A stretch of 64,000 nucleotides of DNA from positions 496,001-560,000 of the forward strand of contig JAGYIR010000011.1 of the NCBI GenBank assembly GCA_018402525.1. Direction: 5' to 3'. The stretch is from Crocinitomicaceae bacterium. Lineage in GTDB: Bacteria; Bacteroidota; Bacteroidia; Flavobacteriales_D; Crocinitomicaceae. The notes under the pieces were generated by a model. That model saw only the letters and a program-made list of their open reading frames with translations, was not told the origin of the DNA and did no database searches. Shown piece after piece: positions 1 to 64,000 of the stretch. Position 1 is the first letter of the stretch. Each line of letters starts with the position of its first letter. The translations under genes were made by a program, and so were the position numbers.

Positions 1-521
1 ACATCGGCAGTTACCCCTTCACCCTTTTCCTTTAACGCTGTCGTAATGACTCCAAACGTTTTATAAGGAAATACTTCAAGCGTTCCACCTTTCTCTTTGA
101 AACCGTCTACGTACATAAAAACACCAGATCCGCTAACAAATCCATGTGTTAAATCCAAAAAACTCGTCCGAACTGTTAATTCGAACGCGTAGACTTCATA
201 GTTTACTTTGACCTTCTTGGCGTTGCCTTTCGTGATTTTCCACGTATTTTTATTTGTCTTTTTGACAGCTAGTTCTTTTCCATTCTCATCGTAGGCAAGT
301 ACAAGATTGACATTCTTTGCAAACTCTCGTGCTAAATACGACCCTGGTGCCCAGATTGGCATTTTTACATCAATTTCTTCGCTTGGAAAATCATTCAATT
401 CCATCTCCACTTGGAAGTAGTGGTTTTGAGGTTTTTCCATCTTCAAATTATACTTGATGGTCTGTCCCCAAGAGATAAATGCAAAAAAGGAAATAAGCGT
501 GTAGATTGAATATTTAAGCAT
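1..521 (-). CDS. M61 family glycyl-aminopeptidase-like protein, N-terminal part (runs off the window)
   Basis: Read on the minus strand from the ATG at 521, this gives an open frame to the window edge (about 173 residues). It begins with a signal peptide (MLKYSIYTLISFFAFISWGQ) and continues with a beta-rich region containing 'IDVKMPIWAPGSYLAREFAK'. The P-x-W-x-PGSY-x-x-R/xEF pattern is typical of the N-terminal domain of peptidase family M61, which removes N-terminal Gly/Ala residues. The catalytic HExxH region would lie beyond the window and cannot be checked. A TATCTTTG box on this strand (541-548) could be the -7 promoter element. It is divergent from the lipoprotein gene that starts 63 bases away. 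Confidence 0.75.
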   Translation of the reverse strand, partial: MLKYSIYTLISFFAFISWGQTIKYNLKMEKPQNHYFQVEMELNDFPSEEIDVKMPIWAPGSYLAREFAKNVNLVLAYDENGKELAVKKTNKNTWKITKGNAKKVKVNYEVYAFELTVRTSFLDLTHGFVSGSGVFMYVDGFKEKGGTLEVFPYKTFGVITTALKEKGEGVTAD

Positions 522-583
522 AAATTTGTATTTTATCCTCCAAAGATAAGATTTGTATTAATATTCATATAAAAACCAAAGTA

Positions 584-1441
584 ATGTCAAAATTGATTTC
601 CTTTTCATTCATCGTTCTACTCTTTGCAAGCTGTGTTCAAGACCCTGAAAATGAGAACACTTCAACAGATCCAGCAACAATTGAACTTGAAAACAAGATT
701 AAACAACTTGAATTGGATAATGCATTAAAGGATTCTGTAATCAATGAATCGCTTTCGTTTTTTAATGAAATCAAAGAAAATTTAGAGGCCATTGGCATTC
801 GAAAAGATGAGATTCGGGCCATTTCAGATAACAAAGAAATTTCAAACAACGAGAAGCAATGGATATTAGAAGAGATTAAGCACATCAATTACTTGCGTGA
901 AGAAAATGCAGGGAAAGTGAAGCAAATTCAAGATCAACTGAAGAAAAACGGATTGAAGATTAAGGAGTTAGAAGTCATGATTGCTTCTTTGATGAAGGAC
1001 ATTCAATGGAAAGATGAACAGATTTCCTTACTTCAAAATGAGTTGAACAATTTGGACAAAGAATATACGGCCTTGTTTGATGCCTATCAAAAGCAATCGC
1101 TTGACATGGATGAAATGGAGCATGAAATGAATACGGTCTACTATGCTTATGGTACCAGCAAAGAATTGCAAGAGAACAAAGTGATTGAGAAGAAAAATGG
1201 TTTCTTGGGCATTGGTAAATCGACGGAATTGAAAGCCAATATGAACGACGATTACTTCACGAAAGTTAACCTGAAGAAAACCAAAAAGATCACCATCGAA
1301 GGGAAAGAGACACAGTTCATCACGTATCACCCGAAAGCGTCATATACAGTTGAAGCAACTGGAAACCGAACTGTTGTTCAAATTATTGATCCTTCGGAAT
1401 TTTGGAAAATTTCTAAGTATTTAGTCGTTGTAACGGAATAA
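584..1441 (+). CDS. Coiled-coil lipoprotein, possibly Cbp1-like
   Basis: 285 residues. The N-terminus has a short hydrophobic stretch ending LLFASC, a lipobox with Cys at about residue 17, so it is probably a lipoprotein. Residues about 30-175 are rich in E, K, Q and L in heptads and should form a long coiled coil. A globular C-terminal domain follows, beginning near 'YYAYGTSKELQENKVI' and containing 'NGFLGIGKSTELKAN'. This arrangement resembles proteins annotated in Bacteroidota as Cbp1-family adhesins, but that name comes from memory of the pattern and the function is not proven. It is followed after 3 bases by a membrane protein gene and is probably cotranscribed with it. Confidence 0.7.
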   Translation: MSKLISFSFIVLLFASCVQDPENENTSTDPATIELENKIKQLELDNALKDSVINESLSFFNEIKENLEAIGIRKDEIRAISDNKEISNNEKQWILEEIKHINYLREENAGKVKQIQDQLKKNGLKIKELEVMIASLMKDIQWKDEQISLLQNELNNLDKEYTALFDAYQKQSLDMDEMEHEMNTVYYAYGTSKELQENKVIEKKNGFLGIGKSTELKANMNDDYFTKVNLKKTKKITIEGKETQFITYHPKASYTVEATGNRTVVQIIDPSEFWKISKYLVVVTE

Positions 1442-1444
1442 ATC

Positions 1445-2059
1445 ATGACAGCAACCAATGAAGTCGAAGTGAAAAAATCGACCAAATTTCAAAGTCCTCT
1501 GCCTTTTTTAATCCAGTTGAGGAACCTGATTTTTGGGAAGCAGAAACCTGATATTTTTACACGTCTCACTTTTTATATCAATTTGTGGATTTGGTTGACG
1601 TTTACTGTTTGGAGTATTATCAGCTACATCTCCATTTCAGCACGTGATTTTATTTTACAGCAGAAGGGAATTTCAGTAGCAAATATTATTGAAGAAAGAG
1701 GCGTCGAATTAGGTTTTGAAGGTGACGAATTTTTGAATCGATTATTGACCTTTCACAGTATTTCTTTCATTTGCTGGATGCTGGTATTTGTCGGATTGAT
1801 TCTACTCTACCGCAAGAAAGTCCAGTTTATTTACTTCGTGTTGGGAGCAACGCTATTCTACATTGGAATGCATATTTTCTACCTTAGCTTCGCCTATTTC
1901 GTTGAAGACACCACCTTGTATGATAAAATTTCCTTATTGATTATAGTAACAGGCAGTCTAATTCACCTTTATTTGCTAAAGAATGAGAAAGCAGGTGGAA
2001 GCATTAACTTTTTTGGGGAGATTGAGGAAGACACTACTGAGGATGAAGCAACAGCGTAA
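1445..2059 (+). CDS. Four-helix integral membrane protein of unknown function
   Basis: 204 residues with about four hydrophobic segments (roughly 42-66, 102-121, 128-150 and 156-176) and an acidic C-terminal tail (FGEIEEDTTEDEATA). No family is recognised. It starts 3 bases after the lipoprotein gene, suggesting one transcript. Its 3' end overlaps the convergent aroK gene by 26 bases, so the two stop regions share sequence. The acidic tail is encoded in this overlap, and its composition may partly reflect the constraint from aroK on the other strand. Confidence 0.7.
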   Translation: MTATNEVEVKKSTKFQSPLPFLIQLRNLIFGKQKPDIFTRLTFYINLWIWLTFTVWSIISYISISARDFILQQKGISVANIIEERGVELGFEGDEFLNRLLTFHSISFICWMLVFVGLILLYRKKVQFIYFVLGATLFYIGMHIFYLSFAYFVEDTTLYDKISLLIIVTGSLIHLYLLKNEKAGGSINFFGEIEEDTTEDEATA

Positions 2060-2549
2060 AACGTTCCATGGCGTCAATGTTTTGTTCTTCACGAGAAAGC
2101 GTAATTGCTGATTGGCGGTAATACTCTTCCCGCTCGCTCAACTTATCTTCAATAAATTTTAGCAGATCTTCTTCTGATAATCCAGCAATTAAGGGGCGTT
2201 GATGTTTCGCATTGATTAATCGATTCATCAATTCTTTTGGAGTTCGCTCAAGGTAAAACGTCGTACCTAATTCGTTCAATAACGCCATGTTATTTTGGTA
2301 GCAAGGCATTCCACCTCCAGAAGCAAGTACAAACGCATCTCTAATTCGCAATGAGTTAATAAACTGAGCTTCGATTTCACGGAAATGAGACTCGCCAAAC
2401 TCGCCAAAAAGCTCTCCAATGGTTTTGTTGTATTCCTTCTCTATTTCGGTGTCAGAGTCAACGAATGGCACGTCAAGTCGACTGGCTAATTTTTTACCCA
2501 ATGTCGACTTACCAGCCCCCATGAATCCAACCAAAATTATCCGCTTCAT
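2034..2549 (-). CDS. aroK: Shikimate kinase
   Basis: 171 residues when started at MKRIILVGFMGAGKST. It phosphorylates shikimate to shikimate 3-phosphate with ATP in chorismate and aromatic amino acid synthesis. Visible motifs are the Walker A loop GFMGAGKST at about residues 8-16, the substrate-binding 'DSDTEIEKEYNKTIGE' region near 32, the GGG shikimate-binding loop (SGGGMPC) near 78, and the lid region with 'RP' (KHQRPLIAG). The open frame extends upstream by 22 residues, but that extension lacks family character and 2549 matches the usual N-terminus. It is tail-to-tail with the membrane protein gene, overlapping by 26 bases. Confidence 0.95.
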   Translation of the reverse strand: MKRIILVGFMGAGKSTLGKKLASRLDVPFVDSDTEIEKEYNKTIGELFGEFGESHFREIEAQFINSLRIRDAFVLASGGGMPCYQNNMALLNELGTTFYLERTPKELMNRLINAKHQRPLIAGLSEEDLLKFIEDKLSEREEYYRQSAITLSREEQNIDAMERFTLLLHPQ

Positions 2550-2703
2550 GAAAACAAGATAGTGAAAAAACGATGAACTTACTATTAATAAATCATAAAA
2601 TTGTAAACCATTCATTTAGAACGCCCTCTGCCCTAACATTTATTTTTGGGTTCTATCTTGCGGTTGTAATTTCAAAAAAATCGAAAAAAAAAGGGATTCT
2701 CCC

Positions 2704-2733
2704 TTGTGGAAAAGAATAATCAACTTATATTTG
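2704..2733 (+). promoter_or_regulatory. Bacteroidota-type promoter of tRNA-Lys
   Basis: TTG at 2704-2706 and TATATTTG at 2726-2733 are separated by 19 bases. They match the -33/-7 pattern TTTG-N19-21-TAnnTTTG of the Bacteroidota primary sigma factor. The -7 element ends 16 bases before the mature tRNA-Lys 5' end, which is a sensible spacing for a short precursor leader. Confidence 0.7.
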
Positions 2734-2749
2734 CACCCGCGTTAGCGAT

Positions 2750-2822
2750 GATTTGGTAGCTCAGCTGGTAGAGCAATACACTTTTAATGTATGGGTCCTG
2801 GGTTCGAGCCCCAGCCAGATCA
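2750..2822 (+). tRNA. tRNA-Lys (anticodon TTT)
   Basis: A full cloverleaf can be drawn. Acceptor GATTTGG (2750-2756) pairs with CCAGATC (2815-2821), including one T-G wobble, and the discriminator is A2822. The D arm is GCTCAGCTGGTAGAGC, the anticodon stem is ATACA/TGTAT around loop CTTTTAA (anticodon TTT), and the T arm is CTGGG-TTCGAGC-CCCAG. The CCA end is not encoded. It is a single-gene transcription unit with its own promoter and a hairpin terminator immediately downstream. Confidence 0.97.
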
Positions 2823-2826
2823 CAGG

Positions 2827-2852
2827 AAAGCCTCTCTTCGGAGAGGCTTTTT
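2827..2852 (+). terminator. Rho-independent terminator of tRNA-Lys
   Basis: AAAGCCTCTC (2827-2836), loop TTCG, then GAGAGGCTTT (2841-2850) form a perfect 10-bp stem capped by a stable tetraloop and followed by further T residues. It starts 5 bases after the tRNA 3' end. Confidence 0.92.
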
Positions 2853-3225
2853 CGTTAAATCCCCCTAAAATTAATGTTTTGTGTGTTTTTGGATTGATTT
2901 CCAACTGTAAATAAACACAAAGAAAATCATTCAAATTCAAATTTTCCGCCAGCAACTCAGCCAGCAATAATTTCAATTATCTTGTCGGCGGATAATCACG
3001 AAACTCCATGCTCTCGAACCGAAGGTAATCATGCTGGTATAGGAGTTGGCGTCGACTGTGGCTCTTTCTGATCCTTCGAAATGCTCTGTGTTTTGTACAA
3101 CTGTTAGTAAAACTGAAAGTTAAGGCATCTCGTATATTTCATAAAATACATTAATGACTTATATATAAAATATAAATAAAAATTAATGGAATAGATTATT
3201 GAAATTTGCAAAAAAAAATAAACCC
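2853..3225. other. Intergenic stretch, no gene seen
   Basis: 373 bases between the tRNA-Lys terminator and the icd start. No convincing reading frame, tRNA or hairpin was found. The stretch from 3130 to 3225 is very AT-rich and probably contains the icd promoter. An open frame on the minus strand that covers the tRNA is not credible as a gene. Confidence 0.5.
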
Positions 3226-4662
3226 ATGAAAACGATTACGATAGCAAAAGGAGATGGAATTGGACCAGAAATTATGGACGCAACGTTGAAAATAATGGAG
3301 GCAGCAGGTGCTCAAATTATTACAGAAGAAATTGAAGTTGGCGAAAAAGTATATCTATCTGGCAACACTTCAGGAATTTCTTCGAAATCTTGGGATACTA
3401 TTCGAAAAAATAAAATCATATTAAAAGCCCCGATTACAACACCTCAAGGAGGAGGTTATAAAAGTCTAAATGTTTCGACAAGAAAGTTTCTAGGTCTATA
3501 CGCAAATGTACGTCCTTGTATGAGCTATCATCCTTTCGTTCAAACAAAGCATCCAATCATGGATATGGTGATTGTGAGAGAAAATGAAGAAGATTTATAC
3601 GCTGGCATAGAACATCAACAAACAGATGAAGTTGTTCAATGTTTGAAGTTAATTAGCAGACCAGGATGTGAAAAAATTGTTCGCTATGCGTTTGAATTTG
3701 CGAAACAACAAAATCGTCAAAAAGTAACCTGCTTTACGAAAGACAATATCATGAAACAAACCGATGGATTATTTAGACAGGTCTTCAATGAAATCGCAGC
3801 AGAATATCCAGATATAGAAAACGAGCATTGGATTGTAGACATCGGGGCAGCGAAAGTTGCAGATTCACCTAATCACTTTGATGTAATTGTCATGCCCAAC
3901 CTTTATGGTGATATCATTTCTGATGTAGCAGCGCAAATTACAGGATCAGTAGGACTTGCTGGATCTGCCAATATTGGCGAAGAATGTGCCATGTTTGAAG
4001 CGATTCATGGAACAGCACCGGATATTGCCGGAAAAAATATTGCCAATCCTTCAGGTCTTTTACAAGGTGCGATAATGATGCTAAATCATATTGGGCAATC
4101 CAAAGTGGCAGAAAAAATTCAAAATGCATGGTTAAAAACAATTGAAGATGGGATTCATACGGTCGATATTTATAAAGAAGCTATAAGTAAGAAATGTGTT
4201 TCTACGGAGGAGTTTACCGAAGCAGTTATTGGAAATCTTGGCGCAAAACCTGAAACATTGAAATCCGTCACTTATGACAATAGCAAAGCTCTCACACTGC
4301 CTAAATATGAACGAAAAAAATCGAAGAAAAAGGAATTACTTGGTGTGGATATTTTTGTACACTGGAAAAAATTAAATCCTGATGAATTAGCAATTGAGCT
4401 CAAAAAAATTGAAAGTAACGAGCTAAAGCTATCTATGATCACCAATCGAGGAATAAAAGTATGGCCGGATGGATTTAAAGAGACTTTTTGCACAGACCAT
4501 TGGAGATGTAGATTTATGTCAATCGATGGTAAAATAGTGCAAAATTCAACTATTCTAGAAATTTTAAGCAATGCGCTAGATAAGAATATTGATACTATAA
4601 AGACAGAAAATCTTTACGCTTTTGATGGAATTACATCCTTTTCTCTGGGGCAAGGACAATAA
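3226..4662 (+). CDS. icd: NADP-dependent isocitrate dehydrogenase, long type
   Basis: 478 residues from the ATG at 3226; an upstream TTG would add nine poor residues. The enzyme oxidatively decarboxylates isocitrate to 2-oxoglutarate in the TCA cycle. Family marks are 'KGDGIGPEI' near the N-terminus, the substrate loop 'NVSTRKFLGLYANVRP', 'VIVRENEEDLYAGIEH', the metal/substrate region 'MPNLYGDIISDVAAQITGSVGLAGSANIG', and 'FEAIHGTAPDIAGKNIANP'. A C-terminal extension of about 130 residues ('ELLGVDIFVHWKK... TDHWRCRFM') marks the long form known from Thermus and Rickettsia rather than the E. coli form. Monocistronic as far as visible. Confidence 0.93.
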   Translation: MKTITIAKGDGIGPEIMDATLKIMEAAGAQIITEEIEVGEKVYLSGNTSGISSKSWDTIRKNKIILKAPITTPQGGGYKSLNVSTRKFLGLYANVRPCMSYHPFVQTKHPIMDMVIVRENEEDLYAGIEHQQTDEVVQCLKLISRPGCEKIVRYAFEFAKQQNRQKVTCFTKDNIMKQTDGLFRQVFNEIAAEYPDIENEHWIVDIGAAKVADSPNHFDVIVMPNLYGDIISDVAAQITGSVGLAGSANIGEECAMFEAIHGTAPDIAGKNIANPSGLLQGAIMMLNHIGQSKVAEKIQNAWLKTIEDGIHTVDIYKEAISKKCVSTEEFTEAVIGNLGAKPETLKSVTYDNSKALTLPKYERKKSKKKELLGVDIFVHWKKLNPDELAIELKKIESNELKLSMITNRGIKVWPDGFKETFCTDHWRCRFMSIDGKIVQNSTILEILSNALDKNIDTIKTENLYAFDGITSFSLGQGQ

Positions 4663-4889
4663 AAAAACCATACAAAAAGTACTTCAAACCAGTCAGTTAA
4701 TAACTTTGTCCTGCTTTATAGGATCGATCTCAGCTGTATCATAATTGAAAACGAAATTTACCGTAAACTATTGACAGGTGAAGCAATTGTAAATGCATTG
4801 TTGTGGACAAAAAAAGAATTATAAATACAGACCAGTTAAAAATGGAAACGCATCAAGCTAAAGAATTTTAAATTTTACGGTATCAATTT

Positions 4890-5852
4890 ATGGATTTTAA
4901 CTTGCTCATAGAAAATCTGACCAATCCTGCACTACTTTTTTTTGTTTTAGGAATTGTCGCTGTTTATCTCAAAAGTGATTTAGAAATTCCCGAAAATTCT
5001 TCCAAATTTATTTCACTTTACTTGCTTTTTTCGATCGGTTTCAAAGGTGGACAGGAATTATCTCATGAAGTTTTTGACAATGAAATATTCTTTTCTATCC
5101 TTTTCGGTATTTTTCTTTCTCTCGTAATCCCACTTTACACATTTTTTATTCTAAAACGCAAACTTTCTGTCTTTGATTCAGGGGCAATTGCCGCTGCTTA
5201 TGGTTCTGTAAGTGCTGTTACATTTGTAACTGCGGTGTCCTTTTTAGAATCGCAAAATATGGAAATGCATGGGCATATGGTTGCGATTATGGCTTTGATG
5301 GAATCTCCAGCCATAATAATTGGCCTTGTCTTAATTTCTATTTTTAGTAAAAACAAAACCAAATCAATAAAAAAGAGAGCCGTATTAAAGCATTCATTAA
5401 CAAATGGTAGCGTTTTACTCATTTTAGGAAGCCTATTAATAGGATTTTTGGCAAATGAAGAACAAGCTCAAGGCATAAAGCCATTTACAAATGATTTATT
5501 TAAAGGCTTTCTCGCAATTTTTTTATTAGATATGGGAATAACTAGCGGACGGAAGCTTAAATCATTCTTTGCGTTTGGATGGTTCCCGTTTCTGTTTGCA
5601 CTAATCATCCCCTTAGTAAATGGTTCTTTGTTCGCAATACTAAGTGGTGTTGTTACTTCCGATCCTGCAAATAGATTCATTTTTGCAATTCTTGCAGCAA
5701 GCGCATCTTATATTGCCGTGCCAGCTGCCATGAAAATAACAGTGCCTAAAGCAAATCCAGGGCTCTACTTGCCAATGGCACTAGCAGTTACTTTCCCAAT
5801 CAATATAACAATTGGCATGCCTCTTTACTTTTTAATTGTCCAAAATTTCTAA
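4890..5852 (+). CDS. SbtA-type sodium-dependent bicarbonate transporter family protein
   Basis: 320 residues and highly hydrophobic, with about nine or ten membrane helices. The start 'LTNPALLFFVLGIVAV' and the motifs 'FSIGFKGGQEL', 'AAAYGSVSAVTFVTA', 'MALMESPAI', 'FLLDMGI' and 'ASYIAVPAAMK' with 'ANPGLYLPMALAVTFPINITIG' are typical of the SbtA (DUF897) family. Family members in cyanobacteria take up bicarbonate with Na+; the substrate here is inferred only from family membership. No PII-like SbtB gene is next to it. It stands alone between icd (227 bases upstream) and the monooxygenase gene. Confidence 0.88.
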   Translation: MDFNLLIENLTNPALLFFVLGIVAVYLKSDLEIPENSSKFISLYLLFSIGFKGGQELSHEVFDNEIFFSILFGIFLSLVIPLYTFFILKRKLSVFDSGAIAAAYGSVSAVTFVTAVSFLESQNMEMHGHMVAIMALMESPAIIIGLVLISIFSKNKTKSIKKRAVLKHSLTNGSVLLILGSLLIGFLANEEQAQGIKPFTNDLFKGFLAIFLLDMGITSGRKLKSFFAFGWFPFLFALIIPLVNGSLFAILSGVVTSDPANRFIFAILAASASYIAVPAAMKITVPKANPGLYLPMALAVTFPINITIGMPLYFLIVQNF

Positions 5853-6210
5853 TACCTATAGTTTAAAAAACGACCCATTTTGGCAAGTTGAGGTTTTATT
5901 ATAGTTGAACTTAATTTAATTCAGGCTTTTTATTGGACCTAAAACACAATTCTTTTACTAAATGCTAGCTAACTAACTCATTTATGCGATCAAAAAGGTC
6001 CATAAACTCTTTGTTAATTAATGCACATTCCTATATAAGGGAGTTTGGACTTAATAAAGATTATCGACAAACCCTATTTTCAACTCTTTACTCCATCCAC
6101 TCAACAATGTGTGCATCCATCCTATTATAATCAACGAGTTCCATCGCATTAACAATTATTTAAGGATTTCTCATATTTTTATCTTAATTTGCAGTGTAAA
6201 ACTCAACCAA
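5853..6210. other. Intergenic stretch, no gene seen
   Basis: 358 AT-rich bases upstream of the exported monooxygenase gene. An in-frame upstream extension of that gene to 6109 exists but would place 34 uncharged residues before an obvious signal peptide, so it is treated as leader. No hairpin terminator for the transporter gene stands out. Confidence 0.4.
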
Positions 6211-7779
6211 ATGAAAAATTTACTACTATTTACCGTTACTATCTTGACATTTTCTGGACAAGCACAAACGTGGAGCGATGATGTTGCTCAAATCATGTTT
6301 AATAAATGTACGAAATGTCATAATTCAAATGGAATTGCCCCAATGCCATTAATGACTTATGCTGAAGCAAGCCCTATGGCTGCTGCAATTGCTGCTGCCA
6401 TATCAAGTGATGAAATGCCTCCATGGCCAGTAGACAATAACTATCAACAATATTCACACGATCGTTCTTTAAGTCCAACGGATAAAACAACTATTTTGGA
6501 TTGGGTAGCTGGAGGAGCATTAGAGGGGAACCCTGCAAATACACCACCAATGCCCGTTTATTCTTCAAATGCAATATTAGGAGCTGGTGATTTAACCGTT
6601 CAAATCCCAACTTACATGAGTAAAGCACTCGCCAACGATGATTATGTTTGTTTTTCTGTTCCTTCTGGTTTAACTCAAAATAGAACGATTAAATCAATAG
6701 AAATCATTCCAGGAAATCGTCAAATTGTGCACCACGCTTTAATTTTTACGGATCCAAATAACGTTGAGGTCACTGACTCTATAGGAGGTGATTGTGCTGG
6801 ACCGGCAAATAACAATACGAAGTTGCTCACTGGATATACACCAGGTGCAACGCCGATGACATTGCCTGCTGTCAGTCCTCTGAAGTTGGGTATGGACCTT
6901 GAAGCGGGATCAAATATTTATTTTGCAATGCACTATCCTTCGGGTAGTTACGGCCAGTTTGATTCTACTAAGGTGATTTTCCATTTTTATCCGCTTGGAA
7001 CAACAGACATTCGGCAAGTCTCCGCAGATCCAATTATACAAAATTGGTCATTTGGCCTACCAGCAAATCAAATAACAAATGTTACTGCACAATACCCTGC
7101 CGGTGCTTCGGGACTTCCACAAGACATCTCATTTTTAAGTGTTTTTCCTCACATGCATTTATTGGGAGAAAGTATCAAAGCATATGCACTTGACCCAGTT
7201 GGGGATACCTTAAAATTTGCGAATATTCCACATTGGGATTTTCACTGGCAAGACTTCTATTTCTTTAAAAACATCCAAAAAGCAGTTGCCGGATCTACGA
7301 TTAAAGGAGAAGGAGTATACGACAATACCTCGGGAAACATGCACAACCCTAATGTACCGCCACAGTTTGTAAGTGCAGGTTTAAATACAACTGATGAAAT
7401 GTTCTTGGTGTATTTCCATTATATGCTTTATCAAACTGGAGATGAAACATATGACATGGAAGAACTTATGACCGCTGGGCTGAACGAGCAACTCGTTGAT
7501 TTAGAAAGTCCAATTAACGTATACCCAAATCCATTTTCAGATGATTTGACGATAGATGTTCCAACAGTTAAAGCTGGAGATATCGTTTCTGTGTATATCT
7601 ATGATTACCAAGGTCAACTGATACGAAAAGTGATGGAGACTGAAACAGCAATAAATACAGGTCTAAAAGTCAACTGGAACGGGTTATCAGATAACAATGC
7701 ATCGGTTAGAAAAGGGGTTTATTTTGTTTCGATCAATGTAAATGGATTGAACATGAATAAGCAAATTGTTAAAAATTAA
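6211..7779 (+). CDS. Exported copper type II monooxygenase-like protein with haem c motif and T9SS sorting domain
   Basis: 522 residues from MKNLLLFTVTIL at 6211. A signal peptide is followed by a CTKCH haem c site near residue 35, in a domain resembling the cytochrome-like region that precedes many such enzymes. The middle carries the histidine clusters of the copper type II, ascorbate-dependent monooxygenase fold: 'QIVHHALIF', 'FAMHYPSG' and 'FPHMHLLGESIKAYA'. The last about 80 residues ('INVYPNPFSDDLTIDV' to 'GVYFVSINVNG') are a Por/type IX C-terminal sorting domain, so the product is exported and probably surface-attached or released. The substrate is unknown. It is followed by terminator-bearing 117-bp repeats. 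Confidence 0.85.
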   Translation: MKNLLLFTVTILTFSGQAQTWSDDVAQIMFNKCTKCHNSNGIAPMPLMTYAEASPMAAAIAAAISSDEMPPWPVDNNYQQYSHDRSLSPTDKTTILDWVAGGALEGNPANTPPMPVYSSNAILGAGDLTVQIPTYMSKALANDDYVCFSVPSGLTQNRTIKSIEIIPGNRQIVHHALIFTDPNNVEVTDSIGGDCAGPANNNTKLLTGYTPGATPMTLPAVSPLKLGMDLEAGSNIYFAMHYPSGSYGQFDSTKVIFHFYPLGTTDIRQVSADPIIQNWSFGLPANQITNVTAQYPAGASGLPQDISFLSVFPHMHLLGESIKAYALDPVGDTLKFANIPHWDFHWQDFYFFKNIQKAVAGSTIKGEGVYDNTSGNMHNPNVPPQFVSAGLNTTDEMFLVYFHYMLYQTGDETYDMEELMTAGLNEQLVDLESPINVYPNPFSDDLTIDVPTVKAGDIVSVYIYDYQGQLIRKVMETETAINTGLKVNWNGLSDNNASVRKGVYFVSINVNGLNMNKQIVKN

Positions 7780-7781
7780 GG

Positions 7782-8115
7782 AGATCCTTCGTCGCTCCGA
7801 ATTCCGAACTAAAAGCGCGCCTTTTACAAAGGCGCTTTTTTTATGCCCTCAAGTTCGCTGAAGTAAACTTCGCTCCTTTTGTTTCTCGTCAGGATTCCAG
7901 ATCCTTCGTCGCTCCGAATGCCGAACTAAAAGTTCGCCTTTTCCAAAGGCACTTTTTTTATGCCCTAAAGTTCGCTGAAGTAAACTTCGCTCCTTTTGTT
8001 TCTCGTCAGGATTCCAGATCCTTCGTCGCTCCGAATGCCGAACTAAAAGCTCGCCTTTTCCAAAGGCACTTTTTTTATGCCCTAAAGTTCGCTGAAGTAA
8101 ACTTCGCTCCTTTTG
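7782..8115. repeat. 117-bp tandem repeat, 2.85 copies, each with a terminator-like hairpin
   Basis: Units start at 7782, 7899 and 8016 (exact 117-base period); the third stops at 8115. Each contains 'AAAAG(C/T)(G/T)CGCC-TTTT-CAAAGGC' followed by a T-run, i.e. a hairpin terminator reading out of the monooxygenase gene; the stem is best in copy 1. Copies 2 and 3 are nearly identical and copy 1 is slightly diverged, suggesting recent duplication. The minus-strand frame through the array gives a repeated peptide that I do not regard as a protein. Confidence 0.9.
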
Positions 8116-8122
8116 GGCATAA

Positions 8123-8152
8123 AAAAAGCTCGGAATAAATTCCGAGCTTTTT
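8123..8152. terminator. Strong bidirectional terminator
   Basis: AAAAAGCTCGGAA (8123-8135), loop TAAA, then TTCCGAGCTTTTT (8140-8152): a 13-bp perfect stem with A-run and T-run on its two sides, so it can act in both directions. The flank GGCATAAAAAAAG is the inverse complement of the end of the preceding 117-bp repeat hairpin. It closes the core region just before the accessory island. Confidence 0.9.
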
Positions 8153-8248
8153 GTTCTTAGTGACCTCCTGTGGGGCTGGTTCAAACTTTTTGGAGGACTT
8201 AAAATCAATGGTAAATTTGATAGAAATTGATGGCTTTAAATGATTAAA

Positions 8249-8262
8249 TTGAACAAAATAAA
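8249..8262 (+). repeat. Candidate attL (14-bp direct repeat)
   Basis: TTGAACAAAATAAA, identical to 46977-46990. It lies 36 bases before the HTH gene and about 100 bases after the strong terminator closing the left core region. The flanking bases differ from those of the other copy, so identity is limited to 14 bp, which fits the short shared cores of large serine recombinases. Confidence 0.6.
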
Positions 8263-8298
8263 CACCTGTTAGACAAACCTTTCACATTAAAATCCATT

Positions 8299-8601
8299 AT
8301 GAATAAAGAAGAAAAACTAATTGTTACGTTAAACGTTTCAGAATTAAAAGAAATCATCAGAGAGACAATGACTGAATTTTTATTAGAATTAAACAATTCG
8401 CAAAACAAAGACGTAAAAAAGAAGGAAACCCAATTGATCACCCGAAAAGAAGTTGCTAAATTGTTCCAAGTGAGCACTGTTTCATTGGATAAATGGCGAA
8501 GTGCTGGTATCCTACCCGACTCTATTAAAATGGCCGGTCGCGTTTATTATCTTAAATCAGAAATAGAAGAAATGATAAATGGTAGAAAACTTCGAAAATA
8601 A
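8299..8601 (+). CDS. Excisionase/MerR-like helix-turn-helix protein
   Basis: 100 residues. The C-terminal half 'LITRKEVAKLFQVSTVSLDKWRSAGILPDSIKMAGRVYYLKSEIEEMI' is a helix-turn-helix of the HTH_17/AlpA/excisionase type with the usual wing 'GRVYYLKSEIEEM'. The N-terminal half is a charged helix. Its position 36 bases inside the candidate attL fits a recombination directionality factor or island regulator, but similar small HTH proteins are common in Bacteroidota and the role is an inference. Confidence 0.75.
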   Translation: MNKEEKLIVTLNVSELKEIIRETMTEFLLELNNSQNKDVKKKETQLITRKEVAKLFQVSTVSLDKWRSAGILPDSIKMAGRVYYLKSEIEEMINGRKLRK

Positions 8602-8766
8602 AGTAAAACTGACTATTTTAAAATAAATAAACATTCACGAAAAATGTGATTCTGTACATCTAATTCAGCCAATTAGGGAACGGAACGAAATAAATTTTAA
8701 ATTAGAGGAGCATATAAGCGAGTTATCTGTAATAACACGTAAAATACTTGCTGAAAAGATACTAAT

Positions 8767-9435
8767 ATGAAATATTTACTTTTTTTTATTTTGACAGTCC
8801 TGATTTCGATTAACAGCAAGGCTCAGTCAAATGACTCCACAGCAATACTTAATAGAAAGGGGAAATTCTACTGGAATAATCTAGAATCAATTTATACAGC
8901 AGAGTCCATTTACTACTATGGTATTGACTTTTATGAATTTATTTTATACAACCCCCAGAAAGTTGGCACCGAATCTGAAATAGAAAAGTACTTTGGTCCT
9001 TGGACTGCTGATTTTCAAGAAAATAATTTACCTTTCTTCCTTTATAAGAAATTGAAAATTAAAACGGTACCTAAACTGAATAATGTTCAGTTCAGATATA
9101 AAGACAAGCAGGTGCCTTGGGTTAAGTATGACAAAGAAGATAGGGGCTTTAATCATATCCAAAAGTCAATTGATGACTATAAACTTGAGGAGGAATCTGG
9201 TATAGGCTTAGTTGTTATCGTTGATAATTTCAATAAAAAAGAAGAAAAATGTTACTTGGATTTTGTATTCTTTGATATTTCAACTAGAAAAGAATTGTTG
9301 AGATACAGTACTTTCGGTTACGCTGAAGGCATGGGTATGACAAAACATTGGTCTGAATCCTTGAACTCTGCTTGGCTACATTTTAATATCGAATTTACAT
9401 CATTCTATAAAAAGTATAAAAAAGGGAAGAATTAA
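8767..9435 (+). CDS. Secreted protein of unknown function (222 residues)
   Basis: It starts with a clear signal peptide (MKYLLFFILTVLISINSKAQ) typical of Bacteroidota exported proteins, followed by an aromatic-rich soluble domain with many Tyr, Trp and Phe residues. No cysteine pattern, lipobox or family motif was recognised. It lies in a run of small unrelated genes near the left end of the island, with a 331-base leader region after the HTH gene that contains no further frame. Confidence 0.6.
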   Translation: MKYLLFFILTVLISINSKAQSNDSTAILNRKGKFYWNNLESIYTAESIYYYGIDFYEFILYNPQKVGTESEIEKYFGPWTADFQENNLPFFLYKKLKIKTVPKLNNVQFRYKDKQVPWVKYDKEDRGFNHIQKSIDDYKLEEESGIGLVVIVDNFNKKEEKCYLDFVFFDISTRKELLRYSTFGYAEGMGMTKHWSESLNSAWLHFNIEFTSFYKKYKKGKN

Positions 9436-9631
9436 TAACTATTAAACAGAATAAAAATTAATTCATCTATGAATAATATCCATGACAGCAACTATGTTCA
9501 ACTGCTATTCTGGCTTCGGTCTAGCAATCAAGCGAAGTTGTTCAATTTCTCTTAAAAATTCAATTATCTTTAAAGGTGCAACAACGCATAGCTGCGATAC
9601 CGTTAGTAGTGATCTAAATAATAATGTAAAT

Positions 9632-10231
9632 ATGAAAAAGTGGCTTTTTAAAATTTTAATTATTGGACTAATTCTAATAGCTTCACAGGAACGGGTATAT
9701 TCTCAGGCAAATGTTTCAACTTGGTTAACTTTAACCTATAATGGGTTCTTGCCAAAAGTTTTTGAAGTCGACAATAACAGCGCCTCTGACTTGTACAATA
9801 AAGCAAAGAAATGGTGTAATTCATATTACCCAAACATCCAAAAAGAACTTATTTCAGATAGTTTAAACTACCAAATCAAGGTGCGCTCATTTAAACCAGA
9901 AGCATTCTATTGTGGACTCAAACGCAATTTGTATGATATGGATTATACTTTAATAATATCTTTTAAAGAGGGTAAGTATCGCTTGCAAGTTGAGTTAAAT
10001 GCTTTCTTTTATAACCCTAGAAACACAAAATATCGTGCGGAAGGTGAATCACAAGAGACAGGCTGGGATCAACGCGAATTTTACATTACTGAAAAAGAAT
10101 TAGATCCAAGAACGAGTCCGGGTAATTCAGAATTGAATTTTACTATTTATGAAATTTCATCCTCATTATATAAAGCCATGACCTCTGAGAACATAAACGA
10201 ACAGCAGGTTGACGAGAACGATGATTGGTAG
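9632..10231 (+). CDS. Secreted protein of unknown function (199 residues)
   Basis: Started at MKKWLFKILIIGLILIAS (9632), which gives a good signal peptide ending near VYSQA. The open frame extends upstream to 9482, but those 50 residues (Cys/Ser-rich, hydrophilic) look like non-coding sequence. The C-terminus is acidic (QQVDENDDW). No family is recognised. Neighbouring genes in this part of the island are also small and exported. Confidence 0.6.
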   Translation: MKKWLFKILIIGLILIASQERVYSQANVSTWLTLTYNGFLPKVFEVDNNSASDLYNKAKKWCNSYYPNIQKELISDSLNYQIKVRSFKPEAFYCGLKRNLYDMDYTLIISFKEGKYRLQVELNAFFYNPRNTKYRAEGESQETGWDQREFYITEKELDPRTSPGNSELNFTIYEISSSLYKAMTSENINEQQVDENDDW

Positions 10232-10621
10232 ACAATTCTTAGTTATCCCTGGACTATGTCTGAAAAGTTCCAGTCACTTAATCGAAGAATTGAAGTCCTG
10301 GTAAAAGAGTTTTAGGAGCCTTTCTATACATTCTATCTACTCTAATGTCTATCGATTCACGAATTTAATTCGAATCTTAAAAAGAAGGTATGCACCTTTT
10401 AAAATTGTTGACTTGAAAAAAGATGAAAATTATGAATCTGTGTATAATGGTAAGTCTAATCACACCCCTAAATCCGTTATTTTTAAAGATTGAAAAAAAT
10501 CTTTTTTAGAAACAGGCAAATGACACACTCTTCTCTTGTTTTTAGTATTAAGAACTTTTTTGTTATAGTCTTCCCCTTCTACCATTTTTGAAAAAACAAA
10601 ACATCTGTTTGTAAATAGTAA
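10232..10621. other. Intergenic stretch with a terminator-like hairpin
   Basis: 390 bases between convergent genes, without a credible frame. A hairpin AAAGATT (10485-10491), loop GAAAAA, AATCTTT (10498-10504) followed by T residues may end transcription from either side. The segment 10300-10450 contains no recognisable gene remnant. Confidence 0.5.
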
Positions 10622-10945
10622 TTATTCAACATCAATGTTATATAAATCTATGAAATCCCACAATTCAAGTAACTTTTGTTCTTTTCTATTGATTGAAAAA
10701 TCGTATTTATTTTGAAGTTTTAAATATTCATATATTCGATCAAGAGATTCTTTTATAGCACCTTTAATATTTTGTTGAGTTACGAAAGAAAAATGAGTTT
10801 TATAACTAATGAATTTCCACTCTTTAAACTCTACCACAAATGAGCCGTTGTCACTTTTATGCAAAAACACATGATGTAGGGAATCAAGTTTAAAATTCCA
10901 AGTATATCCACCGAATTTATTTTTATCAACTGTTTTGAAAATCAT
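10622..10945 (-). CDS. Hypothetical protein (107 residues)
   Basis: A small soluble protein beginning MIFKTVDKNKFGGYTWNFKLDSL, with a predicted beta-rich N-terminal half and an alpha-helical C-terminal half (QQNIKGAIKESLDRIYEYLK). No signal peptide and no family recognised. The gene starts 6 bases after the stop of a tiny membrane-protein frame on the same strand, and 158 bases after the 147-residue hypothetical gene, suggesting a short minus-strand operon of three genes. Confidence 0.5.
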   Translation of the reverse strand: MIFKTVDKNKFGGYTWNFKLDSLHHVFLHKSDNGSFVVEFKEWKFISYKTHFSFVTQQNIKGAIKESLDRIYEYLKLQNKYDFSINRKEQKLLELWDFIDLYNIDVE

Positions 10946-10951
10946 GTTTTA

Positions 10952-11092
10952 TCAAATTAAGAACATTACTATAAGTAAAATGATTGAAATTAAAAAAGTA
11001 ACAGGTGGTATTTGACTATCACCTTGACGGTATGAGTGAAGTCCAAAATTTAGTGTTAGGAAAATGATTCCAATGAAGATAAAATATTTCAA
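10952..11092 (-). CDS. Possible 46-residue two-helix membrane protein, TTG start
   Basis: From a TTG at 11092 the frame reads LKYFIFIGIIFLTLNFGL, a polar turn (HSYRQGDSQIPP), then VTFLISIILLIVMFLI and a TGA at 10952-10954. Two hydrophobic segments around a charged loop are unlikely in random sequence. It fills the space between two same-strand genes exactly (11 bases from one, 6 from the other). There is no ATG start, so it is only moderately supported. It could be a small membrane component of the flanking pair. Confidence 0.4.
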   Translation of the reverse strand: MKYFIFIGIIFLTLNFGLHSYRQGDSQIPPVTFLISIILLIVMFLI

Positions 11093-11103
11093 AGCTAACT
11101 GTT

Positions 11104-11547
11104 TTAACCTTCCAGTATGAGAATTGTATCTATTCTTACTTCTGAAGGATGTTTTTGAGTAAAGTCTAATTCTTTGCCGTAATACCTAATACCTGGATAG
11201 CCTATAGATGCATTTCCATCTGAATCCGCAGTCGTTCTACCAATGCCATAAACATCTATAACATCTTGTAAAGTCAGACTATTATCAATCAATAGACCTG
11301 TTTCTGTGGATGCTATGCTATTTTTTGGATAAAACATCATAATATATATCATTTCTATTGGGTCTGTATTTTTGAATCCAAATCCAAACCCTTTATCTTC
11401 GTAATAAAGTTCAGTAGAAAATCCTGCATGATCAATAATAGAGTCAGGCTTTCCATACTTTTCAAGAATCATTTTAGAGGTACATAAATTTAATATATTC
11501 ATATCCATGCTCGTACCACTGTATATCTCAATAAATTGGTCATCCAT
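11104..11547 (-). CDS. Hypothetical protein (147 residues)
   Basis: A soluble protein without signal peptide, starting MDDQFIEIYSGTSMDMNILNL. It contains 'GKPDSIIDHAGFSTELYYEDKGFGFGF' and 'TLQDVIDVYGIGRTTADSDG'. The paired 'YGKPD' and 'VYGIGRT' segments suggest two related beta-alpha lobes, as in small BamE-like or immunity-like folds, but I cannot name a family. It is the first gene of the possible three-gene minus-strand unit at 10622-11547. Confidence 0.5.
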   Translation of the reverse strand: MDDQFIEIYSGTSMDMNILNLCTSKMILEKYGKPDSIIDHAGFSTELYYEDKGFGFGFKNTDPIEMIYIMMFYPKNSIASTETGLLIDNSLTLQDVIDVYGIGRTTADSDGNASIGYPGIRYYGKELDFTQKHPSEVRIDTILILEG

Positions 11548-11731
11548 ATTTTTTTGTTTAGTTGTTTTTATTTGCTATAACTTATTATTTATAAGCTTAC
11601 CTTTTTGGATAATTATTTTTTTAAATATAAGAAATTTCGCAAATCATCAAATGAACTATTTGACGTTGAAAGACAAATTCACAGAAAGCCCACAATTAAG
11701 AAAAATTATACTTTAGTTTAAATACGTTAAA

Positions 11732-12160
11732 TCATGAACCAATCATCGCGAAATCATGCATTTGAAGATACATGTAAAGGTCAACATTTTCATAATCCAG
11801 CAACAACAATTCATTGATAGAATCGAACAAATTTTTACGCGTGTATTTATGAGGTAAACTAGATTTATAATAATAATTAAATATTGGGTAATTTGGATCA
11901 GAAATGTCTATAAAATAATCATACTGATTTATTTGAATAGGAACCCAAAATGGTTTAAAAAACTCTTTTTCAAGTCCTTCGTATTTTTCATAAAGATTTA
12001 TCCAATCCACTTGACTTCGAAAAAGGTTCTCAGGTAAAATCAAATTTCCAGTATTTATTTTCTGTAAAAGGTCAGGATAAGTATATAGATATTTCAATAT
12101 TGCCTGGACATCTTTTAACTGCTTCTCCCACTGTTTTAAAAAATCATTTGATTCAATCAT
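11732..12160 (-). CDS. Hypothetical protein, weakly SUKH/immunity-like (142 residues)
   Basis: Features are a helical N-terminal part and a C-terminal part with 'FWVPIQINQYDYFIDISD' followed by 'YPIFNYYYKSSLPHKY'. A phrase of the form 'F-x-P-(I/F)...G/Y-F-I-D-x-S-D...YPIF' occurs in SMI1/KNR4-type (SUKH) immunity proteins, so that fold is a possibility. The match is by eye only and no toxin gene is adjacent. The gene starts 83 bases from the next gene upstream on the same strand. Confidence 0.45.
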   Translation of the reverse strand: MIESNDFLKQWEKQLKDVQAILKYLYTYPDLLQKINTGNLILPENLFRSQVDWINLYEKYEGLEKEFFKPFWVPIQINQYDYFIDISDPNYPIFNYYYKSSLPHKYTRKNLFDSINELLLLDYENVDLYMYLQMHDFAMIGS

Positions 12161-12243
12161 ATCTAAAAACCATATTAAATTTGACGTTACAGATATTACT
12201 CTGATTTGACAAAAAAGTAATAGTTTTGACTATTACACCTCTC

Positions 12244-12633
12244 TCAAAACTTCTGAAATCCTTTATCATTATAATATTTATAATCATATTTATCACCTGC
12301 CCAATATATCGCAATAGATGAAGTAGTGAGCATGTCAACATTTATAATAAGAGGAGTGTCGCATTGATCAGTTGTTTTTAACATACATATTTTATCAACT
12401 TTATTATTATTGATAATAAAGATATAATCAGAGGAAAGATTTAAAGAATAAAAGATTTCATTACCATCATATACAACGTTTTCTGCACTTATAGTTTTTG
12501 AAGATCTCAAAAATATACTACTTGTATCTTTAACGTTTTCAAGTTGCATTTTAACTAATACTTTACAATCTTTTTTCTGTGCTTGAACATTCATTCCGAA
12601 CATTAAAATGCTTATTGCGATTAGTTTTTTCAT
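12244..12633 (-). CDS. Secreted protein of unknown function (129 residues)
   Basis: A signal peptide (MKKLIAISILMFGMNVQAQ) is followed by about 110 residues with three cysteines (C23, and two near 83 and 90) and beta-strand-like alternation. No family is recognised. It is divergent from the gene at 12746, with an inverted repeat of 11-bp arms in the shared intergenic region. Confidence 0.55.
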   Translation of the reverse strand: MKKLIAISILMFGMNVQAQKKDCKVLVKMQLENVKDTSSIFLRSSKTISAENVVYDGNEIFYSLNLSSDYIFIINNNKVDKICMLKTTDQCDTPLIINVDMLTTSSIAIYWAGDKYDYKYYNDKGFQKF

Positions 12634-12680
12634 TTTCTTGGAGATTTTAGAGTTTCTACTCTCATAATGATAAAAAGATA

Positions 12681-12712
12681 AAAAAGTAACATAAAATATT
12701 GTGTTACTTTTT
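12681..12712. terminator. Bidirectional hairpin between divergent genes
   Basis: AAAAAGTAACA (12681-12691), a 10-base loop, then TGTTACTTTTT (12702-12712). It has terminator form with A-run and T-run, but lies between two genes that start away from it. It may be a leftover terminator from an earlier gene arrangement or an attenuator for the gene at 12746. Confidence 0.55.
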
Positions 12713-12745
12713 TATGCAAATCAGTTGTATATAAAAAAGGGACGT

Positions 12746-13138
12746 ATGTTATACATGGTTTATTCTGAATGTCACGATGACTCGACTGGCTGTATCATAA
12801 ACTTCATTGAGGGCTATGAAGAAGCTGCTAGTTGGGCGCAGCATTATTTCGATCAATATTGCGATACAATTCCTTTGTATGCGGATTTTCATTGGCCGGA
12901 TATGTCGGTTAAGCTGTTTTACACTTTGGATAGAGAATTTAAATTCCATCCAGATGAACCAGTTTTTGGAGTAAGCAATGGTTTTGACTCCTGTTTTGTT
13001 GTAGCTATAGATGGTGACTTTGACACAAATGAGCTTATGCAAATCAAAGAGTTTGATGCAGATGTTTTTCCTTGGTCGCATATACTGGAAGCTTTAATCG
13101 TGAGAAATGAGCAGGAGATAAAGTGGAAGCTAAGTTAG
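12746..13138 (+). CDS. Hypothetical protein (130 residues)
   Basis: Started at the ATG at 12746 (MLYMVYSECHDDSTG); the frame is open upstream through the hairpin but that part is not protein-like. Acidic, Trp/Phe/Tyr-rich and cytosolic, with 'FDADVFPWSHILEALIVRNEQEIKWKLS' at the C-terminus. No family is recognised. It is followed 51 bases later by another small gene on the same strand. Confidence 0.5.
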   Translation: MLYMVYSECHDDSTGCIINFIEGYEEAASWAQHYFDQYCDTIPLYADFHWPDMSVKLFYTLDREFKFHPDEPVFGVSNGFDSCFVVAIDGDFDTNELMQIKEFDADVFPWSHILEALIVRNEQEIKWKLS

Positions 13139-13189
13139 AATGGATTTATAAATGGCCAAAGCGTTAAACTTTAATTAAACTAGAAAATT

Positions 13190-13663
13190 ATGAAAGCACT
13201 TACTTTGATTACCTGTCTTTTACTTGCGAGCTTCGGATTTACTCAAACCAATTCGCATCTCCCACTCAAATCTTATTCCTTTGATTTTGTTTCTGTGAAT
13301 GAAAAAGAAAACAACGATTCATTGTATCAACGAGTGGCAGAATTCTATGGTATTGGAGAAATTCAAATTTATAGTGATTCTGTAACTGTTTCTTGGTCCA
13401 ATGAATGGGAATGTGGAATTTATCGATTATTTATCGATACAGCCTTCTACATCCACGAAGAACATGACGGGCGCTCAGAATGGATTTCTTTTTATGGGGT
13501 AAGAAGCAAAGGTTACCATCAAGTCGATGGAAACTTCACTTTAATTGAGGGGACGGACATAGAAAAAGGAAGCTATACCGATATTCTATTTGATACTGAT
13601 TATTCTGAGGAAGGTTGGGCAATGCGAAGAAGAGTTTATAGTGATCTAGAGGCGATTGATTGA
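13190..13663 (+). CDS. Secreted protein of unknown function (157 residues)
   Basis: A signal peptide (MKALTLITCLLLASFGFTQ) is followed by a lipocalin-sized, beta-rich domain: 'DSVTVSWSNEWECGIYRLFIDTAFYIHEEH' and 'GNFTLIEGTDIEKGSYTDILFDTDYSEEGW'. The alternating pattern suggests a beta-barrel or beta-sandwich. No family is named. It is the last of the small left-end cargo genes; the following 230 bases to 13893 hold nothing recognisable. Confidence 0.55.
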   Translation: MKALTLITCLLLASFGFTQTNSHLPLKSYSFDFVSVNEKENNDSLYQRVAEFYGIGEIQIYSDSVTVSWSNEWECGIYRLFIDTAFYIHEEHDGRSEWISFYGVRSKGYHQVDGNFTLIEGTDIEKGSYTDILFDTDYSEEGWAMRRRVYSDLEAID

Positions 13664-13893
13664 AATAATTTTGTTTGGAAGTATGCCTACGTTTAGTGTC
13701 AACAGTTATATCTAATCAAATTATTTTCCTAAGTGACCTCACCATAGAGCTTCATCTGAAGCGATATGATGAGGAAGTCTAAATGCTCAACTGAAGAATT
13801 AACCCTCACTTAGAGTGACAAGTATTATTGAAAGAAGCTATACCATCTCTGTGAAAATATTTTTTGATTAGGAATTATGCGACAGCTGTGAAA

Positions 13894-15369
13894 TCAAACT
13901 CCCCTCAACACCTCCAATATCTTCACCATTGCTAATGTATCCAATTTACAATATTCTAACAAATCATTTCTCGTTTGCTCAACATCTCCATTAAAAATAC
14001 CTTGAGCCATTTGAGAAAAGGTACTACTTGCTGTTCCGCCCTCTTGAATATTCAAATCACTATAAGATAATGAAGGAACAAGTGCAGGTAACACTTTTTT
14101 AATGGAATAAGAACCTTGCATCTCAGGCGTGTAATACCATCTCTTTTGAAAAGGAATCATGATGTCTTTTAAGCGATCAATTATTTTCTGAATTGGTGCT
14201 TCATGTTGAGGTGAAAATTGGATTAAATCACGAAGTTTACCACGCTCAAAACCAACATTGTAAACAATCACATCTCCAGTACCAGTGCAATCTTTTATTA
14301 ACTGTTCAATAAACTTCAATCTTGGGTCTTCTCCACTCGATTCGGCTAAAAATTCTTTGTGCTCTATTGTACCATCTTTATGTTCGATGTGCAAAGAATA
14401 CTGAAATACCAATTGCTGGTATGGACGACTTCCATCGTAAATTGGGACTGCTGCTTGAAAAGTCTCAAAGTCCAGGTGATACAGCGGATAATTTAAATTT
14501 GAAACAAAATTTCTAATCTGCTTCTCATCGATAAATATTTCATTGTTTAATTCACTTTGAACCTGCATCCATTGCTTATCATTTAACGGATAATCATCTG
14601 GAATATCTTCAAAGTGGACTGCATTCTTCTCTAAAAGATCAAATTTCTTACCTGCTCTCAAATTAGCAATATTAAAGACTGAATAACTTGGAACGTCTTT
14701 CCAGCAGTGACCTGCAAAATCACAGGTATAAGGGCTGGAACAATGAGGTCCAATCTCTCTTTCAGGTGCTTCTGGTAGCTTAAGAACTTGCTTCAACGCA
14801 CTCACTTGATTAGGAATACCTGGAAACAGCTCTAACACTCGATCTTTCACCGATACAATTGCGAAAAGTTCATGGACATCAATTGGTCCATTCTTTACGT
14901 ATTGATTATTGATATGAACAATCGAAATATCCTTTAAATCGATTCCTGAATTCGTAATAGCGTAGTATTGAATTGTTGCATCCAGTTCATACGTTTCACT
15001 GACACTTGTTGAACTTTTTACTTCATAAGCGCGCCAGCCATCTTTGTGTTTCACCAAAATATCTAAAGCGGCCAACACTCCATTGAATTGAAATGCTGCT
15101 TCATAAATTACTTCCGTCCCTTTCTCAATTTCCTCTTTTGTTCTAATAACGGCAGCTTGAAAATCAAAATAGCTTTCTGGAGTGCAGTCTACTCCACCAG
15201 GAAATAATTCACATGCCAATTCACCCACAGAAGTTCCTTGTGCAAAAATGGCTTCTTGTACAGCGCTTAAGTCATCACGTAAATCTCTTCGATACTTGTG
15301 GTAATACAACGCTTTATTGCATTGTAATCCTTTAATAAAGGTGGATTTTGATAAAATGTGTTTTTCCAT
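13894..15369 (-). CDS. DUF2779-type nuclease: Cas4-like PD-(D/E)XK domain plus RNase H-like exonuclease domain
   Basis: 491 residues. The N-terminal half has a PD-(D/E)XK core (D103 in 'AALDIL', E116-V-K118 in 'AYEVKSS') and an iron-sulfur cysteine set of Cas4/AddB type: C17 alone, then C210, C216 and C222 ('HCSSPYTCDFAGHC'). The C-terminal half has DEDD exonuclease marks: 'YHLDFETF' (D-x-E), 'VIVYNVGFERGK', and 'EYCKLDTLAMVKIL' with the last Asp. All key residues appear present, so the protein should be an active DNA (or RNA) nuclease. It is monocistronic or followed by nothing on its strand. Its location among other nucleases and ATPases suggests defence or recombination. Confidence 0.85.
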   Translation of the reverse strand: MEKHILSKSTFIKGLQCNKALYYHKYRRDLRDDLSAVQEAIFAQGTSVGELACELFPGGVDCTPESYFDFQAAVIRTKEEIEKGTEVIYEAAFQFNGVLAALDILVKHKDGWRAYEVKSSTSVSETYELDATIQYYAITNSGIDLKDISIVHINNQYVKNGPIDVHELFAIVSVKDRVLELFPGIPNQVSALKQVLKLPEAPEREIGPHCSSPYTCDFAGHCWKDVPSYSVFNIANLRAGKKFDLLEKNAVHFEDIPDDYPLNDKQWMQVQSELNNEIFIDEKQIRNFVSNLNYPLYHLDFETFQAAVPIYDGSRPYQQLVFQYSLHIEHKDGTIEHKEFLAESSGEDPRLKFIEQLIKDCTGTGDVIVYNVGFERGKLRDLIQFSPQHEAPIQKIIDRLKDIMIPFQKRWYYTPEMQGSYSIKKVLPALVPSLSYSDLNIQEGGTASSTFSQMAQGIFNGDVEQTRNDLLEYCKLDTLAMVKILEVLRGV

Positions 15370-15399
15370 TAGTTGAAATGTTGATAATTCAATTTTGAC

Positions 15400-15510
15400 C
15401 TATAAAGCTGGTTGATGTCTCTTTGAAGAACTTTTGGAACATGACTTTGCACAAAGACTTGAAACACTTGAATGTTTTGATCCACACCATTTACAATGAA
15501 AATTTCCCAT
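15400..15510 (-). CDS. Small zinc-ribbon-like protein (36 residues)
   Basis: The frame from ATG 15510 to TAG at 15400 begins MGNFHCKWCGSKHSSVSSLC and ends with CxxxCSKSSSKRHQPAL. The spacing C-x2-C ... C-x3-C ... H resembles short Bacteroidota proteins with 'C-x2-CG...S(L/V)...SC..(S/N)P..KH.P'. Five of its 36 residues are metal-binding candidates. It lies 30 bases upstream of the DUF2779 gene on the same strand and may be cotranscribed with it. Too short for certainty, but the motif is not random-looking. Confidence 0.55.
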   Translation of the reverse strand: MGNFHCKWCGSKHSSVSSLCAKSCSKSSSKRHQPAL

Positions 15511-15587
15511 ATTAATTTAATTTAGTTGAAATTGTATACTTTAATTCGTTTTCGAATATGATATTATACTTATTTAAAATCCGTTAT

Positions 15588-16094
15588 TTAATTAGCAGTG
15601 CGGTTTGAATATGCTTTCCATGTATTTAACCGGAAAGAGGATTTTTCATAAAGCCAATCAGCTAAAACCGTAGGTATAGCCTTTATGCGAAGACCATTAT
15701 TTATGATAACTGCATCACCAAAACTTTTTTCTGTTCTTGAATTAAACTTACTTGCATTCCAAGCAGGAAGACAATATTGAATCAATTTTGTTTCTGCATA
15801 ATCAATACTTTGATCCCAATCTGACATGTTCGGTATTTTTGCACCTCCCAAGCGCCCAATATAGATTTGTTCACTTCCATACCAATCTTCTTTTAAGTGT
15901 TGAAGAATTCGAACTCCCAATGTTTGTTGTTCAGCTTTTCCTACATAAAGCAATACATTATCACCATAAATTTTATGAGGTCCAAACGCTAAGTAAAGTC
16001 CAAAGTCAATATCATTAGTAAATTGTTTGATTTCATCCATTGTGAAAGGTCCTTCCCAACCAATTTCAATAACATGAACATTATTTAATTCCAT
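15588..16094 (-). CDS. GIY-YIG-like nuclease domain protein
   Basis: 168 residues from MELNNVHVIEIGW (16094); an in-frame start ten residues earlier is less likely. 'FGLYLAFGPHKIYGDNVLLYVGKAEQQTLGVRILQHLKE' has the GIY (here GLY) and YIG (here YVG) strands, the following K-A, the Arg and the His of the GIY-YIG active site. A candidate Glu is in 'DYAETKLIQYCLPAWN', where the family has E-x-x-L-I. This suggests a single-strand-nicking nuclease of roughly minimal domain size. Partner genes are unknown; it stands 128 bases downstream of the UVR-motif gene on the same strand. Confidence 0.65.
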   Translation of the reverse strand: MELNNVHVIEIGWEGPFTMDEIKQFTNDIDFGLYLAFGPHKIYGDNVLLYVGKAEQQTLGVRILQHLKEDWYGSEQIYIGRLGGAKIPNMSDWDQSIDYAETKLIQYCLPAWNASKFNSRTEKSFGDAVIINNGLRIKAIPTVLADWLYEKSSFRLNTWKAYSNRTAN

Positions 16095-16222
16095 AATTCT
16101 TTGTTTTAAATCAAAATAACACAACGCTTGTTGATGCCTTTTCGCAAAATTCTTCGCACATAAATTGGCTATTAAACATGAATTGCCACATTTATTTAAA
16201 TCCTTTCTATTACTAAATATAC

Positions 16223-16756
16223 TTAAATTCTATTCACAATCATTCTTATTTTATCCCGAATAATAGCGGCAATTTCAAAATCTCCATTGTTCATCGCATG
16301 CTCCTTTGCAAGTTCGAGCTGATTGATTTTTTGTTGTATTTCCTCCTTGTCCAAAGGATCCATAATTTTAAGATTTAGAACCTCAAAATAGTTACAGGGC
16401 TGATGCGGTTCGACCTCTACCCTTTTTACGAATATATTTTTTTCGTCGGCCCAATTCGTCAATAATTTTATGCGATTACTCTCCTTGTCATCAATCACGA
16501 CGAGTATATCTGCATCTTCAATCATTCGTTTGTCTCTTACGATGTCAGCATTTATATGTTGTTGCCAATCTGCTATATAAATATGTTTTGAATGGTATTT
16601 CTCTTCGCAATATTGATTAATGAAATCGAACGCTGAATCCAACGAGGAAATAAGAAATCGAACGTTTACATGATCATGCACCAATTCATCAAGTAATTCG
16701 ATTAAAATTTTATTGTCCTTGAAATGGTTTATTGTGGCTATAGCTATATTCTTCAT
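16223..16756 (-). CDS. Protein with SLOG-like N-terminal domain and C-terminal UVR motif
   Basis: 177 residues. Residues about 1-125 alternate strands and helices (MKNIAIATINHF, VRFLISSLDSAFDFINQY, ADILVVIDDKESNRIKLLTNWADE) like a Rossmann/SLOG nucleotide-binding domain. Residues about 142-174 (EEIQQKINQLELAKEHAMNNGDFEIAAIIRDKI) are a UVR motif of the UvrB/UvrC/McsA type: E-x2-L-x2-A-x3-A-x4-FE-x-AA-x2-RD-x-I. UVR motifs mediate protein-protein contacts. Its ATG overlaps the stop of the DnaB-like gene (ATGA), so the two are translationally coupled and probably act together. Confidence 0.7.
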   Translation of the reverse strand: MKNIAIATINHFKDNKILIELLDELVHDHVNVRFLISSLDSAFDFINQYCEEKYHSKHIYIADWQQHINADIVRDKRMIEDADILVVIDDKESNRIKLLTNWADEKNIFVKRVEVEPHQPCNYFEVLNLKIMDPLDKEEIQQKINQLELAKEHAMNNGDFEIAAIIRDKIRMIVNRI

Positions 16757-17574
16757 TTGTTCGTGATTATTTCATAAAATGGAAATTTGACAGTCTGCTC
16801 GTTTGGTATAATGTGGCGCTCTTTTGCAATTATTATTTGTAATTGACCTGCATTACTGTTTCCATATACATCTTTTAAAACACCGTAATATTCTGGGCGA
16901 TACAATAACAAAACAACATCTAACAATGGAAATAAGTGAGCTCCAATACCTATATCCTTCAATCGTGGCATTCTGTCCCCTCCTCTTTTTTCACAGGACT
17001 TATCTACGGTTCCTCCTAAAATTATCGTAATATTAAAAACTTCAGCTATTTCTTTCAAAACTGCTACAATCCCGTGTGTTGAATTTGTCTTTGGTAATGA
17101 CTCGAAACTGTCGAAAACAACAACCTTAACTTTATTCTTTCTCACATGGTGAGCGATTTGTAGAATATACTCTTCGATTGATGTGAATGTTGTTTCACAA
17201 ACAAAAATGTTTTCGTCGAAGTACTCATCTTTAATTTCTGATTTCTCCATATTATCGGCAAAAAAAGATTTACCTCCGTCTTTATACATACTGATTATTC
17301 TATTGACCATTCCACGATTGCTGTATTCATCTAATGAACAAAAAAGCACAGGAGTCGTTTTCGAAATTCTCAGAGTTGACTTTAAAATGTACATTGTAGT
17401 CCCCATGGCAGGACGCCCTGCAATTAGAACAACTTCACCAAAACGAAATCCTCCAATAGTTAAGTCTATTACTTCTGTTCCAGAAGTTACATCAAATAAT
17501 TTTCTTCCTCCTTTTTTCTCAACCACTGACTTGAGTACCTTCTTGAGTGGAATGGCTTTACTAAACTTCTTCAT
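16753..17574 (-). CDS. DnaB-C-like RecA-fold ATPase lacking the Walker A lysine
   Basis: 273 residues corresponding to the C-terminal domain of replicative helicase DnaB without its N-terminal domain. Evidence: 'DVTSGTEVIDLTIGGFRFGEVVLIAGRPAMGTT' (DnaB has T-G...G-x-GELIIIAARPSMGKT), Walker B-like 'VVVFDSFESL' at 151-160, 'MPRLKDI...DVVLLLYRPEYYG' and 'LQIIIAKERHIIPNEQTVKFPF'. The Walker A is GRPAMGTT at 53-60: the lysine is replaced by threonine. Nucleotide binding or hydrolysis may therefore be altered, or the protein may be a structural ring or sensor. It is transcribed divergently from the WYL regulator through the shared dyad at 17610-17626 and heads an operon with the UVR gene. Confidence 0.75.
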   Translation of the reverse strand: MKKFSKAIPLKKVLKSVVEKKGGRKLFDVTSGTEVIDLTIGGFRFGEVVLIAGRPAMGTTMYILKSTLRISKTTPVLFCSLDEYSNRGMVNRIISMYKDGGKSFFADNMEKSEIKDEYFDENIFVCETTFTSIEEYILQIAHHVRKNKVKVVVFDSFESLPKTNSTHGIVAVLKEIAEVFNITIILGGTVDKSCEKRGGDRMPRLKDIGIGAHLFPLLDVVLLLYRPEYYGVLKDVYGNSNAGQLQIIIAKERHIIPNEQTVKFPFYEIITNK

Positions 17575-17591
17575 ATTTTTTGTTTTTTGTT

Positions 17592-17644
17592 CAAAGAAAA
17601 ATTAGAGTGCCGTCATTCTATGTCGGTTAAATAAAATATCTTTG
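17592..17644. promoter_or_regulatory. Divergent promoter with shared 17-bp operator (site 1, serving two directions)
   Basis: The dyad CCGTCATTCTATGTCGG at 17610-17626 fits CCGNCA-N5-TGNCGG. On the plus strand, TATCTTTG (17637-17644) begins after exactly 10 bases and points at the WYL gene, whose ATG is only 4 bases further, so that mRNA is nearly leaderless. On the minus strand, TTTCTTTG (plus 17592-17599) also begins after exactly 10 bases and points at the DnaB-like gene. The dyad lies where a -33 element would be. The same layout recurs at 19087 and 20490. Confidence 0.8.
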
Positions 17645-17648
17645 ATTT

Positions 17649-18554
17649 ATGTCAAGACAAGGAACCATTCGTCGCTATACTCTGATTATCGAAAAGATCA
17701 ATACGGGTCAATTTCCATCATTCACTCAAATTCAAGATTACTTATACGATTTTGGATTTTCCATTTCAAATAGAACAATTGAGAGAGACTTTGGGGCAAT
17801 TCGTAACGAATTTGGTGTGGAAATCACTTATAATAGATTTAAAGAGGGCTACTTTATTGATGAAGAGAAAAGTATCAATATTGAATCTTTTATTCGGTTC
17901 TTAGAAATTGTTAATACAGCAGAGCTACTTACTCAAAGCTTAAGTGAAAGTAAAGAAGCGCTCAATCATATCTCTTTTGATCAAGTAGGCGAATTAAAAG
18001 GTGTTGAACATTTACCGCTTGTACTAAGAGCAATTAAAGACCACCAGCGAATCCGTATCAAACATCATACTTTTTACTCTGAGAAATCACGAACATTTAA
18101 ATTAGAACCATACTTACTCAAAGAATACCAAAACAGATGGTACATAGTAGCAATTGTTTGTGGAATGAATGAACAACGAACATTTGCCATTGATCGATTG
18201 GAAGAAATTGAAGTATTAGCAGAAACGTTTGAGCCAACACGAACTGAAGAAGTCATTGACAATTTTAGAAATGTGATCGGTTTGGTGTACAACGGCAATG
18301 AAGTCGAAGATGTTGAACTTTCGTTTACTGCATTTCAAGGAAAATACATCCGTACACTTCCCTTTCATTCCTCTCAGAAAATATTAGTCGACACTGAAGA
18401 TGAATTTCGTATTGGATTGAGGATTATTCCTAACTACGAATTCACTCAGAAGATTTTAATGCACGGGAATACCGTTAAGGTATTAAAGCCGAAATGGTTG
18501 GCGGATGAAATTAAATTGGCATTACAAGAATCCCTTAAAAAATATGATGAATAA
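17649..18554 (+). CDS. WYL-domain transcriptional regulator
   Basis: 301 residues. An N-terminal winged helix ('FPSFTQIQDYLYDFGFSISNRTIERDFGAIRNEFGVEI') is followed by a WYL domain around 130-200 ('IKDHQRIRIKHHTF... LEPYLLKEYQNRWYIVAIVCGMNEQRTFAIDRLEEIEV', with RWYIVA as the W-Y-L signature) and a WCX-like C-terminal extension. WYL regulators often control phage-defence genes and sense nucleic acids or nucleotides. A 17-bp dyad overlaps its own promoter, the divergent promoter and two downstream promoters, making this protein the most likely binder. Its 3' end overlaps the next gene by 11 bases. Confidence 0.9.
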   Translation: MSRQGTIRRYTLIIEKINTGQFPSFTQIQDYLYDFGFSISNRTIERDFGAIRNEFGVEITYNRFKEGYFIDEEKSINIESFIRFLEIVNTAELLTQSLSESKEALNHISFDQVGELKGVEHLPLVLRAIKDHQRIRIKHHTFYSEKSRTFKLEPYLLKEYQNRWYIVAIVCGMNEQRTFAIDRLEEIEVLAETFEPTRTEEVIDNFRNVIGLVYNGNEVEDVELSFTAFQGKYIRTLPFHSSQKILVDTEDEFRIGLRIIPNYEFTQKILMHGNTVKVLKPKWLADEIKLALQESLKKYDE

Positions 18555-19083
18555 AAAACTTGGCGACTCTTCCGTGCAACGATTGATAGAGTCATTTGTA
18601 CTAGATAAAATCACTCAACTTGGAGTAGGTGAAATAAAACCAAACACTGAGTTTTCGACAGATCGAATAACAAAAGACAATAAAAACTTTGAAGTGGACT
18701 TTCATGTTGAAAATTCAATTTTAGGTGAAATATATGCGTGCAAGTTTCACTTGCAATCCGCTCAAAAAAAGAAAGTCCACGGTGATTTTTTAAAAATGAT
18801 AACCATTGAGAAAATTTGGGAAAAAGGTATAGTTTCAAAACTATTCATAATGGCATTAAGCTCAAATGAGCCAATGTTAAGTGAGTTCCCTAGTTCCTTA
18901 ATCGGGCAATTCATACCCGCTAAATCTTCCCTCTTTCATATCAATACATTGGGTGAAAAAAGTTGGATTTGGGAGACAATCGAATCCTTCAAAATTGACA
19001 TCTATTATATTGTACTGCCTAAAGATTTAAGTTTGGATTTGGAAGAACAGAGGAGAAATCAAAAATTAGCGTTAACCAAATAG
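18544..19083 (+). CDS. Hypothetical protein, possibly PD-(D/E)XK-like
   Basis: 179 residues from ATG 18544 (an ATG at 18547 is also possible), overlapping the WYL gene by 11 bases. The segment 'NFEVDFHVENSILGEIYACKFHLQSAQKKKVHGDFLKM' has an acidic strand, a Glu-containing strand with Lys, and a following K-x2-x-D-x-x-K-M helix. This reminds me of nuclease-like core folds, but the classical D...ExK spacing is not exact. The function is unknown. Tight coupling to the WYL gene suggests the two are made together. Confidence 0.55.
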   Translation: MMNKKLGDSSVQRLIESFVLDKITQLGVGEIKPNTEFSTDRITKDNKNFEVDFHVENSILGEIYACKFHLQSAQKKKVHGDFLKMITIEKIWEKGIVSKLFIMALSSNEPMLSEFPSSLIGQFIPAKSSLFHINTLGEKSWIWETIESFKIDIYYIVLPKDLSLDLEEQRRNQKLALTK

Positions 19084-19086
19084 CCT

Positions 19087-19121
19087 CCGACACAATTTGG
19101 CGGTAATTGTTTGTTGCTTTG
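19087..19121 (+). promoter_or_regulatory. Operator plus -7 box upstream of the PcfJ-like gene (site 2)
   Basis: The dyad CCGACACAATTTGGCGG (19087-19103) starts 3 bases after the stop codon of the preceding gene. TTGCTTTG (19114-19121), a -7 box with one mismatch to TAnnTTTG, starts exactly 10 bases after it. The gene's ATG is at 19131. Spacing and dyad match the sites at 17610 and 20490. Confidence 0.75.
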
Positions 19122-19130
19122 AAAGAAAAC

Positions 19131-20486
19131 ATGCTTGAGAACCATCAACTTGAAATCATAACAACGACAAAATTACTTCACAAAACTCCTCGCTTGTGCG
19201 AAGAATGGATAGCCGCTACTCAAGCGATTCCATTCGCTGATTCATTTTCACGATTGCTCTTATGGTTGGAGTATTTTAATGAAACTTTTCACAGCAAACA
19301 ATGTGTCCATTACCATTTTACAATAGAAGCACTTTTTTCAGTTTGGACCGGCAAAAACGTACTACTGGAACAAACGTTTCATGAATTTGAATTGTCCAAA
19401 GAATTTTACGAATCATTTTTTGCAACTGCTATAGGTACTGTCTTTCTAGACTCTGCTACGGCCAGAAAACTATTGGTTTTATCGTTTGTGTTTTCGAAGT
19501 ATTATGGAATGATTCGAAGTTCGTTACTTCCTCAATTTAAAAACTTAGATCAATTCATCCGACCAGAGGATATGGATAACATTTTCATCAAATCTTTTGT
19601 GAAATACGAGACTCCTGGCTTTTTGATTCGGAATTTTCAGGAAATGACAACAGTTGAAATGCAATTATTGATGGAGCTAATTCAAGGGAAAAACTTAAGG
19701 TCACATGTTCTATTCCCAAATGCATTAACGAAAAAAGAATTTGCACAACTCGGCGCATTAAATACAAATCGCATCCTTTATTCAGATAAAATAGTTTTAA
19801 GAGGAGCAATCATTGTAAAACTAACCAACGGCGAATTCAACGAGCATTTTCTAGATGTCTTTTTGCAATCCTCTGCTACTTTCAAGATGTATCCGGAAAG
19901 ATATTTTCAAGATATTGATTATTGGAGAAAAGGGTATTATCTAACACTTGATGGCTTACATGGGCTTCAAAACGGATCAATAACCGATTGTGTCGATTTT
20001 CTTGAAAGTAAAAAATATCATACGGATGAGCCGTTTTCCTTAAACGGAAGAACCACTGCATCGTTTCTAAGATTGGTTGCAGATTGGCATGGCCAGGTCC
20101 ATCAGATTGACTTCAAGCAATTTATTGGGGAAATTTGGGAGAAGTCAAGTGCTAAAGATTTCCATTTTACGATTGATAATGTTCGTTACTGTTGCATAGA
20201 ACTTCACTCGGGACTAATGCTGGACAACGAAGGTAAAAGCCTTAATCACTGTGTGATCACCTACACGCCTCTCTGTAAAAAACGATATTGTACAATTTGG
20301 AGTTTACGACGTTGGAGCATAGAAAAAAATGGATTTGAATCACTTCTGACATTGGAAGTTTCTGATAACACCATCGTTCAAGCACGTGGAAATGAAAACA
20401 GATTACCGACATCCGCAGAAAAATTAATAATTAAAGATTGGGCAGAACGAATGGGATATTTTGTTGAATTAATCAAAAATCAATAG
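19131..20486 (+). CDS. PcfJ-like domain protein
   Basis: 451 residues from the ATG at 19131; a TTG eight codons earlier lies on the promoter box. The C-terminal about 130 residues match the PcfJ-like pattern: 'FTIDNVRYCCIELHSGLMLDNEGKSLNHCV', then 'CTIWSLRRWS', 'LLTLEVSDNTIVQARGNENRLPTSAEKLIIKDWA'. In the family this region reads L-x2-EG-x2-(M/L)-x-HCV...(S/I)-x-S-(L/W)-R...TLE(V/I)...Q-x-RG-x2-N-(R/A). PcfJ was named from conjugative plasmid pCF10 but its biochemical role is unknown. The N-terminal 300 residues are helical and unrecognised. It has its own operator-bearing promoter. Confidence 0.8.
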   Translation: MLENHQLEIITTTKLLHKTPRLCEEWIAATQAIPFADSFSRLLLWLEYFNETFHSKQCVHYHFTIEALFSVWTGKNVLLEQTFHEFELSKEFYESFFATAIGTVFLDSATARKLLVLSFVFSKYYGMIRSSLLPQFKNLDQFIRPEDMDNIFIKSFVKYETPGFLIRNFQEMTTVEMQLLMELIQGKNLRSHVLFPNALTKKEFAQLGALNTNRILYSDKIVLRGAIIVKLTNGEFNEHFLDVFLQSSATFKMYPERYFQDIDYWRKGYYLTLDGLHGLQNGSITDCVDFLESKKYHTDEPFSLNGRTTASFLRLVADWHGQVHQIDFKQFIGEIWEKSSAKDFHFTIDNVRYCCIELHSGLMLDNEGKSLNHCVITYTPLCKKRYCTIWSLRRWSIEKNGFESLLTLEVSDNTIVQARGNENRLPTSAEKLIIKDWAERMGYFVELIKNQ

Positions 20487-20489
20487 CGT

Positions 20490-20524
20490 CCGACATGATT
20501 TGGCGGTGAGTGGAATTAGCTTTG
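20490..20524 (+). promoter_or_regulatory. Operator plus -7 box upstream of the AAA+ gene (site 3)
   Basis: The dyad CCGACATGATTTGGCGG (20490-20506) starts 3 bases after the PcfJ-like stop codon. TAGCTTTG (20517-20524), a perfect TAnnTTTG box, starts exactly 10 bases later. The AAA+ gene ATG follows at 20548. Confidence 0.78.
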
Positions 20525-20547
20525 AAGTATCATAAAAAAAGGATACC

Positions 20548-22215
20548 ATGAAAGCAAAACAAAATCTAGCCCTAATTGATGCAATTGATCAAGTTTACAA
20601 CGGATCAGATGGAAAGGAATTATCTAAAAAAAATATTTCGAGCATTCGACCTTCACTTCGAATCATTGCAAAGTATCTCGGTGTAAGCCATGAGCAAGCC
20701 CTACTATTTTCGTTGATCGTAATGGAATCCTATAAAGGTGATACCATTAACTTGAAAGAAATGTGTCGTCATTTAAATGTGAATACTTCCGAACTTATCA
20801 AACGATTCGAGTCATTCGTCAAACTTGAACAAAAAGGGCTCATTCAATCTTCTGCAAACAGACATGAGTCCAGTGAAATTGTCACGAACAAGGAGTACAT
20901 CGCTAACTTTGACGTAATCAATGCGATCATTCAACATGAACCCTGTCCAAAAATCAAAAAACAGAACATCGAAACTTTATTAGAAGCCTTTGGTGAAATT
21001 TACTCACTCAATGAAAAACTCGATGATTCCAAAATTACGCGAGGTGATTTCCACGATACGATGCAAAAACTGATTGACGATTTTAAGCGATTCCATTTCT
21101 TCAAAGAACTACAATCCTACGGATTCAATTTACAGGACGTATCCATTCTAACTTACGTTATTTGGAAAACGTTATCGGGTCATGAAACCGTTGACATAGA
21201 AGTGATTTTAAAAAACCTGTATCCTTCACCATCAGTAAGAATGAAGTACGCACAAGAGCTTAAAAACAATCAATCCAATTTAGTAAAACACGATTTCGTT
21301 GAAATAACACCGAGCCGTTTTTTAAACGACATTACGTTGCGGGTATCTACCAAACTAATCAATCAGCTTTCTGATAATGGGATTCATTTGGATAGAAAAA
21401 ACCCATCCAAAGCCAATCTTATCCTTCCAGGTGATGTTGGAGAAAAAGTACTTTATTACAATCCATCTGAATTGAATCAAATTTCGGCCGTCAAATCCAT
21501 TATAAAGGAATCCAACTACTCTTCGATGTTGGATCGTCTGCGCTCAAAGAATCTGCCACTGAGCGTCAATATTTTATTACACGGAGCGCCTGGAACAGGA
21601 AAAACCGAGAGCGTACTTCAACTCGCAAGAGAATCAGGACGCGAAATCATGAAGGTGGAAATAAGTCAAACGAAATCCATGTGGTTTGGAGAAAGTGAAA
21701 AAATCATTAAAAAAGTCTTCACCGACTATGCTGCATATGCAGAAAGTGCAGAAAAAGCACCCATCCTATTTTTTAACGAGGCTGACGCTATATTAGGAAG
21801 GCGAAATGAATTCGCAGGAGCAAGTAATGTACGTCAGACGGAAAATACGATTCAAAACATATTGCTAGAGGAATTGGAAAATTTCAAAGGTATCTTTATC
21901 GCAACAACAAACTTGGCATCCAATTTAGATGCGGCTTTTGAACGTAGGTTTTTATTCAAGGTTGAATTCCAGCAACCTTCCGTCGAAATCCGTTCTTTTA
22001 TTTGGAAAGATAAACTCCCTTTCATTTCTCAACAAGATGCGTTCAAACTAGCTAGTCAATACGAACTTTCTGGTGGACAGATTGAAAACATTGCACGCAA
22101 GTGTGAAATCGAATTTGTGTTGTACGGCGAGAATCTGGGCATCGACAAATTAGAACAATTTTGCAACGACGAACGTATGTCAACAGAAAAAGAACGCTCA
22201 AGAATTGGGTTTTAA
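20548..22215 (+). CDS. AAA+ ATPase with large helical N-terminal region
   Basis: 555 residues. The C-terminal AAA+ module has Walker A GAPGTGKT at 346-353, Walker B 'PILFFNEADAIL' (405-416; N-E in place of the usual D-E), a sensor 1 region 'GIFIATTNLASNLDAAFERRF' with the arginine finger pair, and a sensor 2-type helix 'LSGGQIENIARKCE'. This is the FtsH/spastin/classic-AAA lineage. Residues 1-320 contain winged-helix-like segments ('ISSIRPSLRIIAKYLGVSHEQALLFSLI', 'LKEMCRHLNVNTSELIKRF') that may bind DNA or partner proteins. Regulated by the shared dyad. It is most likely an ATP-driven remodeller working with the PcfJ-like and neighbouring proteins. Confidence 0.9.
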   Translation: MKAKQNLALIDAIDQVYNGSDGKELSKKNISSIRPSLRIIAKYLGVSHEQALLFSLIVMESYKGDTINLKEMCRHLNVNTSELIKRFESFVKLEQKGLIQSSANRHESSEIVTNKEYIANFDVINAIIQHEPCPKIKKQNIETLLEAFGEIYSLNEKLDDSKITRGDFHDTMQKLIDDFKRFHFFKELQSYGFNLQDVSILTYVIWKTLSGHETVDIEVILKNLYPSPSVRMKYAQELKNNQSNLVKHDFVEITPSRFLNDITLRVSTKLINQLSDNGIHLDRKNPSKANLILPGDVGEKVLYYNPSELNQISAVKSIIKESNYSSMLDRLRSKNLPLSVNILLHGAPGTGKTESVLQLARESGREIMKVEISQTKSMWFGESEKIIKKVFTDYAAYAESAEKAPILFFNEADAILGRRNEFAGASNVRQTENTIQNILLEELENFKGIFIATTNLASNLDAAFERRFLFKVEFQQPSVEIRSFIWKDKLPFISQQDAFKLASQYELSGGQIENIARKCEIEFVLYGENLGIDKLEQFCNDERMSTEKERSRIGF

Positions 22216-22327
22216 TTTTTTTTTCTTTGTACGGCTATTGATCCTGCAGAATTGAAAGAAATGTTGATATCTTGATTAGAAAAACAATCTAAATCCACTT
22301 ATATTTAAGGGTGAAAAATTTAGCGAA

Positions 22328-22612
22328 ATGACAAAAAAACAAGAAGAGAAAATCAAGCAATTACTTAATAAATATAATGACATTCTTCTTGTCACGATGA
22401 AATTAGCCATCGCTGAAGATTTTACTAATCTTATAATATTAAATAAAGATGATTCCGAATTTGAATTGAATTCACTTTTAAAAAATAAGGAGCAATATTC
22501 GAATTACATCATGCGCGAATTTCTCAAACAAAATAGTTCGTCAATTACTAAGGAATTATCTTCTATGGATGAGAAAAAGTTCTCAATTAGAAAAAAAGCA
22601 ACTATAAAATAA
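22328..22612 (+). CDS. Hypothetical protein (94 residues)
   Basis: Small, charged and mostly helical (MTKKQEEKIKQLLNKYNDILLVTMKLAIAED), with many Lys, Glu and Ser residues in the C-terminal half. No family recognised. It lies 112 bases after the AAA+ gene and 19 bases before the next gene on the same strand. No copy of the 17-bp operator is found upstream. Confidence 0.5.
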   Translation: MTKKQEEKIKQLLNKYNDILLVTMKLAIAEDFTNLIILNKDDSEFELNSLLKNKEQYSNYIMREFLKQNSSSITKELSSMDEKKFSIRKKATIK

Positions 22613-22631
22613 CCAAACAAATTAAGCTACC

Positions 22632-23210
22632 ATGCAACAATTAGAACAACTATACAGTAATGAAAAATACCTTGACTTTTTAGAATTAGCAAGGGAGATG
22701 TATCAAACTCAAAATACAATTAACGTCAGCCAAGAAATTTGCGATGCTTTGGTAAAATATTATGATGTCACTAAAATTGGCGTTAACACTGAAATACTAA
22801 ACACACTGTTTTCAGAGATTCCGATAATAAACAACCAAATAAAGACCCCGATAAATCCATTCTTAATGATGTGTCTATTCACAGGAGCGGTTGAAGTTTA
22901 TCAGGAATATTGTTCCTGTCATTTGAACGTCATAACGCGCGAAATGAATGAAAACGAAATGATGGATTACTACACAGAAATGTATTCGGTCAGCGAAGAA
23001 TTGGTAGATGGGTTGTTTCATAATTACGAAACTGTTTTTAAGGGTACAGATTACAACGGAAAAATGGTTGGAATTAATGAAAATACTGATTTTGTCATGT
23101 TGCCAACTAAAGACTATTATTTAATGGAAGACCTTATAGAGAACTACAATAAAATAGTGGGGCGAAGAGATATTTTCTTCAATATTTCAGAGAGATACGA
23201 GAATTGTTAA
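22632..23210 (+). CDS. Hypothetical protein (192 residues)
   Basis: An acidic, helix-rich cytosolic protein (MQQLEQLYSNEKYLDFLELAREMYQ), possibly with TPR-like helices in the first 80 residues. The middle has 'EYCSCHLNVITREMNENEMMDYYTEMY'. No family recognised. It starts 19 bases after the 94-residue gene and is probably cotranscribed with it. Confidence 0.5.
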   Translation: MQQLEQLYSNEKYLDFLELAREMYQTQNTINVSQEICDALVKYYDVTKIGVNTEILNTLFSEIPIINNQIKTPINPFLMMCLFTGAVEVYQEYCSCHLNVITREMNENEMMDYYTEMYSVSEELVDGLFHNYETVFKGTDYNGKMVGINENTDFVMLPTKDYYLMEDLIENYNKIVGRRDIFFNISERYENC

Positions 23211-23325
23211 ATCTGTACACCTCAATTCCTTTTTTAATCTGGAAGTAAATGTGAATAGATTGACTATTCATCAGTAAACGTTTGAATTTGCTTCTTGATA
23301 GAATGCAAAATACTTTTAGTAAAGC

Positions 23326-23883
23326 ATGAAACATAAAATCAATATATATGGAGAAGGTGTGCGTATATGGCTTTGTCATGTTGAAGATGAGTTGTTTCAA
23401 AAAATGAATCGTGCGAGAAAAGAATTGCCTTGGGAATCAGTATTGTTTGATTTGGAATTTCTGGAGCACTTCGGGTTTCAGCACTGGTCCGAATTGGCTA
23501 AAACCAAAGAGCAAATTGGATTCTACCTTACCGAACGGAATATAATTGAAATAAAGAAAGGTAATAAACGCTTATCGAAGTTCTTCGCGAATGATTTAAT
23601 AGCGACCAACCTACTCTTTCCAATGTATGATACAATTCAAACGCAATTCGTAAATAGTGATGATTGCTCATTTGTCCTATTGGAATATGAAACTGGTTTG
23701 GTGATGAGTTATTCCATCGAATCGGATAATCTGATTATGGATGAATTGACGTTTGAGCTGGCTTCAATACAAGGTGAGACACTATTGTCGGGGATTCGAT
23801 ATAAGAATAAAATATTGGGTATATCAAAATCGGATACGGTTGTTAGGGGAAATAATGTAATTCAATCAGCTAGATTATTCTAA
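23326..23883 (+). CDS. Hypothetical protein (185 residues)
   Basis: A soluble mixed alpha/beta protein (MKHKINIYGEGVRIWLCHVEDELFQKM). The N-terminal half contains 'LEFLEHFGFQHWSELAKTKEQIGFYLTERNIIEIKKGNK' and the C-terminal half is beta-rich ('FVLLEYETGLVMSYSIESDN'). No family recognised. Its stop overlaps by 4 bases the stop of the convergent SNF2 helicase gene. Confidence 0.5.
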   Translation: MKHKINIYGEGVRIWLCHVEDELFQKMNRARKELPWESVLFDLEFLEHFGFQHWSELAKTKEQIGFYLTERNIIEIKKGNKRLSKFFANDLIATNLLFPMYDTIQTQFVNSDDCSFVLLEYETGLVMSYSIESDNLIMDELTFELASIQGETLLSGIRYKNKILGISKSDTVVRGNNVIQSARLF

Positions 23884-26800
23884 ATATAAGACTCTAACAA
23901 ATCATATTCTATATCTTGGACATCACGCGCATGATACGGAATGATGATTTGATATTCAGAACATTTTTGGAATGGAGAAGAATGGTTAAATGCCCATGCG
24001 TCTCTGAGGTGCGGATATGGGTTTTTTCGAATTGACTTATATACAAAATCGCCGATTTTTTCCCAACCTTGCCTTACACCTGGTGTCTTTAATTCTTGCC
24101 TCAATCCAACTCCATCTTGACCTCTAAATTCCTTAACTTGAGTTCCTTCTTCAGAAAGTTGAATATCATCTCCTGTAACTGAGAGCTCAACGAAATCTGC
24201 AAATTCAACGAGTAATTTATAATTTGTCAATAATTCAGACATGCTCAATGGATCATCAGGATGATTTGTAAAGACTGGAAGCTCTACTTTCATATATACT
24301 CCCCAAATCGAATATACTGGCTGACTTACATCATAACAGAGTTTACATGTTACTGCCTTCTCTAGGTCAAAATCTTTAAATGAACTATATTTCTCTTCAA
24401 ACAGTTTGATTTGTTTCTTTTTACCAAGCGGCGTTCTCAAAGTAAGACGATGTGTCACATATCCTACATTACCTGTTCCTTTTGGCTCATAATTCACTTC
24501 TACAAATACAGGCTGTCTTCTGTTGTCATGATCCTTTAATTGATCGTCCAAAACACAAATAAGAGATGACTTACCTTTTGGTTCGAATGTGGGAATACCT
24601 TCCTTTTGGAATGTTTGGAGAATCTTATCAACAATACTTTCTCCGTCGAGCTTAATGCTCGCCTTAAACGTTGAATCCTCTAATTCGTCTGGCTTAACAC
24701 CGTAAGGGTCATCCGCTTTGAATTGCTCCGGAACTCTGAAAAACTCCTGCCAGTTTTCGTAATTGAAATTTTCAGGGTCTAAATTAGTCTTACCTGAAAA
24801 TGCTTGGCATTTATCAATTAGATTTTCTTCTCTATACTTCTTACTTATGAAATTTGCCAAATGATCCTGATCAATAGTGTTTCTTAAATAAGGGTATCCT
24901 ATTTCTAAACAATTGGTTTCGTCTTCCTCAAGTTTACGTTCGGTTTTACTAAACATCCTGTCAATTCTTCCAACGCGTTGTTCATTATCACCTGGAGTCC
25001 ATGCAATACCATAATGAATTATCTTATCACAGAAGTATTGTAGATTAACCCCTTCTTGTAGCACTGAAGTAGAAATTAAGACATCTGGAAAAAAAGGTGT
25101 ATTGAAACTAGTCATTACACGTTGATTCTTAGTGTCTCCAGAATAAGCATACGCTGGTTGAGCATCATAAAAATTCTTCCACTCCTCTTTTAGAAGGTCC
25201 TCATTCTTAGTTACGTTAAACACTTTTTCACATAATACCTTGAAGTTTTTTAGCGATGAAGAAATAATCATTGGAATACTCGTTTCTGAAAGCATATTTT
25301 TCACCTCTTTTGCAAATGCTATATATAAATCATAGCCTCTTGAATCAGTATTAAGTGATGCTTGAATGAAGGCAGTATATAGATCGACAAGTGCAGTAGA
25401 AGCAAGTAATACCCCTTTTTCAATAAAGGTACTGAATGCTTCCTTTTCGAAGATTGACAAGTCCGAATATAGCGTTTTTAAATCGTCTAATTCTGAATCA
25501 TTGGCTTCTTTCAAGTGTTCCCAATAAATAGTGAATAATGTGGGGATTTGGTAATATTGATCATCTTTCAAAACGACCGTGTTATTATCTCTTCCGGCAA
25601 GTAAACTATTAATTTGTAAGGAAACACCTTGATTATTTGCACTTTCAACTCGGGCTAAAAGGCAGCTTAAATAATGATCATCTATTAAACCTTTTCCTTT
25701 TAATTCTGAACGCCTAATTCGAACATTATAGCTTTCGGAAATATAGTCAGCAGGAGGAGCAAAAAAGACATTGAATATACTTGGTTTTGAACGCGTAAAT
25801 CGAAGCCTGAAATTTGAAGCATGTGTTGAACGAATAGATGATTCTGCACTCTTCAACGTCTTGAAAAGGTACATTACTTTTGACGTTGGAATTCCCTGAT
25901 AATCTTCTTCTTCCCCCCCTTCAGTCGTAAACTCATCTGCATTGTCATCTTCTTCTTTGCCTAGAATGGCATCAATTTGATTTTGGAAATATTTACGAAA
26001 ATCGGCTGTCGACCAGTTCAGGTGGAGCTCTCTTCCCAACGCAACACTTATTTTCGTTAAAAGAATTTCATCATAACGATGGTTTACACGTGCTGCAATC
26101 TCCCGAACAGAAGGAATTCGGCGGACAAAAACTAATTTCTTTTCATTCAGTTCCTTAAGTGTTTCTTCTGGTTGAATTAGTCCATTAACCAATAAGTCAT
26201 ACTTTGGATGCGAAGGGTATTGATCAAATATCTCCTTATATTTAGCTGAAAGGTTAATTAAAATTTCTCCGTCAGTACCCTTTGCAAAATCTTGCCCTTC
26301 CCTAAGTTCTCGATCCTCTTCAGATATTTGAGCAGGCGCTTGATGAGGTATAAATTCCGTTCCTTCCAAAAAGCCAAGGATATTTCTACGACTACCTTGC
26401 TTTTTCCCTTGCATGTAATCTCGTACCAATTGCTTTTGATAAACCCCAAAAAACAATTCAGCCATTTCATCTTTAAAATCGGCTTGCATGGGTATTTCTT
26501 TTCGATAATTGTATTTAATTTTCCCTTTGGATGACAGTCTCCTGAACCTCCTTAGGCAGATATCATTTAGAATTTCGCTGTAGTTTGAGTTTTTGTAATC
26601 TTCTGTGAAGTAGGAAACAATTGATCGTATATTATCACTTGAAGAATGATTCGGTGTTGCCGTCAAAAGCAATACACGCTCAGCTAAACGATCTTCTCCT
26701 TTTCCAAATAACTCTTTAGCTGCATTTACGCGTAAGCTATCACCTCTATCATTCCTAAAGTAATGAGCTTCATCAATAATAACAAGATCAAAACGACCAC

Positions 26801-27428
26801 TTTTTAATTCCTTATGTAATTTTTGGCGCATGAGTTCGCCAATTCTACGGACAGTTGGTAAGGTATTCTCTATATCGAATTCTTCATCAGTATGAATATC
26901 GATTTCGGATAATCGTTCATTGACTTCTTTTTTACTCAATAAACCACTAAAGGACGAAATTTTTCCTATAAACAATCGACCCCATTTTTGATTTACTTCA
27001 TGAACTAAATCGTATAAATTGGAACAGAAAATTGGTGGATTAATGGCGTGATTACCAATCTTTGACTTAACGATGTCATCAGCTACTTTATAATGAACAT
27101 TTACGAACGTTTCATATTCCCTTTCCCAGTTATATGCAATTTCGTTACGAGGTGCAAGCACCAAAATTTGCGCATCCGGCTTTTGTTGCCATAGAGCAGC
27201 ACAAACAGCAAGTGACTGAATGGTTTTCCCCATGCCCACCTCATCAGCTAACAAAGCGATACCTTTTTCATTCAATAAGTTGAATAAATAACTAGATCCT
27301 TCAGCTTGTTTCGCTTGCATCGAATCTTTGTTGTAATCAGTATATTCGGTCGCAAATCCTTCGCGATCGCGATAAAAGCTCACCAACTTTGTCAGTTCAT
27401 CGGGCGATATGTTTTTAAACTCAGACAT
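23880..27428 (-). CDS. SNF2-type superfamily 2 helicase
   Basis: 1182 residues from the ATG at 27428 (a GTG four codons earlier is possible). Motif I is DEVGMGKT near residue 66 (of the longer form). Motif II is DEAH in 'LVIIDEAHYFRN', motif III 'LLLTATPNH', and the C-terminal helicase lobe has 'VLISTSVLQEGVNLQYFCDKIIHYGIAWTPGDNEQRVGRIDRM' (motifs V and VI). The lobes are separated by a long insertion of about 450 residues and followed by about 300 residues of unknown fold. It is probably a translocase on double-stranded DNA. The start overlaps the PLD gene by 8 bases; it is the last gene of the long minus-strand operon. Confidence 0.9.
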   Translation of the reverse strand: MSEFKNISPDELTKLVSFYRDREGFATEYTDYNKDSMQAKQAEGSSYLFNLLNEKGIALLADEVGMGKTIQSLAVCAALWQQKPDAQILVLAPRNEIAYNWEREYETFVNVHYKVADDIVKSKIGNHAINPPIFCSNLYDLVHEVNQKWGRLFIGKISSFSGLLSKKEVNERLSEIDIHTDEEFDIENTLPTVRRIGELMRQKLHKELKSGRFDLVIIDEAHYFRNDRGDSLRVNAAKELFGKGEDRLAERVLLLTATPNHSSSDNIRSIVSYFTEDYKNSNYSEILNDICLRRFRRLSSKGKIKYNYRKEIPMQADFKDEMAELFFGVYQKQLVRDYMQGKKQGSRRNILGFLEGTEFIPHQAPAQISEEDRELREGQDFAKGTDGEILINLSAKYKEIFDQYPSHPKYDLLVNGLIQPEETLKELNEKKLVFVRRIPSVREIAARVNHRYDEILLTKISVALGRELHLNWSTADFRKYFQNQIDAILGKEEDDNADEFTTEGGEEEDYQGIPTSKVMYLFKTLKSAESSIRSTHASNFRLRFTRSKPSIFNVFFAPPADYISESYNVRIRRSELKGKGLIDDHYLSCLLARVESANNQGVSLQINSLLAGRDNNTVVLKDDQYYQIPTLFTIYWEHLKEANDSELDDLKTLYSDLSIFEKEAFSTFIEKGVLLASTALVDLYTAFIQASLNTDSRGYDLYIAFAKEVKNMLSETSIPMIISSSLKNFKVLCEKVFNVTKNEDLLKEEWKNFYDAQPAYAYSGDTKNQRVMTSFNTPFFPDVLISTSVLQEGVNLQYFCDKIIHYGIAWTPGDNEQRVGRIDRMFSKTERKLEEDETNCLEIGYPYLRNTIDQDHLANFISKKYREENLIDKCQAFSGKTNLDPENFNYENWQEFFRVPEQFKADDPYGVKPDELEDSTFKASIKLDGESIVDKILQTFQKEGIPTFEPKGKSSLICVLDDQLKDHDNRRQPVFVEVNYEPKGTGNVGYVTHRLTLRTPLGKKKQIKLFEEKYSSFKDFDLEKAVTCKLCYDVSQPVYSIWGVYMKVELPVFTNHPDDPLSMSELLTNYKLLVEFADFVELSVTGDDIQLSEEGTQVKEFRGQDGVGLRQELKTPGVRQGWEKIGDFVYKSIRKNPYPHLRDAWAFNHSSPFQKCSEYQIIIPYHARDVQDIEYDLLESYI

Positions 27429-29307
27429 TGGGGTAGTCACACTCTTTTTTAATGAATTTCAACCATTGTGTAAGTTGTTTCACGTCAACTGTGGCATTGA
27501 TGTTAATCTGCTTCACATGTTCGATCGTCAACTCATTTTTACTAAATTCGTTGTATTGCTTTATTATTTGGTTTCCTTCCTCAATGAGGAACCACATGTA
27601 CGGTGAAGTTATCTCTGACTCTTCTGTGCCATGGATAATTTTCAATCTATTTAGGTGTTCTCTCAGCTGCATAACAGATCCAGGCATTTTGAACCCAAGG
27701 ATCCGGAGCTCCTTCGGATTATTTTTAGCTTCTTCTAAACGCTCTTTTATTTGCTCAAAAGCCAAAAACATAGAAAACCAAGCTTGAGAATAGTCACCTT
27801 TCAATTTTTCCTCTATACTTTTTTGAAGTTCCTCCCCAGTTTCAAGGTCATCTGTATAATTCAAATCATGCTGACCTTGTTTATTTTCTGGTCTACCGTC
27901 TGACCAGGCTCTTATCAAATCATCAATAGATTCAAAACCTATCGAAGGTCTTTCACTGGCTTTTATTTCATTTATCATTCCCATAAAGACCTTCTTCCCC
28001 TCCCTTTGGTCGTTATAAACATTAAAAACTCTATCCTTCAATACATTTCTATAATTGTCTTTAAAGCTTATTCCATGATTAAGTTTGTCCAGCTGAACAC
28101 GTTCGTTGATGCCTGGAAGTTCTACAAAATATTCAGTAGATATAACGGATTCAGGGAAAATGGCTCTATACATGTAAGTACCCCAATCAGCAATTATTTG
28201 ACAAGACATAGTCCAATCTTGAATAAGTTGCTGGCGTTCCTCCTCTAAATCACTTTGCTCTACACCCTGAACTTTAGACTTTAATTCTAATTTGGAACTG
28301 CTTAAAATGCTGTTGTAATCTTCATCTGAAATGGATTGAATGACTCCTGCTTCGACATTTGAACGACCATTACTAATATTCAATCCTGCATACGTAAAGT
28401 TCCAAGATCCAATTCCTAGTTTATTTTCTGAAAGCCAAACTTTAGCATGTACCATGGGTTTGTAATCGCCATAATCGTGTTGGTCCTTATGAAACTGAAC
28501 GCGCTCGTTAGCACAGAGTTTGTCTACCACTTCTTTAGAAATTTTCACTGTATCTTTCTCTGAATGGTCAGGAATAATATTCACGGACTTTGCATTCAAT
28601 AAAGTGTCGTTAATGATTTCTGGCACATCATCTGAGAAATAAGGCGACCAGACATGAATATTTTTGTCGACTACCGGAAACTGCTCTATGAACGAAGCCC
28701 CACCTAAAGAATGTTGAAACAACCAATTTGATTCATCTTGCAACTCTCGTTGCCATTTTAAATTCAAAGCATCTAGAAGTTCATGATCCTCTTCTGAAGT
28801 AATTAACTTGCGGTAGAAGTCAATAATTTGTTTTGCATTCCGCTTATCCTCAATTTCTTTAAAAACAATGCATTCTGAGTTGGAAGTCCAAGCGGACATT
28901 GATAAATTTGCAGAACCTGTTATGATCCAACCTTTATCATCTTCATCTACTATTAAAATGACTTTGGGATGGAAAACACCATTTCGAAACTTGGAATCTA
29001 ATTCTTGTGGATTAACACCTACTATGGGAACACTCGTTTTCTTAACTTCTGGACGTAGCGCTCTATAATCATGAAATACTTTGACGTTCAGCACATCCTC
29101 TTCTTCACCAAATAACCGCTGATTAAGTGCTTCATAGTCTTTAAGTGAGCGAAGATTTTTGTAATCTGTATCAGCCAAAGCAGAAAGAATATAACGTTCA
29201 AAGAAAGAAATGCTAAAATTGAATGTAGTAAACCAAGCAACTTTTAATTTCGATCGCTTCTTTAAGAAGCTCGTGAATTCATGATATAGTTTAACTCCTT
29301 CTGCCAT
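27421..29307 (-). CDS. Phospholipase D-like nuclease
   Basis: 628 residues with two PLD half-sites: H113-P-K115 followed by GSANLS (131-136), and H287-A-K289 followed by GSWNFT (300-305). These HxK...GS(A/W)N pairs form one active site in PLD-family nucleases that cut DNA without metal. The C-terminal 300 residues are helical and unrecognised. The start codon overlaps the stop of the upstream 437-residue gene (TAATG) and the stop overlaps the SNF2 start, so the three are translationally coupled. Helicase plus PLD pairs are known in DISARM and Dpd-like systems; the remaining genes here do not match those sets. Confidence 0.88.
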   Translation of the reverse strand: MAEGVKLYHEFTSFLKKRSKLKVAWFTTFNFSISFFERYILSALADTDYKNLRSLKDYEALNQRLFGEEEDVLNVKVFHDYRALRPEVKKTSVPIVGVNPQELDSKFRNGVFHPKVILIVDEDDKGWIITGSANLSMSAWTSNSECIVFKEIEDKRNAKQIIDFYRKLITSEEDHELLDALNLKWQRELQDESNWLFQHSLGGASFIEQFPVVDKNIHVWSPYFSDDVPEIINDTLLNAKSVNIIPDHSEKDTVKISKEVVDKLCANERVQFHKDQHDYGDYKPMVHAKVWLSENKLGIGSWNFTYAGLNISNGRSNVEAGVIQSISDEDYNSILSSSKLELKSKVQGVEQSDLEEERQQLIQDWTMSCQIIADWGTYMYRAIFPESVISTEYFVELPGINERVQLDKLNHGISFKDNYRNVLKDRVFNVYNDQREGKKVFMGMINEIKASERPSIGFESIDDLIRAWSDGRPENKQGQHDLNYTDDLETGEELQKSIEEKLKGDYSQAWFSMFLAFEQIKERLEEAKNNPKELRILGFKMPGSVMQLREHLNRLKIIHGTEESEITSPYMWFLIEEGNQIIKQYNEFSKNELTIEHVKQININATVDVKQLTQWLKFIKKECDYPNV

Positions 29308-30620
29308 TAGTTTGGATTTAAACCATTATAGATTGAACGTATTGATCCTAAATAATAATCATGATACCAGTAATTACTTTTGATAAAGTCTTCCGTCTTA
29401 ATTGGTGTTCGTTGAGCAATGTAATGTTTGATGTTATCTTCCTGAACTTCAACCCAAGCGCCTCCTCCTCTATTTTGCATGATAGCTGAATGATATTCCA
29501 CAATCTTCTCTGCAAATTTCAAGGCATCTCCATTCGCATCTTGCACATATTTTGCAAGCATTTTCAATCGTGGGTTCTCATTTTGCAAATCAACTATATC
29601 ACTCAAATCTATTCGTTCAACAAGTTGAATCAATTGCTCTTTCAGTGTACTTAGTTTTTTATTCCCAATATCTGTCAATAAATAAAACACCTGGGAAATA
29701 TTTGAAAGAAATGGTTCTAAACGAATTATTTGCTCAAGTTGATATTGAGCCTCACCCGTTTGATTTTCTTGTGCTTTTTGAATAATAATTCCAGGATGTG
29801 TCTTATTGTCAAAAACTCCAACTTGCTCGTATAATGCCTGTGCCGCACCTTGCTCAAGCCCCAAATGTTTCTCCCAATATTTACGAAGCTTTAAGTTCAT
29901 ATTCAACTTTCCAAAACAACGAACATATTGATCTATTGTATCTTGTTTTTGCTGCAATTCAGCCAATGACAATAAGATATGGGAACCACTTTTAACCTCT
30001 ATCAATTCGCATATTAGCGCTACCAAGGTATCTGCTAATTCCTTTCCTTCTGGCCATTGATCAATGATTGTTTTAACTTCTTCCCAATCTCCGTTATACT
30101 TTAGCGTCTTAGTTAAAAGTCCCATATTTATAAATGGTCCTTTGTAACGGCCTGTAACACCTAATTGTAATTGTCGAACTAGTACTCCTTTTGATTTTTC
30201 TGCTTCAATTAATATTTCAGCTGGTTCTTTAATCAATTGCTTTTCTGCGTTATAGCTACCTAACAACCCCAAAGTATCAACTAATTCTTCGTTGTTTCGA
30301 TTCATCATCAATGAAAAAACCATCGCGTCTTCCATCAAGATTAACAGCCCAGCTTTCAGATCGTAATCATTGGTGTAATCTGTAAATTTATTTTTCGCGT
30401 GATGGAAAACATCTGAACGATCATTTTCTAAGCAATAAAGTACATAAAGCTGCAATAAATTGACAGAATAATTACGGATATCCGTAGCAACAGTGGTCAG
30501 CTTATTATTAAATATTTTTTGTCCAAAATGGGTCCATATTATTTGCATACCCAATGGGTCCACTGAGCCCTCTTGGACTATGGATGAATCAGGAATCGTA
30601 AATATATTAGACCATTTCAT
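29307..30620 (-). CDS. Unrecognised helical protein coupled to the PLD/SNF2 pair
   Basis: 437 residues, predominantly alpha-helical. The N-terminus 'GSVDPLGMQIIWTHFGQKIF' followed by 'TDIRNYSVNLLQLYVLYCLE' is a distinctive conserved-looking block that I recall only vaguely from proteins next to defence helicases; I cannot name the family. 'VTGRYKGPFINMGLLTK' in the middle is another likely conserved site. The absence of a signal peptide implies a cytosolic role, perhaps target recognition or scaffolding for the helicase and PLD nuclease. It overlaps the PLD gene by one base. Confidence 0.7.
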   Translation of the reverse strand: MKWSNIFTIPDSSIVQEGSVDPLGMQIIWTHFGQKIFNNKLTTVATDIRNYSVNLLQLYVLYCLENDRSDVFHHAKNKFTDYTNDYDLKAGLLILMEDAMVFSLMMNRNNEELVDTLGLLGSYNAEKQLIKEPAEILIEAEKSKGVLVRQLQLGVTGRYKGPFINMGLLTKTLKYNGDWEEVKTIIDQWPEGKELADTLVALICELIEVKSGSHILLSLAELQQKQDTIDQYVRCFGKLNMNLKLRKYWEKHLGLEQGAAQALYEQVGVFDNKTHPGIIIQKAQENQTGEAQYQLEQIIRLEPFLSNISQVFYLLTDIGNKKLSTLKEQLIQLVERIDLSDIVDLQNENPRLKMLAKYVQDANGDALKFAEKIVEYHSAIMQNRGGGAWVEVQEDNIKHYIAQRTPIKTEDFIKSNYWYHDYYLGSIRSIYNGLNPN

Positions 30621-30635
30621 TATGTACTTCCTTTT

Positions 30636-31295
30636 TTATTTCGTTAACCCGAATTCAATTAAATACGCTCTCCATTCTTCCCATGAAAAGTATTGACTTG
30701 GGTGACGAATAAAATCTAATTGAATTTTATGATCTCCATTAACCAAGAAGGCTCTTTTTCCATATGCACTTCCTATTTTCTTTATCCATTGAGTCGGTGT
30801 AAACTCGACATCATTGCGTTTCGCGCAGATGTTGAATCGATCCGCAGATGAGTTACCTAAAAACAAAACTCTGGTTGGATTTAGAATTGGTGCTAATTTG
30901 AAAAATGTACTCCAAGCATTATCGAAGTCTTGGTGCGAAGGCCTTTCTTTCGTATTCATATTCATCGGACGTTGAACAAAGTTATAGAAGGCAAATCTAT
31001 TCCAGAATGGGTCTGTATCAAACGAATCGTTACCCATCATCGCTCTATGGAAATTAGGAAAGAGATTAATGTCACCATATTCTCTATTAAAACACATTTC
31101 ATCCACAATCTCCCGAGTAAAATTAGGATGCAAATGCTTTTCATAAGAATTTGCTTCAGTAGGCTTGTAGTAATGGCTTTCTCCAATAATCAATACCTTA
31201 CTTTTCGAATCATTTCCAAGGTAAGTATCTCCCACAAATGGCAGCCATGTCAAAGTTTCGATTTTTCTAAAATCTGGATCTAATTTTGTATTCAT
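30636..31295 (-). CDS. Uracil-DNA-glycosylase-superfamily-like protein
   Basis: 219 residues. 'WLPFVGDTYLGNDSKSKVLIIGESHYY' near the N-terminus and 'LVNGDHKIQLDFIRHPSQYFSW' near the C-terminus correspond to the two loops of the UDG superfamily (GE-x-H/P-G..., and HPS). 'VLFLGNSSADRF' is the central strand. The catalytic Asp/Asn of true glycosylases is not apparent, so this may be a member with another activity on modified or foreign nucleic acid. It lies 15 bases from genes on both sides, in the same operon. Confidence 0.65.
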   Translation of the reverse strand: MNTKLDPDFRKIETLTWLPFVGDTYLGNDSKSKVLIIGESHYYKPTEANSYEKHLHPNFTREIVDEMCFNREYGDINLFPNFHRAMMGNDSFDTDPFWNRFAFYNFVQRPMNMNTKERPSHQDFDNAWSTFFKLAPILNPTRVLFLGNSSADRFNICAKRNDVEFTPTQWIKKIGSAYGKRAFLVNGDHKIQLDFIRHPSQYFSWEEWRAYLIEFGLTK

Positions 31296-31310
31296 AATAG
31301 TTTATTTTAA

Positions 31311-32147
31311 TTATTTTCTTTTCAATTCATCCAACGTCTTCCCTTCCTTATTCTTCCATTCCAACCAGCCATTTGCTCGTCTTGCGAGAATAGTTCCTGC
31401 AGCAGCACTTGGCGATTTAAAGATATGATCTGTTTGAAAAACCAACATTTTATTAACCTCTTTTAATACTGAATCATCAATCAAACGCGTTCGAATATCA
31501 TTTATCCATTTGCCCGCAGAAGCAGATTCTACAAGTGTACATTTTCCTCCTTTGTAAACGACAAAGCCATCATCGGTCATTTCCCCTTCTGCACTAGCTT
31601 CTTTGCCTTTGCAATAAAAAAGTTCCTTTGTTGATTTGGCTTTTCTTTTCTCCTCAAAAAGTGGGTAGCCCAAAGTGGCTAACAAAATTTTAATCGTCTC
31701 AAAATTGTCAAGCAAATCGTGTTCTCTTGTTTCAGGAATTGAAGGACGTTGTGAATCTTTTCCATTTTCCGTTTTGTACCGACCTACTTTTTCAGCTTGC
31801 ATCAAACAATAATGTTCTAAATACTTCACATCAGTTTTAGTATATTCATTGGTTTTGGTTGCAACGACAATGCAATGTGTCCAAAAATCTTTTTTACGGT
31901 TGTGTTCTTGTAATCGTTTAAAACAATCTTCCCCTTCGCCGATATAAACCAAAGGTTGGGATTCATCTTCTGTTGTTCCAAACAAAAAATAAACTCCAGT
32001 AAAATGAACCGTTTCTCGCTTTGAAACCTCGTCAAATTTATTTCTTGGGAATAACAAGGCCTTCACCAAACGGTTCGTGATTTCTGCTTCTCTAATGGAG
32101 GTTGGTGATCCATCTGGAAGGAATATTTGGATGGTTTGTGGTTTCAT
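31311..32147 (-). CDS. GIY-YIG nuclease with DUF4357 domain
   Basis: 278 residues from MKPQTIQIFLPDG (32147). The GIY-YIG domain at about 45-130 shows 'FTGVYFLFG', then 'LVYIGEGEDCFKRLQEH' with the conserved Tyr, Gly, Arg and His, and the later Glu in 'VKYLEHYCLMQAEK'. The C-terminal 'AAAGTILARRANGWLEWKNKEG' matches DUF4357, a common partner of GIY-YIG and type I R-M proteins. It is probably a nicking endonuclease. It is placed between the MBL and UDG-like genes (78 and 15 bases away). Confidence 0.85.
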   Translation of the reverse strand: MKPQTIQIFLPDGSPTSIREAEITNRLVKALLFPRNKFDEVSKRETVHFTGVYFLFGTTEDESQPLVYIGEGEDCFKRLQEHNRKKDFWTHCIVVATKTNEYTKTDVKYLEHYCLMQAEKVGRYKTENGKDSQRPSIPETREHDLLDNFETIKILLATLGYPLFEEKRKAKSTKELFYCKGKEASAEGEMTDDGFVVYKGGKCTLVESASAGKWINDIRTRLIDDSVLKEVNKMLVFQTDHIFKSPSAAAGTILARRANGWLEWKNKEGKTLDELKRK

Positions 32148-32225
32148 ATATTCAGCATACAAAATAACAGATTATTCTCATTTTAACTGATCGTTATTGA
32201 TCAAGAAGAATCTTTCATAACGAAA

Positions 32226-33608
32226 TTAATCATTGTCAATTCCAGAGAACAATTTATCAAGGTTATCGCCTCTCCGCTCTCTTTTAACATAATCTTCACC
32301 GTAAAAACAGTTAAAACTACCTAGGCTTGGATACTTTATTTTAAATGAATCTAAAACCTCATAATTTGTTGTAAAAACTACATTGTGCACAGTCGTTCCT
32401 AAACTATATTTTTCACCAAATCTTTCAGCCCCCCAACCACGTTTAACATGCTCGTTTACAGTATCTCTTCGAGGGTGCTTATAACTATTGTTCTTTCCAT
32501 AACTGTATACAATTAAACCTTCGCCTTCTTTATGACACGTAGGAAAGTTAGATGTTGAATATAATTTCCCTCCGTGATGAGTAGCGCAAAGGGCTTCGAC
32601 ATGAGTTAACTGCTTATCAATATAGGTATATTGTGAATCTCCAGGAAATAGAATTTCAGATATATCATTCTCTTTGCCCAGATCCAGTTTAACCGCGATT
32701 CCTGAATCATTCCTTTTTTTTCCTGTGCATTTTACTGCACGACCAATTGTGAACTTGTTCACACGATCAAACTCATCCTTAATTAAAACTAAATTCTCCT
32801 TAACAGCATTAGCAAATTTCTTAATTGAAAAATTAGAATCCTGCAAAGGTGCAATCCACTTGCAATTGGCATATTTGGCTACATCCCGAAAAGCAGTTTC
32901 ATAGTGGTCCATGTCCCAATGAGAAAGAATAACATATGGATTATTGTTAACCGGGAATTCTTTGGCAACCGGATAAGTAAATTTATTTTTATAACCACCA
33001 CCACCAAGATCAATATATAGAACTGGTTCTAAATTCTCATCAAAAACACCTGTAGCATTTCCTTGACCTACATTAAAATTAACTACTTGTAACTTCTTAT
33101 CAAACTTCGAAGCAGACATGTCCACTTTAAACTTTTCCAATAACTGAGCTGTTTTATCTCCATCATACAATTCGTTTAGAGATATTAGCTCTTCCAACTT
33201 ATCAGAAATAATTTTCTCGCTATTTTTTCTCTTACCAATTAAAGAAATTGAATCGGAGCCAATATTTAATGTTGTAAACCCTATCGATTCAGCATTAAAT
33301 TCGCCAGTTGGAACATTTGTGGAGTATACTTCAACTTCCAACCTATTTCCTCCGAAAGAAACCCTTGTATCTATTTTCACCCATCTTCGCTCATAGTTTT
33401 CAGCACTTTCAAATTTGCCTGACATAAAATCAGAAAAGTTTTCACGATTTAATGTAATAAACATCAATTGTGTATCTATGTCATTTATTGATTCGCTTGT
33501 TAAACCATCTAATTCACTTTCACTGACAGCAATTGTATCGATCATCATATGAACTTCTTCATTCTCTAATTCAGATTCATATATGATACCAAAATATTCT
33601 CTTTGCAT
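32226..33608 (-). CDS. ComEC-like metallo-beta-lactamase-fold hydrolase
   Basis: 460 residues. After an unrecognised N-terminal domain of about 170 residues, the MBL core appears: 'LQVVNFNVGQGNATGVF', 'LYIDLGGGG', the metal motif S229-H-W-D-M-D-H235 (the HxDxDH variant of the ComEC/Rec2 lineage), and 'CATHHGGKLYSTSNFP'. No membrane segments, unlike ComEC itself. ComEC-type MBL domains degrade DNA, so a nuclease role is plausible. The gene starts 15 bases after hsdR on the same strand, so the R-M operon continues into this module. Confidence 0.8.
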   Translation of the reverse strand: MQREYFGIIYESELENEEVHMMIDTIAVSESELDGLTSESINDIDTQLMFITLNRENFSDFMSGKFESAENYERRWVKIDTRVSFGGNRLEVEVYSTNVPTGEFNAESIGFTTLNIGSDSISLIGKRKNSEKIISDKLEELISLNELYDGDKTAQLLEKFKVDMSASKFDKKLQVVNFNVGQGNATGVFDENLEPVLYIDLGGGGYKNKFTYPVAKEFPVNNNPYVILSHWDMDHYETAFRDVAKYANCKWIAPLQDSNFSIKKFANAVKENLVLIKDEFDRVNKFTIGRAVKCTGKKRNDSGIAVKLDLGKENDISEILFPGDSQYTYIDKQLTHVEALCATHHGGKLYSTSNFPTCHKEGEGLIVYSYGKNNSYKHPRRDTVNEHVKRGWGAERFGEKYSLGTTVHNVVFTTNYEVLDSFKIKYPSLGSFNCFYGEDYVKRERRGDNLDKLFSGIDND

Positions 33609-33623
33609 AGTTTATTGTTTTAT

Positions 33624-36494
33624 TTAACCCACCATCCCCTCAACAAACACCTCCACATACTCCTTCATCTTTTCCAATATCCTGTCTCCGATAACTCTTG
33701 CTTGCAAAATACTCGGACGGTTATCCAAACATTTGTAAATATCATCACGGATTGGTTCTTGACCAGAATAGATATACGCATCAATTAAAGCTTTGAATTG
33801 GTCTTTGTCTAGGTGTTCTTCTTCGCACATTTTGTGGAGTGCCAATACCTTTTGATCGCTCCAATATTTTTCGAATTCATCAGGGATGTTGTCTGCATCT
33901 GTAATGTGCGGAAGGTTTTCTTGGATGAATTTTTCTATGAGTTCTCGTTTGCTGCGATATTGTACCTCGCCAGCAAGCATGTCCATGATTTTCTTGCGTT
34001 GTGCTGTCGCACTTGTGCCCGTTTCTCCTTTTAATTGAGCAAGCAATTTGAGGATATACGCAACATTGATCTCATCGCGGTGAATCAACTCCAATTCAAA
34101 ATCGATGTCATCGAGAATGGATGTTTTTTGCTTGGTGTGATCGTTCTTTACTTTATCGTAAAGGTCTAAGTACTTGCTCTTGTAATCCTCAAAGTCTTGT
34201 TCGCTGATAGGTAAATCTTCCCAATCGAAATCGGTGTAAGAACCCAGAACATTCACCGTTCGCATTAAGGCTCTGAAGGCTTGTACAAATTGTGTTTCTT
34301 CAATTTCACTTGGTAAATCATCAACGCTTTGGTAGGTAGGTGCTATTTCCAATAAGTTCTTTAATGCTTCATCGAATTTTTCTGCGACTTTCTCATAAGG
34401 TGGTAAGACAATCTCCTCAATTGCATCTTTGTTCGAGAACAAAGTAATTGCTTCGTCTGTGGCCTTTTTAAGGTTTCGGAAACACAAAATATTTCCTTGT
34501 GATTTCTGTTCTCCTAGAATTCGGTTGGTTCGAGAGAATGCCTGAATCAATCCATGATGTTTGAGGTTCTTGTCGACGTACAAGGTGTTCACTTTCTTGG
34601 CATCAAAACCTGTGAGCATCATGTTGACCACAATTACAATGTCCAAGCGGTCTTTCTCGTCATTGAAAGATTCTTTTTCGCGCTCTTTTAAGCGTTTGCT
34701 AATGTCTTTGAAATAGTTCTCGAACTGTTGACTGTCCTTCGTTGAAAAGCTGGTATTGTACATCTTATTGTAATCACCAATGTAGCTTTCCAGTTTATCT
34801 CTTGAGTGACTTGACTTATACAATGCTTGTGGTTCAGCCGCTAATTGATATTCGTCATCTGGCAAATAATCTTGTGCGTCTTCGTCTTCTTCATTTGCTC
34901 CAAAGGTGAAAATGGTAGCAACACGCAAATTATGCTCACCCGCTTCTTTCTTCTTTTGAAAAATGTCGTAATAGGCAATGGCATTGTCAATACTGCTCAC
35001 TGCAAACAAAGCAGAGTAGTCTTTTCGGAAGGTTTTCTGATCGTGGTAGGCGATCATGTAATCAACAATTTTCTCTAAACGCTTTGGATCATTGAACACT
35101 TCCGCTTTATCAATGTCTTCTACTTCAATATCAATGAAGGTATTTCCCTTCTGTTTGTACTTGCCAACGTATTCGATACCGAATTTCAATACATTCTGAT
35201 CGCGAATGGCGTCGGTGATGACGTATTTATGCAAGCAATTGCCAAACAAATCTTTTGTGGTGCGTTTCCCGTGCTCATTTTTCGAAGCATTGTCCGCGAA
35301 AATGGGCGTTCCTGTAAAGCCAAATAATTGACTTTTACTAAAAAACTCGGTAATCTTTTTATGTGTATCGCCAAACTGACTTCGGTGACACTCATCGAAA
35401 ATGAAAACAATCTTCTTGTCCTTTAGATGTGTAATCTTGTTTTGGTAATGACTCGAAATGGCGTTGTTCAACTTTTGAATGGTGGTCAATACCAACTTGG
35501 TATCATCCGTTAATTGCCGCACCAAGGAACTCGTGTTGTCTGTTACGTCGACACTGTCTTTTTTGAAGGCATTGAATTCCTTCATCGTTTGGTAATCCAA
35601 ATCTTTTCGATCCACCACAAATACAACCTTGTGAACATCAGGATTGCTCATCAAAATCTGACTCGCCTTGAAGGATGTTAAGGTTTTACCCGATCCTGTG
35701 GTGTGCCATATGTATGCATTATCCTGCGAGGATTTCACTTGATGAACAATGGCTTCCGTGGCAAAGTACTGATACGGGCGCAAGACCATCATGACCTTGT
35801 GCGTTTCATTGATGACGACATATTGCGCAATCATTTTGCCCAAATGGTTTGGCTTGAAGAACGCATCTGCAAATGCGGTTAATTCAGTAACATTCTTGTT
35901 TTTGTCATCTGCCCAAAAGAAGGTTTGTTTCACCGATTGCATGCGGTTGTTTGCCAAGTACTTCGTGTTGACACCGTTGCTAATGACAAAGAGTTGAACG
36001 TATTGAAACAAACCGTGATTGCTCCAAAACGAATGACGCTGGTAACGGTTGATTTGATTAAATGCTTCTTTAATTTCTATGCCTCTGCGTTTGAGTTCTA
36101 TTTGAACCAATGGCAAACCGTTAATCAATAACGTAACATCGTAGCGGTTTAAAAACGAACCTGTTTGCTGCACTTGGTTGGTGACTTGAAACAAATTGTT
36201 GTTCCAATTTTCACTGTCGTAGAAACGAACATAAACTGTATCGCCGTTCTCACGTGTGAAGCTGAAACGATCTCTCAGTGTTTTGGCTTTGTCGAAAACA
36301 TTGCCTTTTGCCAAGTGGTTTAGGATGGCATCGAATTCTTTCTCTGAGTACGAATCTTTGTTGAATGCTTCTAGTTGACTTTTTAGATTGGACACCAAAG
36401 CCTTTCCGTCATGGATTTTGACAGATGTATAACCTAGACTCACCAATTGTTTGATGAGGTTGTTTTCTAGTATGGCTTCGGGTTGGGTTGTCAT
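33624..36494 (-). CDS. hsdR: Type I restriction enzyme, R subunit
   Basis: 956 residues with the complete order of an HsdR. A PD-(D/E)XK nuclease core comes first: D119 in 'NRYDVTLL', E133-L-K135 in 'VQIELKRRG'. The SF2 motor follows, with Walker A TTGSGKTLTS (265-274), DECH at 367-370, 'GFTGTPIF', and motif VI 'LIQAFSRTNRIL'. A helical C-terminal part binds the MTase core. All key residues are intact, so the subunit should translocate and cut when assembled. The ATG overlaps the fic stop codon. Confidence 0.96.
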   Translation of the reverse strand: MTTQPEAILENNLIKQLVSLGYTSVKIHDGKALVSNLKSQLEAFNKDSYSEKEFDAILNHLAKGNVFDKAKTLRDRFSFTRENGDTVYVRFYDSENWNNNLFQVTNQVQQTGSFLNRYDVTLLINGLPLVQIELKRRGIEIKEAFNQINRYQRHSFWSNHGLFQYVQLFVISNGVNTKYLANNRMQSVKQTFFWADDKNKNVTELTAFADAFFKPNHLGKMIAQYVVINETHKVMMVLRPYQYFATEAIVHQVKSSQDNAYIWHTTGSGKTLTSFKASQILMSNPDVHKVVFVVDRKDLDYQTMKEFNAFKKDSVDVTDNTSSLVRQLTDDTKLVLTTIQKLNNAISSHYQNKITHLKDKKIVFIFDECHRSQFGDTHKKITEFFSKSQLFGFTGTPIFADNASKNEHGKRTTKDLFGNCLHKYVITDAIRDQNVLKFGIEYVGKYKQKGNTFIDIEVEDIDKAEVFNDPKRLEKIVDYMIAYHDQKTFRKDYSALFAVSSIDNAIAYYDIFQKKKEAGEHNLRVATIFTFGANEEDEDAQDYLPDDEYQLAAEPQALYKSSHSRDKLESYIGDYNKMYNTSFSTKDSQQFENYFKDISKRLKEREKESFNDEKDRLDIVIVVNMMLTGFDAKKVNTLYVDKNLKHHGLIQAFSRTNRILGEQKSQGNILCFRNLKKATDEAITLFSNKDAIEEIVLPPYEKVAEKFDEALKNLLEIAPTYQSVDDLPSEIEETQFVQAFRALMRTVNVLGSYTDFDWEDLPISEQDFEDYKSKYLDLYDKVKNDHTKQKTSILDDIDFELELIHRDEINVAYILKLLAQLKGETGTSATAQRKKIMDMLAGEVQYRSKRELIEKFIQENLPHITDADNIPDEFEKYWSDQKVLALHKMCEEEHLDKDQFKALIDAYIYSGQEPIRDDIYKCLDNRPSILQARVIGDRILEKMKEYVEVFVEGMVG

Positions 36495-38059
36495 TATTTT
36501 GCTCTAAAAATAGATTTGTAGTTTCGTTCTATCTCGCCTACTTCTGTTTCGGTAAGTGATGCAAACTCTTTTTCGCGCGCACGTTTTGAAAGTTCACCTT
36601 CGTTTTGGTCCAGAAAGCGAACCAACAGCGCCACTAACTTGTCCGGCATTTCAAATTCATCGTCTAAATATCTCTTGAACTCATCATAATTAGTTAGATA
36701 ACTTACTTCATTAGGTATAATGTTTTCTATGGTATCATGCACACAGTCATACAAAAATTCGGCTTGCTTGGTTGCATCAAAATAGCGGTAATAATCTAAG
36801 GTGTCGTTTAACACGTTTACATTATGATCTTCCGTTTCTTCCCATTCAATAAAGTCTAATAATGGATTAGAATACGCCTCTAATACACTACGGTAATCAT
36901 CTAGATGGTCCAATATTGAAGATGAAACGGGAAATATCATTCCTTGTTGAGAGAATCTCTTTTTGGCAAGTACGTGATGAATTAAATATCGGTGAATCCT
37001 TCCGTTCCCATCTTCAAATGGGTGAATAAATACAAACCCAAAGGCAACAACTGTTGCTGTTAGCACCGCATCTAGATTACTGTTCAATAGCTTCTCATTG
37101 GTACTCAGAAGACCAGCTACTAATTTATCCAAATCTTCCCATTTCGCCGAAATATGTGCTGGCAATGGTTCTCCTGATGAGCGATCGTGCTCGCCAATAA
37201 AACCTCCTTTTTCGCGAAATCCCATCTCAATGAATCGCTCGTTTTCGATTACAATTTGCTGTAAACGAATCAATTCTTCTTTCGATAAATCTTTAGATCC
37301 AGCTTGACCTATTGCTTGCCCCCATCTGGCCGCACGTTTGCTTTTTGGGCTTTCTCCTTCAATGGTAAATGAAGCTTTCGAATCTTTTAATAATAAGAAT
37401 GCAGATGCTCTTTGTACTATGTCTTTCCGTAATCCATTCAAATAAGCACCTTTTTTTTCGGAATAATTTTCGGAAATATATCTTTCCAATTTTTCCGATT
37501 TTCGAATTAATGGACAAAAATCAATTGTTCCGGGCAGGTTATTGATTACCAAATGGCGACTTGACTTTTCACCTTCAATTGAATATTGGAGCGTATTGTC
37601 TATAATCGGGATGTAACTTCGTTTGGTTAACTTTTCTTTTCCTGAAAGTTCTTTTCCCGAAATCCACTCTATCAAAAACCAAATTCTGCGGGAATACTGC
37701 CCCTCCGGCTCAATATTCACTAATTGTGTTAGCATTATCTCATTATAATGTTTTACCAATTGGCTAAACACAAGGAGATTCACCCCTTCATATTTAAGAG
37801 CAAAGACTAATTGACGATACAATGCAACTATTTCCTCGGTTTCCGAATTGTCTTCTGGTAAGTATTTATCTGGAAAGACGCGCCATTGTGCATTCTCGTA
37901 TTTTTTGTTTCGACTGCAGACCATTGAAATTTGATCAGGAAGCGGAATTCGAAATTCGAACTTGCTAATTATAGAAGCATATCCAACCACATGTCCTTCT
38001 TCTGGAAGACTTCTTCCGAGAAAAACGTGCGCAGCTTGAGAAAAATGAGCGCTATTCAT
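36494..38059 (-). CDS. Fic-family AMP-transferase-like protein inside the R-M operon
   Basis: 521 residues. The Fic catalytic motif HPFEDGNGR is complete at 346-354. An N-terminal inhibitory helix motif S-x3-E-G is visible at 230-235 (SFTIEGE), making this a class II, autoinhibited Fic protein. A DUF4172-like N-terminal region precedes, and a C-terminal part with 'LTETEVGEIERNY' follows. Fic proteins transfer AMP to Ser/Thr/Tyr of targets. Fic genes are often found between hsdS and hsdR. Its stop codon overlaps the hsdR start. Three phased GAAATA-n3-GCGC repeats lie upstream. Confidence 0.9.
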   Translation of the reverse strand: MNSAHFSQAAHVFLGRSLPEEGHVVGYASIISKFEFRIPLPDQISMVCSRNKKYENAQWRVFPDKYLPEDNSETEEIVALYRQLVFALKYEGVNLLVFSQLVKHYNEIMLTQLVNIEPEGQYSRRIWFLIEWISGKELSGKEKLTKRSYIPIIDNTLQYSIEGEKSSRHLVINNLPGTIDFCPLIRKSEKLERYISENYSEKKGAYLNGLRKDIVQRASAFLLLKDSKASFTIEGESPKSKRAARWGQAIGQAGSKDLSKEELIRLQQIVIENERFIEMGFREKGGFIGEHDRSSGEPLPAHISAKWEDLDKLVAGLLSTNEKLLNSNLDAVLTATVVAFGFVFIHPFEDGNGRIHRYLIHHVLAKKRFSQQGMIFPVSSSILDHLDDYRSVLEAYSNPLLDFIEWEETEDHNVNVLNDTLDYYRYFDATKQAEFLYDCVHDTIENIIPNEVSYLTNYDEFKRYLDDEFEMPDKLVALLVRFLDQNEGELSKRAREKEFASLTETEVGEIERNYKSIFRAK

Positions 38060-38091
38060 ACTTATTCAATAATTTTAAGCGCAATTTACAC

Positions 38092-38154
38092 GAAATATAC
38101 GCGCTAAACAAGAAATACGTGCGCATATTAATACTTATCAAGAAATATGTGCGC
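38092..38154. repeat. Phased GAAATAyryGCGC repeats upstream of fic
   Basis: GAAATATACGCGC (38092-38104), GAAATACGTGCGC (38112-38124) and GAAATATGTGCGC (38142-38154) start 20 and 30 bases apart, i.e. on the same helical face. Related words GAAAAACGTGCGC (38020-38032) and GAAAAATGAGCGC (38040-38052), 20 bases apart, occur inside the first codons of fic. The arrangement looks like a binding array for a regulator of the fic/hsdR segment. Confidence 0.65.
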
Positions 38155-38161
38155 GATTCAC

Positions 38162-38677
38162 TCATACAAATAGCTGCTGCAACAACCCTTTCTTAAAGGT
38201 TTGGGTTTGGGTTATTTGTTGGTTTACGCTTTCTATTTTGGTATCAATACTCGATAAGTAAGTGGCGATTTTTTGTTGTTCTTCTAGACAAGGAATTTTT
38301 TCTTGAATCTTTAAAAATGTGATTCATGATATTCGTATATTGCCATTGCACTCCTGTGTCAAATCTTGATATTTGCCTTAATAACCTTTTGTATTAAGTA
38401 AGTAACTGTAAAATGAGTACGTCAATTACAATTATATGTCTAAACTCGCTAAATATAACTAGAGTGAATATACTTTCTAAGTCTATCAAATATAACAATT
38501 GAGTACCTATTGTCAGAAGTTGTTTCGAAGATGTAAGTAAAATAGCATATTCCATTTTTATATTTTTAGTATCATTGTGTCTAACTAAATAATTCATTAG
38601 ATTATTTCTTAATCCTTTGAACAGTCTCATGCCTGATGTACTTGATATAGTTTACTTATGCCATTAGCAGAATATTC
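38162..38677 (-). pseudogene. Decayed second half of hsdS
   Basis: In the same reading frame as the truncated hsdS the sequence continues after its TGA with 'EYSANGISKLYQVHQA', then many stop codons. It ends with an obvious HsdS C-terminus: 'YLLNTKGY*GKYQDLTQECNGNIRIS*ITFLKIQ', then '[20 protein letters not shown]' and '[11 protein letters not shown]' and a stop at 38162-38164. The end is the conserved EQQKIA-(T/S)-(Y/F)LSSID coiled coil. The second target-recognition domain has therefore accumulated nonsense mutations while its distal helix survives. Confidence 0.75.
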
Positions 38678-39352
38678 TCAATTTGTATGTCTATGCTCAG
38701 TTGTTTCATAAACTACTAATCTCCCCAATCTCTTCTCCTCCCACTCCGGATAATCCTTCCCATCCGCATCTTTAAAGCGCAGCTTCCCAGAAAACAGTTG
38801 TTGCATTACGCCTTTTTTGTAGTGCTCCAACAGTTCTTTCTTTTTGGTGAGTTGCTGTATTTTTTCATCTACCGCACTGAGGAAGGATGCGATTTTTTGT
38901 TGTTCGGGGAGGGAGGGGAGATTAACTATTAAACTTCCAATAGTGGTTTTGGACAAGCTAGGCACACCCGAAGCTTCGTTATGTTTGTACCAATTTATTT
39001 TTTGAAATAATCCATAAACGAAATAAGGATCCATTTCTTTAAATGAATGAGTGTAGAACAGAGTATCTACTGTCCAAAAATCGCCCTCATAATAAAAAGG
39101 CTTGTCAATAGAACCTTTTCGACCAATAAACACTGTCTTTCCAGAATGAATAGCAGTATTAACTTTTGCCATAAGACCTCCTGTACCATAAACTGGAATG
39201 TCTCCAGATTCCAAATGCTTGTAATCTTTACCTGAACCTATCGTTAATACTTCGCGTATTTTTTTCTTCTTCCACTCCCTATCAAACTCCTTAAATCTCA
39301 ACTCGGGAACGCGTGTTTTGTTCTTTACCATATGTGTAGTTTCGGTACTCAT
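38678..39352 (-). CDS. hsdS: Type I restriction specificity subunit, truncated to one recognition domain
   Basis: 224 residues from ATG 39352 (MSTETTHMVKNKTRVPELRF). It has one target-recognition domain ('IREVLTIGSGKDYKH... VSGVP'-like region 'EASGVPSLSKTTIGSLIVNLPSLPEQQKIASFLSAVDEKIQQLTKKKELLEHYKKG') and the first conserved coiled coil, then 'YPEWEEKRLGRLVVYE' before a TGA. A full HsdS has two such halves. The stop lies at the start of the second half, whose remains follow. A half-subunit can in principle work as a dimer recognising a symmetric site, so loss of activity is not certain. Confidence 0.85.
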   Translation of the reverse strand: MSTETTHMVKNKTRVPELRFKEFDREWKKKKIREVLTIGSGKDYKHLESGDIPVYGTGGLMAKVNTAIHSGKTVFIGRKGSIDKPFYYEGDFWTVDTLFYTHSFKEMDPYFVYGLFQKINWYKHNEASGVPSLSKTTIGSLIVNLPSLPEQQKIASFLSAVDEKIQQLTKKKELLEHYKKGVMQQLFSGKLRFKDADGKDYPEWEEKRLGRLVVYETTEHRHTN

Positions 39353-39361
39353 AATTCGCAC

Positions 39362-39440
39362 GAGGGATTGAACGGTCTGTTTGAGCTCTCCGTCAGCTGA
39401 CGGAAGCGAGTAGTGACAGCCCGACCCGCAGGGACGTGCC
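39362..39440. repeat. REP-like palindromic element between hsdM and hsdS
   Basis: It contains the perfect 16-bp palindrome TCCGTCAGCTGACGGA (39389-39404) with G+C-rich flanks ('AGGGATTGAACGG' on one side, 'CCCGACCCGCAGGGACGTGCCC' on the other, the latter with its own small stem). The G+C content is clearly above that of the neighbours. It resembles the dispersed palindromic repeats of Bacteroidota genomes. It sits in the 115-base space between hsdM and hsdS and may form a stable mRNA hairpin inside the operon. Confidence 0.65.
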
Positions 39441-39467
39441 CTACAACTCTATTTTCTAATTGTACTC

Positions 39468-41042
39468 TCAAAATGGTGTGTCTATTTCTAATTGTTTGCA
39501 GAAATCGGCTATTGTCGCATCCGTGGTTTTCATTTCCTGTTCCAATGCTTTCAACTCTTGAGAAACCGCTGCTAAATCCACGGACTCTTCTTCTTCGAAG
39601 GTGTCCACATAACGTGGGATATTGAGGTTGTAGTCGTTTTCTGCCACTTCGGAAAGCGGTGCTACATAACTGTATTTCTCTTCTGCAGTGCGGTTTTTGT
39701 AGGTGCTAATGATTTTATCAATATCCTCTGTACGCAATACGTTTTGGGTTTTCACCTTTTCGAAATGCTGGCTGGCATCGATGAACAGTATGCTTCGACT
39801 TCGCTCAGCATCCTTGTTCCTGTCTTTCTTCAATACCAAAATACACGTTGGAATACTGGTTCCATAAAAAATGTTGGCAGGCAAGCCAATCACGGCATCG
39901 AGGTAGTTGCGGTCTTCAATCAAGAATTGACGGATGTGTCCTTCGGCGGCACCTCTAAACAATACACCGTGTGGCAAAACGATGGCCATGGTTCCGTTGT
40001 CGGCCAATTGGTGTACCATGTGCTGTAAAAAGGCAAAATCTGCTTTACTGCTGGGTGCAAGTTTACCATAGGCGGCAAAACGGTCGTCACTCATAAACAA
40101 GGGGCTTGCGCTCCAGTTGGCAGAAAATGGCGGATTGGCTACAATGGCTTCGAAACGTTGGTCGATGTGCTGCGGTCGCTCAAGTGTATCTTCATTTTTA
40201 ATGTCGAAACGCTTGTAATGTACATCGTGCATAATCATGTTCATGCGGCACAAGTTGTACGTTGTAGGGTTCATTTCTTGTCCGTAAAACGCACTTACGT
40301 CTTTTACTTCTTTGGCTACACGGAGTAACAAGGAACCTGAACCACAGGTTGGGTCGTACACGCTTTTGAGTTTGTCTTTGCCCACGGTTACCAATTGTGC
40401 TAACACGCTTGATACTTGTTGTGGGGTATAAAACTCTCCTGCTTTCTTTCCTGCTCCACTGGCAAATTTTCCAATGAGGTATTCGTAGGCATCGCCCAAG
40501 AGGTCGCTTTCGGTATTTTTGAGGTCGAAATCAATTTCTTCTAAATGGGCAAGTACTTTTACAATGAGTTCGTTTTTGTCGTTCTCCGATTTCCCGAGTT
40601 TGTGGCTGGTTAAATCCAAGTCGGCAAAGAGGTTTCCAAAGTCTTCTTCGCTTTCAGAACCCATGGTGCTTTGCTCTATACTCGTAAGCACTTTTGCTAA
40701 ATCGCCAAGGATAAAGTTGTTCTTCCCTCCTGCGTTTCCACGTCGTGCGAGTTCTGAAAATAATTCTGAAGGTTTTAAGAAGTACCCGAGTTTGTCGAGC
40801 GCTTCGTCTTTGATTGCATTCAATAAAGCTTCACTTTCTTTGTTGGTTTCTACCTCAGCATACTTGATTCCGTCTGGTTTCAATATTTCATTGGCGTATA
40901 AATCCATCTTCGTACTGAGATATTTGTAGAAGATGAAGCCCAATATATAATCTCGGAATTCATCGGCGTCCATTTTCCCGCGCAGGGTGTTGGCGATGTT
41001 CCAGAGTTGTTGTTCGAGTTTTGCTTTTTGTTCAGCAGCCAT
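39468..41042 (-). CDS. hsdM: Type I DNA methyltransferase, M subunit
   Basis: 524 residues. The helical HsdM N-terminal domain ('LEQQLWNIANTLRGKMDADEFRDYILGFIFYKYLS') is followed by an adenine-N6 methyltransferase domain with 'GEFYTPQQVSSVLAQL', SAM motif 'DPTCGSGSLLLRV', catalytic NPPF ('AIVANPPFSANW') and 'LPHGVLFRG'. It methylates adenine in the recognition site to protect host DNA. First gene of the minus-strand operon; the WYL-like regulator gene lies 94 bases upstream on the same strand. Confidence 0.96.
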   Translation of the reverse strand: MAAEQKAKLEQQLWNIANTLRGKMDADEFRDYILGFIFYKYLSTKMDLYANEILKPDGIKYAEVETNKESEALLNAIKDEALDKLGYFLKPSELFSELARRGNAGGKNNFILGDLAKVLTSIEQSTMGSESEEDFGNLFADLDLTSHKLGKSENDKNELIVKVLAHLEEIDFDLKNTESDLLGDAYEYLIGKFASGAGKKAGEFYTPQQVSSVLAQLVTVGKDKLKSVYDPTCGSGSLLLRVAKEVKDVSAFYGQEMNPTTYNLCRMNMIMHDVHYKRFDIKNEDTLERPQHIDQRFEAIVANPPFSANWSASPLFMSDDRFAAYGKLAPSSKADFAFLQHMVHQLADNGTMAIVLPHGVLFRGAAEGHIRQFLIEDRNYLDAVIGLPANIFYGTSIPTCILVLKKDRNKDAERSRSILFIDASQHFEKVKTQNVLRTEDIDKIISTYKNRTAEEKYSYVAPLSEVAENDYNLNIPRYVDTFEEEESVDLAAVSQELKALEQEMKTTDATIADFCKQLEIDTPF

Positions 41043-41136
41043 TTTTTGTAGTAAATGAATAATTTAATTGAGTCTAAATATACTGTTTTGAGTGTATTTT
41101 TGATTGAAAATTGAGTAAAACTAGGTGAAAACATAA

Positions 41137-41976
41137 TTAAATAATTTCAATTTCATCTTTTAACCCCTCAATAAAACGATTGATAGGTTTAAGATCATTT
41201 ACCTCCATTTTCAATTCGTATTTTTTGCTTTTTGGTATTGGCTTCAGGTAAGGACTGCATAGCGGATATTCTTCTTTTAGCAAGAGATAAGCTTTCATTG
41301 AAAGTTCCAAATGAATAGCATTTAATTTATCTCCAGGAGCGAAACCAAAAGCATCTGGAAGTTCAATTTGGTGTTCGTCTATATAACTCCATTCTTTGTT
41401 TAAGGTTTCAACACTACTGATACGTTGTATATTGAAGTACTTATTATTCATACTGTCAATTTCAAACGCTATAAGCGAACTGTAATTGTCTGTAAAAGCA
41501 AGTGGCTCAACTATTCTATCTGAAATACTTTCACCGTTAATAGAGTGATAGTTTTTTAATTTCACTTGTAATTTGGAATTGATTGCATTACATAAATCTT
41601 CTACTATTTTACCAAGGTGGGCTTTTAATAAGTGGCTGCTAACAATTGTTGTTTCAGATGATAGATATATTTTTTTTAAAAGTGCATCTTTCAATTGAGA
41701 GTCTTTTCCTGAAGTAAGAATCAATTGTTGTAAAAATGCTGCTTCATCAGAATTGAAGTGGACAGGGTTGTTTTCTTTATTTTGAAGAATGAAGTATTTG
41801 TTGTTATGGTCGCGTTGTAAATCAAACCCTAATTCGCGCAATAAATCTAAATAACGGTAGGCCGTTCTATGAGTAGTATCAAGAATTGAAGCAATATGAT
41901 GAACAGATTTAGATGGCTCTTGTTGTAGTAGGGAAATTAATTGTAAAACCCTTAAAATTTTATGTTGATTAAGCAT
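41137..41976 (-). CDS. HTH regulator with WYL-like domain
   Basis: 279 residues. The N-terminal winged helix ('ILRVLQLISLLQQEPSKSVHHIASILDTTHRTAYRYLDLLRELGFDLQRD') is of the HTH_11/DeoR type. From about 140 the sequence 'LQVKLKNYHSINGESISDRIVEPLAFTDNYSSLIAFEIDSMNNKYFNIQRISSVE' follows the WYL-domain pattern. It lies directly upstream of hsdM on the same strand and probably regulates the R-M operon. It is distinct from the WYL protein at 17649. Confidence 0.8.
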   Translation of the reverse strand: MLNQHKILRVLQLISLLQQEPSKSVHHIASILDTTHRTAYRYLDLLRELGFDLQRDHNNKYFILQNKENNPVHFNSDEAAFLQQLILTSGKDSQLKDALLKKIYLSSETTIVSSHLLKAHLGKIVEDLCNAINSKLQVKLKNYHSINGESISDRIVEPLAFTDNYSSLIAFEIDSMNNKYFNIQRISSVETLNKEWSYIDEHQIELPDAFGFAPGDKLNAIHLELSMKAYLLLKEEYPLCSPYLKPIPKSKKYELKMEVNDLKPINRFIEGLKDEIEII

Positions 41977-42085
41977 TTTTTAAATATTTAGGACAAATAA
42001 GGTCAAAACATATGAGGTTTGCAAGTTGTTGACCTAAGTTGTCACAATAGATGATAATATTTGACGAAACAAAATAATTTAATCT

Positions 42086-42931
42086 ATGAAAAACTTACTA
42101 TTTAAGCTGTTTATTACAGCATTAACCATGTTTACACTCAATTCTTGTTCGAACTCTTCATCAACAAACGAAAACGCAGAAAAACTAGAAAATTCTGGTG
42201 ATGTTGTTGTTGAAAATGGAGCTGGCGAAAAGGACACAATTTCTTTTACATGTTTAAATTGCACTGATGTTTTAACTTCAAAAAAGGAGTTTGACATGCT
42301 TGTAAAAGAGGCTACAGAAAGAACTAGAAATAGTTTGAATTACCCATTAAGTTTCAAACCAAATAGCATGACTTTGACTTTAGTAAAAGAAAACTCTTTG
42401 ATTTCTGCAAGAACTAAAGAGAAAATTAAAAACGTTGTTTACGTAATTGTCGAGTACAAGTATATTGCGAAGAATGGTTATGGAAATGAGATTGAAGGTG
42501 ATGGTATTCAGTCGTTTTACATACAAGATTCAAAAATAGTTGATTTGGAAGATGAAATACAACTTGAAAGTTTAGCATATAAAGATGGATATATTAATCG
42601 TACCTTGGAATTATATAGTCATGACGGAACTGAAAATTTAAGTTTATTTCCTGGTAAAAAAGGTTCTATAATTGTTACTAGTTCTTTGGGCTGTGTGGAT
42701 GATGGGACATGGTTAATTTTAACACTTGAAAATAATGAAGAAATCAAATTAATTTCTTGGAATGATTTTAACTGTGATGGTGATTCCTACTTTGAGCCTT
42801 TAAGTACTGATCAAAAAGAAAAAATTAAGACTCACCGACTTAAGAAAATTCAATTAGTTGATGATGAAAGTATGATTTGCATAGTGCCATTTAATCAATC
42901 TGATTATTTACAACAGTTGCTTTCACTTTGA
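42086..42931 (+). CDS. Lipoprotein of unknown function (281 residues)
   Basis: Signal sequence MKNLLFKLFITALTMFTLNSC with a lipobox Cys near residue 21, then a Ser/Asn/Glu linker and a soluble domain containing 'FTCLNCTDVLTSKKEF' (C-x2-C) and 'GSIIVTSSLGCVDDGTW'. No family recognised. It is divergent from the regulator gene at 41976 (109 bases between the starts) and closed by a strong hairpin terminator. Confidence 0.6.
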   Translation: MKNLLFKLFITALTMFTLNSCSNSSSTNENAEKLENSGDVVVENGAGEKDTISFTCLNCTDVLTSKKEFDMLVKEATERTRNSLNYPLSFKPNSMTLTLVKENSLISARTKEKIKNVVYVIVEYKYIAKNGYGNEIEGDGIQSFYIQDSKIVDLEDEIQLESLAYKDGYINRTLELYSHDGTENLSLFPGKKGSIIVTSSLGCVDDGTWLILTLENNEEIKLISWNDFNCDGDSYFEPLSTDQKEKIKTHRLKKIQLVDDESMICIVPFNQSDYLQQLLSL

Positions 42932-42956
42932 AGGTACACTATTCACTGAAAATTAT

Positions 42957-42984
42957 AAGCCCTATTTGTTTAGGGCTTTTTTTT
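42957..42984 (+). terminator. Rho-independent terminator of the lipoprotein gene
   Basis: AAGCCCTA (42957-42964), loop TTTGTT, TAGGGCTT (42971-42978) and then a further T-run form a classical 8-bp terminator 26 bases after the stop codon. Confidence 0.93.
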
Positions 42985-43029
42985 GTGGGTATTACTTCAT
43001 TATTCTGCTTTTATAGACGGAATATATGA

Positions 43030-43320
43030 TTACAATTTTTCAATTTTAAAGTAATGTACAGAAGTTTTCTTCTCTTCTCCACCTTCATCGATATATTTTA
43101 TAGTTGCTCTATGAAGAGTGTTATTTAATTCAATAACTTCGGCTTCAATGATTGTAACTCCTCCTCTGTCAAACTTCACCTTTTCACCTATCGTAAAAAC
43201 ATGTTTTGCAACTTCTTCCATGTGTTTTGTCAACCTATTGTTATACTCAGAATCGTCCAATTTATAAATATCTAAAAAGTCAAAAGATTTCGTGTCTTTT
43301 TCGCCATACTCGTTAATCAT
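43030..43320 (-). CDS. Hypothetical protein, SH3/KOW-like C-terminal half (96 residues)
   Basis: The N-terminal 35 residues are acidic and helical; from 'FTIGEKVKFDRGGVTIIEAEVIEL' on, the sequence alternates short strands as in small SH3-like barrels ('RATIKYIDEGGEEKKTSVHYFKIEKL'). A regulator or adaptor role is possible. It is the last minus-strand gene before the phased palindromes at 43385. Confidence 0.5.
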   Translation of the reverse strand: MINEYGEKDTKSFDFLDIYKLDDSEYNNRLTKHMEEVAKHVFTIGEKVKFDRGGVTIIEAEVIELNNTLHRATIKYIDEGGEEKKTSVHYFKIEKL

Positions 43321-43384
43321 TTCGACTTTAGAATTATTTTAATTGAATTTTTTAATCAAATTTAATTGATTAAATCCATAATTA

Positions 43385-43443
43385 AACGTCGTTTAACGGC
43401 GTTCAACGGCGTTTAACGACGTTTGACTACTTAAAACGTCGTA
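43385..43443. repeat. Five palindromes AACGNCGTT on a strict 10-bp grid
   Basis: AACGTCGTT 43385-43393, AACGGCGTT 43395-43403, AACGGCGTT 43405-43413, AACGACGTT 43415-43423, one slot skipped, then AACGTCGTA 43435-43443. Each unit is itself a palindrome, and the period is exactly 10 bases. The flanks are AT-rich (43321-43384 and 43444-43560) and no gene covers 43321-43591. This resembles an iteron or cooperative operator array. Confidence 0.8.
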
Positions 43444-43591
43444 TTACGGTTAATGAAATAATGATTTTTTTGATTTTTGGATAAAAACAGATATTGCCAG
43501 AAATCAGGGATCCTGATTAAAATCAATTGATTTAATCACTTAAAATGGAAGATCTATTTACATCTCTCCCTATGAATATTAAATTGAGACG

Positions 43592-43792
43592 TTAAAATTG
43601 AGTAGCAACAGAATCAGGATGAATTTGCTTGGTCTTTTTCAGGACAATAAGCAAAACGATAGTGGCAATTAGAATGGCCCCTCCTATTGCGATATATGGT
43701 AACCAGTTTTTTAATTCTGATTGCGAAGGTGAATTTGATAATTCACTTGAAATATAACTAGGCAATTCGTGAATTGGTGTTGGCATTCTCAT
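43592..43792 (-). CDS. Small single-span membrane protein (66 residues)
   Basis: One membrane helix (about 29-51: 'WLPYIAIGGAILIATIVLLIVLKK') between a polar N-terminal part and a short basic/polar tail. Its start overlaps the stop of the upstream zinc-ribbon-like gene by 4 bases, so the pair is translationally coupled. No family recognised. Confidence 0.55.
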   Translation of the reverse strand: MRMPTPIHELPSYISSELSNSPSQSELKNWLPYIAIGGAILIATIVLLIVLKKTKQIHPDSVATQF

Positions 43793-44238
43793 CTTTTATA
43801 TATTTTAATTTTATCAAGGTTATTTTCATCTTTAAAAAGATAAAAGTTATATCTATATAAAAAATAATAGACCTTGTCGAATTTCTCCGTCATCCCAATA
43901 TGATAACGTGAGCGAAAACCTTGAGAAATTAGAATCTTCAAAAAACACTCGGCTACATTATCAATTTGGTCCATTTTAAAATGAAGATCAAGAATATCAT
44001 CATTTTTCCGCAATGCTTTCTCTTCAATCGAACGATTTTTATTCTTCTCCTTCCTTTTACCGTGATTATATGCGTAGTTAGCGTGCTGACTGTTGTAATA
44101 TATTTGATCCCTCCTTCTAGGCTGGAACTCTTTTTCACAGCCACAAGGACAAATTCTAGGTTTTAATGGGCCAGGAGGAGTCTTATCCATATCAAAATCA
44201 TTAACTGGTTCAAATTCAATATTATTTTCTATATCCAT
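43789..44238 (-). CDS. Protein with a small zinc-ribbon-like motif (149 residues)
   Basis: 'RICPCGCEKEFQPRRRDQIYYNSQH' near residues 28-52 holds C-x-C-x-C and a downstream H, followed by 'NYAYNHGKRKEKNK'. This resembles the zinc-binding motif C-x-C-G-C...F-x-P-x2-x2-Q-x-Y...H found in several small Bacteroidota mobile-element proteins. The C-terminal half is helical. It lies divergent from the MerR-like gene and is coupled to the membrane protein downstream. Confidence 0.55.
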   Translation of the reverse strand: MDIENNIEFEPVNDFDMDKTPPGPLKPRICPCGCEKEFQPRRRDQIYYNSQHANYAYNHGKRKEKNKNRSIEEKALRKNDDILDLHFKMDQIDNVAECFLKILISQGFRSRYHIGMTEKFDKVYYFLYRYNFYLFKDENNLDKIKIYKR

Positions 44239-44256
44239 AAAAACTTTACGGTATTT

Positions 44257-44288
44257 TTTGCTAATATATTACTTATTAGTTATATTTG
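44257..44288 (+). promoter_or_regulatory. Promoter of the MerR-like gene
   Basis: TTTG (44257-44260), 20 bases, then TATATTTG (44281-44288): a perfect Bacteroidota -33/-7 promoter. The ATG of the MerR-like gene is 26 bases downstream. The element lies in the 76-base divergent space shared with the gene ending at 44238. Confidence 0.75.
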
Positions 44289-44314
44289 AAAATATATTCA
44301 TTAAATAGACAAAT

Positions 44315-45229
44315 ATGTCAGGGATTGATATCGATATAGAACGTATTATAGAATTGCTCCGAAAATTAGGTGACACATATCCAAATTACTTTGATGAGTT
44401 TGATGAAAAAAAATACAAACCAAGTGATTTGAGGATAACTGCAAGAGCAATTAATAGTTGGAAAGAAAATGAATTACTTGTTGACACCGATAAGAAAGGG
44501 TGGCATAAATTCAATTTAACAGAGTGTATTTGGTTAAAAATAATTCAAAATCTTCGTGAATTTAATTTACCACTAGAGGCAATTCGAAAAATAAAAAATC
44601 AATTGCTTACTTCTTCAGATGTGAATTTAGAGTTTGAGCAATCTCAAGCTATTGAAAAACTAATAAGCGTATTAAAAAAAGAAGGTCTACATGAATTAGA
44701 AGAAGTTTTTAAGTCAAGTGAATTTCAAGATATAATGCGCAAACAAAAATTAATGGTGCTTGAAAATCTTATTTTAGACTTAATATTTACTAGAAGTAAT
44801 TTTCGTTTACTATTTAATTTAAACGGTGAATTAATGGCTCATAAAGACAATTATGAAGAAGAGTTGAGAAACATACCTCTTTATATGAACTTCATTAAGA
44901 CTACTCACATATCAATATCATTAAACAAATTGATTTATGAATTAACCAATGAATTAATTGAAGATGATGATTTGCAAAAACTAAGTATCCTTACTGAGCA
45001 GGAATTCAAAGTTATTGAATCAATCAGAAAAGAAGACATTAAAAAAGTAGAAATTATTTTTTCTAAAGACCAAAAACCTGAATTAATTAAAATTACACAA
45101 GTAAATATAGTTGAAAGTATCTCGAAAATAAAAGATTTCTTTATTCAAGGAGGATACCAAGACATTAAAATTACTACTCAGGATGGTCGTATTAACTATT
45201 TTGAAAACACGATTAAAATAAAAGTATAA
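44315..45229 (+). CDS. MerR-like HTH regulator (304 residues)
   Basis: Residues about 35-95 ('PSDLRITARAINSWKENELLVDTDKKGWHKFNLTECIWLKIIQNLREFNLPLEAIRKIKNQL') have the MerR winged-helix layout: HTH, a wing with W-x-K, then 'I..LR.FNLPLEAI..I'. The C-terminal 200 residues are helical and unrecognised, longer than in classical MerR proteins. It is the second-last gene cluster before the recombinase, so it probably regulates island maintenance or transfer. The phased palindromes 0.9 kb upstream are a candidate target. Confidence 0.65.
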   Translation: MSGIDIDIERIIELLRKLGDTYPNYFDEFDEKKYKPSDLRITARAINSWKENELLVDTDKKGWHKFNLTECIWLKIIQNLREFNLPLEAIRKIKNQLLTSSDVNLEFEQSQAIEKLISVLKKEGLHELEEVFKSSEFQDIMRKQKLMVLENLILDLIFTRSNFRLLFNLNGELMAHKDNYEEELRNIPLYMNFIKTTHISISLNKLIYELTNELIEDDDLQKLSILTEQEFKVIESIRKEDIKKVEIIFSKDQKPELIKITQVNIVESISKIKDFFIQGGYQDIKITTQDGRINYFENTIKIKV

Positions 45230-45316
45230 TGCTTACCATAAACAATGGAAGTATTGAACTTATTCCAAATAGGCTAAGTTTATCATAGTGAAAACATAGC
45301 ACATCCGAAAAATAGG

Positions 45317-45481
45317 ATGTCTGTAATTGAAAAAAATGTAGAAACAAAAGAAAGATTAATTCAAAGAATTAAAGAAATTAGTGGAAACCACAATGAATCT
45401 GAAGCCAAAAACATCCTTAAATCTATAGAGGATTATTGTGCTCTTATTCTTGAATCATCAATAAATGAAGAAAATGGGTAA
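45317..45481 (+). CDS. Small protein (54 residues) coupled to the recombinase gene
   Basis: Frame from ATG 45317: MSVIEKNVETKERLIQRIKE..., ending SSINEENG with the TAA at 45479-45481. It is charged and helical, and its 3' end overlaps the recombinase start by 17 bases. The overlap and helical composition support a real gene, perhaps an accessory factor for the recombinase. No family recognised. Confidence 0.5.
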   Translation: MSVIEKNVETKERLIQRIKEISGNHNESEAKNILKSIEDYCALILESSINEENG

Positions 45482-47078
45482 ACTTGAACTTTTTAATAAA
45501 TTCTCTCACCAAGAGAAAGTTATTTCAGATAGAAAAAACGCTATTATCTATACGCGCGTTTCAACTAAGGAACAAGCTGACACGAATACGAGTCTTGAAA
45601 CCCAAAAAAAGTACTGTGAAACCTACGCTAAAACAAACGGTTATAATATCATTGCTTATTTTGGAGGCACACACGAGTCTGCCAAAAGCGATGATCGAGC
45701 TGAGTTTAAACGCATGTTGAAATTCGCTAAACAAAGCGGAACGGTAGGTTGCATTATCGTTTATTCATACGACCGATTTTCTAGAACTGGTTCAAGTGCA
45801 GCCCAGATTACAAGTGAGCTCCAAATACATGGTATTCAAGTCAAAGCAGTCACTCAAGAAGTAGACACAAAAACACCAGCAGGCAAATTCCAGCAGAATT
45901 TGTTTTACATGTTTAGTCAATTCGATAATGAGCTGCGTCGTGACAAAACCACTACTGCCATGAGCGAGTTATTAAGAAAGGGATATTGGCTCTGGACTCC
46001 AGCATTTGGATATGAGAATACAAATAAATACCACAAGGCTGTTGATTGGAAAATTGAAATCACGGAAGAAGGAAAGATACTTTCTAAAGCATTCAAATGG
46101 AAAGTTTCAGGTATATATTCAAATGCCGCCATATCCGTTAAGTTGAATGAGTTGGGATTGAAAATCAACGAAAAGAGATTAAATGAAATATTTAAGAATC
46201 CTTTTTACTGCGGTATAATCGTTTGTAAAATGATTCCAGGTGAGGTAATTGAAGGCAGACACCCTAAAATTGTATCCCAAAGTGACTTTATTAAAATCAA
46301 TACAAAAGAATCTTTTCACCCTACAAGTCACATACAGGAAAACGACCATTTGCCGCTTAAACAATTCGTCTATTGTGAAGCTTGTAAAACACCACTTACT
46401 GGTTTTTTAGTGAAGGCAAAAGGTATTTACTATTACAAATGCAGAACAAAAGGATGTAGTTGCACGAAATCTGCTACTAAATTACATCTCCAATTTGAAA
46501 AGAAGCTAAAAGGCCTCCAAGTTGAAAGTAAATATGATGACATCATTAGAGAAGTAATGATCTATACCTATGAAAATGTAACAAAAGAAAATCGCGACAG
46601 AACAGCCTCAATTAAAAAACAAATCACAGAAACGAAACAAAAACTAAATGTGCTTGAAGAGCGCTTTGCAATCGGTGAAATAACAAAAGATATTTTCTCG
46701 AAATTTTCAGAAAAGTACATCACTGAAATAAACGATTTTGAGCAAAAAATACAAAATCCGGAAATATCGAGTTCAAACCTTGAAAAAGCAATAAATAAAG
46801 CTTTAAAAATGTCCTCTAACCTTCATGAAATATGGGATTCTGGAAATTTGGAACAAAAGCGAAAACTACAACAATTGCTGTTTCCATCCGGTTTGGGTTA
46901 CGACAAGCAAAACGATAGAGTTCAAACCACGAGAGTGAATTCTTTGTTCTCTGCTATCCCTTTAATGACAAGGGATTTGAACAAAATAAAAAGCGGAGAA
47001 CCAGTTGATTTCAACCAATTCTCCGCTAGAGTGACCTCGTCAGGATTCAAACCTGAAACCTCTACAGCCGTAATGTAG
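45465..47078 (+). CDS. Large serine recombinase (island integrase); C-terminus read through into the host tRNA region
   Basis: 537 residues. Resolvase-type catalytic domain: 'IIYTRVSTKEQ' with the nucleophile Ser33, 'VYSYDRFSRTG', 'QQNLFYMFSQFDNELRRDKT'. It is followed by the recombinase domain, a zinc ribbon ('YCEACKTPLTG' ... 'CRTKGCSC') and a coiled coil ('IKKQITETKQKLNVLEERFA'). The last 30 residues after DLNKI are encoded by the tRNA-Arg terminator and 3' part of the tRNA on the other strand and are not natural protein. In a circularised island the frame would end DLNKINTC-stop. It catalyses integration and excision between short att sites. Confidence 0.93.
   Translation: MKKMGKLELFNKFSHQEKVISDRKNAIIYTRVSTKEQADTNTSLETQKKYCETYAKTNGYNIIAYFGGTHESAKSDDRAEFKRMLKFAKQSGTVGCIIVYSYDRFSRTGSSAAQITSELQIHGIQVKAVTQEVDTKTPAGKFQQNLFYMFSQFDNELRRDKTTTAMSELLRKGYWLWTPAFGYENTNKYHKAVDWKIEITEEGKILSKAFKWKVSGIYSNAAISVKLNELGLKINEKRLNEIFKNPFYCGIIVCKMIPGEVIEGRHPKIVSQSDFIKINTKESFHPTSHIQENDHLPLKQFVYCEACKTPLTGFLVKAKGIYYYKCRTKGCSCTKSATKLHLQFEKKLKGLQVESKYDDIIREVMIYTYENVTKENRDRTASIKKQITETKQKLNVLEERFAIGEITKDIFSKFSEKYITEINDFEQKIQNPEISSSNLEKAINKALKMSSNLHEIWDSGNLEQKRKLQQLLFPSGLGYDKQNDRVQTTRVNSLFSAIPLMTRDLNKIKSGEPVDFNQFSARVTSSGFKPETSTAVM
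46977..46990 (+). repeat. Candidate attR (14-bp direct repeat)
   Basis: TTGAACAAAATAAA, identical to 8249-8262. It lies inside the recombinase frame (codons L-N-K-I) and overlaps the T-run of the tRNA-Arg terminator, so in the empty site it would sit directly downstream of tRNA-Arg. Confidence 0.6.
46983..47027 (-). terminator. Terminator of tRNA-Arg
   Basis: On the minus strand AGCGGAGAA ... TTCTCCGCT (arms 47019-47027 and 46992-47000) with an inner GTTGA/TCAAC stem is followed by TTTTTATTTTG. It begins 4 bases after the tRNA 3' end. It is also part of the recombinase reading frame on the opposite strand. Confidence 0.88.
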
Positions 47079-47105
47079 TGCTCTATTCAGTTGAGCTACG
47101 AAGCC
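47032..47105 (-). tRNA. tRNA-Arg (anticodon ACG)
   Basis: On the minus strand: acceptor GGCTTCG pairs with CGAGGTC (two G-T wobbles), D arm GCTCAACTGAATAGAGC, anticodon stem CTACA/TGTAG around TTACGGC (anticodon ACG), T arm TCAGG-TTTGAAT-CCTGA, discriminator A. 74 bases, no encoded CCA. It is the likely integration landmark of the island. Its first 12 bases with 5 leader bases are duplicated upstream. Confidence 0.93.
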
Positions 47106-47176
47106 ATTTTAGGGACTGAGTAGCGAATCGCTTGTCCGATGAAACGGAGTGAAAGCGGAAGCTACGAAGCCATTTT
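47094..47176. repeat. 17-bp duplication of the tRNA-Arg 5' end, 66 bases apart
   Basis: AGCTACGAAGCCATTTT occurs at 47094-47110 (the tRNA 5' end and leader) and at 47160-47176. The 49 bases between contain 'GAGTAGCGAATCGC' and 'GAAACGGAGTGAAAGCGG', which resembles other dispersed repeats of this genome rather than coding sequence. It may be a small insertion with a duplicated target. Confidence 0.75.
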
Positions 47177-47251
47177 TTCAACTACAACTTGCGTTGTTAG
47201 CGAGTGCAAATATACGTCGTTTTTCTTTTTAAACAACAAAAACAATTGAAA

Positions 47252-47524
47252 TTATTGTATTTCCGCTGTGATTCCTCTATTCAATAATGCTGTACACATT
47301 CCCTCCAACAACTCATAATCTCCTCGTTTTACTTGACATTTACCTTTGTAATGAACAAGCCATGTGCACTGTTCTGCTTGAATTGGATCGTGTTTGCAAA
47401 CTTTTATCAACGATTCAATCACGTGATCAAAGGTGTTCACCTCATCGTTAAAAACAACCAAATTTTTCTGGTCAACTACCTGATCAATTACTAATTCATC
47501 AAATGCTGTCTCTACTTGTGACAT
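47252..47524 (-). CDS. clpS: ClpS adaptor of the ClpAP protease
   Basis: 90 residues. The core 'LVVFNDEVNTFDHVIESLIKVCKHDPIQAEQCTWLVHYKGKCQVKRGDYELLEGMCTALLNRGITAEI' is the ClpS fold. The N-degron pocket residues (N-D-x2-N/T-F-D/E, and V-H-x2-G) are present. ClpS hands N-end-rule substrates and modulates ClpA/ClpC. It lies 30 bases downstream of the giant coiled-coil gene and probably is cotranscribed. Confidence 0.95.
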   Translation of the reverse strand: MSQVETAFDELVIDQVVDQKNLVVFNDEVNTFDHVIESLIKVCKHDPIQAEQCTWLVHYKGKCQVKRGDYELLEGMCTALLNRGITAEIQ

Positions 47525-47554
47525 ACCTCTCTAGTTTTTATAGTTTTTAATTTT

Positions 47555-50500
47555 TTACTTCTCAAATTCAACTTCTGCCGCGTTAAGCACTTCAGTTGAT
47601 ATGCCAAAGGTACGAATAAGCTCTTGTACCGCCAAAATTCTATTGGGCGCAATTCCAGATAAAGTGATTTCAATCGACTCATCGCCTCGCTCAAATGCAC
47701 GTTGATAGGGCTCTCTGTTCAACCAATCCATAAAATCTCCAGGGATACTTGTGCTGGATATTTTAACGACCAAAACTTGCTGATCGGCCAAATCAAGCTC
47801 ATCTGTCGCCAAATAAACCGTGTCAAGTACATCTTTAAAATTCCATAATCGCGGTAAATCGTCTTCATGATTGTAAACAATAGATTTTAGACGTTTATCC
47901 GTTTGATCGTAGTAGAAGTTAGCCTCTGAGTTGAATCTATTCAATTCATCCCGTGGAAATTCTTCGAAGCGTTCTTTTGAAACCAATTGGATTTTCCGGG
48001 TATTTACCTCCGCTGAAGTGGCAATGTTTTCAACCGAAACTGAATCGGTGCGTGTTCCTTTAGCAGGTTTTTCCAATTCCACAACTGGTGTGTTCTTCTC
48101 TATTTCTGATTGTAAAATTGTGGTTCCCTTTTCATCTAACAAACGTTGCGCTTCAGAGAGACTAATCCGTTCTCCATTGTAATAGGCTGTGATGAACGCA
48201 CCTACGACTCCCTTTTCCAAAGCTTCTGTTCTCCTCGGTTTTGCAGCATCCACTGAGTTAAAAACTCCCGACGAATAACGAATTTGTCCATTTGGTAAAC
48301 GCAACGTGATGAGTTCTTCCATTCCAAATACACTCTCAGCGGCTATTGGTCGGTTATAAACGCCTACTTGAACAGTAAAGAACAAGCCTTTCTTCAATTC
48401 AATTGGATCAGCATCTGCCGCACCAGGGGATTGGTTGTAGGTCACTTCAGGCACTGCTTGTAGCTCCCCCGTCATTGGAAGTCCCAATTTTTCTGCTGTT
48501 TTCGTTACCACTTCAAGTACCAATTCATTCTCTCTCATTGGAACACATAATCCTTGTACCTCCAATCGTCGTGCTTCGCCAAAATTGATGCGTTTTCCAT
48601 CGCAGTACGCTACAATAAACGCATCGGAGTAGCCAAGTGAACGAATTTTACTGCGCGCATCCGTTACCGTTGTGCTACTATTAAAGAAACCTGCCATATA
48701 ACGCACAATGTTGGAGCCTTCGATTTTCTCACCTGAAACCGGAGTGAACTCACTGAACAAATCTTGTGGAATTGGTTTAGCGAATGCACCTATCTGAACG
48801 CGGTAATACAATCCAGAAGGACTTTCCACATCGATTGGGATTGGATTTTCAACTGTATAAGCACTTGGAGCAGATTCATCAATCGCAAACCCTGTGCTTG
48901 GCATCGCAATCAGTGAAGTAGCGAGCAAGGTAGCCTGAATTGGTTGAACACCTCTAATTACTAAATTTTGCATTTTCATAGCCTCATCCGTATTTTCCGA
49001 AAGTAGTTGTTCCGCAGCATATTTTTGCTGAGTATGCTCAATTTTTAAGCGATCAATCTTTTCTTCGATGGTTTTAATTTTATCAACTGATAATTGAATT
49101 TCCGCCGCATTTTCATTCGCTAACTGCATTTCAAGAAGACTGCGCACACGTTTTTGCTCACCGCTAAGCTCGGCTTCCAAAGTAGCAATTTCACGCTCGG
49201 TCTCCAATGTTTTTGTCGCTACTTCATAATAAGGTTCATAATTTTCGCTGGAGGCAACTTTGCGTTCTTCATTGAATGAAATTGTTTGCTCCAAGGATTC
49301 TGCAGTGACGACGGGTGTCAATGGCTGCTCCTCCTTCGCTATACGCTCCTCGATGGTTGCTAACTGCATTTCAAGCAGCGAACGTTGGTTGATCAATTGC
49401 TGTCTCTTTGTTTCTAACTCGGGAATTTCTTTCTTTTTCGCACTTGCAATCTCTTTTTCAGTGGCTACAATTTGCGTCGTTAACTCTCCAATTTGAATGG
49501 AAAACTTGCGTTGTTGCACTTCCAATTCCTCTCTAGAAGTCACCGAAATACTCTCCTTCTCCTCTAAATCAATTTGCTTTTGAGTAGTAACAACCTCTTT
49601 CAGTGCACTATTCAGCAGTGATTGACGTTCCTCTGCTTCCTGTAACAAGTGTTGTTTCTCTTTTTCTGATTTAGCCGTTGTTGCCGCCTTCTTTATCGCT
49701 TCAATGTTTGCTACTTCAGCTTCGTTGACTTCGGTCGTCTTTTCCGCAAGCGTTGAATTGGTAGACTCAACTGAATTTAATTCGGTAATCAACTCCTCGT
49801 TTTCTTTTTTACTTTCTTCGAGCGTCAATTCAGCTTGTTCGTTCTCAATTTCTGCTTGTTCATTTTCAATAGAATTCAATGTCTTTTGCAATTGTTTCTT
49901 TTCACTTGTGGAAACTTCGGGGTCATTCATTTTAGCCAAAACATCCTGTTTTTCTTCTGCAATTTCATTGATGCGTTCATTGGAATTGTTCGATGAAACG
50001 AGTGTAGTTTCCAATTCACCGAAGGAAACACTGAACTGACGTCTTTTCTCTTGTACTTGCGTTAATTCCACTTCCAGCAATTGTTTTTCATTCGACAATT
50101 CTTCCGAAGGATTGGAATCCATCTCCTCAGTCACTTCTGCAATGCGCGTTTTCAGTGCTACTTCATAATCAGCTAGGATAGCATCATTCATTTCCAAATC
50201 TTCTTTTGTCCTCGGGCTGGAAGTAAGTGAATTTTCGATCTCTTGTTCATTGTTCGAACGAACCTGAGCAATTGCATTCGGTTTTTCGGTACTCTCTGAA
50301 GTTGAACGCGCATTTTCTTCACGCACCTTACTTTCTTCGAGGGCCTTCTCAAAAATTGCCTTTTCGAGTTCAACCGTGACAGAATAGCTTCGCTTCAATA
50401 AATTTTCCTTCGCTTCAATCGCCTTTTCTAGTTTCTCCTGCAATACTACCTCACGCTCAGCGATGTCATTTCCCTTTGTTAGACTATTCTCAGCTTTGAT

Positions 50501-53500
50501 TGCGTTAACGTCTTTTGCATAGTTTGGATCAACGGAAGTCACTTTTTCAGCTAATTCTTGTGCCGAAATTGAATCTAGCGCACGTTGCATTAAGGCTTCT
50601 AATTCTCTCTTGTGTTCTGTGATGAGTTCATCAATTGCTTGTTTTTGAGCAACTAAGGTTTCATCAGCTTGTTTTCGTTTTAGTGCTTTGTCTAATTCAG
50701 CTTCCTTCTTCTCTAAACGCTCCAATTGATCAACGGCCAAATCGATGATAGCCAGGGATTTTTCATAGTTCGTTTGTGAAGAATTTTCGATGGATCTCTT
50801 TTCTTCCAAGTAATTCTGACTTACCTCTTCCAGTAATGCTGATTTGTTTTCTGCTATATCCGTTACAGAAGAAACCTGGTTTTTAGCATTGATGACCTGC
50901 GAGCGTTCTGCAATAATCCCTTCTTGTTGCCCTACCAACTCTTCTAGAAGTTCTTTTTTCGCACGTTCATTTACATCATCAGGTTGTCTTGCGAGTTTCT
51001 TTTCGGAAGAAGTTAATTCCTTTGTTAGCGCTTTCAATAATTGTTCATCCAGCGATTGTTGTTTTCTCAATTTTTCCAATTCGGACAACGCAACATTGGC
51101 TTCTGTCGCTTTCATCTCTTCGCTATAGTCGGGGGCAACTGTAGAAATTAACTCGTCCCTTGTCAAGTTGGTATCGACAGTTGAATTCTGTAACGCCAAT
51201 AATTCCGCATTCAGAGTATTGTTTTCTTGTGTTAGCTCCGATTTATACTCCATCAACGCCGTTTGTTCATTCAACAACGTTTCATCGTTTTGTGAAACAG
51301 ATAACTTTTCTTCCAACTCATTGAATCGTTCACTGATTTCATTGATGCTTTCTTCATTCACAATTCGTTTCTGCCCGATTTTCTTCTCTTCCGAAAGTGA
51401 ATTGTTTTGATTAATGGCACTGATCTTTTCGTTCCTTTCCTCCTGAATAATTGAAATATTAGTTCCAGCAACTGGACTTTGCGAAGCCAACTGCTCGTTA
51501 AAGATTCGATTCTCTGATTCCAATTCTGATTTATACTCCATCAACGCCGTTTGTTCATTCAACAACGTTTCGTCGTTTGGTGAAACAGATAACTTTTCTT
51601 CCAACTCATTGAATCGTTCACTGATTTCATTGATGCTTTCTTCATTCACAATTCGTTTCGCTCCGATTTTCTCTTCTTCCGAAAGTGAATTGTTTTGATT
51701 AATGGCGCTGATCTTTTCGTTCCTTTCCTCCTGAATAATTGAAATATTAGTTCCAGCGACTGGACTTTGCGAAGCCAACTGCTCGTTAAAGATTCGATTC
51801 TCTGATTCCAATTCTGATTTATACTCCATCAACGCCGTTTGTTCATTCAACAACGTTTCATCGTTTGGTGAAACAGATAACTTTTCTTCCAACGCATTGA
51901 ATCGTTCACTGATTTCATTGATGCTTTCCTCATTCACAGTTCGTTTCGCTCCGATTTTCTCTTCTTCCGAAAGTGAATTATTTTGATTAATGGCGCTGAT
52001 CTTTTCGTTCCTTTCCTCCTGAATAATTGAAATATTAGTTCCAGCAACTGGACTTTGCGAAGCCAACTGCTCGTTAAAGATTTGATTCTCTGATTCCAAT
52101 TCTGATTTATACTCCATCAACGCCGTTTGTTCATTCAACAACGTTTCGTCGTTTGGTGAAACAGATAACTTTTCTTCCAACGCATTGAATCGTTCACTGA
52201 TTTCATTAATGCTTTCTTCATTCAACGTTCGTTTCGCTGTAATTTTCTCTTCTTCCGAAAGTGAATTATTTTGATCAATGGCACTGATTTTTTTGTTCCA
52301 CTCATTCTGAATAGCAATGATATCATCTTCAGCACCTGGGTTTCGAACCGCATTCAATTGTTCCATGAAGACATTCTTCTCTGATTCTAGCTGTTTTTTA
52401 AACGCTTCCAATTCATCTTTTTGCGTTAATACATCAATTAAATTATCAGGTGACCCATTGATTTCTTTTTCTATCGCTTTGATTTGGACCGCTACCTCGT
52501 TGATATTCTCACTGCTCGACGCAATTTTGGCCTCTAACCTCTCTTCTTCAGAGAGATTATTGTTATTTGTTATCTGTGTAATTTGTGACTTGTATTCCTT
52601 TTTTACAGTGGCTACATCAATTTTATCGACAGATGCTTCGTTGAGTGAGCGTAGACTGTTATTCAACGCTAAATTTTCCTTTTCTAACCTTGCTTTGTAG
52701 TCAGAAAGTTCTGCCTGCTCACTTAATAAGTCCATCAAATTATCAGGAGAACTATTTATTTCTTGCTTCAGTTTATCCAATCGCTTGTTGATTTCAGAAA
52801 TACTCTTGTTGCCAATCTTGATTTTTTCTTCAAGTTTTTCTGCCTCAGAAAGAGAAGTTTCAGCATTAATTCTAGCCACTTGTTTCTTTTGTTCAGATTG
52901 AATGGTCGCAAAATCTTTCGTCTCAACTGCAGTTACTTCAGCAGTGTTTTCCAATTTCAACTCGGGATTAGCGGATTCGAGAGTTTCGATTTGTTCGGTG
53001 ATTGAATTACCGGCTGTTTCGATTTCTACAGCTTCTACTTCTTTCAATACTTTCGCCACATCTCCTTTCTGATAGGCGACCAGATCGTCATTACTAATTG
53101 CTTTTTTCAATGAAGCAATGGTTTTGTTGAGCGTATTCAACTCATTATTCTTCGAAGCAATGATATTCTTTGTATCGTTCAACACTTCCTTTACCAATTC
53201 CAATTCCGATTTTTTGCTAGCTATTTCAGCTCTAATCTCTTCTGCTTCTTTCTTTTTCGCTTCGATGAGCTGATTTTCAAATTGATTGATTTGCGAATTC
53301 AATTTACTTTCCGACAACTCATACTCCAACTGTTGCTTTTTGAGCGTTTTAATCTTTTCATTGAGCGCAATACTCCCATCAACGAGTTGTTGAATGAATT
53401 TTTCGGGAGATTCATTTCGACTTTTTTTGAGGAGTTCCTTGTTCTTTGTTAACAACGCCAATGCTTCATCTTCCTTCTCTTGCGCAATAAGTGATTTGAA

Positions 53501-55339
53501 TTGGTTTTCTAACACTTCCATTTTGCCTACTCCAGAAACTGGGGGTGCACCTACATTCTTGAGAACATTTTGCTTTGTCTCAACTATACTAGTGATATCC
53601 TCGGTCACTTTTACTAGTTCCTCCTCAATGGATTTGGCTTTAACTAACAAGGCATGTTTTTTAAATGGGTCCGTTGCGTTTTCTGCTTCAATGAGCAATT
53701 CCTTTCTTTCATCACTGAGTTCCTTCAAGCGTTCTGAGCTAGCCAAGACTTCAAGGTCTAGATTTGCTTCCAATTTCTCAATAGTGATGGCCTTCTCCTT
53801 CTCCATTTTCGCCATATCCGACAGTTGCATACCAACCTCATCAACTGTCATGTTGTTGAACCCAATTTCTGCAAGTAGCTTGTCGCGTTCTAATTGCTGA
53901 TCAAGTTGATCTAAATCAAAATTGTCAATATTCACGTCAAGCGATGATTTTTTACGAATTACTTCTGCAATAAGTGCTTCTGCACCTTCTACTCGTTCAT
54001 CAAACAAATTGATAATTGTGACAATTTCTTCACCCTCCACCATCTTATGGACTGCCTTTTGCTTTAAAGGTCTAAATTCGTCCAAATAAGGTAATTCAAC
54101 CAAAAATTTATACACGTCTTCCTTCCCGTCAATGGTGATTTCATAATTGTATTTTCCACCTTTAGGAAAAACGAAAGAGTACTTCCCTTGTTCATTCGAA
54201 ATAATTTTCCCTACCTCGGCACCGTTTGAATTTTGCTTCACGGTAATTTTCATGGTTTCATTGTTGGGGTTGATCTCTGAAATAAAATCACCCATAACAA
54301 TTACCTGTTGAATCGGAACACGTGCCACTCGCACGTTATAGACGTGTAATTTCCCGTTCTCACTTTGTCGCGCTGAAGCAAAGTATGCACTTTTAAATTC
54401 TGAATCCACCACATAGAAAAAATCATCGTCGGGAGAACTGATGGCAAAATCAACATTTTCAGGTTTTCCAAAAACATTGTCGTCAGGGTTATAGCGTGAA
54501 AAGAAAATATCATAACCACCCATCGAATTGTGCCCCTTTGAGCTGAAATATAAAAAGTCACCACTGGGATGCATGTACGGAAAGTCTTCGTCATCCGCAG
54601 AGTTCACCTGTCCTGGTAGAATTTGTGGATCACCCCATGTTCCATCGGGAAGTCTCCGTCGAATGTAAATGTCTAGTCCTGTCGACCCATCCTCGCCATA
54701 ACTCGAATAATAAATTGCTTTTGCTTGCGGAGGGAAATGCACGATGGGAACGTGTCCTAGTTTCTTGTCTAATTTTGACTGAAACTCAGCGGACACGAGA
54801 ATATCTCCTCCAATGGTCTCCATGTTTTTGTACAAGCGAAAGAACTTTTCCTTATCAATCTCCTGCTTTTCAGATACGATAATGTCCGTGAACGTAATCA
54901 GCAACTTCTTACCGTTTTCACACATTTCAATTTCACGCTCTACATTGTACCTTTTGTCTCTGCTACCTCTTTTCTCCATATATTTTCGATAGCTCTTAAT
55001 CGCTTCATCGAATTGGAAATTCAGGTGCAATGCCTTTCCATGAAAATAAAATGCTCTCGGATCGATGGTAGGTTCGGTAATGGCGAAGCTTAAATAACGA
55101 ATGGCCTTTTCCTTCTGAAACGAGTTGTACAACAGACAAGTTCCATACCTAAAGTTGTAGTCTGGATTTTTAGGATGAAGTGAAATTAAGCGTAAATAAA
55201 AGGATGTAGCCTCCACATACTGTTCCTTTTCGAACAATTTAGTGGCGCTTGTATTCAGTTCATCTTCCGACTGCGCATGCGTCAGCGTAAATGCAAAAAT
55301 GAATACACAGACATTGAAAATATGTCTAAAACTTCTCAT
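47555..55339 (-). CDS. Giant exported protein: TPR, PD40 propeller, long coiled coil, two SPOR-like modules
   Basis: 2594 residues. Signal peptide MRSFRHIFNVCVFIFAFTLTHAQ; TPR-like repeats about 25-130; WD40-like PD40 repeats about 190-330 ('AIYYSSYGEDGSTGLDIY', 'FLYFSSKGHNSMGGYDIF'); a carboxypeptidase-regulatory-like beta domain about 350-420. A Glu/Lys/Leu-rich coiled coil of roughly 1600 residues includes four near-identical 96-residue repeats. Near the C-terminus are two SPOR-like modules ('YYRVQIGAFAKPI' and 'FFTVQVGVYNRPI'). TPR plus PD40 proteins in Bacteroidota are often periplasmic parts of gliding or type IX machinery or peptidoglycan-linked. This one may be a long periplasmic or cell-envelope scaffold. 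Confidence 0.85.
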   Translation of the reverse strand: MRSFRHIFNVCVFIFAFTLTHAQSEDELNTSATKLFEKEQYVEATSFYLRLISLHPKNPDYNFRYGTCLLYNSFQKEKAIRYLSFAITEPTIDPRAFYFHGKALHLNFQFDEAIKSYRKYMEKRGSRDKRYNVEREIEMCENGKKLLITFTDIIVSEKQEIDKEKFFRLYKNMETIGGDILVSAEFQSKLDKKLGHVPIVHFPPQAKAIYYSSYGEDGSTGLDIYIRRRLPDGTWGDPQILPGQVNSADDEDFPYMHPSGDFLYFSSKGHNSMGGYDIFFSRYNPDDNVFGKPENVDFAISSPDDDFFYVVDSEFKSAYFASARQSENGKLHVYNVRVARVPIQQVIVMGDFISEINPNNETMKITVKQNSNGAEVGKIISNEQGKYSFVFPKGGKYNYEITIDGKEDVYKFLVELPYLDEFRPLKQKAVHKMVEGEEIVTIINLFDERVEGAEALIAEVIRKKSSLDVNIDNFDLDQLDQQLERDKLLAEIGFNNMTVDEVGMQLSDMAKMEKEKAITIEKLEANLDLEVLASSERLKELSDERKELLIEAENATDPFKKHALLVKAKSIEEELVKVTEDITSIVETKQNVLKNVGAPPVSGVGKMEVLENQFKSLIAQEKEDEALALLTKNKELLKKSRNESPEKFIQQLVDGSIALNEKIKTLKKQQLEYELSESKLNSQINQFENQLIEAKKKEAEEIRAEIASKKSELELVKEVLNDTKNIIASKNNELNTLNKTIASLKKAISNDDLVAYQKGDVAKVLKEVEAVEIETAGNSITEQIETLESANPELKLENTAEVTAVETKDFATIQSEQKKQVARINAETSLSEAEKLEEKIKIGNKSISEINKRLDKLKQEINSSPDNLMDLLSEQAELSDYKARLEKENLALNNSLRSLNEASVDKIDVATVKKEYKSQITQITNNNNLSEEERLEAKIASSSENINEVAVQIKAIEKEINGSPDNLIDVLTQKDELEAFKKQLESEKNVFMEQLNAVRNPGAEDDIIAIQNEWNKKISAIDQNNSLSEEEKITAKRTLNEESINEISERFNALEEKLSVSPNDETLLNEQTALMEYKSELESENQIFNEQLASQSPVAGTNISIIQEERNEKISAINQNNSLSEEEKIGAKRTVNEESINEISERFNALEEKLSVSPNDETLLNEQTALMEYKSELESENRIFNEQLASQSPVAGTNISIIQEERNEKISAINQNNSLSEEEKIGAKRIVNEESINEISERFNELEEKLSVSPNDETLLNEQTALMEYKSELESENRIFNEQLASQSPVAGTNISIIQEERNEKISAINQNNSLSEEKKIGQKRIVNEESINEISERFNELEEKLSVSQNDETLLNEQTALMEYKSELTQENNTLNAELLALQNSTVDTNLTRDELISTVAPDYSEEMKATEANVALSELEKLRKQQSLDEQLLKALTKELTSSEKKLARQPDDVNERAKKELLEELVGQQEGIIAERSQVINAKNQVSSVTDIAENKSALLEEVSQNYLEEKRSIENSSQTNYEKSLAIIDLAVDQLERLEKKEAELDKALKRKQADETLVAQKQAIDELITEHKRELEALMQRALDSISAQELAEKVTSVDPNYAKDVNAIKAENSLTKGNDIAEREVVLQEKLEKAIEAKENLLKRSYSVTVELEKAIFEKALEESKVREENARSTSESTEKPNAIAQVRSNNEQEIENSLTSSPRTKEDLEMNDAILADYEVALKTRIAEVTEEMDSNPSEELSNEKQLLEVELTQVQEKRRQFSVSFGELETTLVSSNNSNERINEIAEEKQDVLAKMNDPEVSTSEKKQLQKTLNSIENEQAEIENEQAELTLEESKKENEELITELNSVESTNSTLAEKTTEVNEAEVANIEAIKKAATTAKSEKEKQHLLQEAEERQSLLNSALKEVVTTQKQIDLEEKESISVTSREELEVQQRKFSIQIGELTTQIVATEKEIASAKKKEIPELETKRQQLINQRSLLEMQLATIEERIAKEEQPLTPVVTAESLEQTISFNEERKVASSENYEPYYEVATKTLETEREIATLEAELSGEQKRVRSLLEMQLANENAAEIQLSVDKIKTIEEKIDRLKIEHTQQKYAAEQLLSENTDEAMKMQNLVIRGVQPIQATLLATSLIAMPSTGFAIDESAPSAYTVENPIPIDVESPSGLYYRVQIGAFAKPIPQDLFSEFTPVSGEKIEGSNIVRYMAGFFNSSTTVTDARSKIRSLGYSDAFIVAYCDGKRINFGEARRLEVQGLCVPMRENELVLEVVTKTAEKLGLPMTGELQAVPEVTYNQSPGAADADPIELKKGLFFTVQVGVYNRPIAAESVFGMEELITLRLPNGQIRYSSGVFNSVDAAKPRRTEALEKGVVGAFITAYYNGERISLSEAQRLLDEKGTTILQSEIEKNTPVVELEKPAKGTRTDSVSVENIATSAEVNTRKIQLVSKERFEEFPRDELNRFNSEANFYYDQTDKRLKSIVYNHEDDLPRLWNFKDVLDTVYLATDELDLADQQVLVVKISSTSIPGDFMDWLNREPYQRAFERGDESIEITLSGIAPNRILAVQELIRTFGISTEVLNAAEVEFEK
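51240..52391 (-). repeat. Four 288-bp tandem repeats inside the giant gene
   Basis: Units begin at 51240, 51528, 51816 and 52104 (exact 288-base period = 96 residues). The nucleotide identity is very high, including synonymous positions. In the protein each unit contains 'NNSLSEEEKI', 'NEESINEISERFN' and 'SPNDETLLNEQTALMEYKSE'. More diverged relatives of the unit continue at 52392 and beyond. This points to recent expansion or gene conversion, and the copy number probably varies among strains. Confidence 0.92.
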
Positions 55340-55385
55340 TTATTTACTCACGTACATCTATTTAACTATCAGTTATGTAGTACGC

Positions 55386-56009
55386 TTATTTCTTAAAAAG
55401 GTTCATTTTACTTTCTTCTCCCTCCAACAATCGCTTCATATTTTTTCGGTGAGCAAAAATAACTGCGGTAGCCAGCACAATACTAAAAGCGATGAGCCAT
55501 GTGGAAGTCTCTTTAAAAAAGAGTATGATTGAAACGGGAAAACTCAACGAAGCCACAATCGCTCCTAAAGAAACGTAATTGGAAATTAAAAAGACGACTA
55601 AAAAAAGCAGTATGCAAATCAGCGCTGCAGACGGATGCACTCCGATGATAACTCCAAGCGAAGTTGCAACCCCCTTTCCACCATTAAAATTGGCAAAAAG
55701 AGGAAATACATGCCCGAAAACAGCAGCCAAAGCGCATACAAGTTTGACTTGAATTAAGTGTTCTGAGGTCCATTCTCCCACATTAAAAATGAACGGAAGC
55801 AATACTGCAGTGGTTCCTTTAAGTACATCTATCGAGAGCACCACAATTCCAGGTTTTTTTCCTAAAACTCTAAACGTATTTGTAGCTCCTGCATTTTTAC
55901 TTCCGTGCTCGCGCACATCGACTCCATACTTTGCTTTTCCTACCCAAACTGCTGTGGGAATTGAACCGAGTAGATAAGCTATTATTCCAAAAATTATATA
56001 ATCAATCAT
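55386..56009 (-). CDS. plsY: Glycerol-3-phosphate acyltransferase PlsY
   Basis: 207 residues with about five membrane helices. The three PlsY motifs are present: 'LLGSIPTAVWVGK', 'EHGSKNAGATNTFRVLGKK' and 'FANFNGGKGVATSLGVI'. It transfers acyl from acyl-phosphate to glycerol 3-phosphate, the first step of phospholipid synthesis, at the inner membrane. The start is directly adjacent to the end of the 1535-residue gene (no intergenic base), so it is in the same operon. Confidence 0.96.
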   Translation of the reverse strand: MIDYIIFGIIAYLLGSIPTAVWVGKAKYGVDVREHGSKNAGATNTFRVLGKKPGIVVLSIDVLKGTTAVLLPFIFNVGEWTSEHLIQVKLVCALAAVFGHVFPLFANFNGGKGVATSLGVIIGVHPSAALICILLFLVVFLISNYVSLGAIVASLSFPVSIILFFKETSTWLIAFSIVLATAVIFAHRKNMKRLLEGEESKMNLFKK

Positions 56010-59000
56010 TTACTCGAAAAGGTTCATAAATTTAGCGATGAATGCACTATTACTTGTAGCCTCATACATGAAATTCTTCTTTTTTCTTTTTTCCTCCTTC
56101 ATCTCAGTCAAAGTGCCATTCAGTTCTTCATCACCTGTTTTAATACGAAGCGTACCATCCTTTTTTTGCATTGAATAATGAAGGAAATAATCACGACCAC
56201 CTGGAATATTAATAAACATGGAAAATAAATCACCTCCTGCGCTCGAATACACTTGTTGAAAAAATGCTCGAAACGGTACATATTTCATCACTGGTTCACC
56301 ATACATACTTACCAAAACGGCCGACTCAACATTTGTGATGAGGCCCTTGTCTTGCGATTTTGAACTGGTATGAGAACTCAGTCTTAATCCTGTAATCGTA
56401 ATTGATTTCCCTAATCCATCTGGTAATTTCTTGGCTGCACCAAGTCGTACGTATTCATCTTTTAACTTATCTGCCTCTTTAACGTCATCCCATTCAATAA
56501 CTGCCTGTTCTAATGTAGTTGAATTAAAGTCCATTGGTTTTAGTCCTTCGATTTCATTGATTCGTTTTGCGACATCCTGCATCATACTTTTATCCAACGG
56601 CATATCAAACCTAGCTGTCACATTCATCGAAGTCTCACCGGTTTCTTGGTTGTAGTTTATGACGCCAACCGTTTCGACTACTACATCGCCATAATCCATT
56701 CCTAGGTTGATGACTCCGTCGCCGTTCATCGAACAACTTCCTGTGTGCAGCGCAATATAATTTCCTTTTTCTCCACGATTGATTAATTTCTCCTGTGAAG
56801 CAATTTGGAACTCTGAAGACCCAGCGTTGTACTGGAGTAAGCCGCTTGACGTCATCACAATAGGATCATCAGGTGAAACCAGAGTGGATAAGAAAGTTGG
56901 ATACAAGGTAATACTGTCAACAACTGGAGAATCTCTCCAAACAATTCCCGCAGAAATTGGGTTACCATCGAGGTCCTTCATTTTATTAGACACTGGAATT
57001 TGGATATTCTTAGGATCAATTTCCGAAGTAAACGCCATCCAGTTGCGTTCAAACTTAGAACACTCGTGGTTGATACGAGTAGCACCTGAAAACAATAGCT
57101 TTGGGCCAGATGCATGGATGGAAACATCACCATAATAATCAAACTCTTTACTAAGTTTGAAGTTATCATTGTCAGCAATTTTTCCGGAAGCTCGTGTTTG
57201 AAACGTTGAATCCAGGCCAATATCGTTCATAACGAAATATGTAACGTTACTATCTCTGTCATAATAGGGATACTTACCCTGAGCTTTATAACTGCGACGT
57301 GCCAAAATTTCAATTTCGGCTTCTTCGAACTTGTGGTATTTCGTAATGTAGTTTGCCTCAATGCGTGAATTCGTGAGCTTATCAAGTTTCGCCTTTTTTC
57401 GAATAGTCAACTGCATACTGTCTGGATAAATTCGAGCATCTGCCACGTCCAAATATTCCACTTTACTGCAGTAGATTGTCTTCTCCTTTAGATCAAATTT
57501 TGCCTTTGGAGCTCTAAATTGGAGCGAGTCCTGTTTTGGGTGTGTGGAATAGAAGTTCGGACCCACTAAATCAACTCCTGTGTTAATAGCGATATCCGAC
57601 TCTGCTTTCTTTTGCATTTCGATACTATAATCATCCATGAACCAAGTGAACACATCCATTTTACACAAATACTGATTCACTGGGAACTCGACAACGGACT
57701 CACCGTCATTCGATTTAAATACCCCCTTTCTTTCGGTAAAAGAAATGTTTGTGTTGACGTTGTCCGTTTTAAATGCCAACGCGTTCTCACTTGGATCAGC
57801 GTCGTCATTTCTAAGGCTAAAACTTGCCGTATCCGATGCTAGATCCATACTTTTAAACTTAAAATGATCCGCAATTACCGTTGCATCTTTAAAGGTCATC
57901 ATTCCATTTCCAGTCATTCCCTCTGGTCGAACGATTGCAGCTCCCTTCATTTTGACCTCGCCGCCAAAGAAATCAATATCTTTCTTAGGAACCGATTGCG
58001 CTCGAAGCATCTTATTCTTGGGAACGTAAGTAATGTATGCTTCTTCAGCGCTTGCTTCTGGAAATTCTATACCTGAGACAATTTTTTTATTGTTAAAACT
58101 AGCATAACCAATGGTCGAATCTGGCAAGAAACTCAAGGCCTTTGAAATGGAAGTAGAGTGGACAAAATTAATGGTTCCTGAACCCTGCAAACCGTTGTGA
58201 GAAAGTAAAATTTTATTCTCGTATTTTGCGTCAGTTCCGTAAAAATCATATCCTCCTTTCGGAGCTTCCATGGAGAATCCAAAAGAGTAATCTGGCATAA
58301 TTTTCAAATCCTCCTTTATCTTTGGAAAGATTCCCGCAGAAGTTAGTTCACCTTTAAAACGAAAAACTTGTTCACTAAACGAGTTTAAACTATCCTTTTC
58401 AAAAGGTTGAATGGTATAATAGAAACGCGTGCTATCATAAACACCACGATAAACATCTTTAGAGTTATAAAAAACCTTAGAAGTACTTGTTGACTTTAGT
58501 TTTGGGTAGGATTCAAAACCTTTTTTATTTCCAGAACGATTTGATGGGTCGTCAATGGCTATTTCCCCAGCTATACCCGAAATACTGCTGATCATGGCGA
58601 TCGATTTTACACCATCCTCCTTGCGCAAAGGACGCACACGAAACAATGACTCATGTGTACTCAACACATCTATGTAATAATCATCGTACACAAATTCTGC
58701 GGCTTTGGTGTTCATCTCCAGTTTTCCTGCATTCACCCATCCGCTAAAGCTAAAGTCACGATTTTGCTTAACTTTCACCTCACTATTTTCTGGAAAAACA
58801 ACCGTGTTCCGCACGGATGATATGACAACCATATCAACGGCTGCAAGATCCAAATCCATCGTAGTCAAATTTAGAATTCCAAATTGCTTTTTAATTCTTC
58901 TTTCTTCGTTTTGGCGCTGATATAGCTCTTGAACAGATTTCAAATAATCACTCTCTTGAATTTGTTCGTCGGAATACCCTCTCAACTCTTTCGGTCTAAA

Positions 59001-60617
59001 ATCACATTTAAAAACAATGTTATCATAATCTCGTTCTCCTGCTTTTGCTCTCACAAACGTGATTAACTTCTCATTTATCTTTACAGTTTTTGCTTCTGAA
59101 TCGTAGCTTATAAATCCCATTGACGACAATTGAAGCAAGGTACCTTTGGCCTGTTCAACTGTTTGCCCCAATGCAGTGGCAGCTGTTCCTTCTGACATAA
59201 AAAACTCATCGAACTTATAGGCGTGTCGATAGATCGCTACCAATGGATGAACCGTAGACATACCCTGCAAGCGGTCATATACTTCCGCATCAAAGTATGA
59301 TTTTGATTCAAATGAAGCTACCTTTTGCTCCTGACTAGTTCCGAAATCGAACGTAAATAATAAGTTATCAGTACCTTCATCCCATGATATTTTCGGCACG
59401 TACACATCTAATTGATGGTAAGAGTCCAAAAATGGTGCATCACCACCACCAACTTTATTCCGCGTGAATTGAATGTTCTTTTTTTCAAAATCATATAAGA
59501 AATCAACACTAGGGTGTGTCAACGAATCATCCAATCCAAAATAGAGGGCTATGTTCGATTTTTGTGCAGTAATTTTTGTAGGCGCTACATAAATTTCTTT
59601 GGCACGAACTGTTACAAACCGTGCACCCTTTTGCTTGTATGTAATTGCTGCAAATTCATCAGAAGTTCCTGCTCCAACAAAACTTGCACCTTGCATTGCG
59701 AATCCACCAGTATAATCAACATTGGGCACAATATCTTTGATAAGTAATTTTTTCTCAAAGGACAAAAACTGTGGATAAATTTTATCTTCTTCTCGATTAA
59801 TTTTAAAGGCACGATCAGATAATAAACCCAAAATTGGCTTTGTAAAATACGGTGTATTCAACTCAACGGTATCAACTGTCAATGTTGAATTTTTCATTGA
59901 TGTCTGGTACCCCCTTAATTTAGCCGATGTTTTTGATGCCTCCAAACCAACTTTTTCCCATGTGATTTTACCGCCTGTACCGCTCCATTTTTTTAGAATT
60001 GGATCATAATCCCCTGAAGTATTTATGACATTCAAGCTGTCTAAGTCCTTCCCTTTATCTGAACTGCTTCTGCCTGCGACGCGACAAACGAGATTGCCCC
60101 CACTAAATTTGATAGATGATTTATCGCTGTATTCGAACGCGTAAGTCCCTCCGATATAATACCATGAAAAATTCGATGCCGTTGCGATGCGTGATTCAGA
60201 GAAAAATCCAGCTGAAAAATCGATAAAATCCTCAAATTTCTTAACGTTTCTATTGTCCAACATTTTATCAACCGAACTGTGCCATGCGTTAAAACTTTCC
60301 TTTGTTTGCTTAGCTTTTACAAATGCAGCAACCGAATAAACATAGTTATATACTTCGGGATAAGGCTTTAACTTTTTAGACTCTATGAGGTTGCAAGTTT
60401 CTACCATCTTAGAAAAATAAAAATCGGTAAAATCCGCTGTCAGTAACAGTGTCGGCAACTCCTTTTTGGAGAAATCACTGAACTCACCTTTTCCATATTC
60501 GCTCAGTGCCTTTTGAAATTCCTTTACGAATTTCTCCTTGTCACTAGAATATGTTTGTCCGATTAATGAAAACGCACAAACAATTGTGACTGCAAGTAGT
60601 ATTATCCCTCTCATCAT
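56010..60617 (-). CDS. Large exported protein of unknown function (1535 residues)
   Basis: Signal peptide MMRGIILLAVTIVCAFSLIGQTYS (the second Met could also be the start). A helical region of about 150 residues is followed by about 1300 residues of predominantly beta sequence with repeated short strands ('FSGGNLVCRV', 'KFDLKEKTIYCSKVEYLDVADARIYPDS', 'LLFSGATRINHECSKF'). The pattern of 'sheet-building' strands recalls OstA/LptD-like or AsmA-like proteins, but there is no clear domain match. Between prmA (4 bases) and plsY (0 bases), so firmly in the core operon. Confidence 0.8.
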   Translation of the reverse strand: MMRGIILLAVTIVCAFSLIGQTYSSDKEKFVKEFQKALSEYGKGEFSDFSKKELPTLLLTADFTDFYFSKMVETCNLIESKKLKPYPEVYNYVYSVAAFVKAKQTKESFNAWHSSVDKMLDNRNVKKFEDFIDFSAGFFSESRIATASNFSWYYIGGTYAFEYSDKSSIKFSGGNLVCRVAGRSSSDKGKDLDSLNVINTSGDYDPILKKWSGTGGKITWEKVGLEASKTSAKLRGYQTSMKNSTLTVDTVELNTPYFTKPILGLLSDRAFKINREEDKIYPQFLSFEKKLLIKDIVPNVDYTGGFAMQGASFVGAGTSDEFAAITYKQKGARFVTVRAKEIYVAPTKITAQKSNIALYFGLDDSLTHPSVDFLYDFEKKNIQFTRNKVGGGDAPFLDSYHQLDVYVPKISWDEGTDNLLFTFDFGTSQEQKVASFESKSYFDAEVYDRLQGMSTVHPLVAIYRHAYKFDEFFMSEGTAATALGQTVEQAKGTLLQLSSMGFISYDSEAKTVKINEKLITFVRAKAGERDYDNIVFKCDFRPKELRGYSDEQIQESDYLKSVQELYQRQNEERRIKKQFGILNLTTMDLDLAAVDMVVISSVRNTVVFPENSEVKVKQNRDFSFSGWVNAGKLEMNTKAAEFVYDDYYIDVLSTHESLFRVRPLRKEDGVKSIAMISSISGIAGEIAIDDPSNRSGNKKGFESYPKLKSTSTSKVFYNSKDVYRGVYDSTRFYYTIQPFEKDSLNSFSEQVFRFKGELTSAGIFPKIKEDLKIMPDYSFGFSMEAPKGGYDFYGTDAKYENKILLSHNGLQGSGTINFVHSTSISKALSFLPDSTIGYASFNNKKIVSGIEFPEASAEEAYITYVPKNKMLRAQSVPKKDIDFFGGEVKMKGAAIVRPEGMTGNGMMTFKDATVIADHFKFKSMDLASDTASFSLRNDDADPSENALAFKTDNVNTNISFTERKGVFKSNDGESVVEFPVNQYLCKMDVFTWFMDDYSIEMQKKAESDIAINTGVDLVGPNFYSTHPKQDSLQFRAPKAKFDLKEKTIYCSKVEYLDVADARIYPDSMQLTIRKKAKLDKLTNSRIEANYITKYHKFEEAEIEILARRSYKAQGKYPYYDRDSNVTYFVMNDIGLDSTFQTRASGKIADNDNFKLSKEFDYYGDVSIHASGPKLLFSGATRINHECSKFERNWMAFTSEIDPKNIQIPVSNKMKDLDGNPISAGIVWRDSPVVDSITLYPTFLSTLVSPDDPIVMTSSGLLQYNAGSSEFQIASQEKLINRGEKGNYIALHTGSCSMNGDGVINLGMDYGDVVVETVGVINYNQETGETSMNVTARFDMPLDKSMMQDVAKRINEIEGLKPMDFNSTTLEQAVIEWDDVKEADKLKDEYVRLGAAKKLPDGLGKSITITGLRLSSHTSSKSQDKGLITNVESAVLVSMYGEPVMKYVPFRAFFQQVYSSAGGDLFSMFINIPGGRDYFLHYSMQKKDGTLRIKTGDEELNGTLTEMKEEKRKKKNFMYEATSNSAFIAKFMNLFE

Positions 60618-60621
60618 TTAA

Positions 60622-61458
60622 TTAATTTGATTTAACCAACTGAATACATGCCCATTCATCTTTAGATAAGACTTTTGTTGTATTCAAATCATATTTTAGC
60701 GCAAAAGTTGATATTTCGTCAACGTCTGCTGTGAAAAAACCGCTCAATAGTAATATCCCGCCCTTTTCTAGCGCTTCTGCATATTTCTCTAGGTGTGATT
60801 TTAAAATATTTTTATTGATGTTTGCAATAATTAATCCAAACTGTTTTCCTTCAATTTGCTCAATGTCACCCCAAACGCATTCAATGTATTGTGCTTTATT
60901 TCGTTCTGCATTCTCAACTGCGTTTTGTGCCGACCATTCCTCGATATCGATCGCCAATATACTTTTTGCACCCAATTTCTCTGCATAAATTGCCAAGACA
61001 CCAGTTCCTGTGCCCATGTCCAACACCCGTTCAGGCATTTGTTCCAACTCAAACAGTGCTTTGGTCATCATCCATGTTGTTTGGTGGTGACCTGTCCCAA
61101 ATGACATTTGCGGTTGAATGATCACAACTTCACCTTTCGCTTGTGATTTATCATGAAACGGGGCCAATATCGTTGCGTATTCTTCAATCACGACTGGTGA
61201 AAAGTTCTCTTCCCATTCTGCATTCCAGTTTTGAAAGGGAATAATCGTCCTTGTGATGTCACAGCTAAACTCAGATGGATTATTTAAGATTGAATATTTA
61301 AGCACTTTATCTACATCTAGCGAAGCCTCAGCATACGCCATGACCCCAGTATCTGTAACGACAAAACTATCAAAACCCGTTTCTGACAGCTCAGAAATAA
61401 CGATGTCTGTCCATGGATCTTTTGGATCTAAAACGATATTTAGTTCAATTGTATCCAT
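60622..61458 (-). CDS. prmA: Ribosomal protein L11 methyltransferase
   Basis: 278 residues. Residues about 125-195: 'FGTGHHQTTWMMTKALFEL' then the SAM motif 'VLDMGTGTGVLAIYAEKLGAKSILAIDIEEWSAQNAVENAERN', followed by 'GLIIANINKNILKSHLEKYAEALEKGGILLLSGF' with the NIN motif. An N-terminal ferredoxin-like domain binds L11. It methylates L11 of the ribosome. The ATG overlaps the stop of tpiA. Confidence 0.96.
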   Translation of the reverse strand: MDTIELNIVLDPKDPWTDIVISELSETGFDSFVVTDTGVMAYAEASLDVDKVLKYSILNNPSEFSCDITRTIIPFQNWNAEWEENFSPVVIEEYATILAPFHDKSQAKGEVVIIQPQMSFGTGHHQTTWMMTKALFELEQMPERVLDMGTGTGVLAIYAEKLGAKSILAIDIEEWSAQNAVENAERNKAQYIECVWGDIEQIEGKQFGLIIANINKNILKSHLEKYAEALEKGGILLLSGFFTADVDEISTFALKYDLNTTKVLSKDEWACIQLVKSN

Positions 61459-62204
61459 TAAAACGCGTTAATTATTGAACAGAAATCATCTGCTTTTAAC
61501 GACGCCCCACCAATCAACCCACCGTCCACGTTTGGACAACTGAATAACTCATTAGCGTTCGATCGGTTACAACTTCCGCCGTACAAAATGGAAATGCTTT
61601 CTGCTGTTGCTTGATCGTATTTCTCAACAATCCAACTGCGAATGGCTTTGTGCATGTCTTCCGCTTGCGCTGAGCTCGCAGTCCTCCCAGTCCCAATTGC
61701 CCAAACAGGCTCGTAGGCGATGATTTTTCCTTGAATTTGTTCTGCTGATAAATGAAATAAACTTTCATTCAGTTGGTTTTTGACAAAATCCAATTCCCCA
61801 TTCTTTTCTCTGATAAAAAGTGGTTCTCCGCAACAAAAAATGAATTCAAAATCATTGTTTACTGCAGCATCCACTTTTTCCTTTAGGAAGGCATTGCTTT
61901 CTCCAAAGTAAGCTCTTCGCTCGCTGTGACCGATTAAACCAATCGTTGCGCCTGCACTTTTCAGTTGCTTAATGGATAATTCACCTGTAAACGCACCTTC
62001 GCTTTCTGGATGAAAATTCTGCACTCCTACTTCAATTTCACCTGATGCCCTTGCACCTATGGCATTCACAAACAACGCAGGTGGAAAAACAATTGTCCGA
62101 ACGTTTTGATCTCTTTCGCACGCATCAATACCCTTTACTAAGTCCAAACCTTCTGTTAGACTTAAATTCATTTTCCAATTCCCTGCTACTATTTTTTGCG
62201 GCAT
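61458..62204 (-). CDS. tpiA: Triosephosphate isomerase
   Basis: 248 residues. 'VAGNWKMNLSL' (active-site Asn/Lys), 'IGHSERRAYFGES' (catalytic His), 'YEPVWAIGTGRTASSAQAEDMH' (catalytic Glu and loop 6), 'ILYGGSCNRSNA' and 'DGGLIGGASLKADDF' are all present. It interconverts dihydroxyacetone phosphate and glyceraldehyde 3-phosphate. It overlaps BT_3928-like and prmA by single bases at both ends, so the cluster is translationally coupled. Confidence 0.98.
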   Translation of the reverse strand: MPQKIVAGNWKMNLSLTEGLDLVKGIDACERDQNVRTIVFPPALFVNAIGARASGEIEVGVQNFHPESEGAFTGELSIKQLKSAGATIGLIGHSERRAYFGESNAFLKEKVDAAVNNDFEFIFCCGEPLFIREKNGELDFVKNQLNESLFHLSAEQIQGKIIAYEPVWAIGTGRTASSAQAEDMHKAIRSWIVEKYDQATAESISILYGGSCNRSNANELFSCPNVDGGLIGGASLKADDFCSIINAF

Positions 62205-63961
62205 TAATCTATGTGTTTTGATTTAAATTTTGCTTTCGTTGGCGTTGATCTGAACGGGTATTTCGCCTTGATAATTCCTTTTTCTACAACCAAAAGTCCA
62301 GGATTAGAGCGAGAAATTGCCTTTAATTCCGTTTCGTCATTCACAAAGAACGGCGCATAGAATTTGTGTTTCGCTCTAAATGCACTGATTTCATCTCTAC
62401 TCGCACCGCACATCACGGCAAAAGGAATATTGTTCTTTTTACACTCCTCAAAAATACCTTTGAGCAACTCAATATTTGTCCACTCTCCTTTATTTAAGTT
62501 TTGAGATGAAACCAGCACGATTTTATCCGCCTTGACAATGAAATCACGTAAACTGAACTCTGTAACCGATGGATCCTTCATCTCAATTGTATCCATGATT
62601 TGGTAACTTTCAGCGTCATAATCATCCGTATTGTATTCACTGAATGGCACTTCCATGTCTGAATTATATCCTAAATCTCGGATTATTAATCCTTTTACGT
62701 TTGAGTTTCGCACTGCCTCTTGAACTGGTTCTAACGCCATTTCATACTCACTGATTTCATCGATCTGAATGAATGGGTTAAATTGTTCAGTTATGGAAGG
62801 AATCTTCGTTGGAATGATCACTTTTTGAACCATGCTTTCGTAGACCCAATCCGTATCCTCCCATATTTTTGAGGATGTATATTCTTCTGAAGTTGATGAA
62901 TATTCCTTCGTTTCTCCCGTTTTCGTGTTTTTGTAGACAAGCATACTCTCGTAAACGCCATCAATACCATCGTTCATTTTTTCAACCATGTTGGAGCCAA
63001 CAGCATAAGCTCTGTAATCCTTGATAGGTGCATAGGAAAGTACATACATCACCAAAGCCAAAGTAATAAGCACTACAAACAGGGCTCCTCCCCAGAAATT
63101 ACCGAAGTATTTACCTCCAGCGCGGAGCATCCATATTGAACCTAAAATTGATACTAGCGCAAAGAAAATCGGGAAATACCAGCCGAACACCCATGAGAAA
63201 AACACGACGACCAGTGTCCCAGTGACCGTATAAACCAAATTCTGTTTGCGTGTATTGGGTTGAATAATCCACTGGGCCAAAAAGATCCAAATGATCAAGT
63301 AAACCAGGACGTAATCCTTCCATAATGTTTCATTTGGCGCCAACGAGCGACCCACAGAACCTTTCATCGCATCACCAAAACAACCACAATCTTCAACGCA
63401 TTGTGGCAACTTCATTTCGTCCACCACCAATTCCGTCTTGGTTTGCGAAACAATTTTCAATTCCTTGTCAGTTTTAGCCTGCTCAATTTTCATAGCAGCA
63501 ACAGGGTCTGTCATTGCGTATGTATCTCTATCCAAGAATTTCACTGTACCATCGCAATTTGCCGTGTGCCAAGTCAAAAAAGTAAAAAACAACATCATTA
63601 GCAAACTCAAGTAGGCTGCAAGTTTAATCTTTCCTCCTATCAGCAATAAAACACCGAGAACGATTTCGAAAATACAAATGATGACACTGAGCAACAGGGC
63701 GTAATCCATGAAAACCTCCAAAGAAAATCCAGGGGCTGAAAACCATTCCTTGATTCTAAACGCCAGTGCGCCATCCTCAAAATACTCTTCCAGTTTATAG
63801 GAGAATCCGATGGGGTCATTTGCTTTGATCAACCCGGACACGATGAACAATCCACCGACAATTACACGTGCGACACTTGACATCAAGTAGCGTCCTTTGA
63901 AAATAATCAATCCTATGATTGATAACAACAAGAGTACACCACCAATCGTTTTAAATGTCAT
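62204..63961 (-). CDS. BT_3928 family DoxX-like membrane protein with thioredoxin-like C-terminal part
   Basis: 585 residues. The N-terminal part has DoxX/MauE-type helices ('VARVIVGGLFIVSGLIKANDP', 'YALLLSVIICIFEIVLGVLLL', 'YLSLLMMLFFTFLTW') and a cysteine cluster 'PQCVEDCGCFGDAMKGSVGRSL'. Further helices and a soluble C-terminal domain follow ('IVLVSSQNLNKGEWTNIELL...IPFAVMCGASRDEI... PFFVNDETELKAISRSNPGLLVVEKGII'), thioredoxin-like in layout. Such proteins usually stand directly upstream of tpiA in Bacteroidota, as here. Start at 63961 or at an ATG 26 codons later (63883). Its upstream neighbour's end may overlap its start (ATGA) at the window edge. Confidence 0.85.
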   Translation of the reverse strand: MTFKTIGGVLLLLSIIGLIIFKGRYLMSSVARVIVGGLFIVSGLIKANDPIGFSYKLEEYFEDGALAFRIKEWFSAPGFSLEVFMDYALLLSVIICIFEIVLGVLLLIGGKIKLAAYLSLLMMLFFTFLTWHTANCDGTVKFLDRDTYAMTDPVAAMKIEQAKTDKELKIVSQTKTELVVDEMKLPQCVEDCGCFGDAMKGSVGRSLAPNETLWKDYVLVYLIIWIFLAQWIIQPNTRKQNLVYTVTGTLVVVFFSWVFGWYFPIFFALVSILGSIWMLRAGGKYFGNFWGGALFVVLITLALVMYVLSYAPIKDYRAYAVGSNMVEKMNDGIDGVYESMLVYKNTKTGETKEYSSTSEEYTSSKIWEDTDWVYESMVQKVIIPTKIPSITEQFNPFIQIDEISEYEMALEPVQEAVRNSNVKGLIIRDLGYNSDMEVPFSEYNTDDYDAESYQIMDTIEMKDPSVTEFSLRDFIVKADKIVLVSSQNLNKGEWTNIELLKGIFEECKKNNIPFAVMCGASRDEISAFRAKHKFYAPFFVNDETELKAISRSNPGLLVVEKGIIKAKYPFRSTPTKAKFKSKHID

Positions 63962-64000
63962 GGCCTGTTCGCTGAAATTCTCATGATAGCCAATAACAAT

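Follow-up and report, generated by a model that had tools for sequence, protein, structure and literature searches.

Three copies of one 17-bp inverted repeat stand before a WYL regulator gene and its neighbours in a Crocinitomicaceae bacterium, raising the question of which factor reads them and whether it switches these genes on or off. The stretch analysed, hereafter the window, comprises 64 kb (GCA_018402525.1, contig JAGYIR010000011.1, positions 496,001 to 560,000, forward strand). An earlier note had placed the repeat, CCGNCA-N5-TGNCGG, at three positions; it is found at exactly these (Table 1), each time without a mismatch, and the rest of the window has none, against a mean of 0.01 in 100 dinucleotide shuffles. 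Allowing up to two mismatches gave 8 matches where 5.9 were expected, which is chance level, and therefore only the exact dyads carry meaning. The -7 boxes, described as exactly 10 nt away at four promoters with dyad 1 acting in both directions, were likewise confirmed, so that three dyads serve four promoters and every box lies exactly 10 nt from its 17-mer. The match to TAnnTTTG is 6/6 in two of the four boxes and 5/6 in the other two (TTGC..., TTTC...).

The TA of the -7 box corresponds to T-12 and A-11, and transcription is described as starting 4–5 nt after the box (PMC6847099). The ATG of the WYL gene follows only 4 nt after its box, TATCTTTG, and its mRNA is thus predicted to be leaderless. 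When the window was scanned blind to the motif, for any 6-5-6 palindrome lying 10 nt ahead of a box, the dyads at 17610 and 20490 were recovered together with one other site at 42549 (minus strand); the dyad at 19087 was absent because one arm mismatch and a 5/6 box exceeded the limits. The TTTG inside the dyad was considered as a -33 element and rejected: it stands 14 nt away from the -7 box, and the bidirectional site lacks it. Dyads 2 and 3 look alike.

Table 1 Dyads, -7 boxes and genes of the island, in window coordinates.
Feature	Position	Strand	Remarks
Dyad 1, CCGTCATTCTATGTCGG	17610..17626	.	common to the divergent WYL and DnaB-like genes
Dyad 2, CCGACACAATTTGGCGG	19087..19103	+	
Dyad 3, CCGACATGATTTGGCGG	20490..20506	+	
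-7 box, TATCTTTG	17637..17644	+	WYL gene; 10 nt from dyad 1
-7 box, TTTCTTTG (5/6)	17592..17599	-	DnaB-like/UVR operon; 10 nt from dyad 1
-7 box, TTGCTTTG (5/6)	19114..19121	+	PcfJ-like gene; 10 nt from dyad 2
-7 box, TAGCTTTG	20517..20524	+	AAA ATPase gene; 10 nt from dyad 3
UVR-motif protein, 177 aa	16223..16756	-	overlaps DnaB-like gene
DnaB-C/KaiC-like ATPase, 273 aa	16753..17574	-	
WYL regulator, 301 aa	17649..18554	+	winged helix, WYL (PF13280), WCX (PF25583)
192-aa protein	18505..19083	+	overlaps WYL 3' end; between WYL and PcfJ genes
PcfJ-like protein (PF14284), 451 aa from ATG	19131..20486	+	
AAA ATPase, 555 aa	20548..22215	+	C-terminal AAA domain resembles IetA

The genes behind these promoters (WYL, DnaB-like/UVR, PcfJ-like and AAA) had been named correctly; the 192-aa gene, unmentioned at the time, has no dyad of its own, and its product matches no family of Pfam, PADLOC or NCBIfam. 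We infer that the UVR-motif and DnaB-like genes belong to the same operon. One WYL gene adjoins the dyads, and the region upstream of the second WYL gene of the window (41137–41976) contains no such dyad. The island holds many defence genes.

The genome, 3.16 Mb in all, contains four strict dyads and one copy of the reversed control pattern. The fourth site (G000:C18:2473), the only one outside the window, lacks a -7 box and was left out of account as a promoter site. Counted genome-wide in 28 genomes, the window's own and the 27 ortholog genomes, the relaxed dyad is no commoner than the reversed control (48 matches vs 51), and therefore these genomes contain no scattered regulon. Among the matches listed, 15 of 31 relaxed-dyad sites (30 loci) have a box of at least 5/6 at spacing 10, and the remaining 16 match the box at no more than 3/6 there.

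We compared the island with other WYL loci. The ortholog site searches took in the window and loci L036–L062, and the survey of target genes also covered L086, L089, L098, L104 and L109; L049, a near-copy of L047, was left out of the dyad-spacing, 67-site and helix-residue counts, and alignment A1 omits L049, L054 (frameshift) and L057 (cut by a contig end). The scan of related islands, a step proposed in the earlier note, returned 32 core dyads in 27 related loci, vs 1.4 in shuffles. Perfect -7 boxes number 20 at spacing 10 and two at all other spacings from 0 to 30, while boxes of at least 5/6 number 27 at spacing 10, 3 at 11 and 0–3 at each other spacing in that range. A local WYL regulon with one dyad at fixed spacing, as first suggested, thus holds in this genome and in the majority of the 27 orthologous loci, and the related loci share with DriD promoters a constant distance from site to -10 and an overlap with -35. 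The counted promoter sites were partly chosen by geometry, and the unbiased dyad count in related loci agrees with them; site counts are not independent, since the loci are related by descent.

The same geometry extends to 45 distant WYL loci, where a motif-blind scan found 22 17-bp palindromes at gap 10 vs 1–6 at other gaps. Together, 67 sites (37 ortholog, 30 distant) carry CGNC-N7-GNCG with at most one mismatch in the longer core, and their spacer letters have diverged while the spacing stays fixed. The targets vary between loci and are unrelated (AAA/M41, AAA, DnaB-like, GmrSD, UVR, PcfJ and others). No site was found near the WYL gene in 37/72 WYL loci, and none of four viral contig stretches encodes a WYL relative. 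The palindromic site would suit a dimer on both halves, but its promoter-proximal half has an extra conserved TTTG in 54/67 sites; this half may resemble the PafBC motif (TTGTC...). The earlier statement that no normally spaced TTTG is conserved needs a correction, as 3/67 sites have TTG 18–19 nt upstream of TA. The missing -33 is weak evidence, because F. johnsoniae promoters in general show this element only faintly (PMC6847099).

A check for orthologs that keep the genes without the dyad, the refuting case named in the earlier note, was thin, with three distant AAA/M41 homologs compared; four such homologs occur in 395 genomes (one of these being the L041 genome itself), a number that does not allow a sound control. 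One has no WYL match on its contig and no dyad; a second, with a divergent WYL neighbour, has dyads at spacing 8 (scripted) and 9 (by eye); the third, with a WYL gene upstream, has no dyad at the 10-nt geometry.

The motif-blind scan of the 45 distant loci also revealed a second operator, TTCCCA-N5-TGGGAA, with identical geometry. One residue of the recognition helix, residue 42, tracks the operator: it is Arg in 28/28 loci of CG or related type and Ser in 6/6 TTCCCA loci. In 37 site-less loci this residue is Arg in 26, Ser in 10 and a gap in one; since Arg is commonest there too, the helix comparison draws its weight mostly from the Ser/TTCCCA group. That the dyad belongs to the WYL protein, assumed earlier, is now backed by the fact that the two occur together in diverged loci and by the agreement of operator type with helix residue, and from these sequence data the neighbouring WYL protein is strongly predicted to bind the dyad.

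The regulator (Pfam WYL, 1.6e-13; WCX, 8.6e-08) has an N-terminal winged helix followed by WYL and WCX domains. Its predicted model contains helices 3–17, 25–34 and 41–55 and strands 59–62 and 67–70, with wHTH structural matches. DriD was the top structural match, at whole-chain TM-scores below 0.5 and 15–19% identity, and as regards an overall fold with the three-helix trigger domain of DriD, the linker residues 87–105 and 107–117 of the model have pLDDT below 50. Both phmmer and the profile align just the WYL/WCX part of DriD, and the sequence-profile ranking placed PafBC first, not DriD.

We propose, as the probable reading, that the dyad is the site of the neighbouring DriD-like WYL activator, which holds polymerase on promoters without a -33 element and is perhaps triggered by ssDNA. 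The factor would bind as a dimer at about -39 to -23, centred on -31, and would hold RNA polymerase with a Bacteroidota-type primary sigma factor on promoters with a good TAnnTTTG -7 box and no -33 element, as with Caulobacter DriD. Occupation of the WYL domain, most likely by ssDNA from damage or phage attack, would make it active, and it would then switch on its own island, namely the WYL gene, the DnaB-like/UVR operon, the PcfJ-like gene and the AAA ATPase. The choice of ssDNA is a guess by analogy. DriD-type activators are characterised by binding of ssDNA in the WYL domain, and the window regulator has a WYL domain. Activation and repression had both been left open, and activation is now favoured because of the rigid spacing, the two operators with one geometry and the register common with DriD; judged from this geometry, the WYL factor likely activates rather than represses.

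A rather unlikely alternative is a repressor of the BrxR/CapW type, in which a WYL dimer on -39 to -23 would block polymerase until a phage-derived ligand frees it. CapW and BrxR, both WYL proteins, repress defence operons and bind promoter palindromes (PMC9122588, PMC9122601), the island is rich in defence genes, and the dyad and the footprint expected of polymerase overlap, a place where a repressor would also work. However, a repressor needs no fixed 10 nt to the -7 box, a distance kept before unrelated genes and with two operators, and CapW sites overlap -10 while the BrxR site is downstream of it, unlike the arrangement here (PMC9122588, PMC9122601). The structural ranking favours DriD. 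A weak argument against the repressor is that, on reading through the upstream regions, most orthologs show no dyad of this kind within 130 nt upstream of the WYL gene itself.

Another factor, either a host regulator or an alternative sigma reading a composite promoter, could bind the dyad beside a coincidental WYL neighbour; dyad and box do look like a single composite element, and WYL binding is predicted. We consider this improbable, since the dyads cluster in WYL loci with the genome background at control level, operator type follows the WYL helix residue, and the site measured for a WYL protein, DriD, has this same core (PMC12340889). That the dyads are a short functionless repeat, arisen by chance or copied with the island, is hardly credible despite the likeness of dyads 2 and 3, given the diverged spacer letters at a constant spacing, the unrelated targets and the excess of core dyads over shuffles.

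The activator reading leads to a wider proposal, on which we see the balance as even: that WYL-dependent promoters (17-bp dyad, 10 nt, TAnnTTTG) in the base register of the DriD promoters of Alphaproteobacteria occur throughout the Bacteroidota, and that their WYL activators, with at least two operator specificities, serve as plug-in, SOS-independent sensors of DNA damage or infection that gate swappable defence and genome-maintenance genes. No report of such a promoter class was found among the best matches listed from a mostly open-access literature. Little is known so far about what turns defence islands on, and the WYL regulators of such islands in the cited papers, BrxR and CapW, are repressors. 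If the proposal is true, the promoter code of dyad, spacing and -7 box would list WYL target genes from sequence alone, inducible genes without assigned function would become candidates for defence or repair, and one activation geometry would seem to be common to phyla that are far apart and use very different sigma factors.

Comparison with known WYL systems indicates what is shared. BrxR and CapW are likewise WYL regulators of small size, encoded next to phage defence genes and having palindromic sites (PMC9122588, PMC9122601); they differ in being repressors with sites at or past -10, whereas the dyad here lies upstream, at about -39 to -23, and they match the window regulator less well in structure than DriD does. 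Mycobacterial PafBC is a WYL activator, triggered by ssDNA, that acts between sigma region 4 and DNA at a -26 motif, which one helix-turn-helix reads while the other contacts sigma; it works as a heterodimer of two WYL proteins and controls a larger DNA damage regulon, and the available text of its source describes no palindromic site (PMC11804915). SiwR of Mycobacterium smegmatis is a homodimeric WYL activator of adjacent genes with a 19-bp palindrome between -10 and -35 and a required -26 region; it belongs to another phylum and targets two DinB-superfamily genes (PMC10693628).

DriD differs in its length (327 aa, 301 aa here) and its targets (didA, bapE, recJ and dnaG, against a local defence/genome-maintenance island here), and it does not activate its own gene, whereas the WYL gene of the window has a box, of the Bacteroidota type. 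Both proteins are predicted to share the wHTH-WYL-WCX fold. Alignment of the printed promoters gives the same fixed distance to -10, 11 nt from the core to -12, with C, not T, at the position aligned as -12 in all three DriD promoters; consensus scoring alone did not single out this register. The DriD consensus is pseudo-palindromic with the core CGAC-N7-GTCG, and the CGNC-N7-GNCG core found here agrees with it; a poor or absent -35 and a bidirectional regulator promoter are also shared (PMC12340889).

The earlier note had placed a 17-bp dyad, CCGNCA-N5-TGNCGG, at a fixed 10-nt spacing from a TAnnTTTG-type -7 box, and this was borne out at base resolution. The window holds three strict copies against 0.01 expected, and no others. 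A box lies exactly 10 nt after each, and the first dyad has a second box 10 nt off on its other side. The whole genome (3.16 Mb) adds one further strict dyad, which lacks a box, and contains one copy of a reversed control pattern. The WYL gene encodes a wHTH-WYL-WCX protein and is flanked on one side by the DnaB-like/UVR gene pair, on the opposite strand, and on the other by co-oriented genes for a 192-aa protein, a PcfJ-like protein and an AAA ATPase carrying an IetA-like domain. The -7 box and the WYL start codon (17637-17649) are separated by only 4 nt, so the WYL mRNA should be leaderless. Elsewhere in the island are type I restriction-modification genes and matches to the candidate defence system PDC-M27 A/B/C. 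A second WYL-like gene in the window has no 17-bp dyad of the CCGNCA type upstream, and its product may therefore be, at a guess, a BrxR/CapW-like repressor.

Location of the dyads, regulators and associated features in the window and at related WYL loci (L-numbers).
Feature	Location	Strand	Remarks
Dyad copies	window 17610-17626, 19087-19103, 20490-20506		CCGNCA-N5-TGNCGG
WYL gene	window 17649-18554	+	301 aa
Large defence island	window 23880-41042	-	HsdM, HsdR, Fic protein (PDC-S24), PDC-S14-like DUF4357 protein, matches to PDC-M27 A, B, C
Second WYL-like regulator, 279 aa	window 41137-41976	-	PADLOC WYL 4.9e-21; precedes type I methyltransferase gene
AAA + peptidase M41 protein, ~690 aa	L041:2724-4811 and nine other loci		recurring target
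f5 dyad-N10-box promoters before long proteins	L116, L119, L121, L122, L124-L130, L134

Searching genome contigs with the WYL protein brought up 45 loci, of which 27 share 40-62% identity with it; by record title the related loci are nearly all from Bacteroidota, L037 being from Chlorobiota. These orthologs, together with the promoter type, point to Bacteroidota as the phylum of the window too. An iterated matrix scan recovered the dyad in most of these 27 orthologous loci, usually directly after the WYL gene and ahead of the next gene. An unbiased count gave 32 core dyads spread over 20 of the 27 loci (1.4 in shuffles), and perfect boxes fell at spacing 10 in 20 cases, with one at 11, one at 28 and none elsewhere between 0 and 30. 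At L038, L046, L054 and L058 the dyad departs from the core at one or two positions and stands at spacing 10. A CG-type site with a good box is absent from L050, L057, L060 and L062, where the L057 contig end cuts the WYL gene and the L050 contig stops ~330 bp past it; L062 instead places a different palindrome, GAGCCA...TGGCTC, 10 nt ahead of a perfect box. At L051 the dyad lies 10 nt ahead of TATCTTGT, a sequence similar to the TAnnTTGY box that marks a different promoter class in F. psychrophilum (PMC9723704). Within the WYL domain, the stretch LKEYQNRWY (residues 157-165) is invariant in all 25 sequences of the protein alignment and is a possible ligand-site signature of this subfamily.

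The first gene downstream of the site differs between loci. Naming families from one or two members per cluster, we found an AAA/peptidase M41 protein to be the commonest target (10 loci); the others include IetA-like AAA ATPases, DnaB-like ATPases, GmrSD/DUF262 proteins, DUF2779 and UVR; several first targets had no family match. At L048 the dyad is directly ahead of a PDC-M27A-like gene, and the L059 target is a calcineurin-like phosphoesterase that resembles SbcD, a likeness not drawn from a family call. The AAA/M41 protein may be a defence protease not yet characterised. Only 4 of 395 genomes of the window's phylum have a homolog, one being that of L041, and the remaining three formed the only control set possible. 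The first has a divergent WYL neighbour and is preceded by dyads, one a scripted match at spacing 8 and a second, with one mismatch, which inspection by eye puts at spacing 9 from a 5/6 box. The second has a WYL gene upstream and no dyad at the 10-nt geometry, and the third has no dyad, nor its contig a WYL match.

We also scanned 45 more distant WYL loci blind to motif, the sole requirement being a 6-5-6 palindrome, one mismatch allowed, followed by a perfect TAnnTTTG. Gap 10 yielded 22 palindromes, a few of which look like chance and several of which come from one genus, against 1-6 at each other gap; side peaks at spacer 3/gap 11 and spacer 7/gap 9 probably reflect these sites read in another frame. 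The operators fall into two types, and the type follows the residue at the position of Arg42 in the recognition helix: Arg in 28 of 28 loci with CG-type and related operators, Ser in all six with TTCCCA-N5-TGGGAA, and Ala at L009, which has another palindrome. No site was found within ~400 bp at 37 of 72 WYL loci, where this residue is likewise most often Arg (26; Ser 10, gap 1). The CGACANNNTTTGTCG dyad is scattered across genomes of family f5: seven of the nine examined carry 24 copies between them (control 5), 22 of which have a box of at least 5/6 at spacing 10. Seven copies lie ahead of the WYL gene itself and 12 ahead of related long proteins with a signal-like start; a gene for an HNH protein and one for a peptidase M15 protein each follow a single copy. 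Among the dispersed targets of this distant WYL regulator, long proteins of this kind (like MNKIYSGALFLCS) are the most frequent.

Judged from sequence, the WYL protein very likely binds the dyad. It likely also activates from it, since a repressor would need no fixed spacing. Against this reading as a whole stand the lack of a genome-wide excess of the relaxed dyad across 28 genomes, the low sequence identity to DriD, the Caulobacter WYL activator, and the absence of a nearby site at many of the distant WYL loci. By analogy with DriD and PafBC, we would give ssDNA an even chance of being the signal. Among the matches listed, mostly non-subscription literature, there was no report of a dyad-N10-box promoter class in Bacteroidota.

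In F. johnsoniae, promoter boxes read T-12, A-11, T-8, T-7, T-6 and G-5, transcription starts 4-5 nt beyond the box, and the -33 element is faint (PMC6847099). This register places the dyad at about -39 to -23, centred at -31; TTG occurs 17-22 nt ahead of TA at only 3 of 67 sites. DriD is a known WYL protein of such geometry. According to a preprint, its site, ATACGAC(X)7GTCGTAT, overlaps the -35 at one distance to the -10, DriD touches both the beta subunit of the polymerase and the CTD of an alpha subunit, and G-14 is conserved in its promoters (PMC12340889). Compared with the dyad core CGNC-N7-GNCG, didA and driD are exact and bapE has two mismatches. Within 20 nt past the site, the three DriD promoters as printed there share a single G, at index 9; taken as G-14, it puts the DriD T-12 11 nt after GNCG, as at these dyads. 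The DriD promoters would then share the register of these dyads, with C in all three at the base called -12, a reading made from the printed sequences, consensus scoring alone being ambiguous. The predicted WYL structure (mean pLDDT 80, linker weak) had DriD as its top match; PafBC came next, and CapW and BrxR ranked lower. Ranking by VIA Z gave DriD first, then BrxR and PafBC, and sequence profiles gave PafBC first and DriD second. CapW binds at sites that overlap the -10, and the site of BrxR is downstream of it; the dyad geometry is thus unlike that of those repressors.
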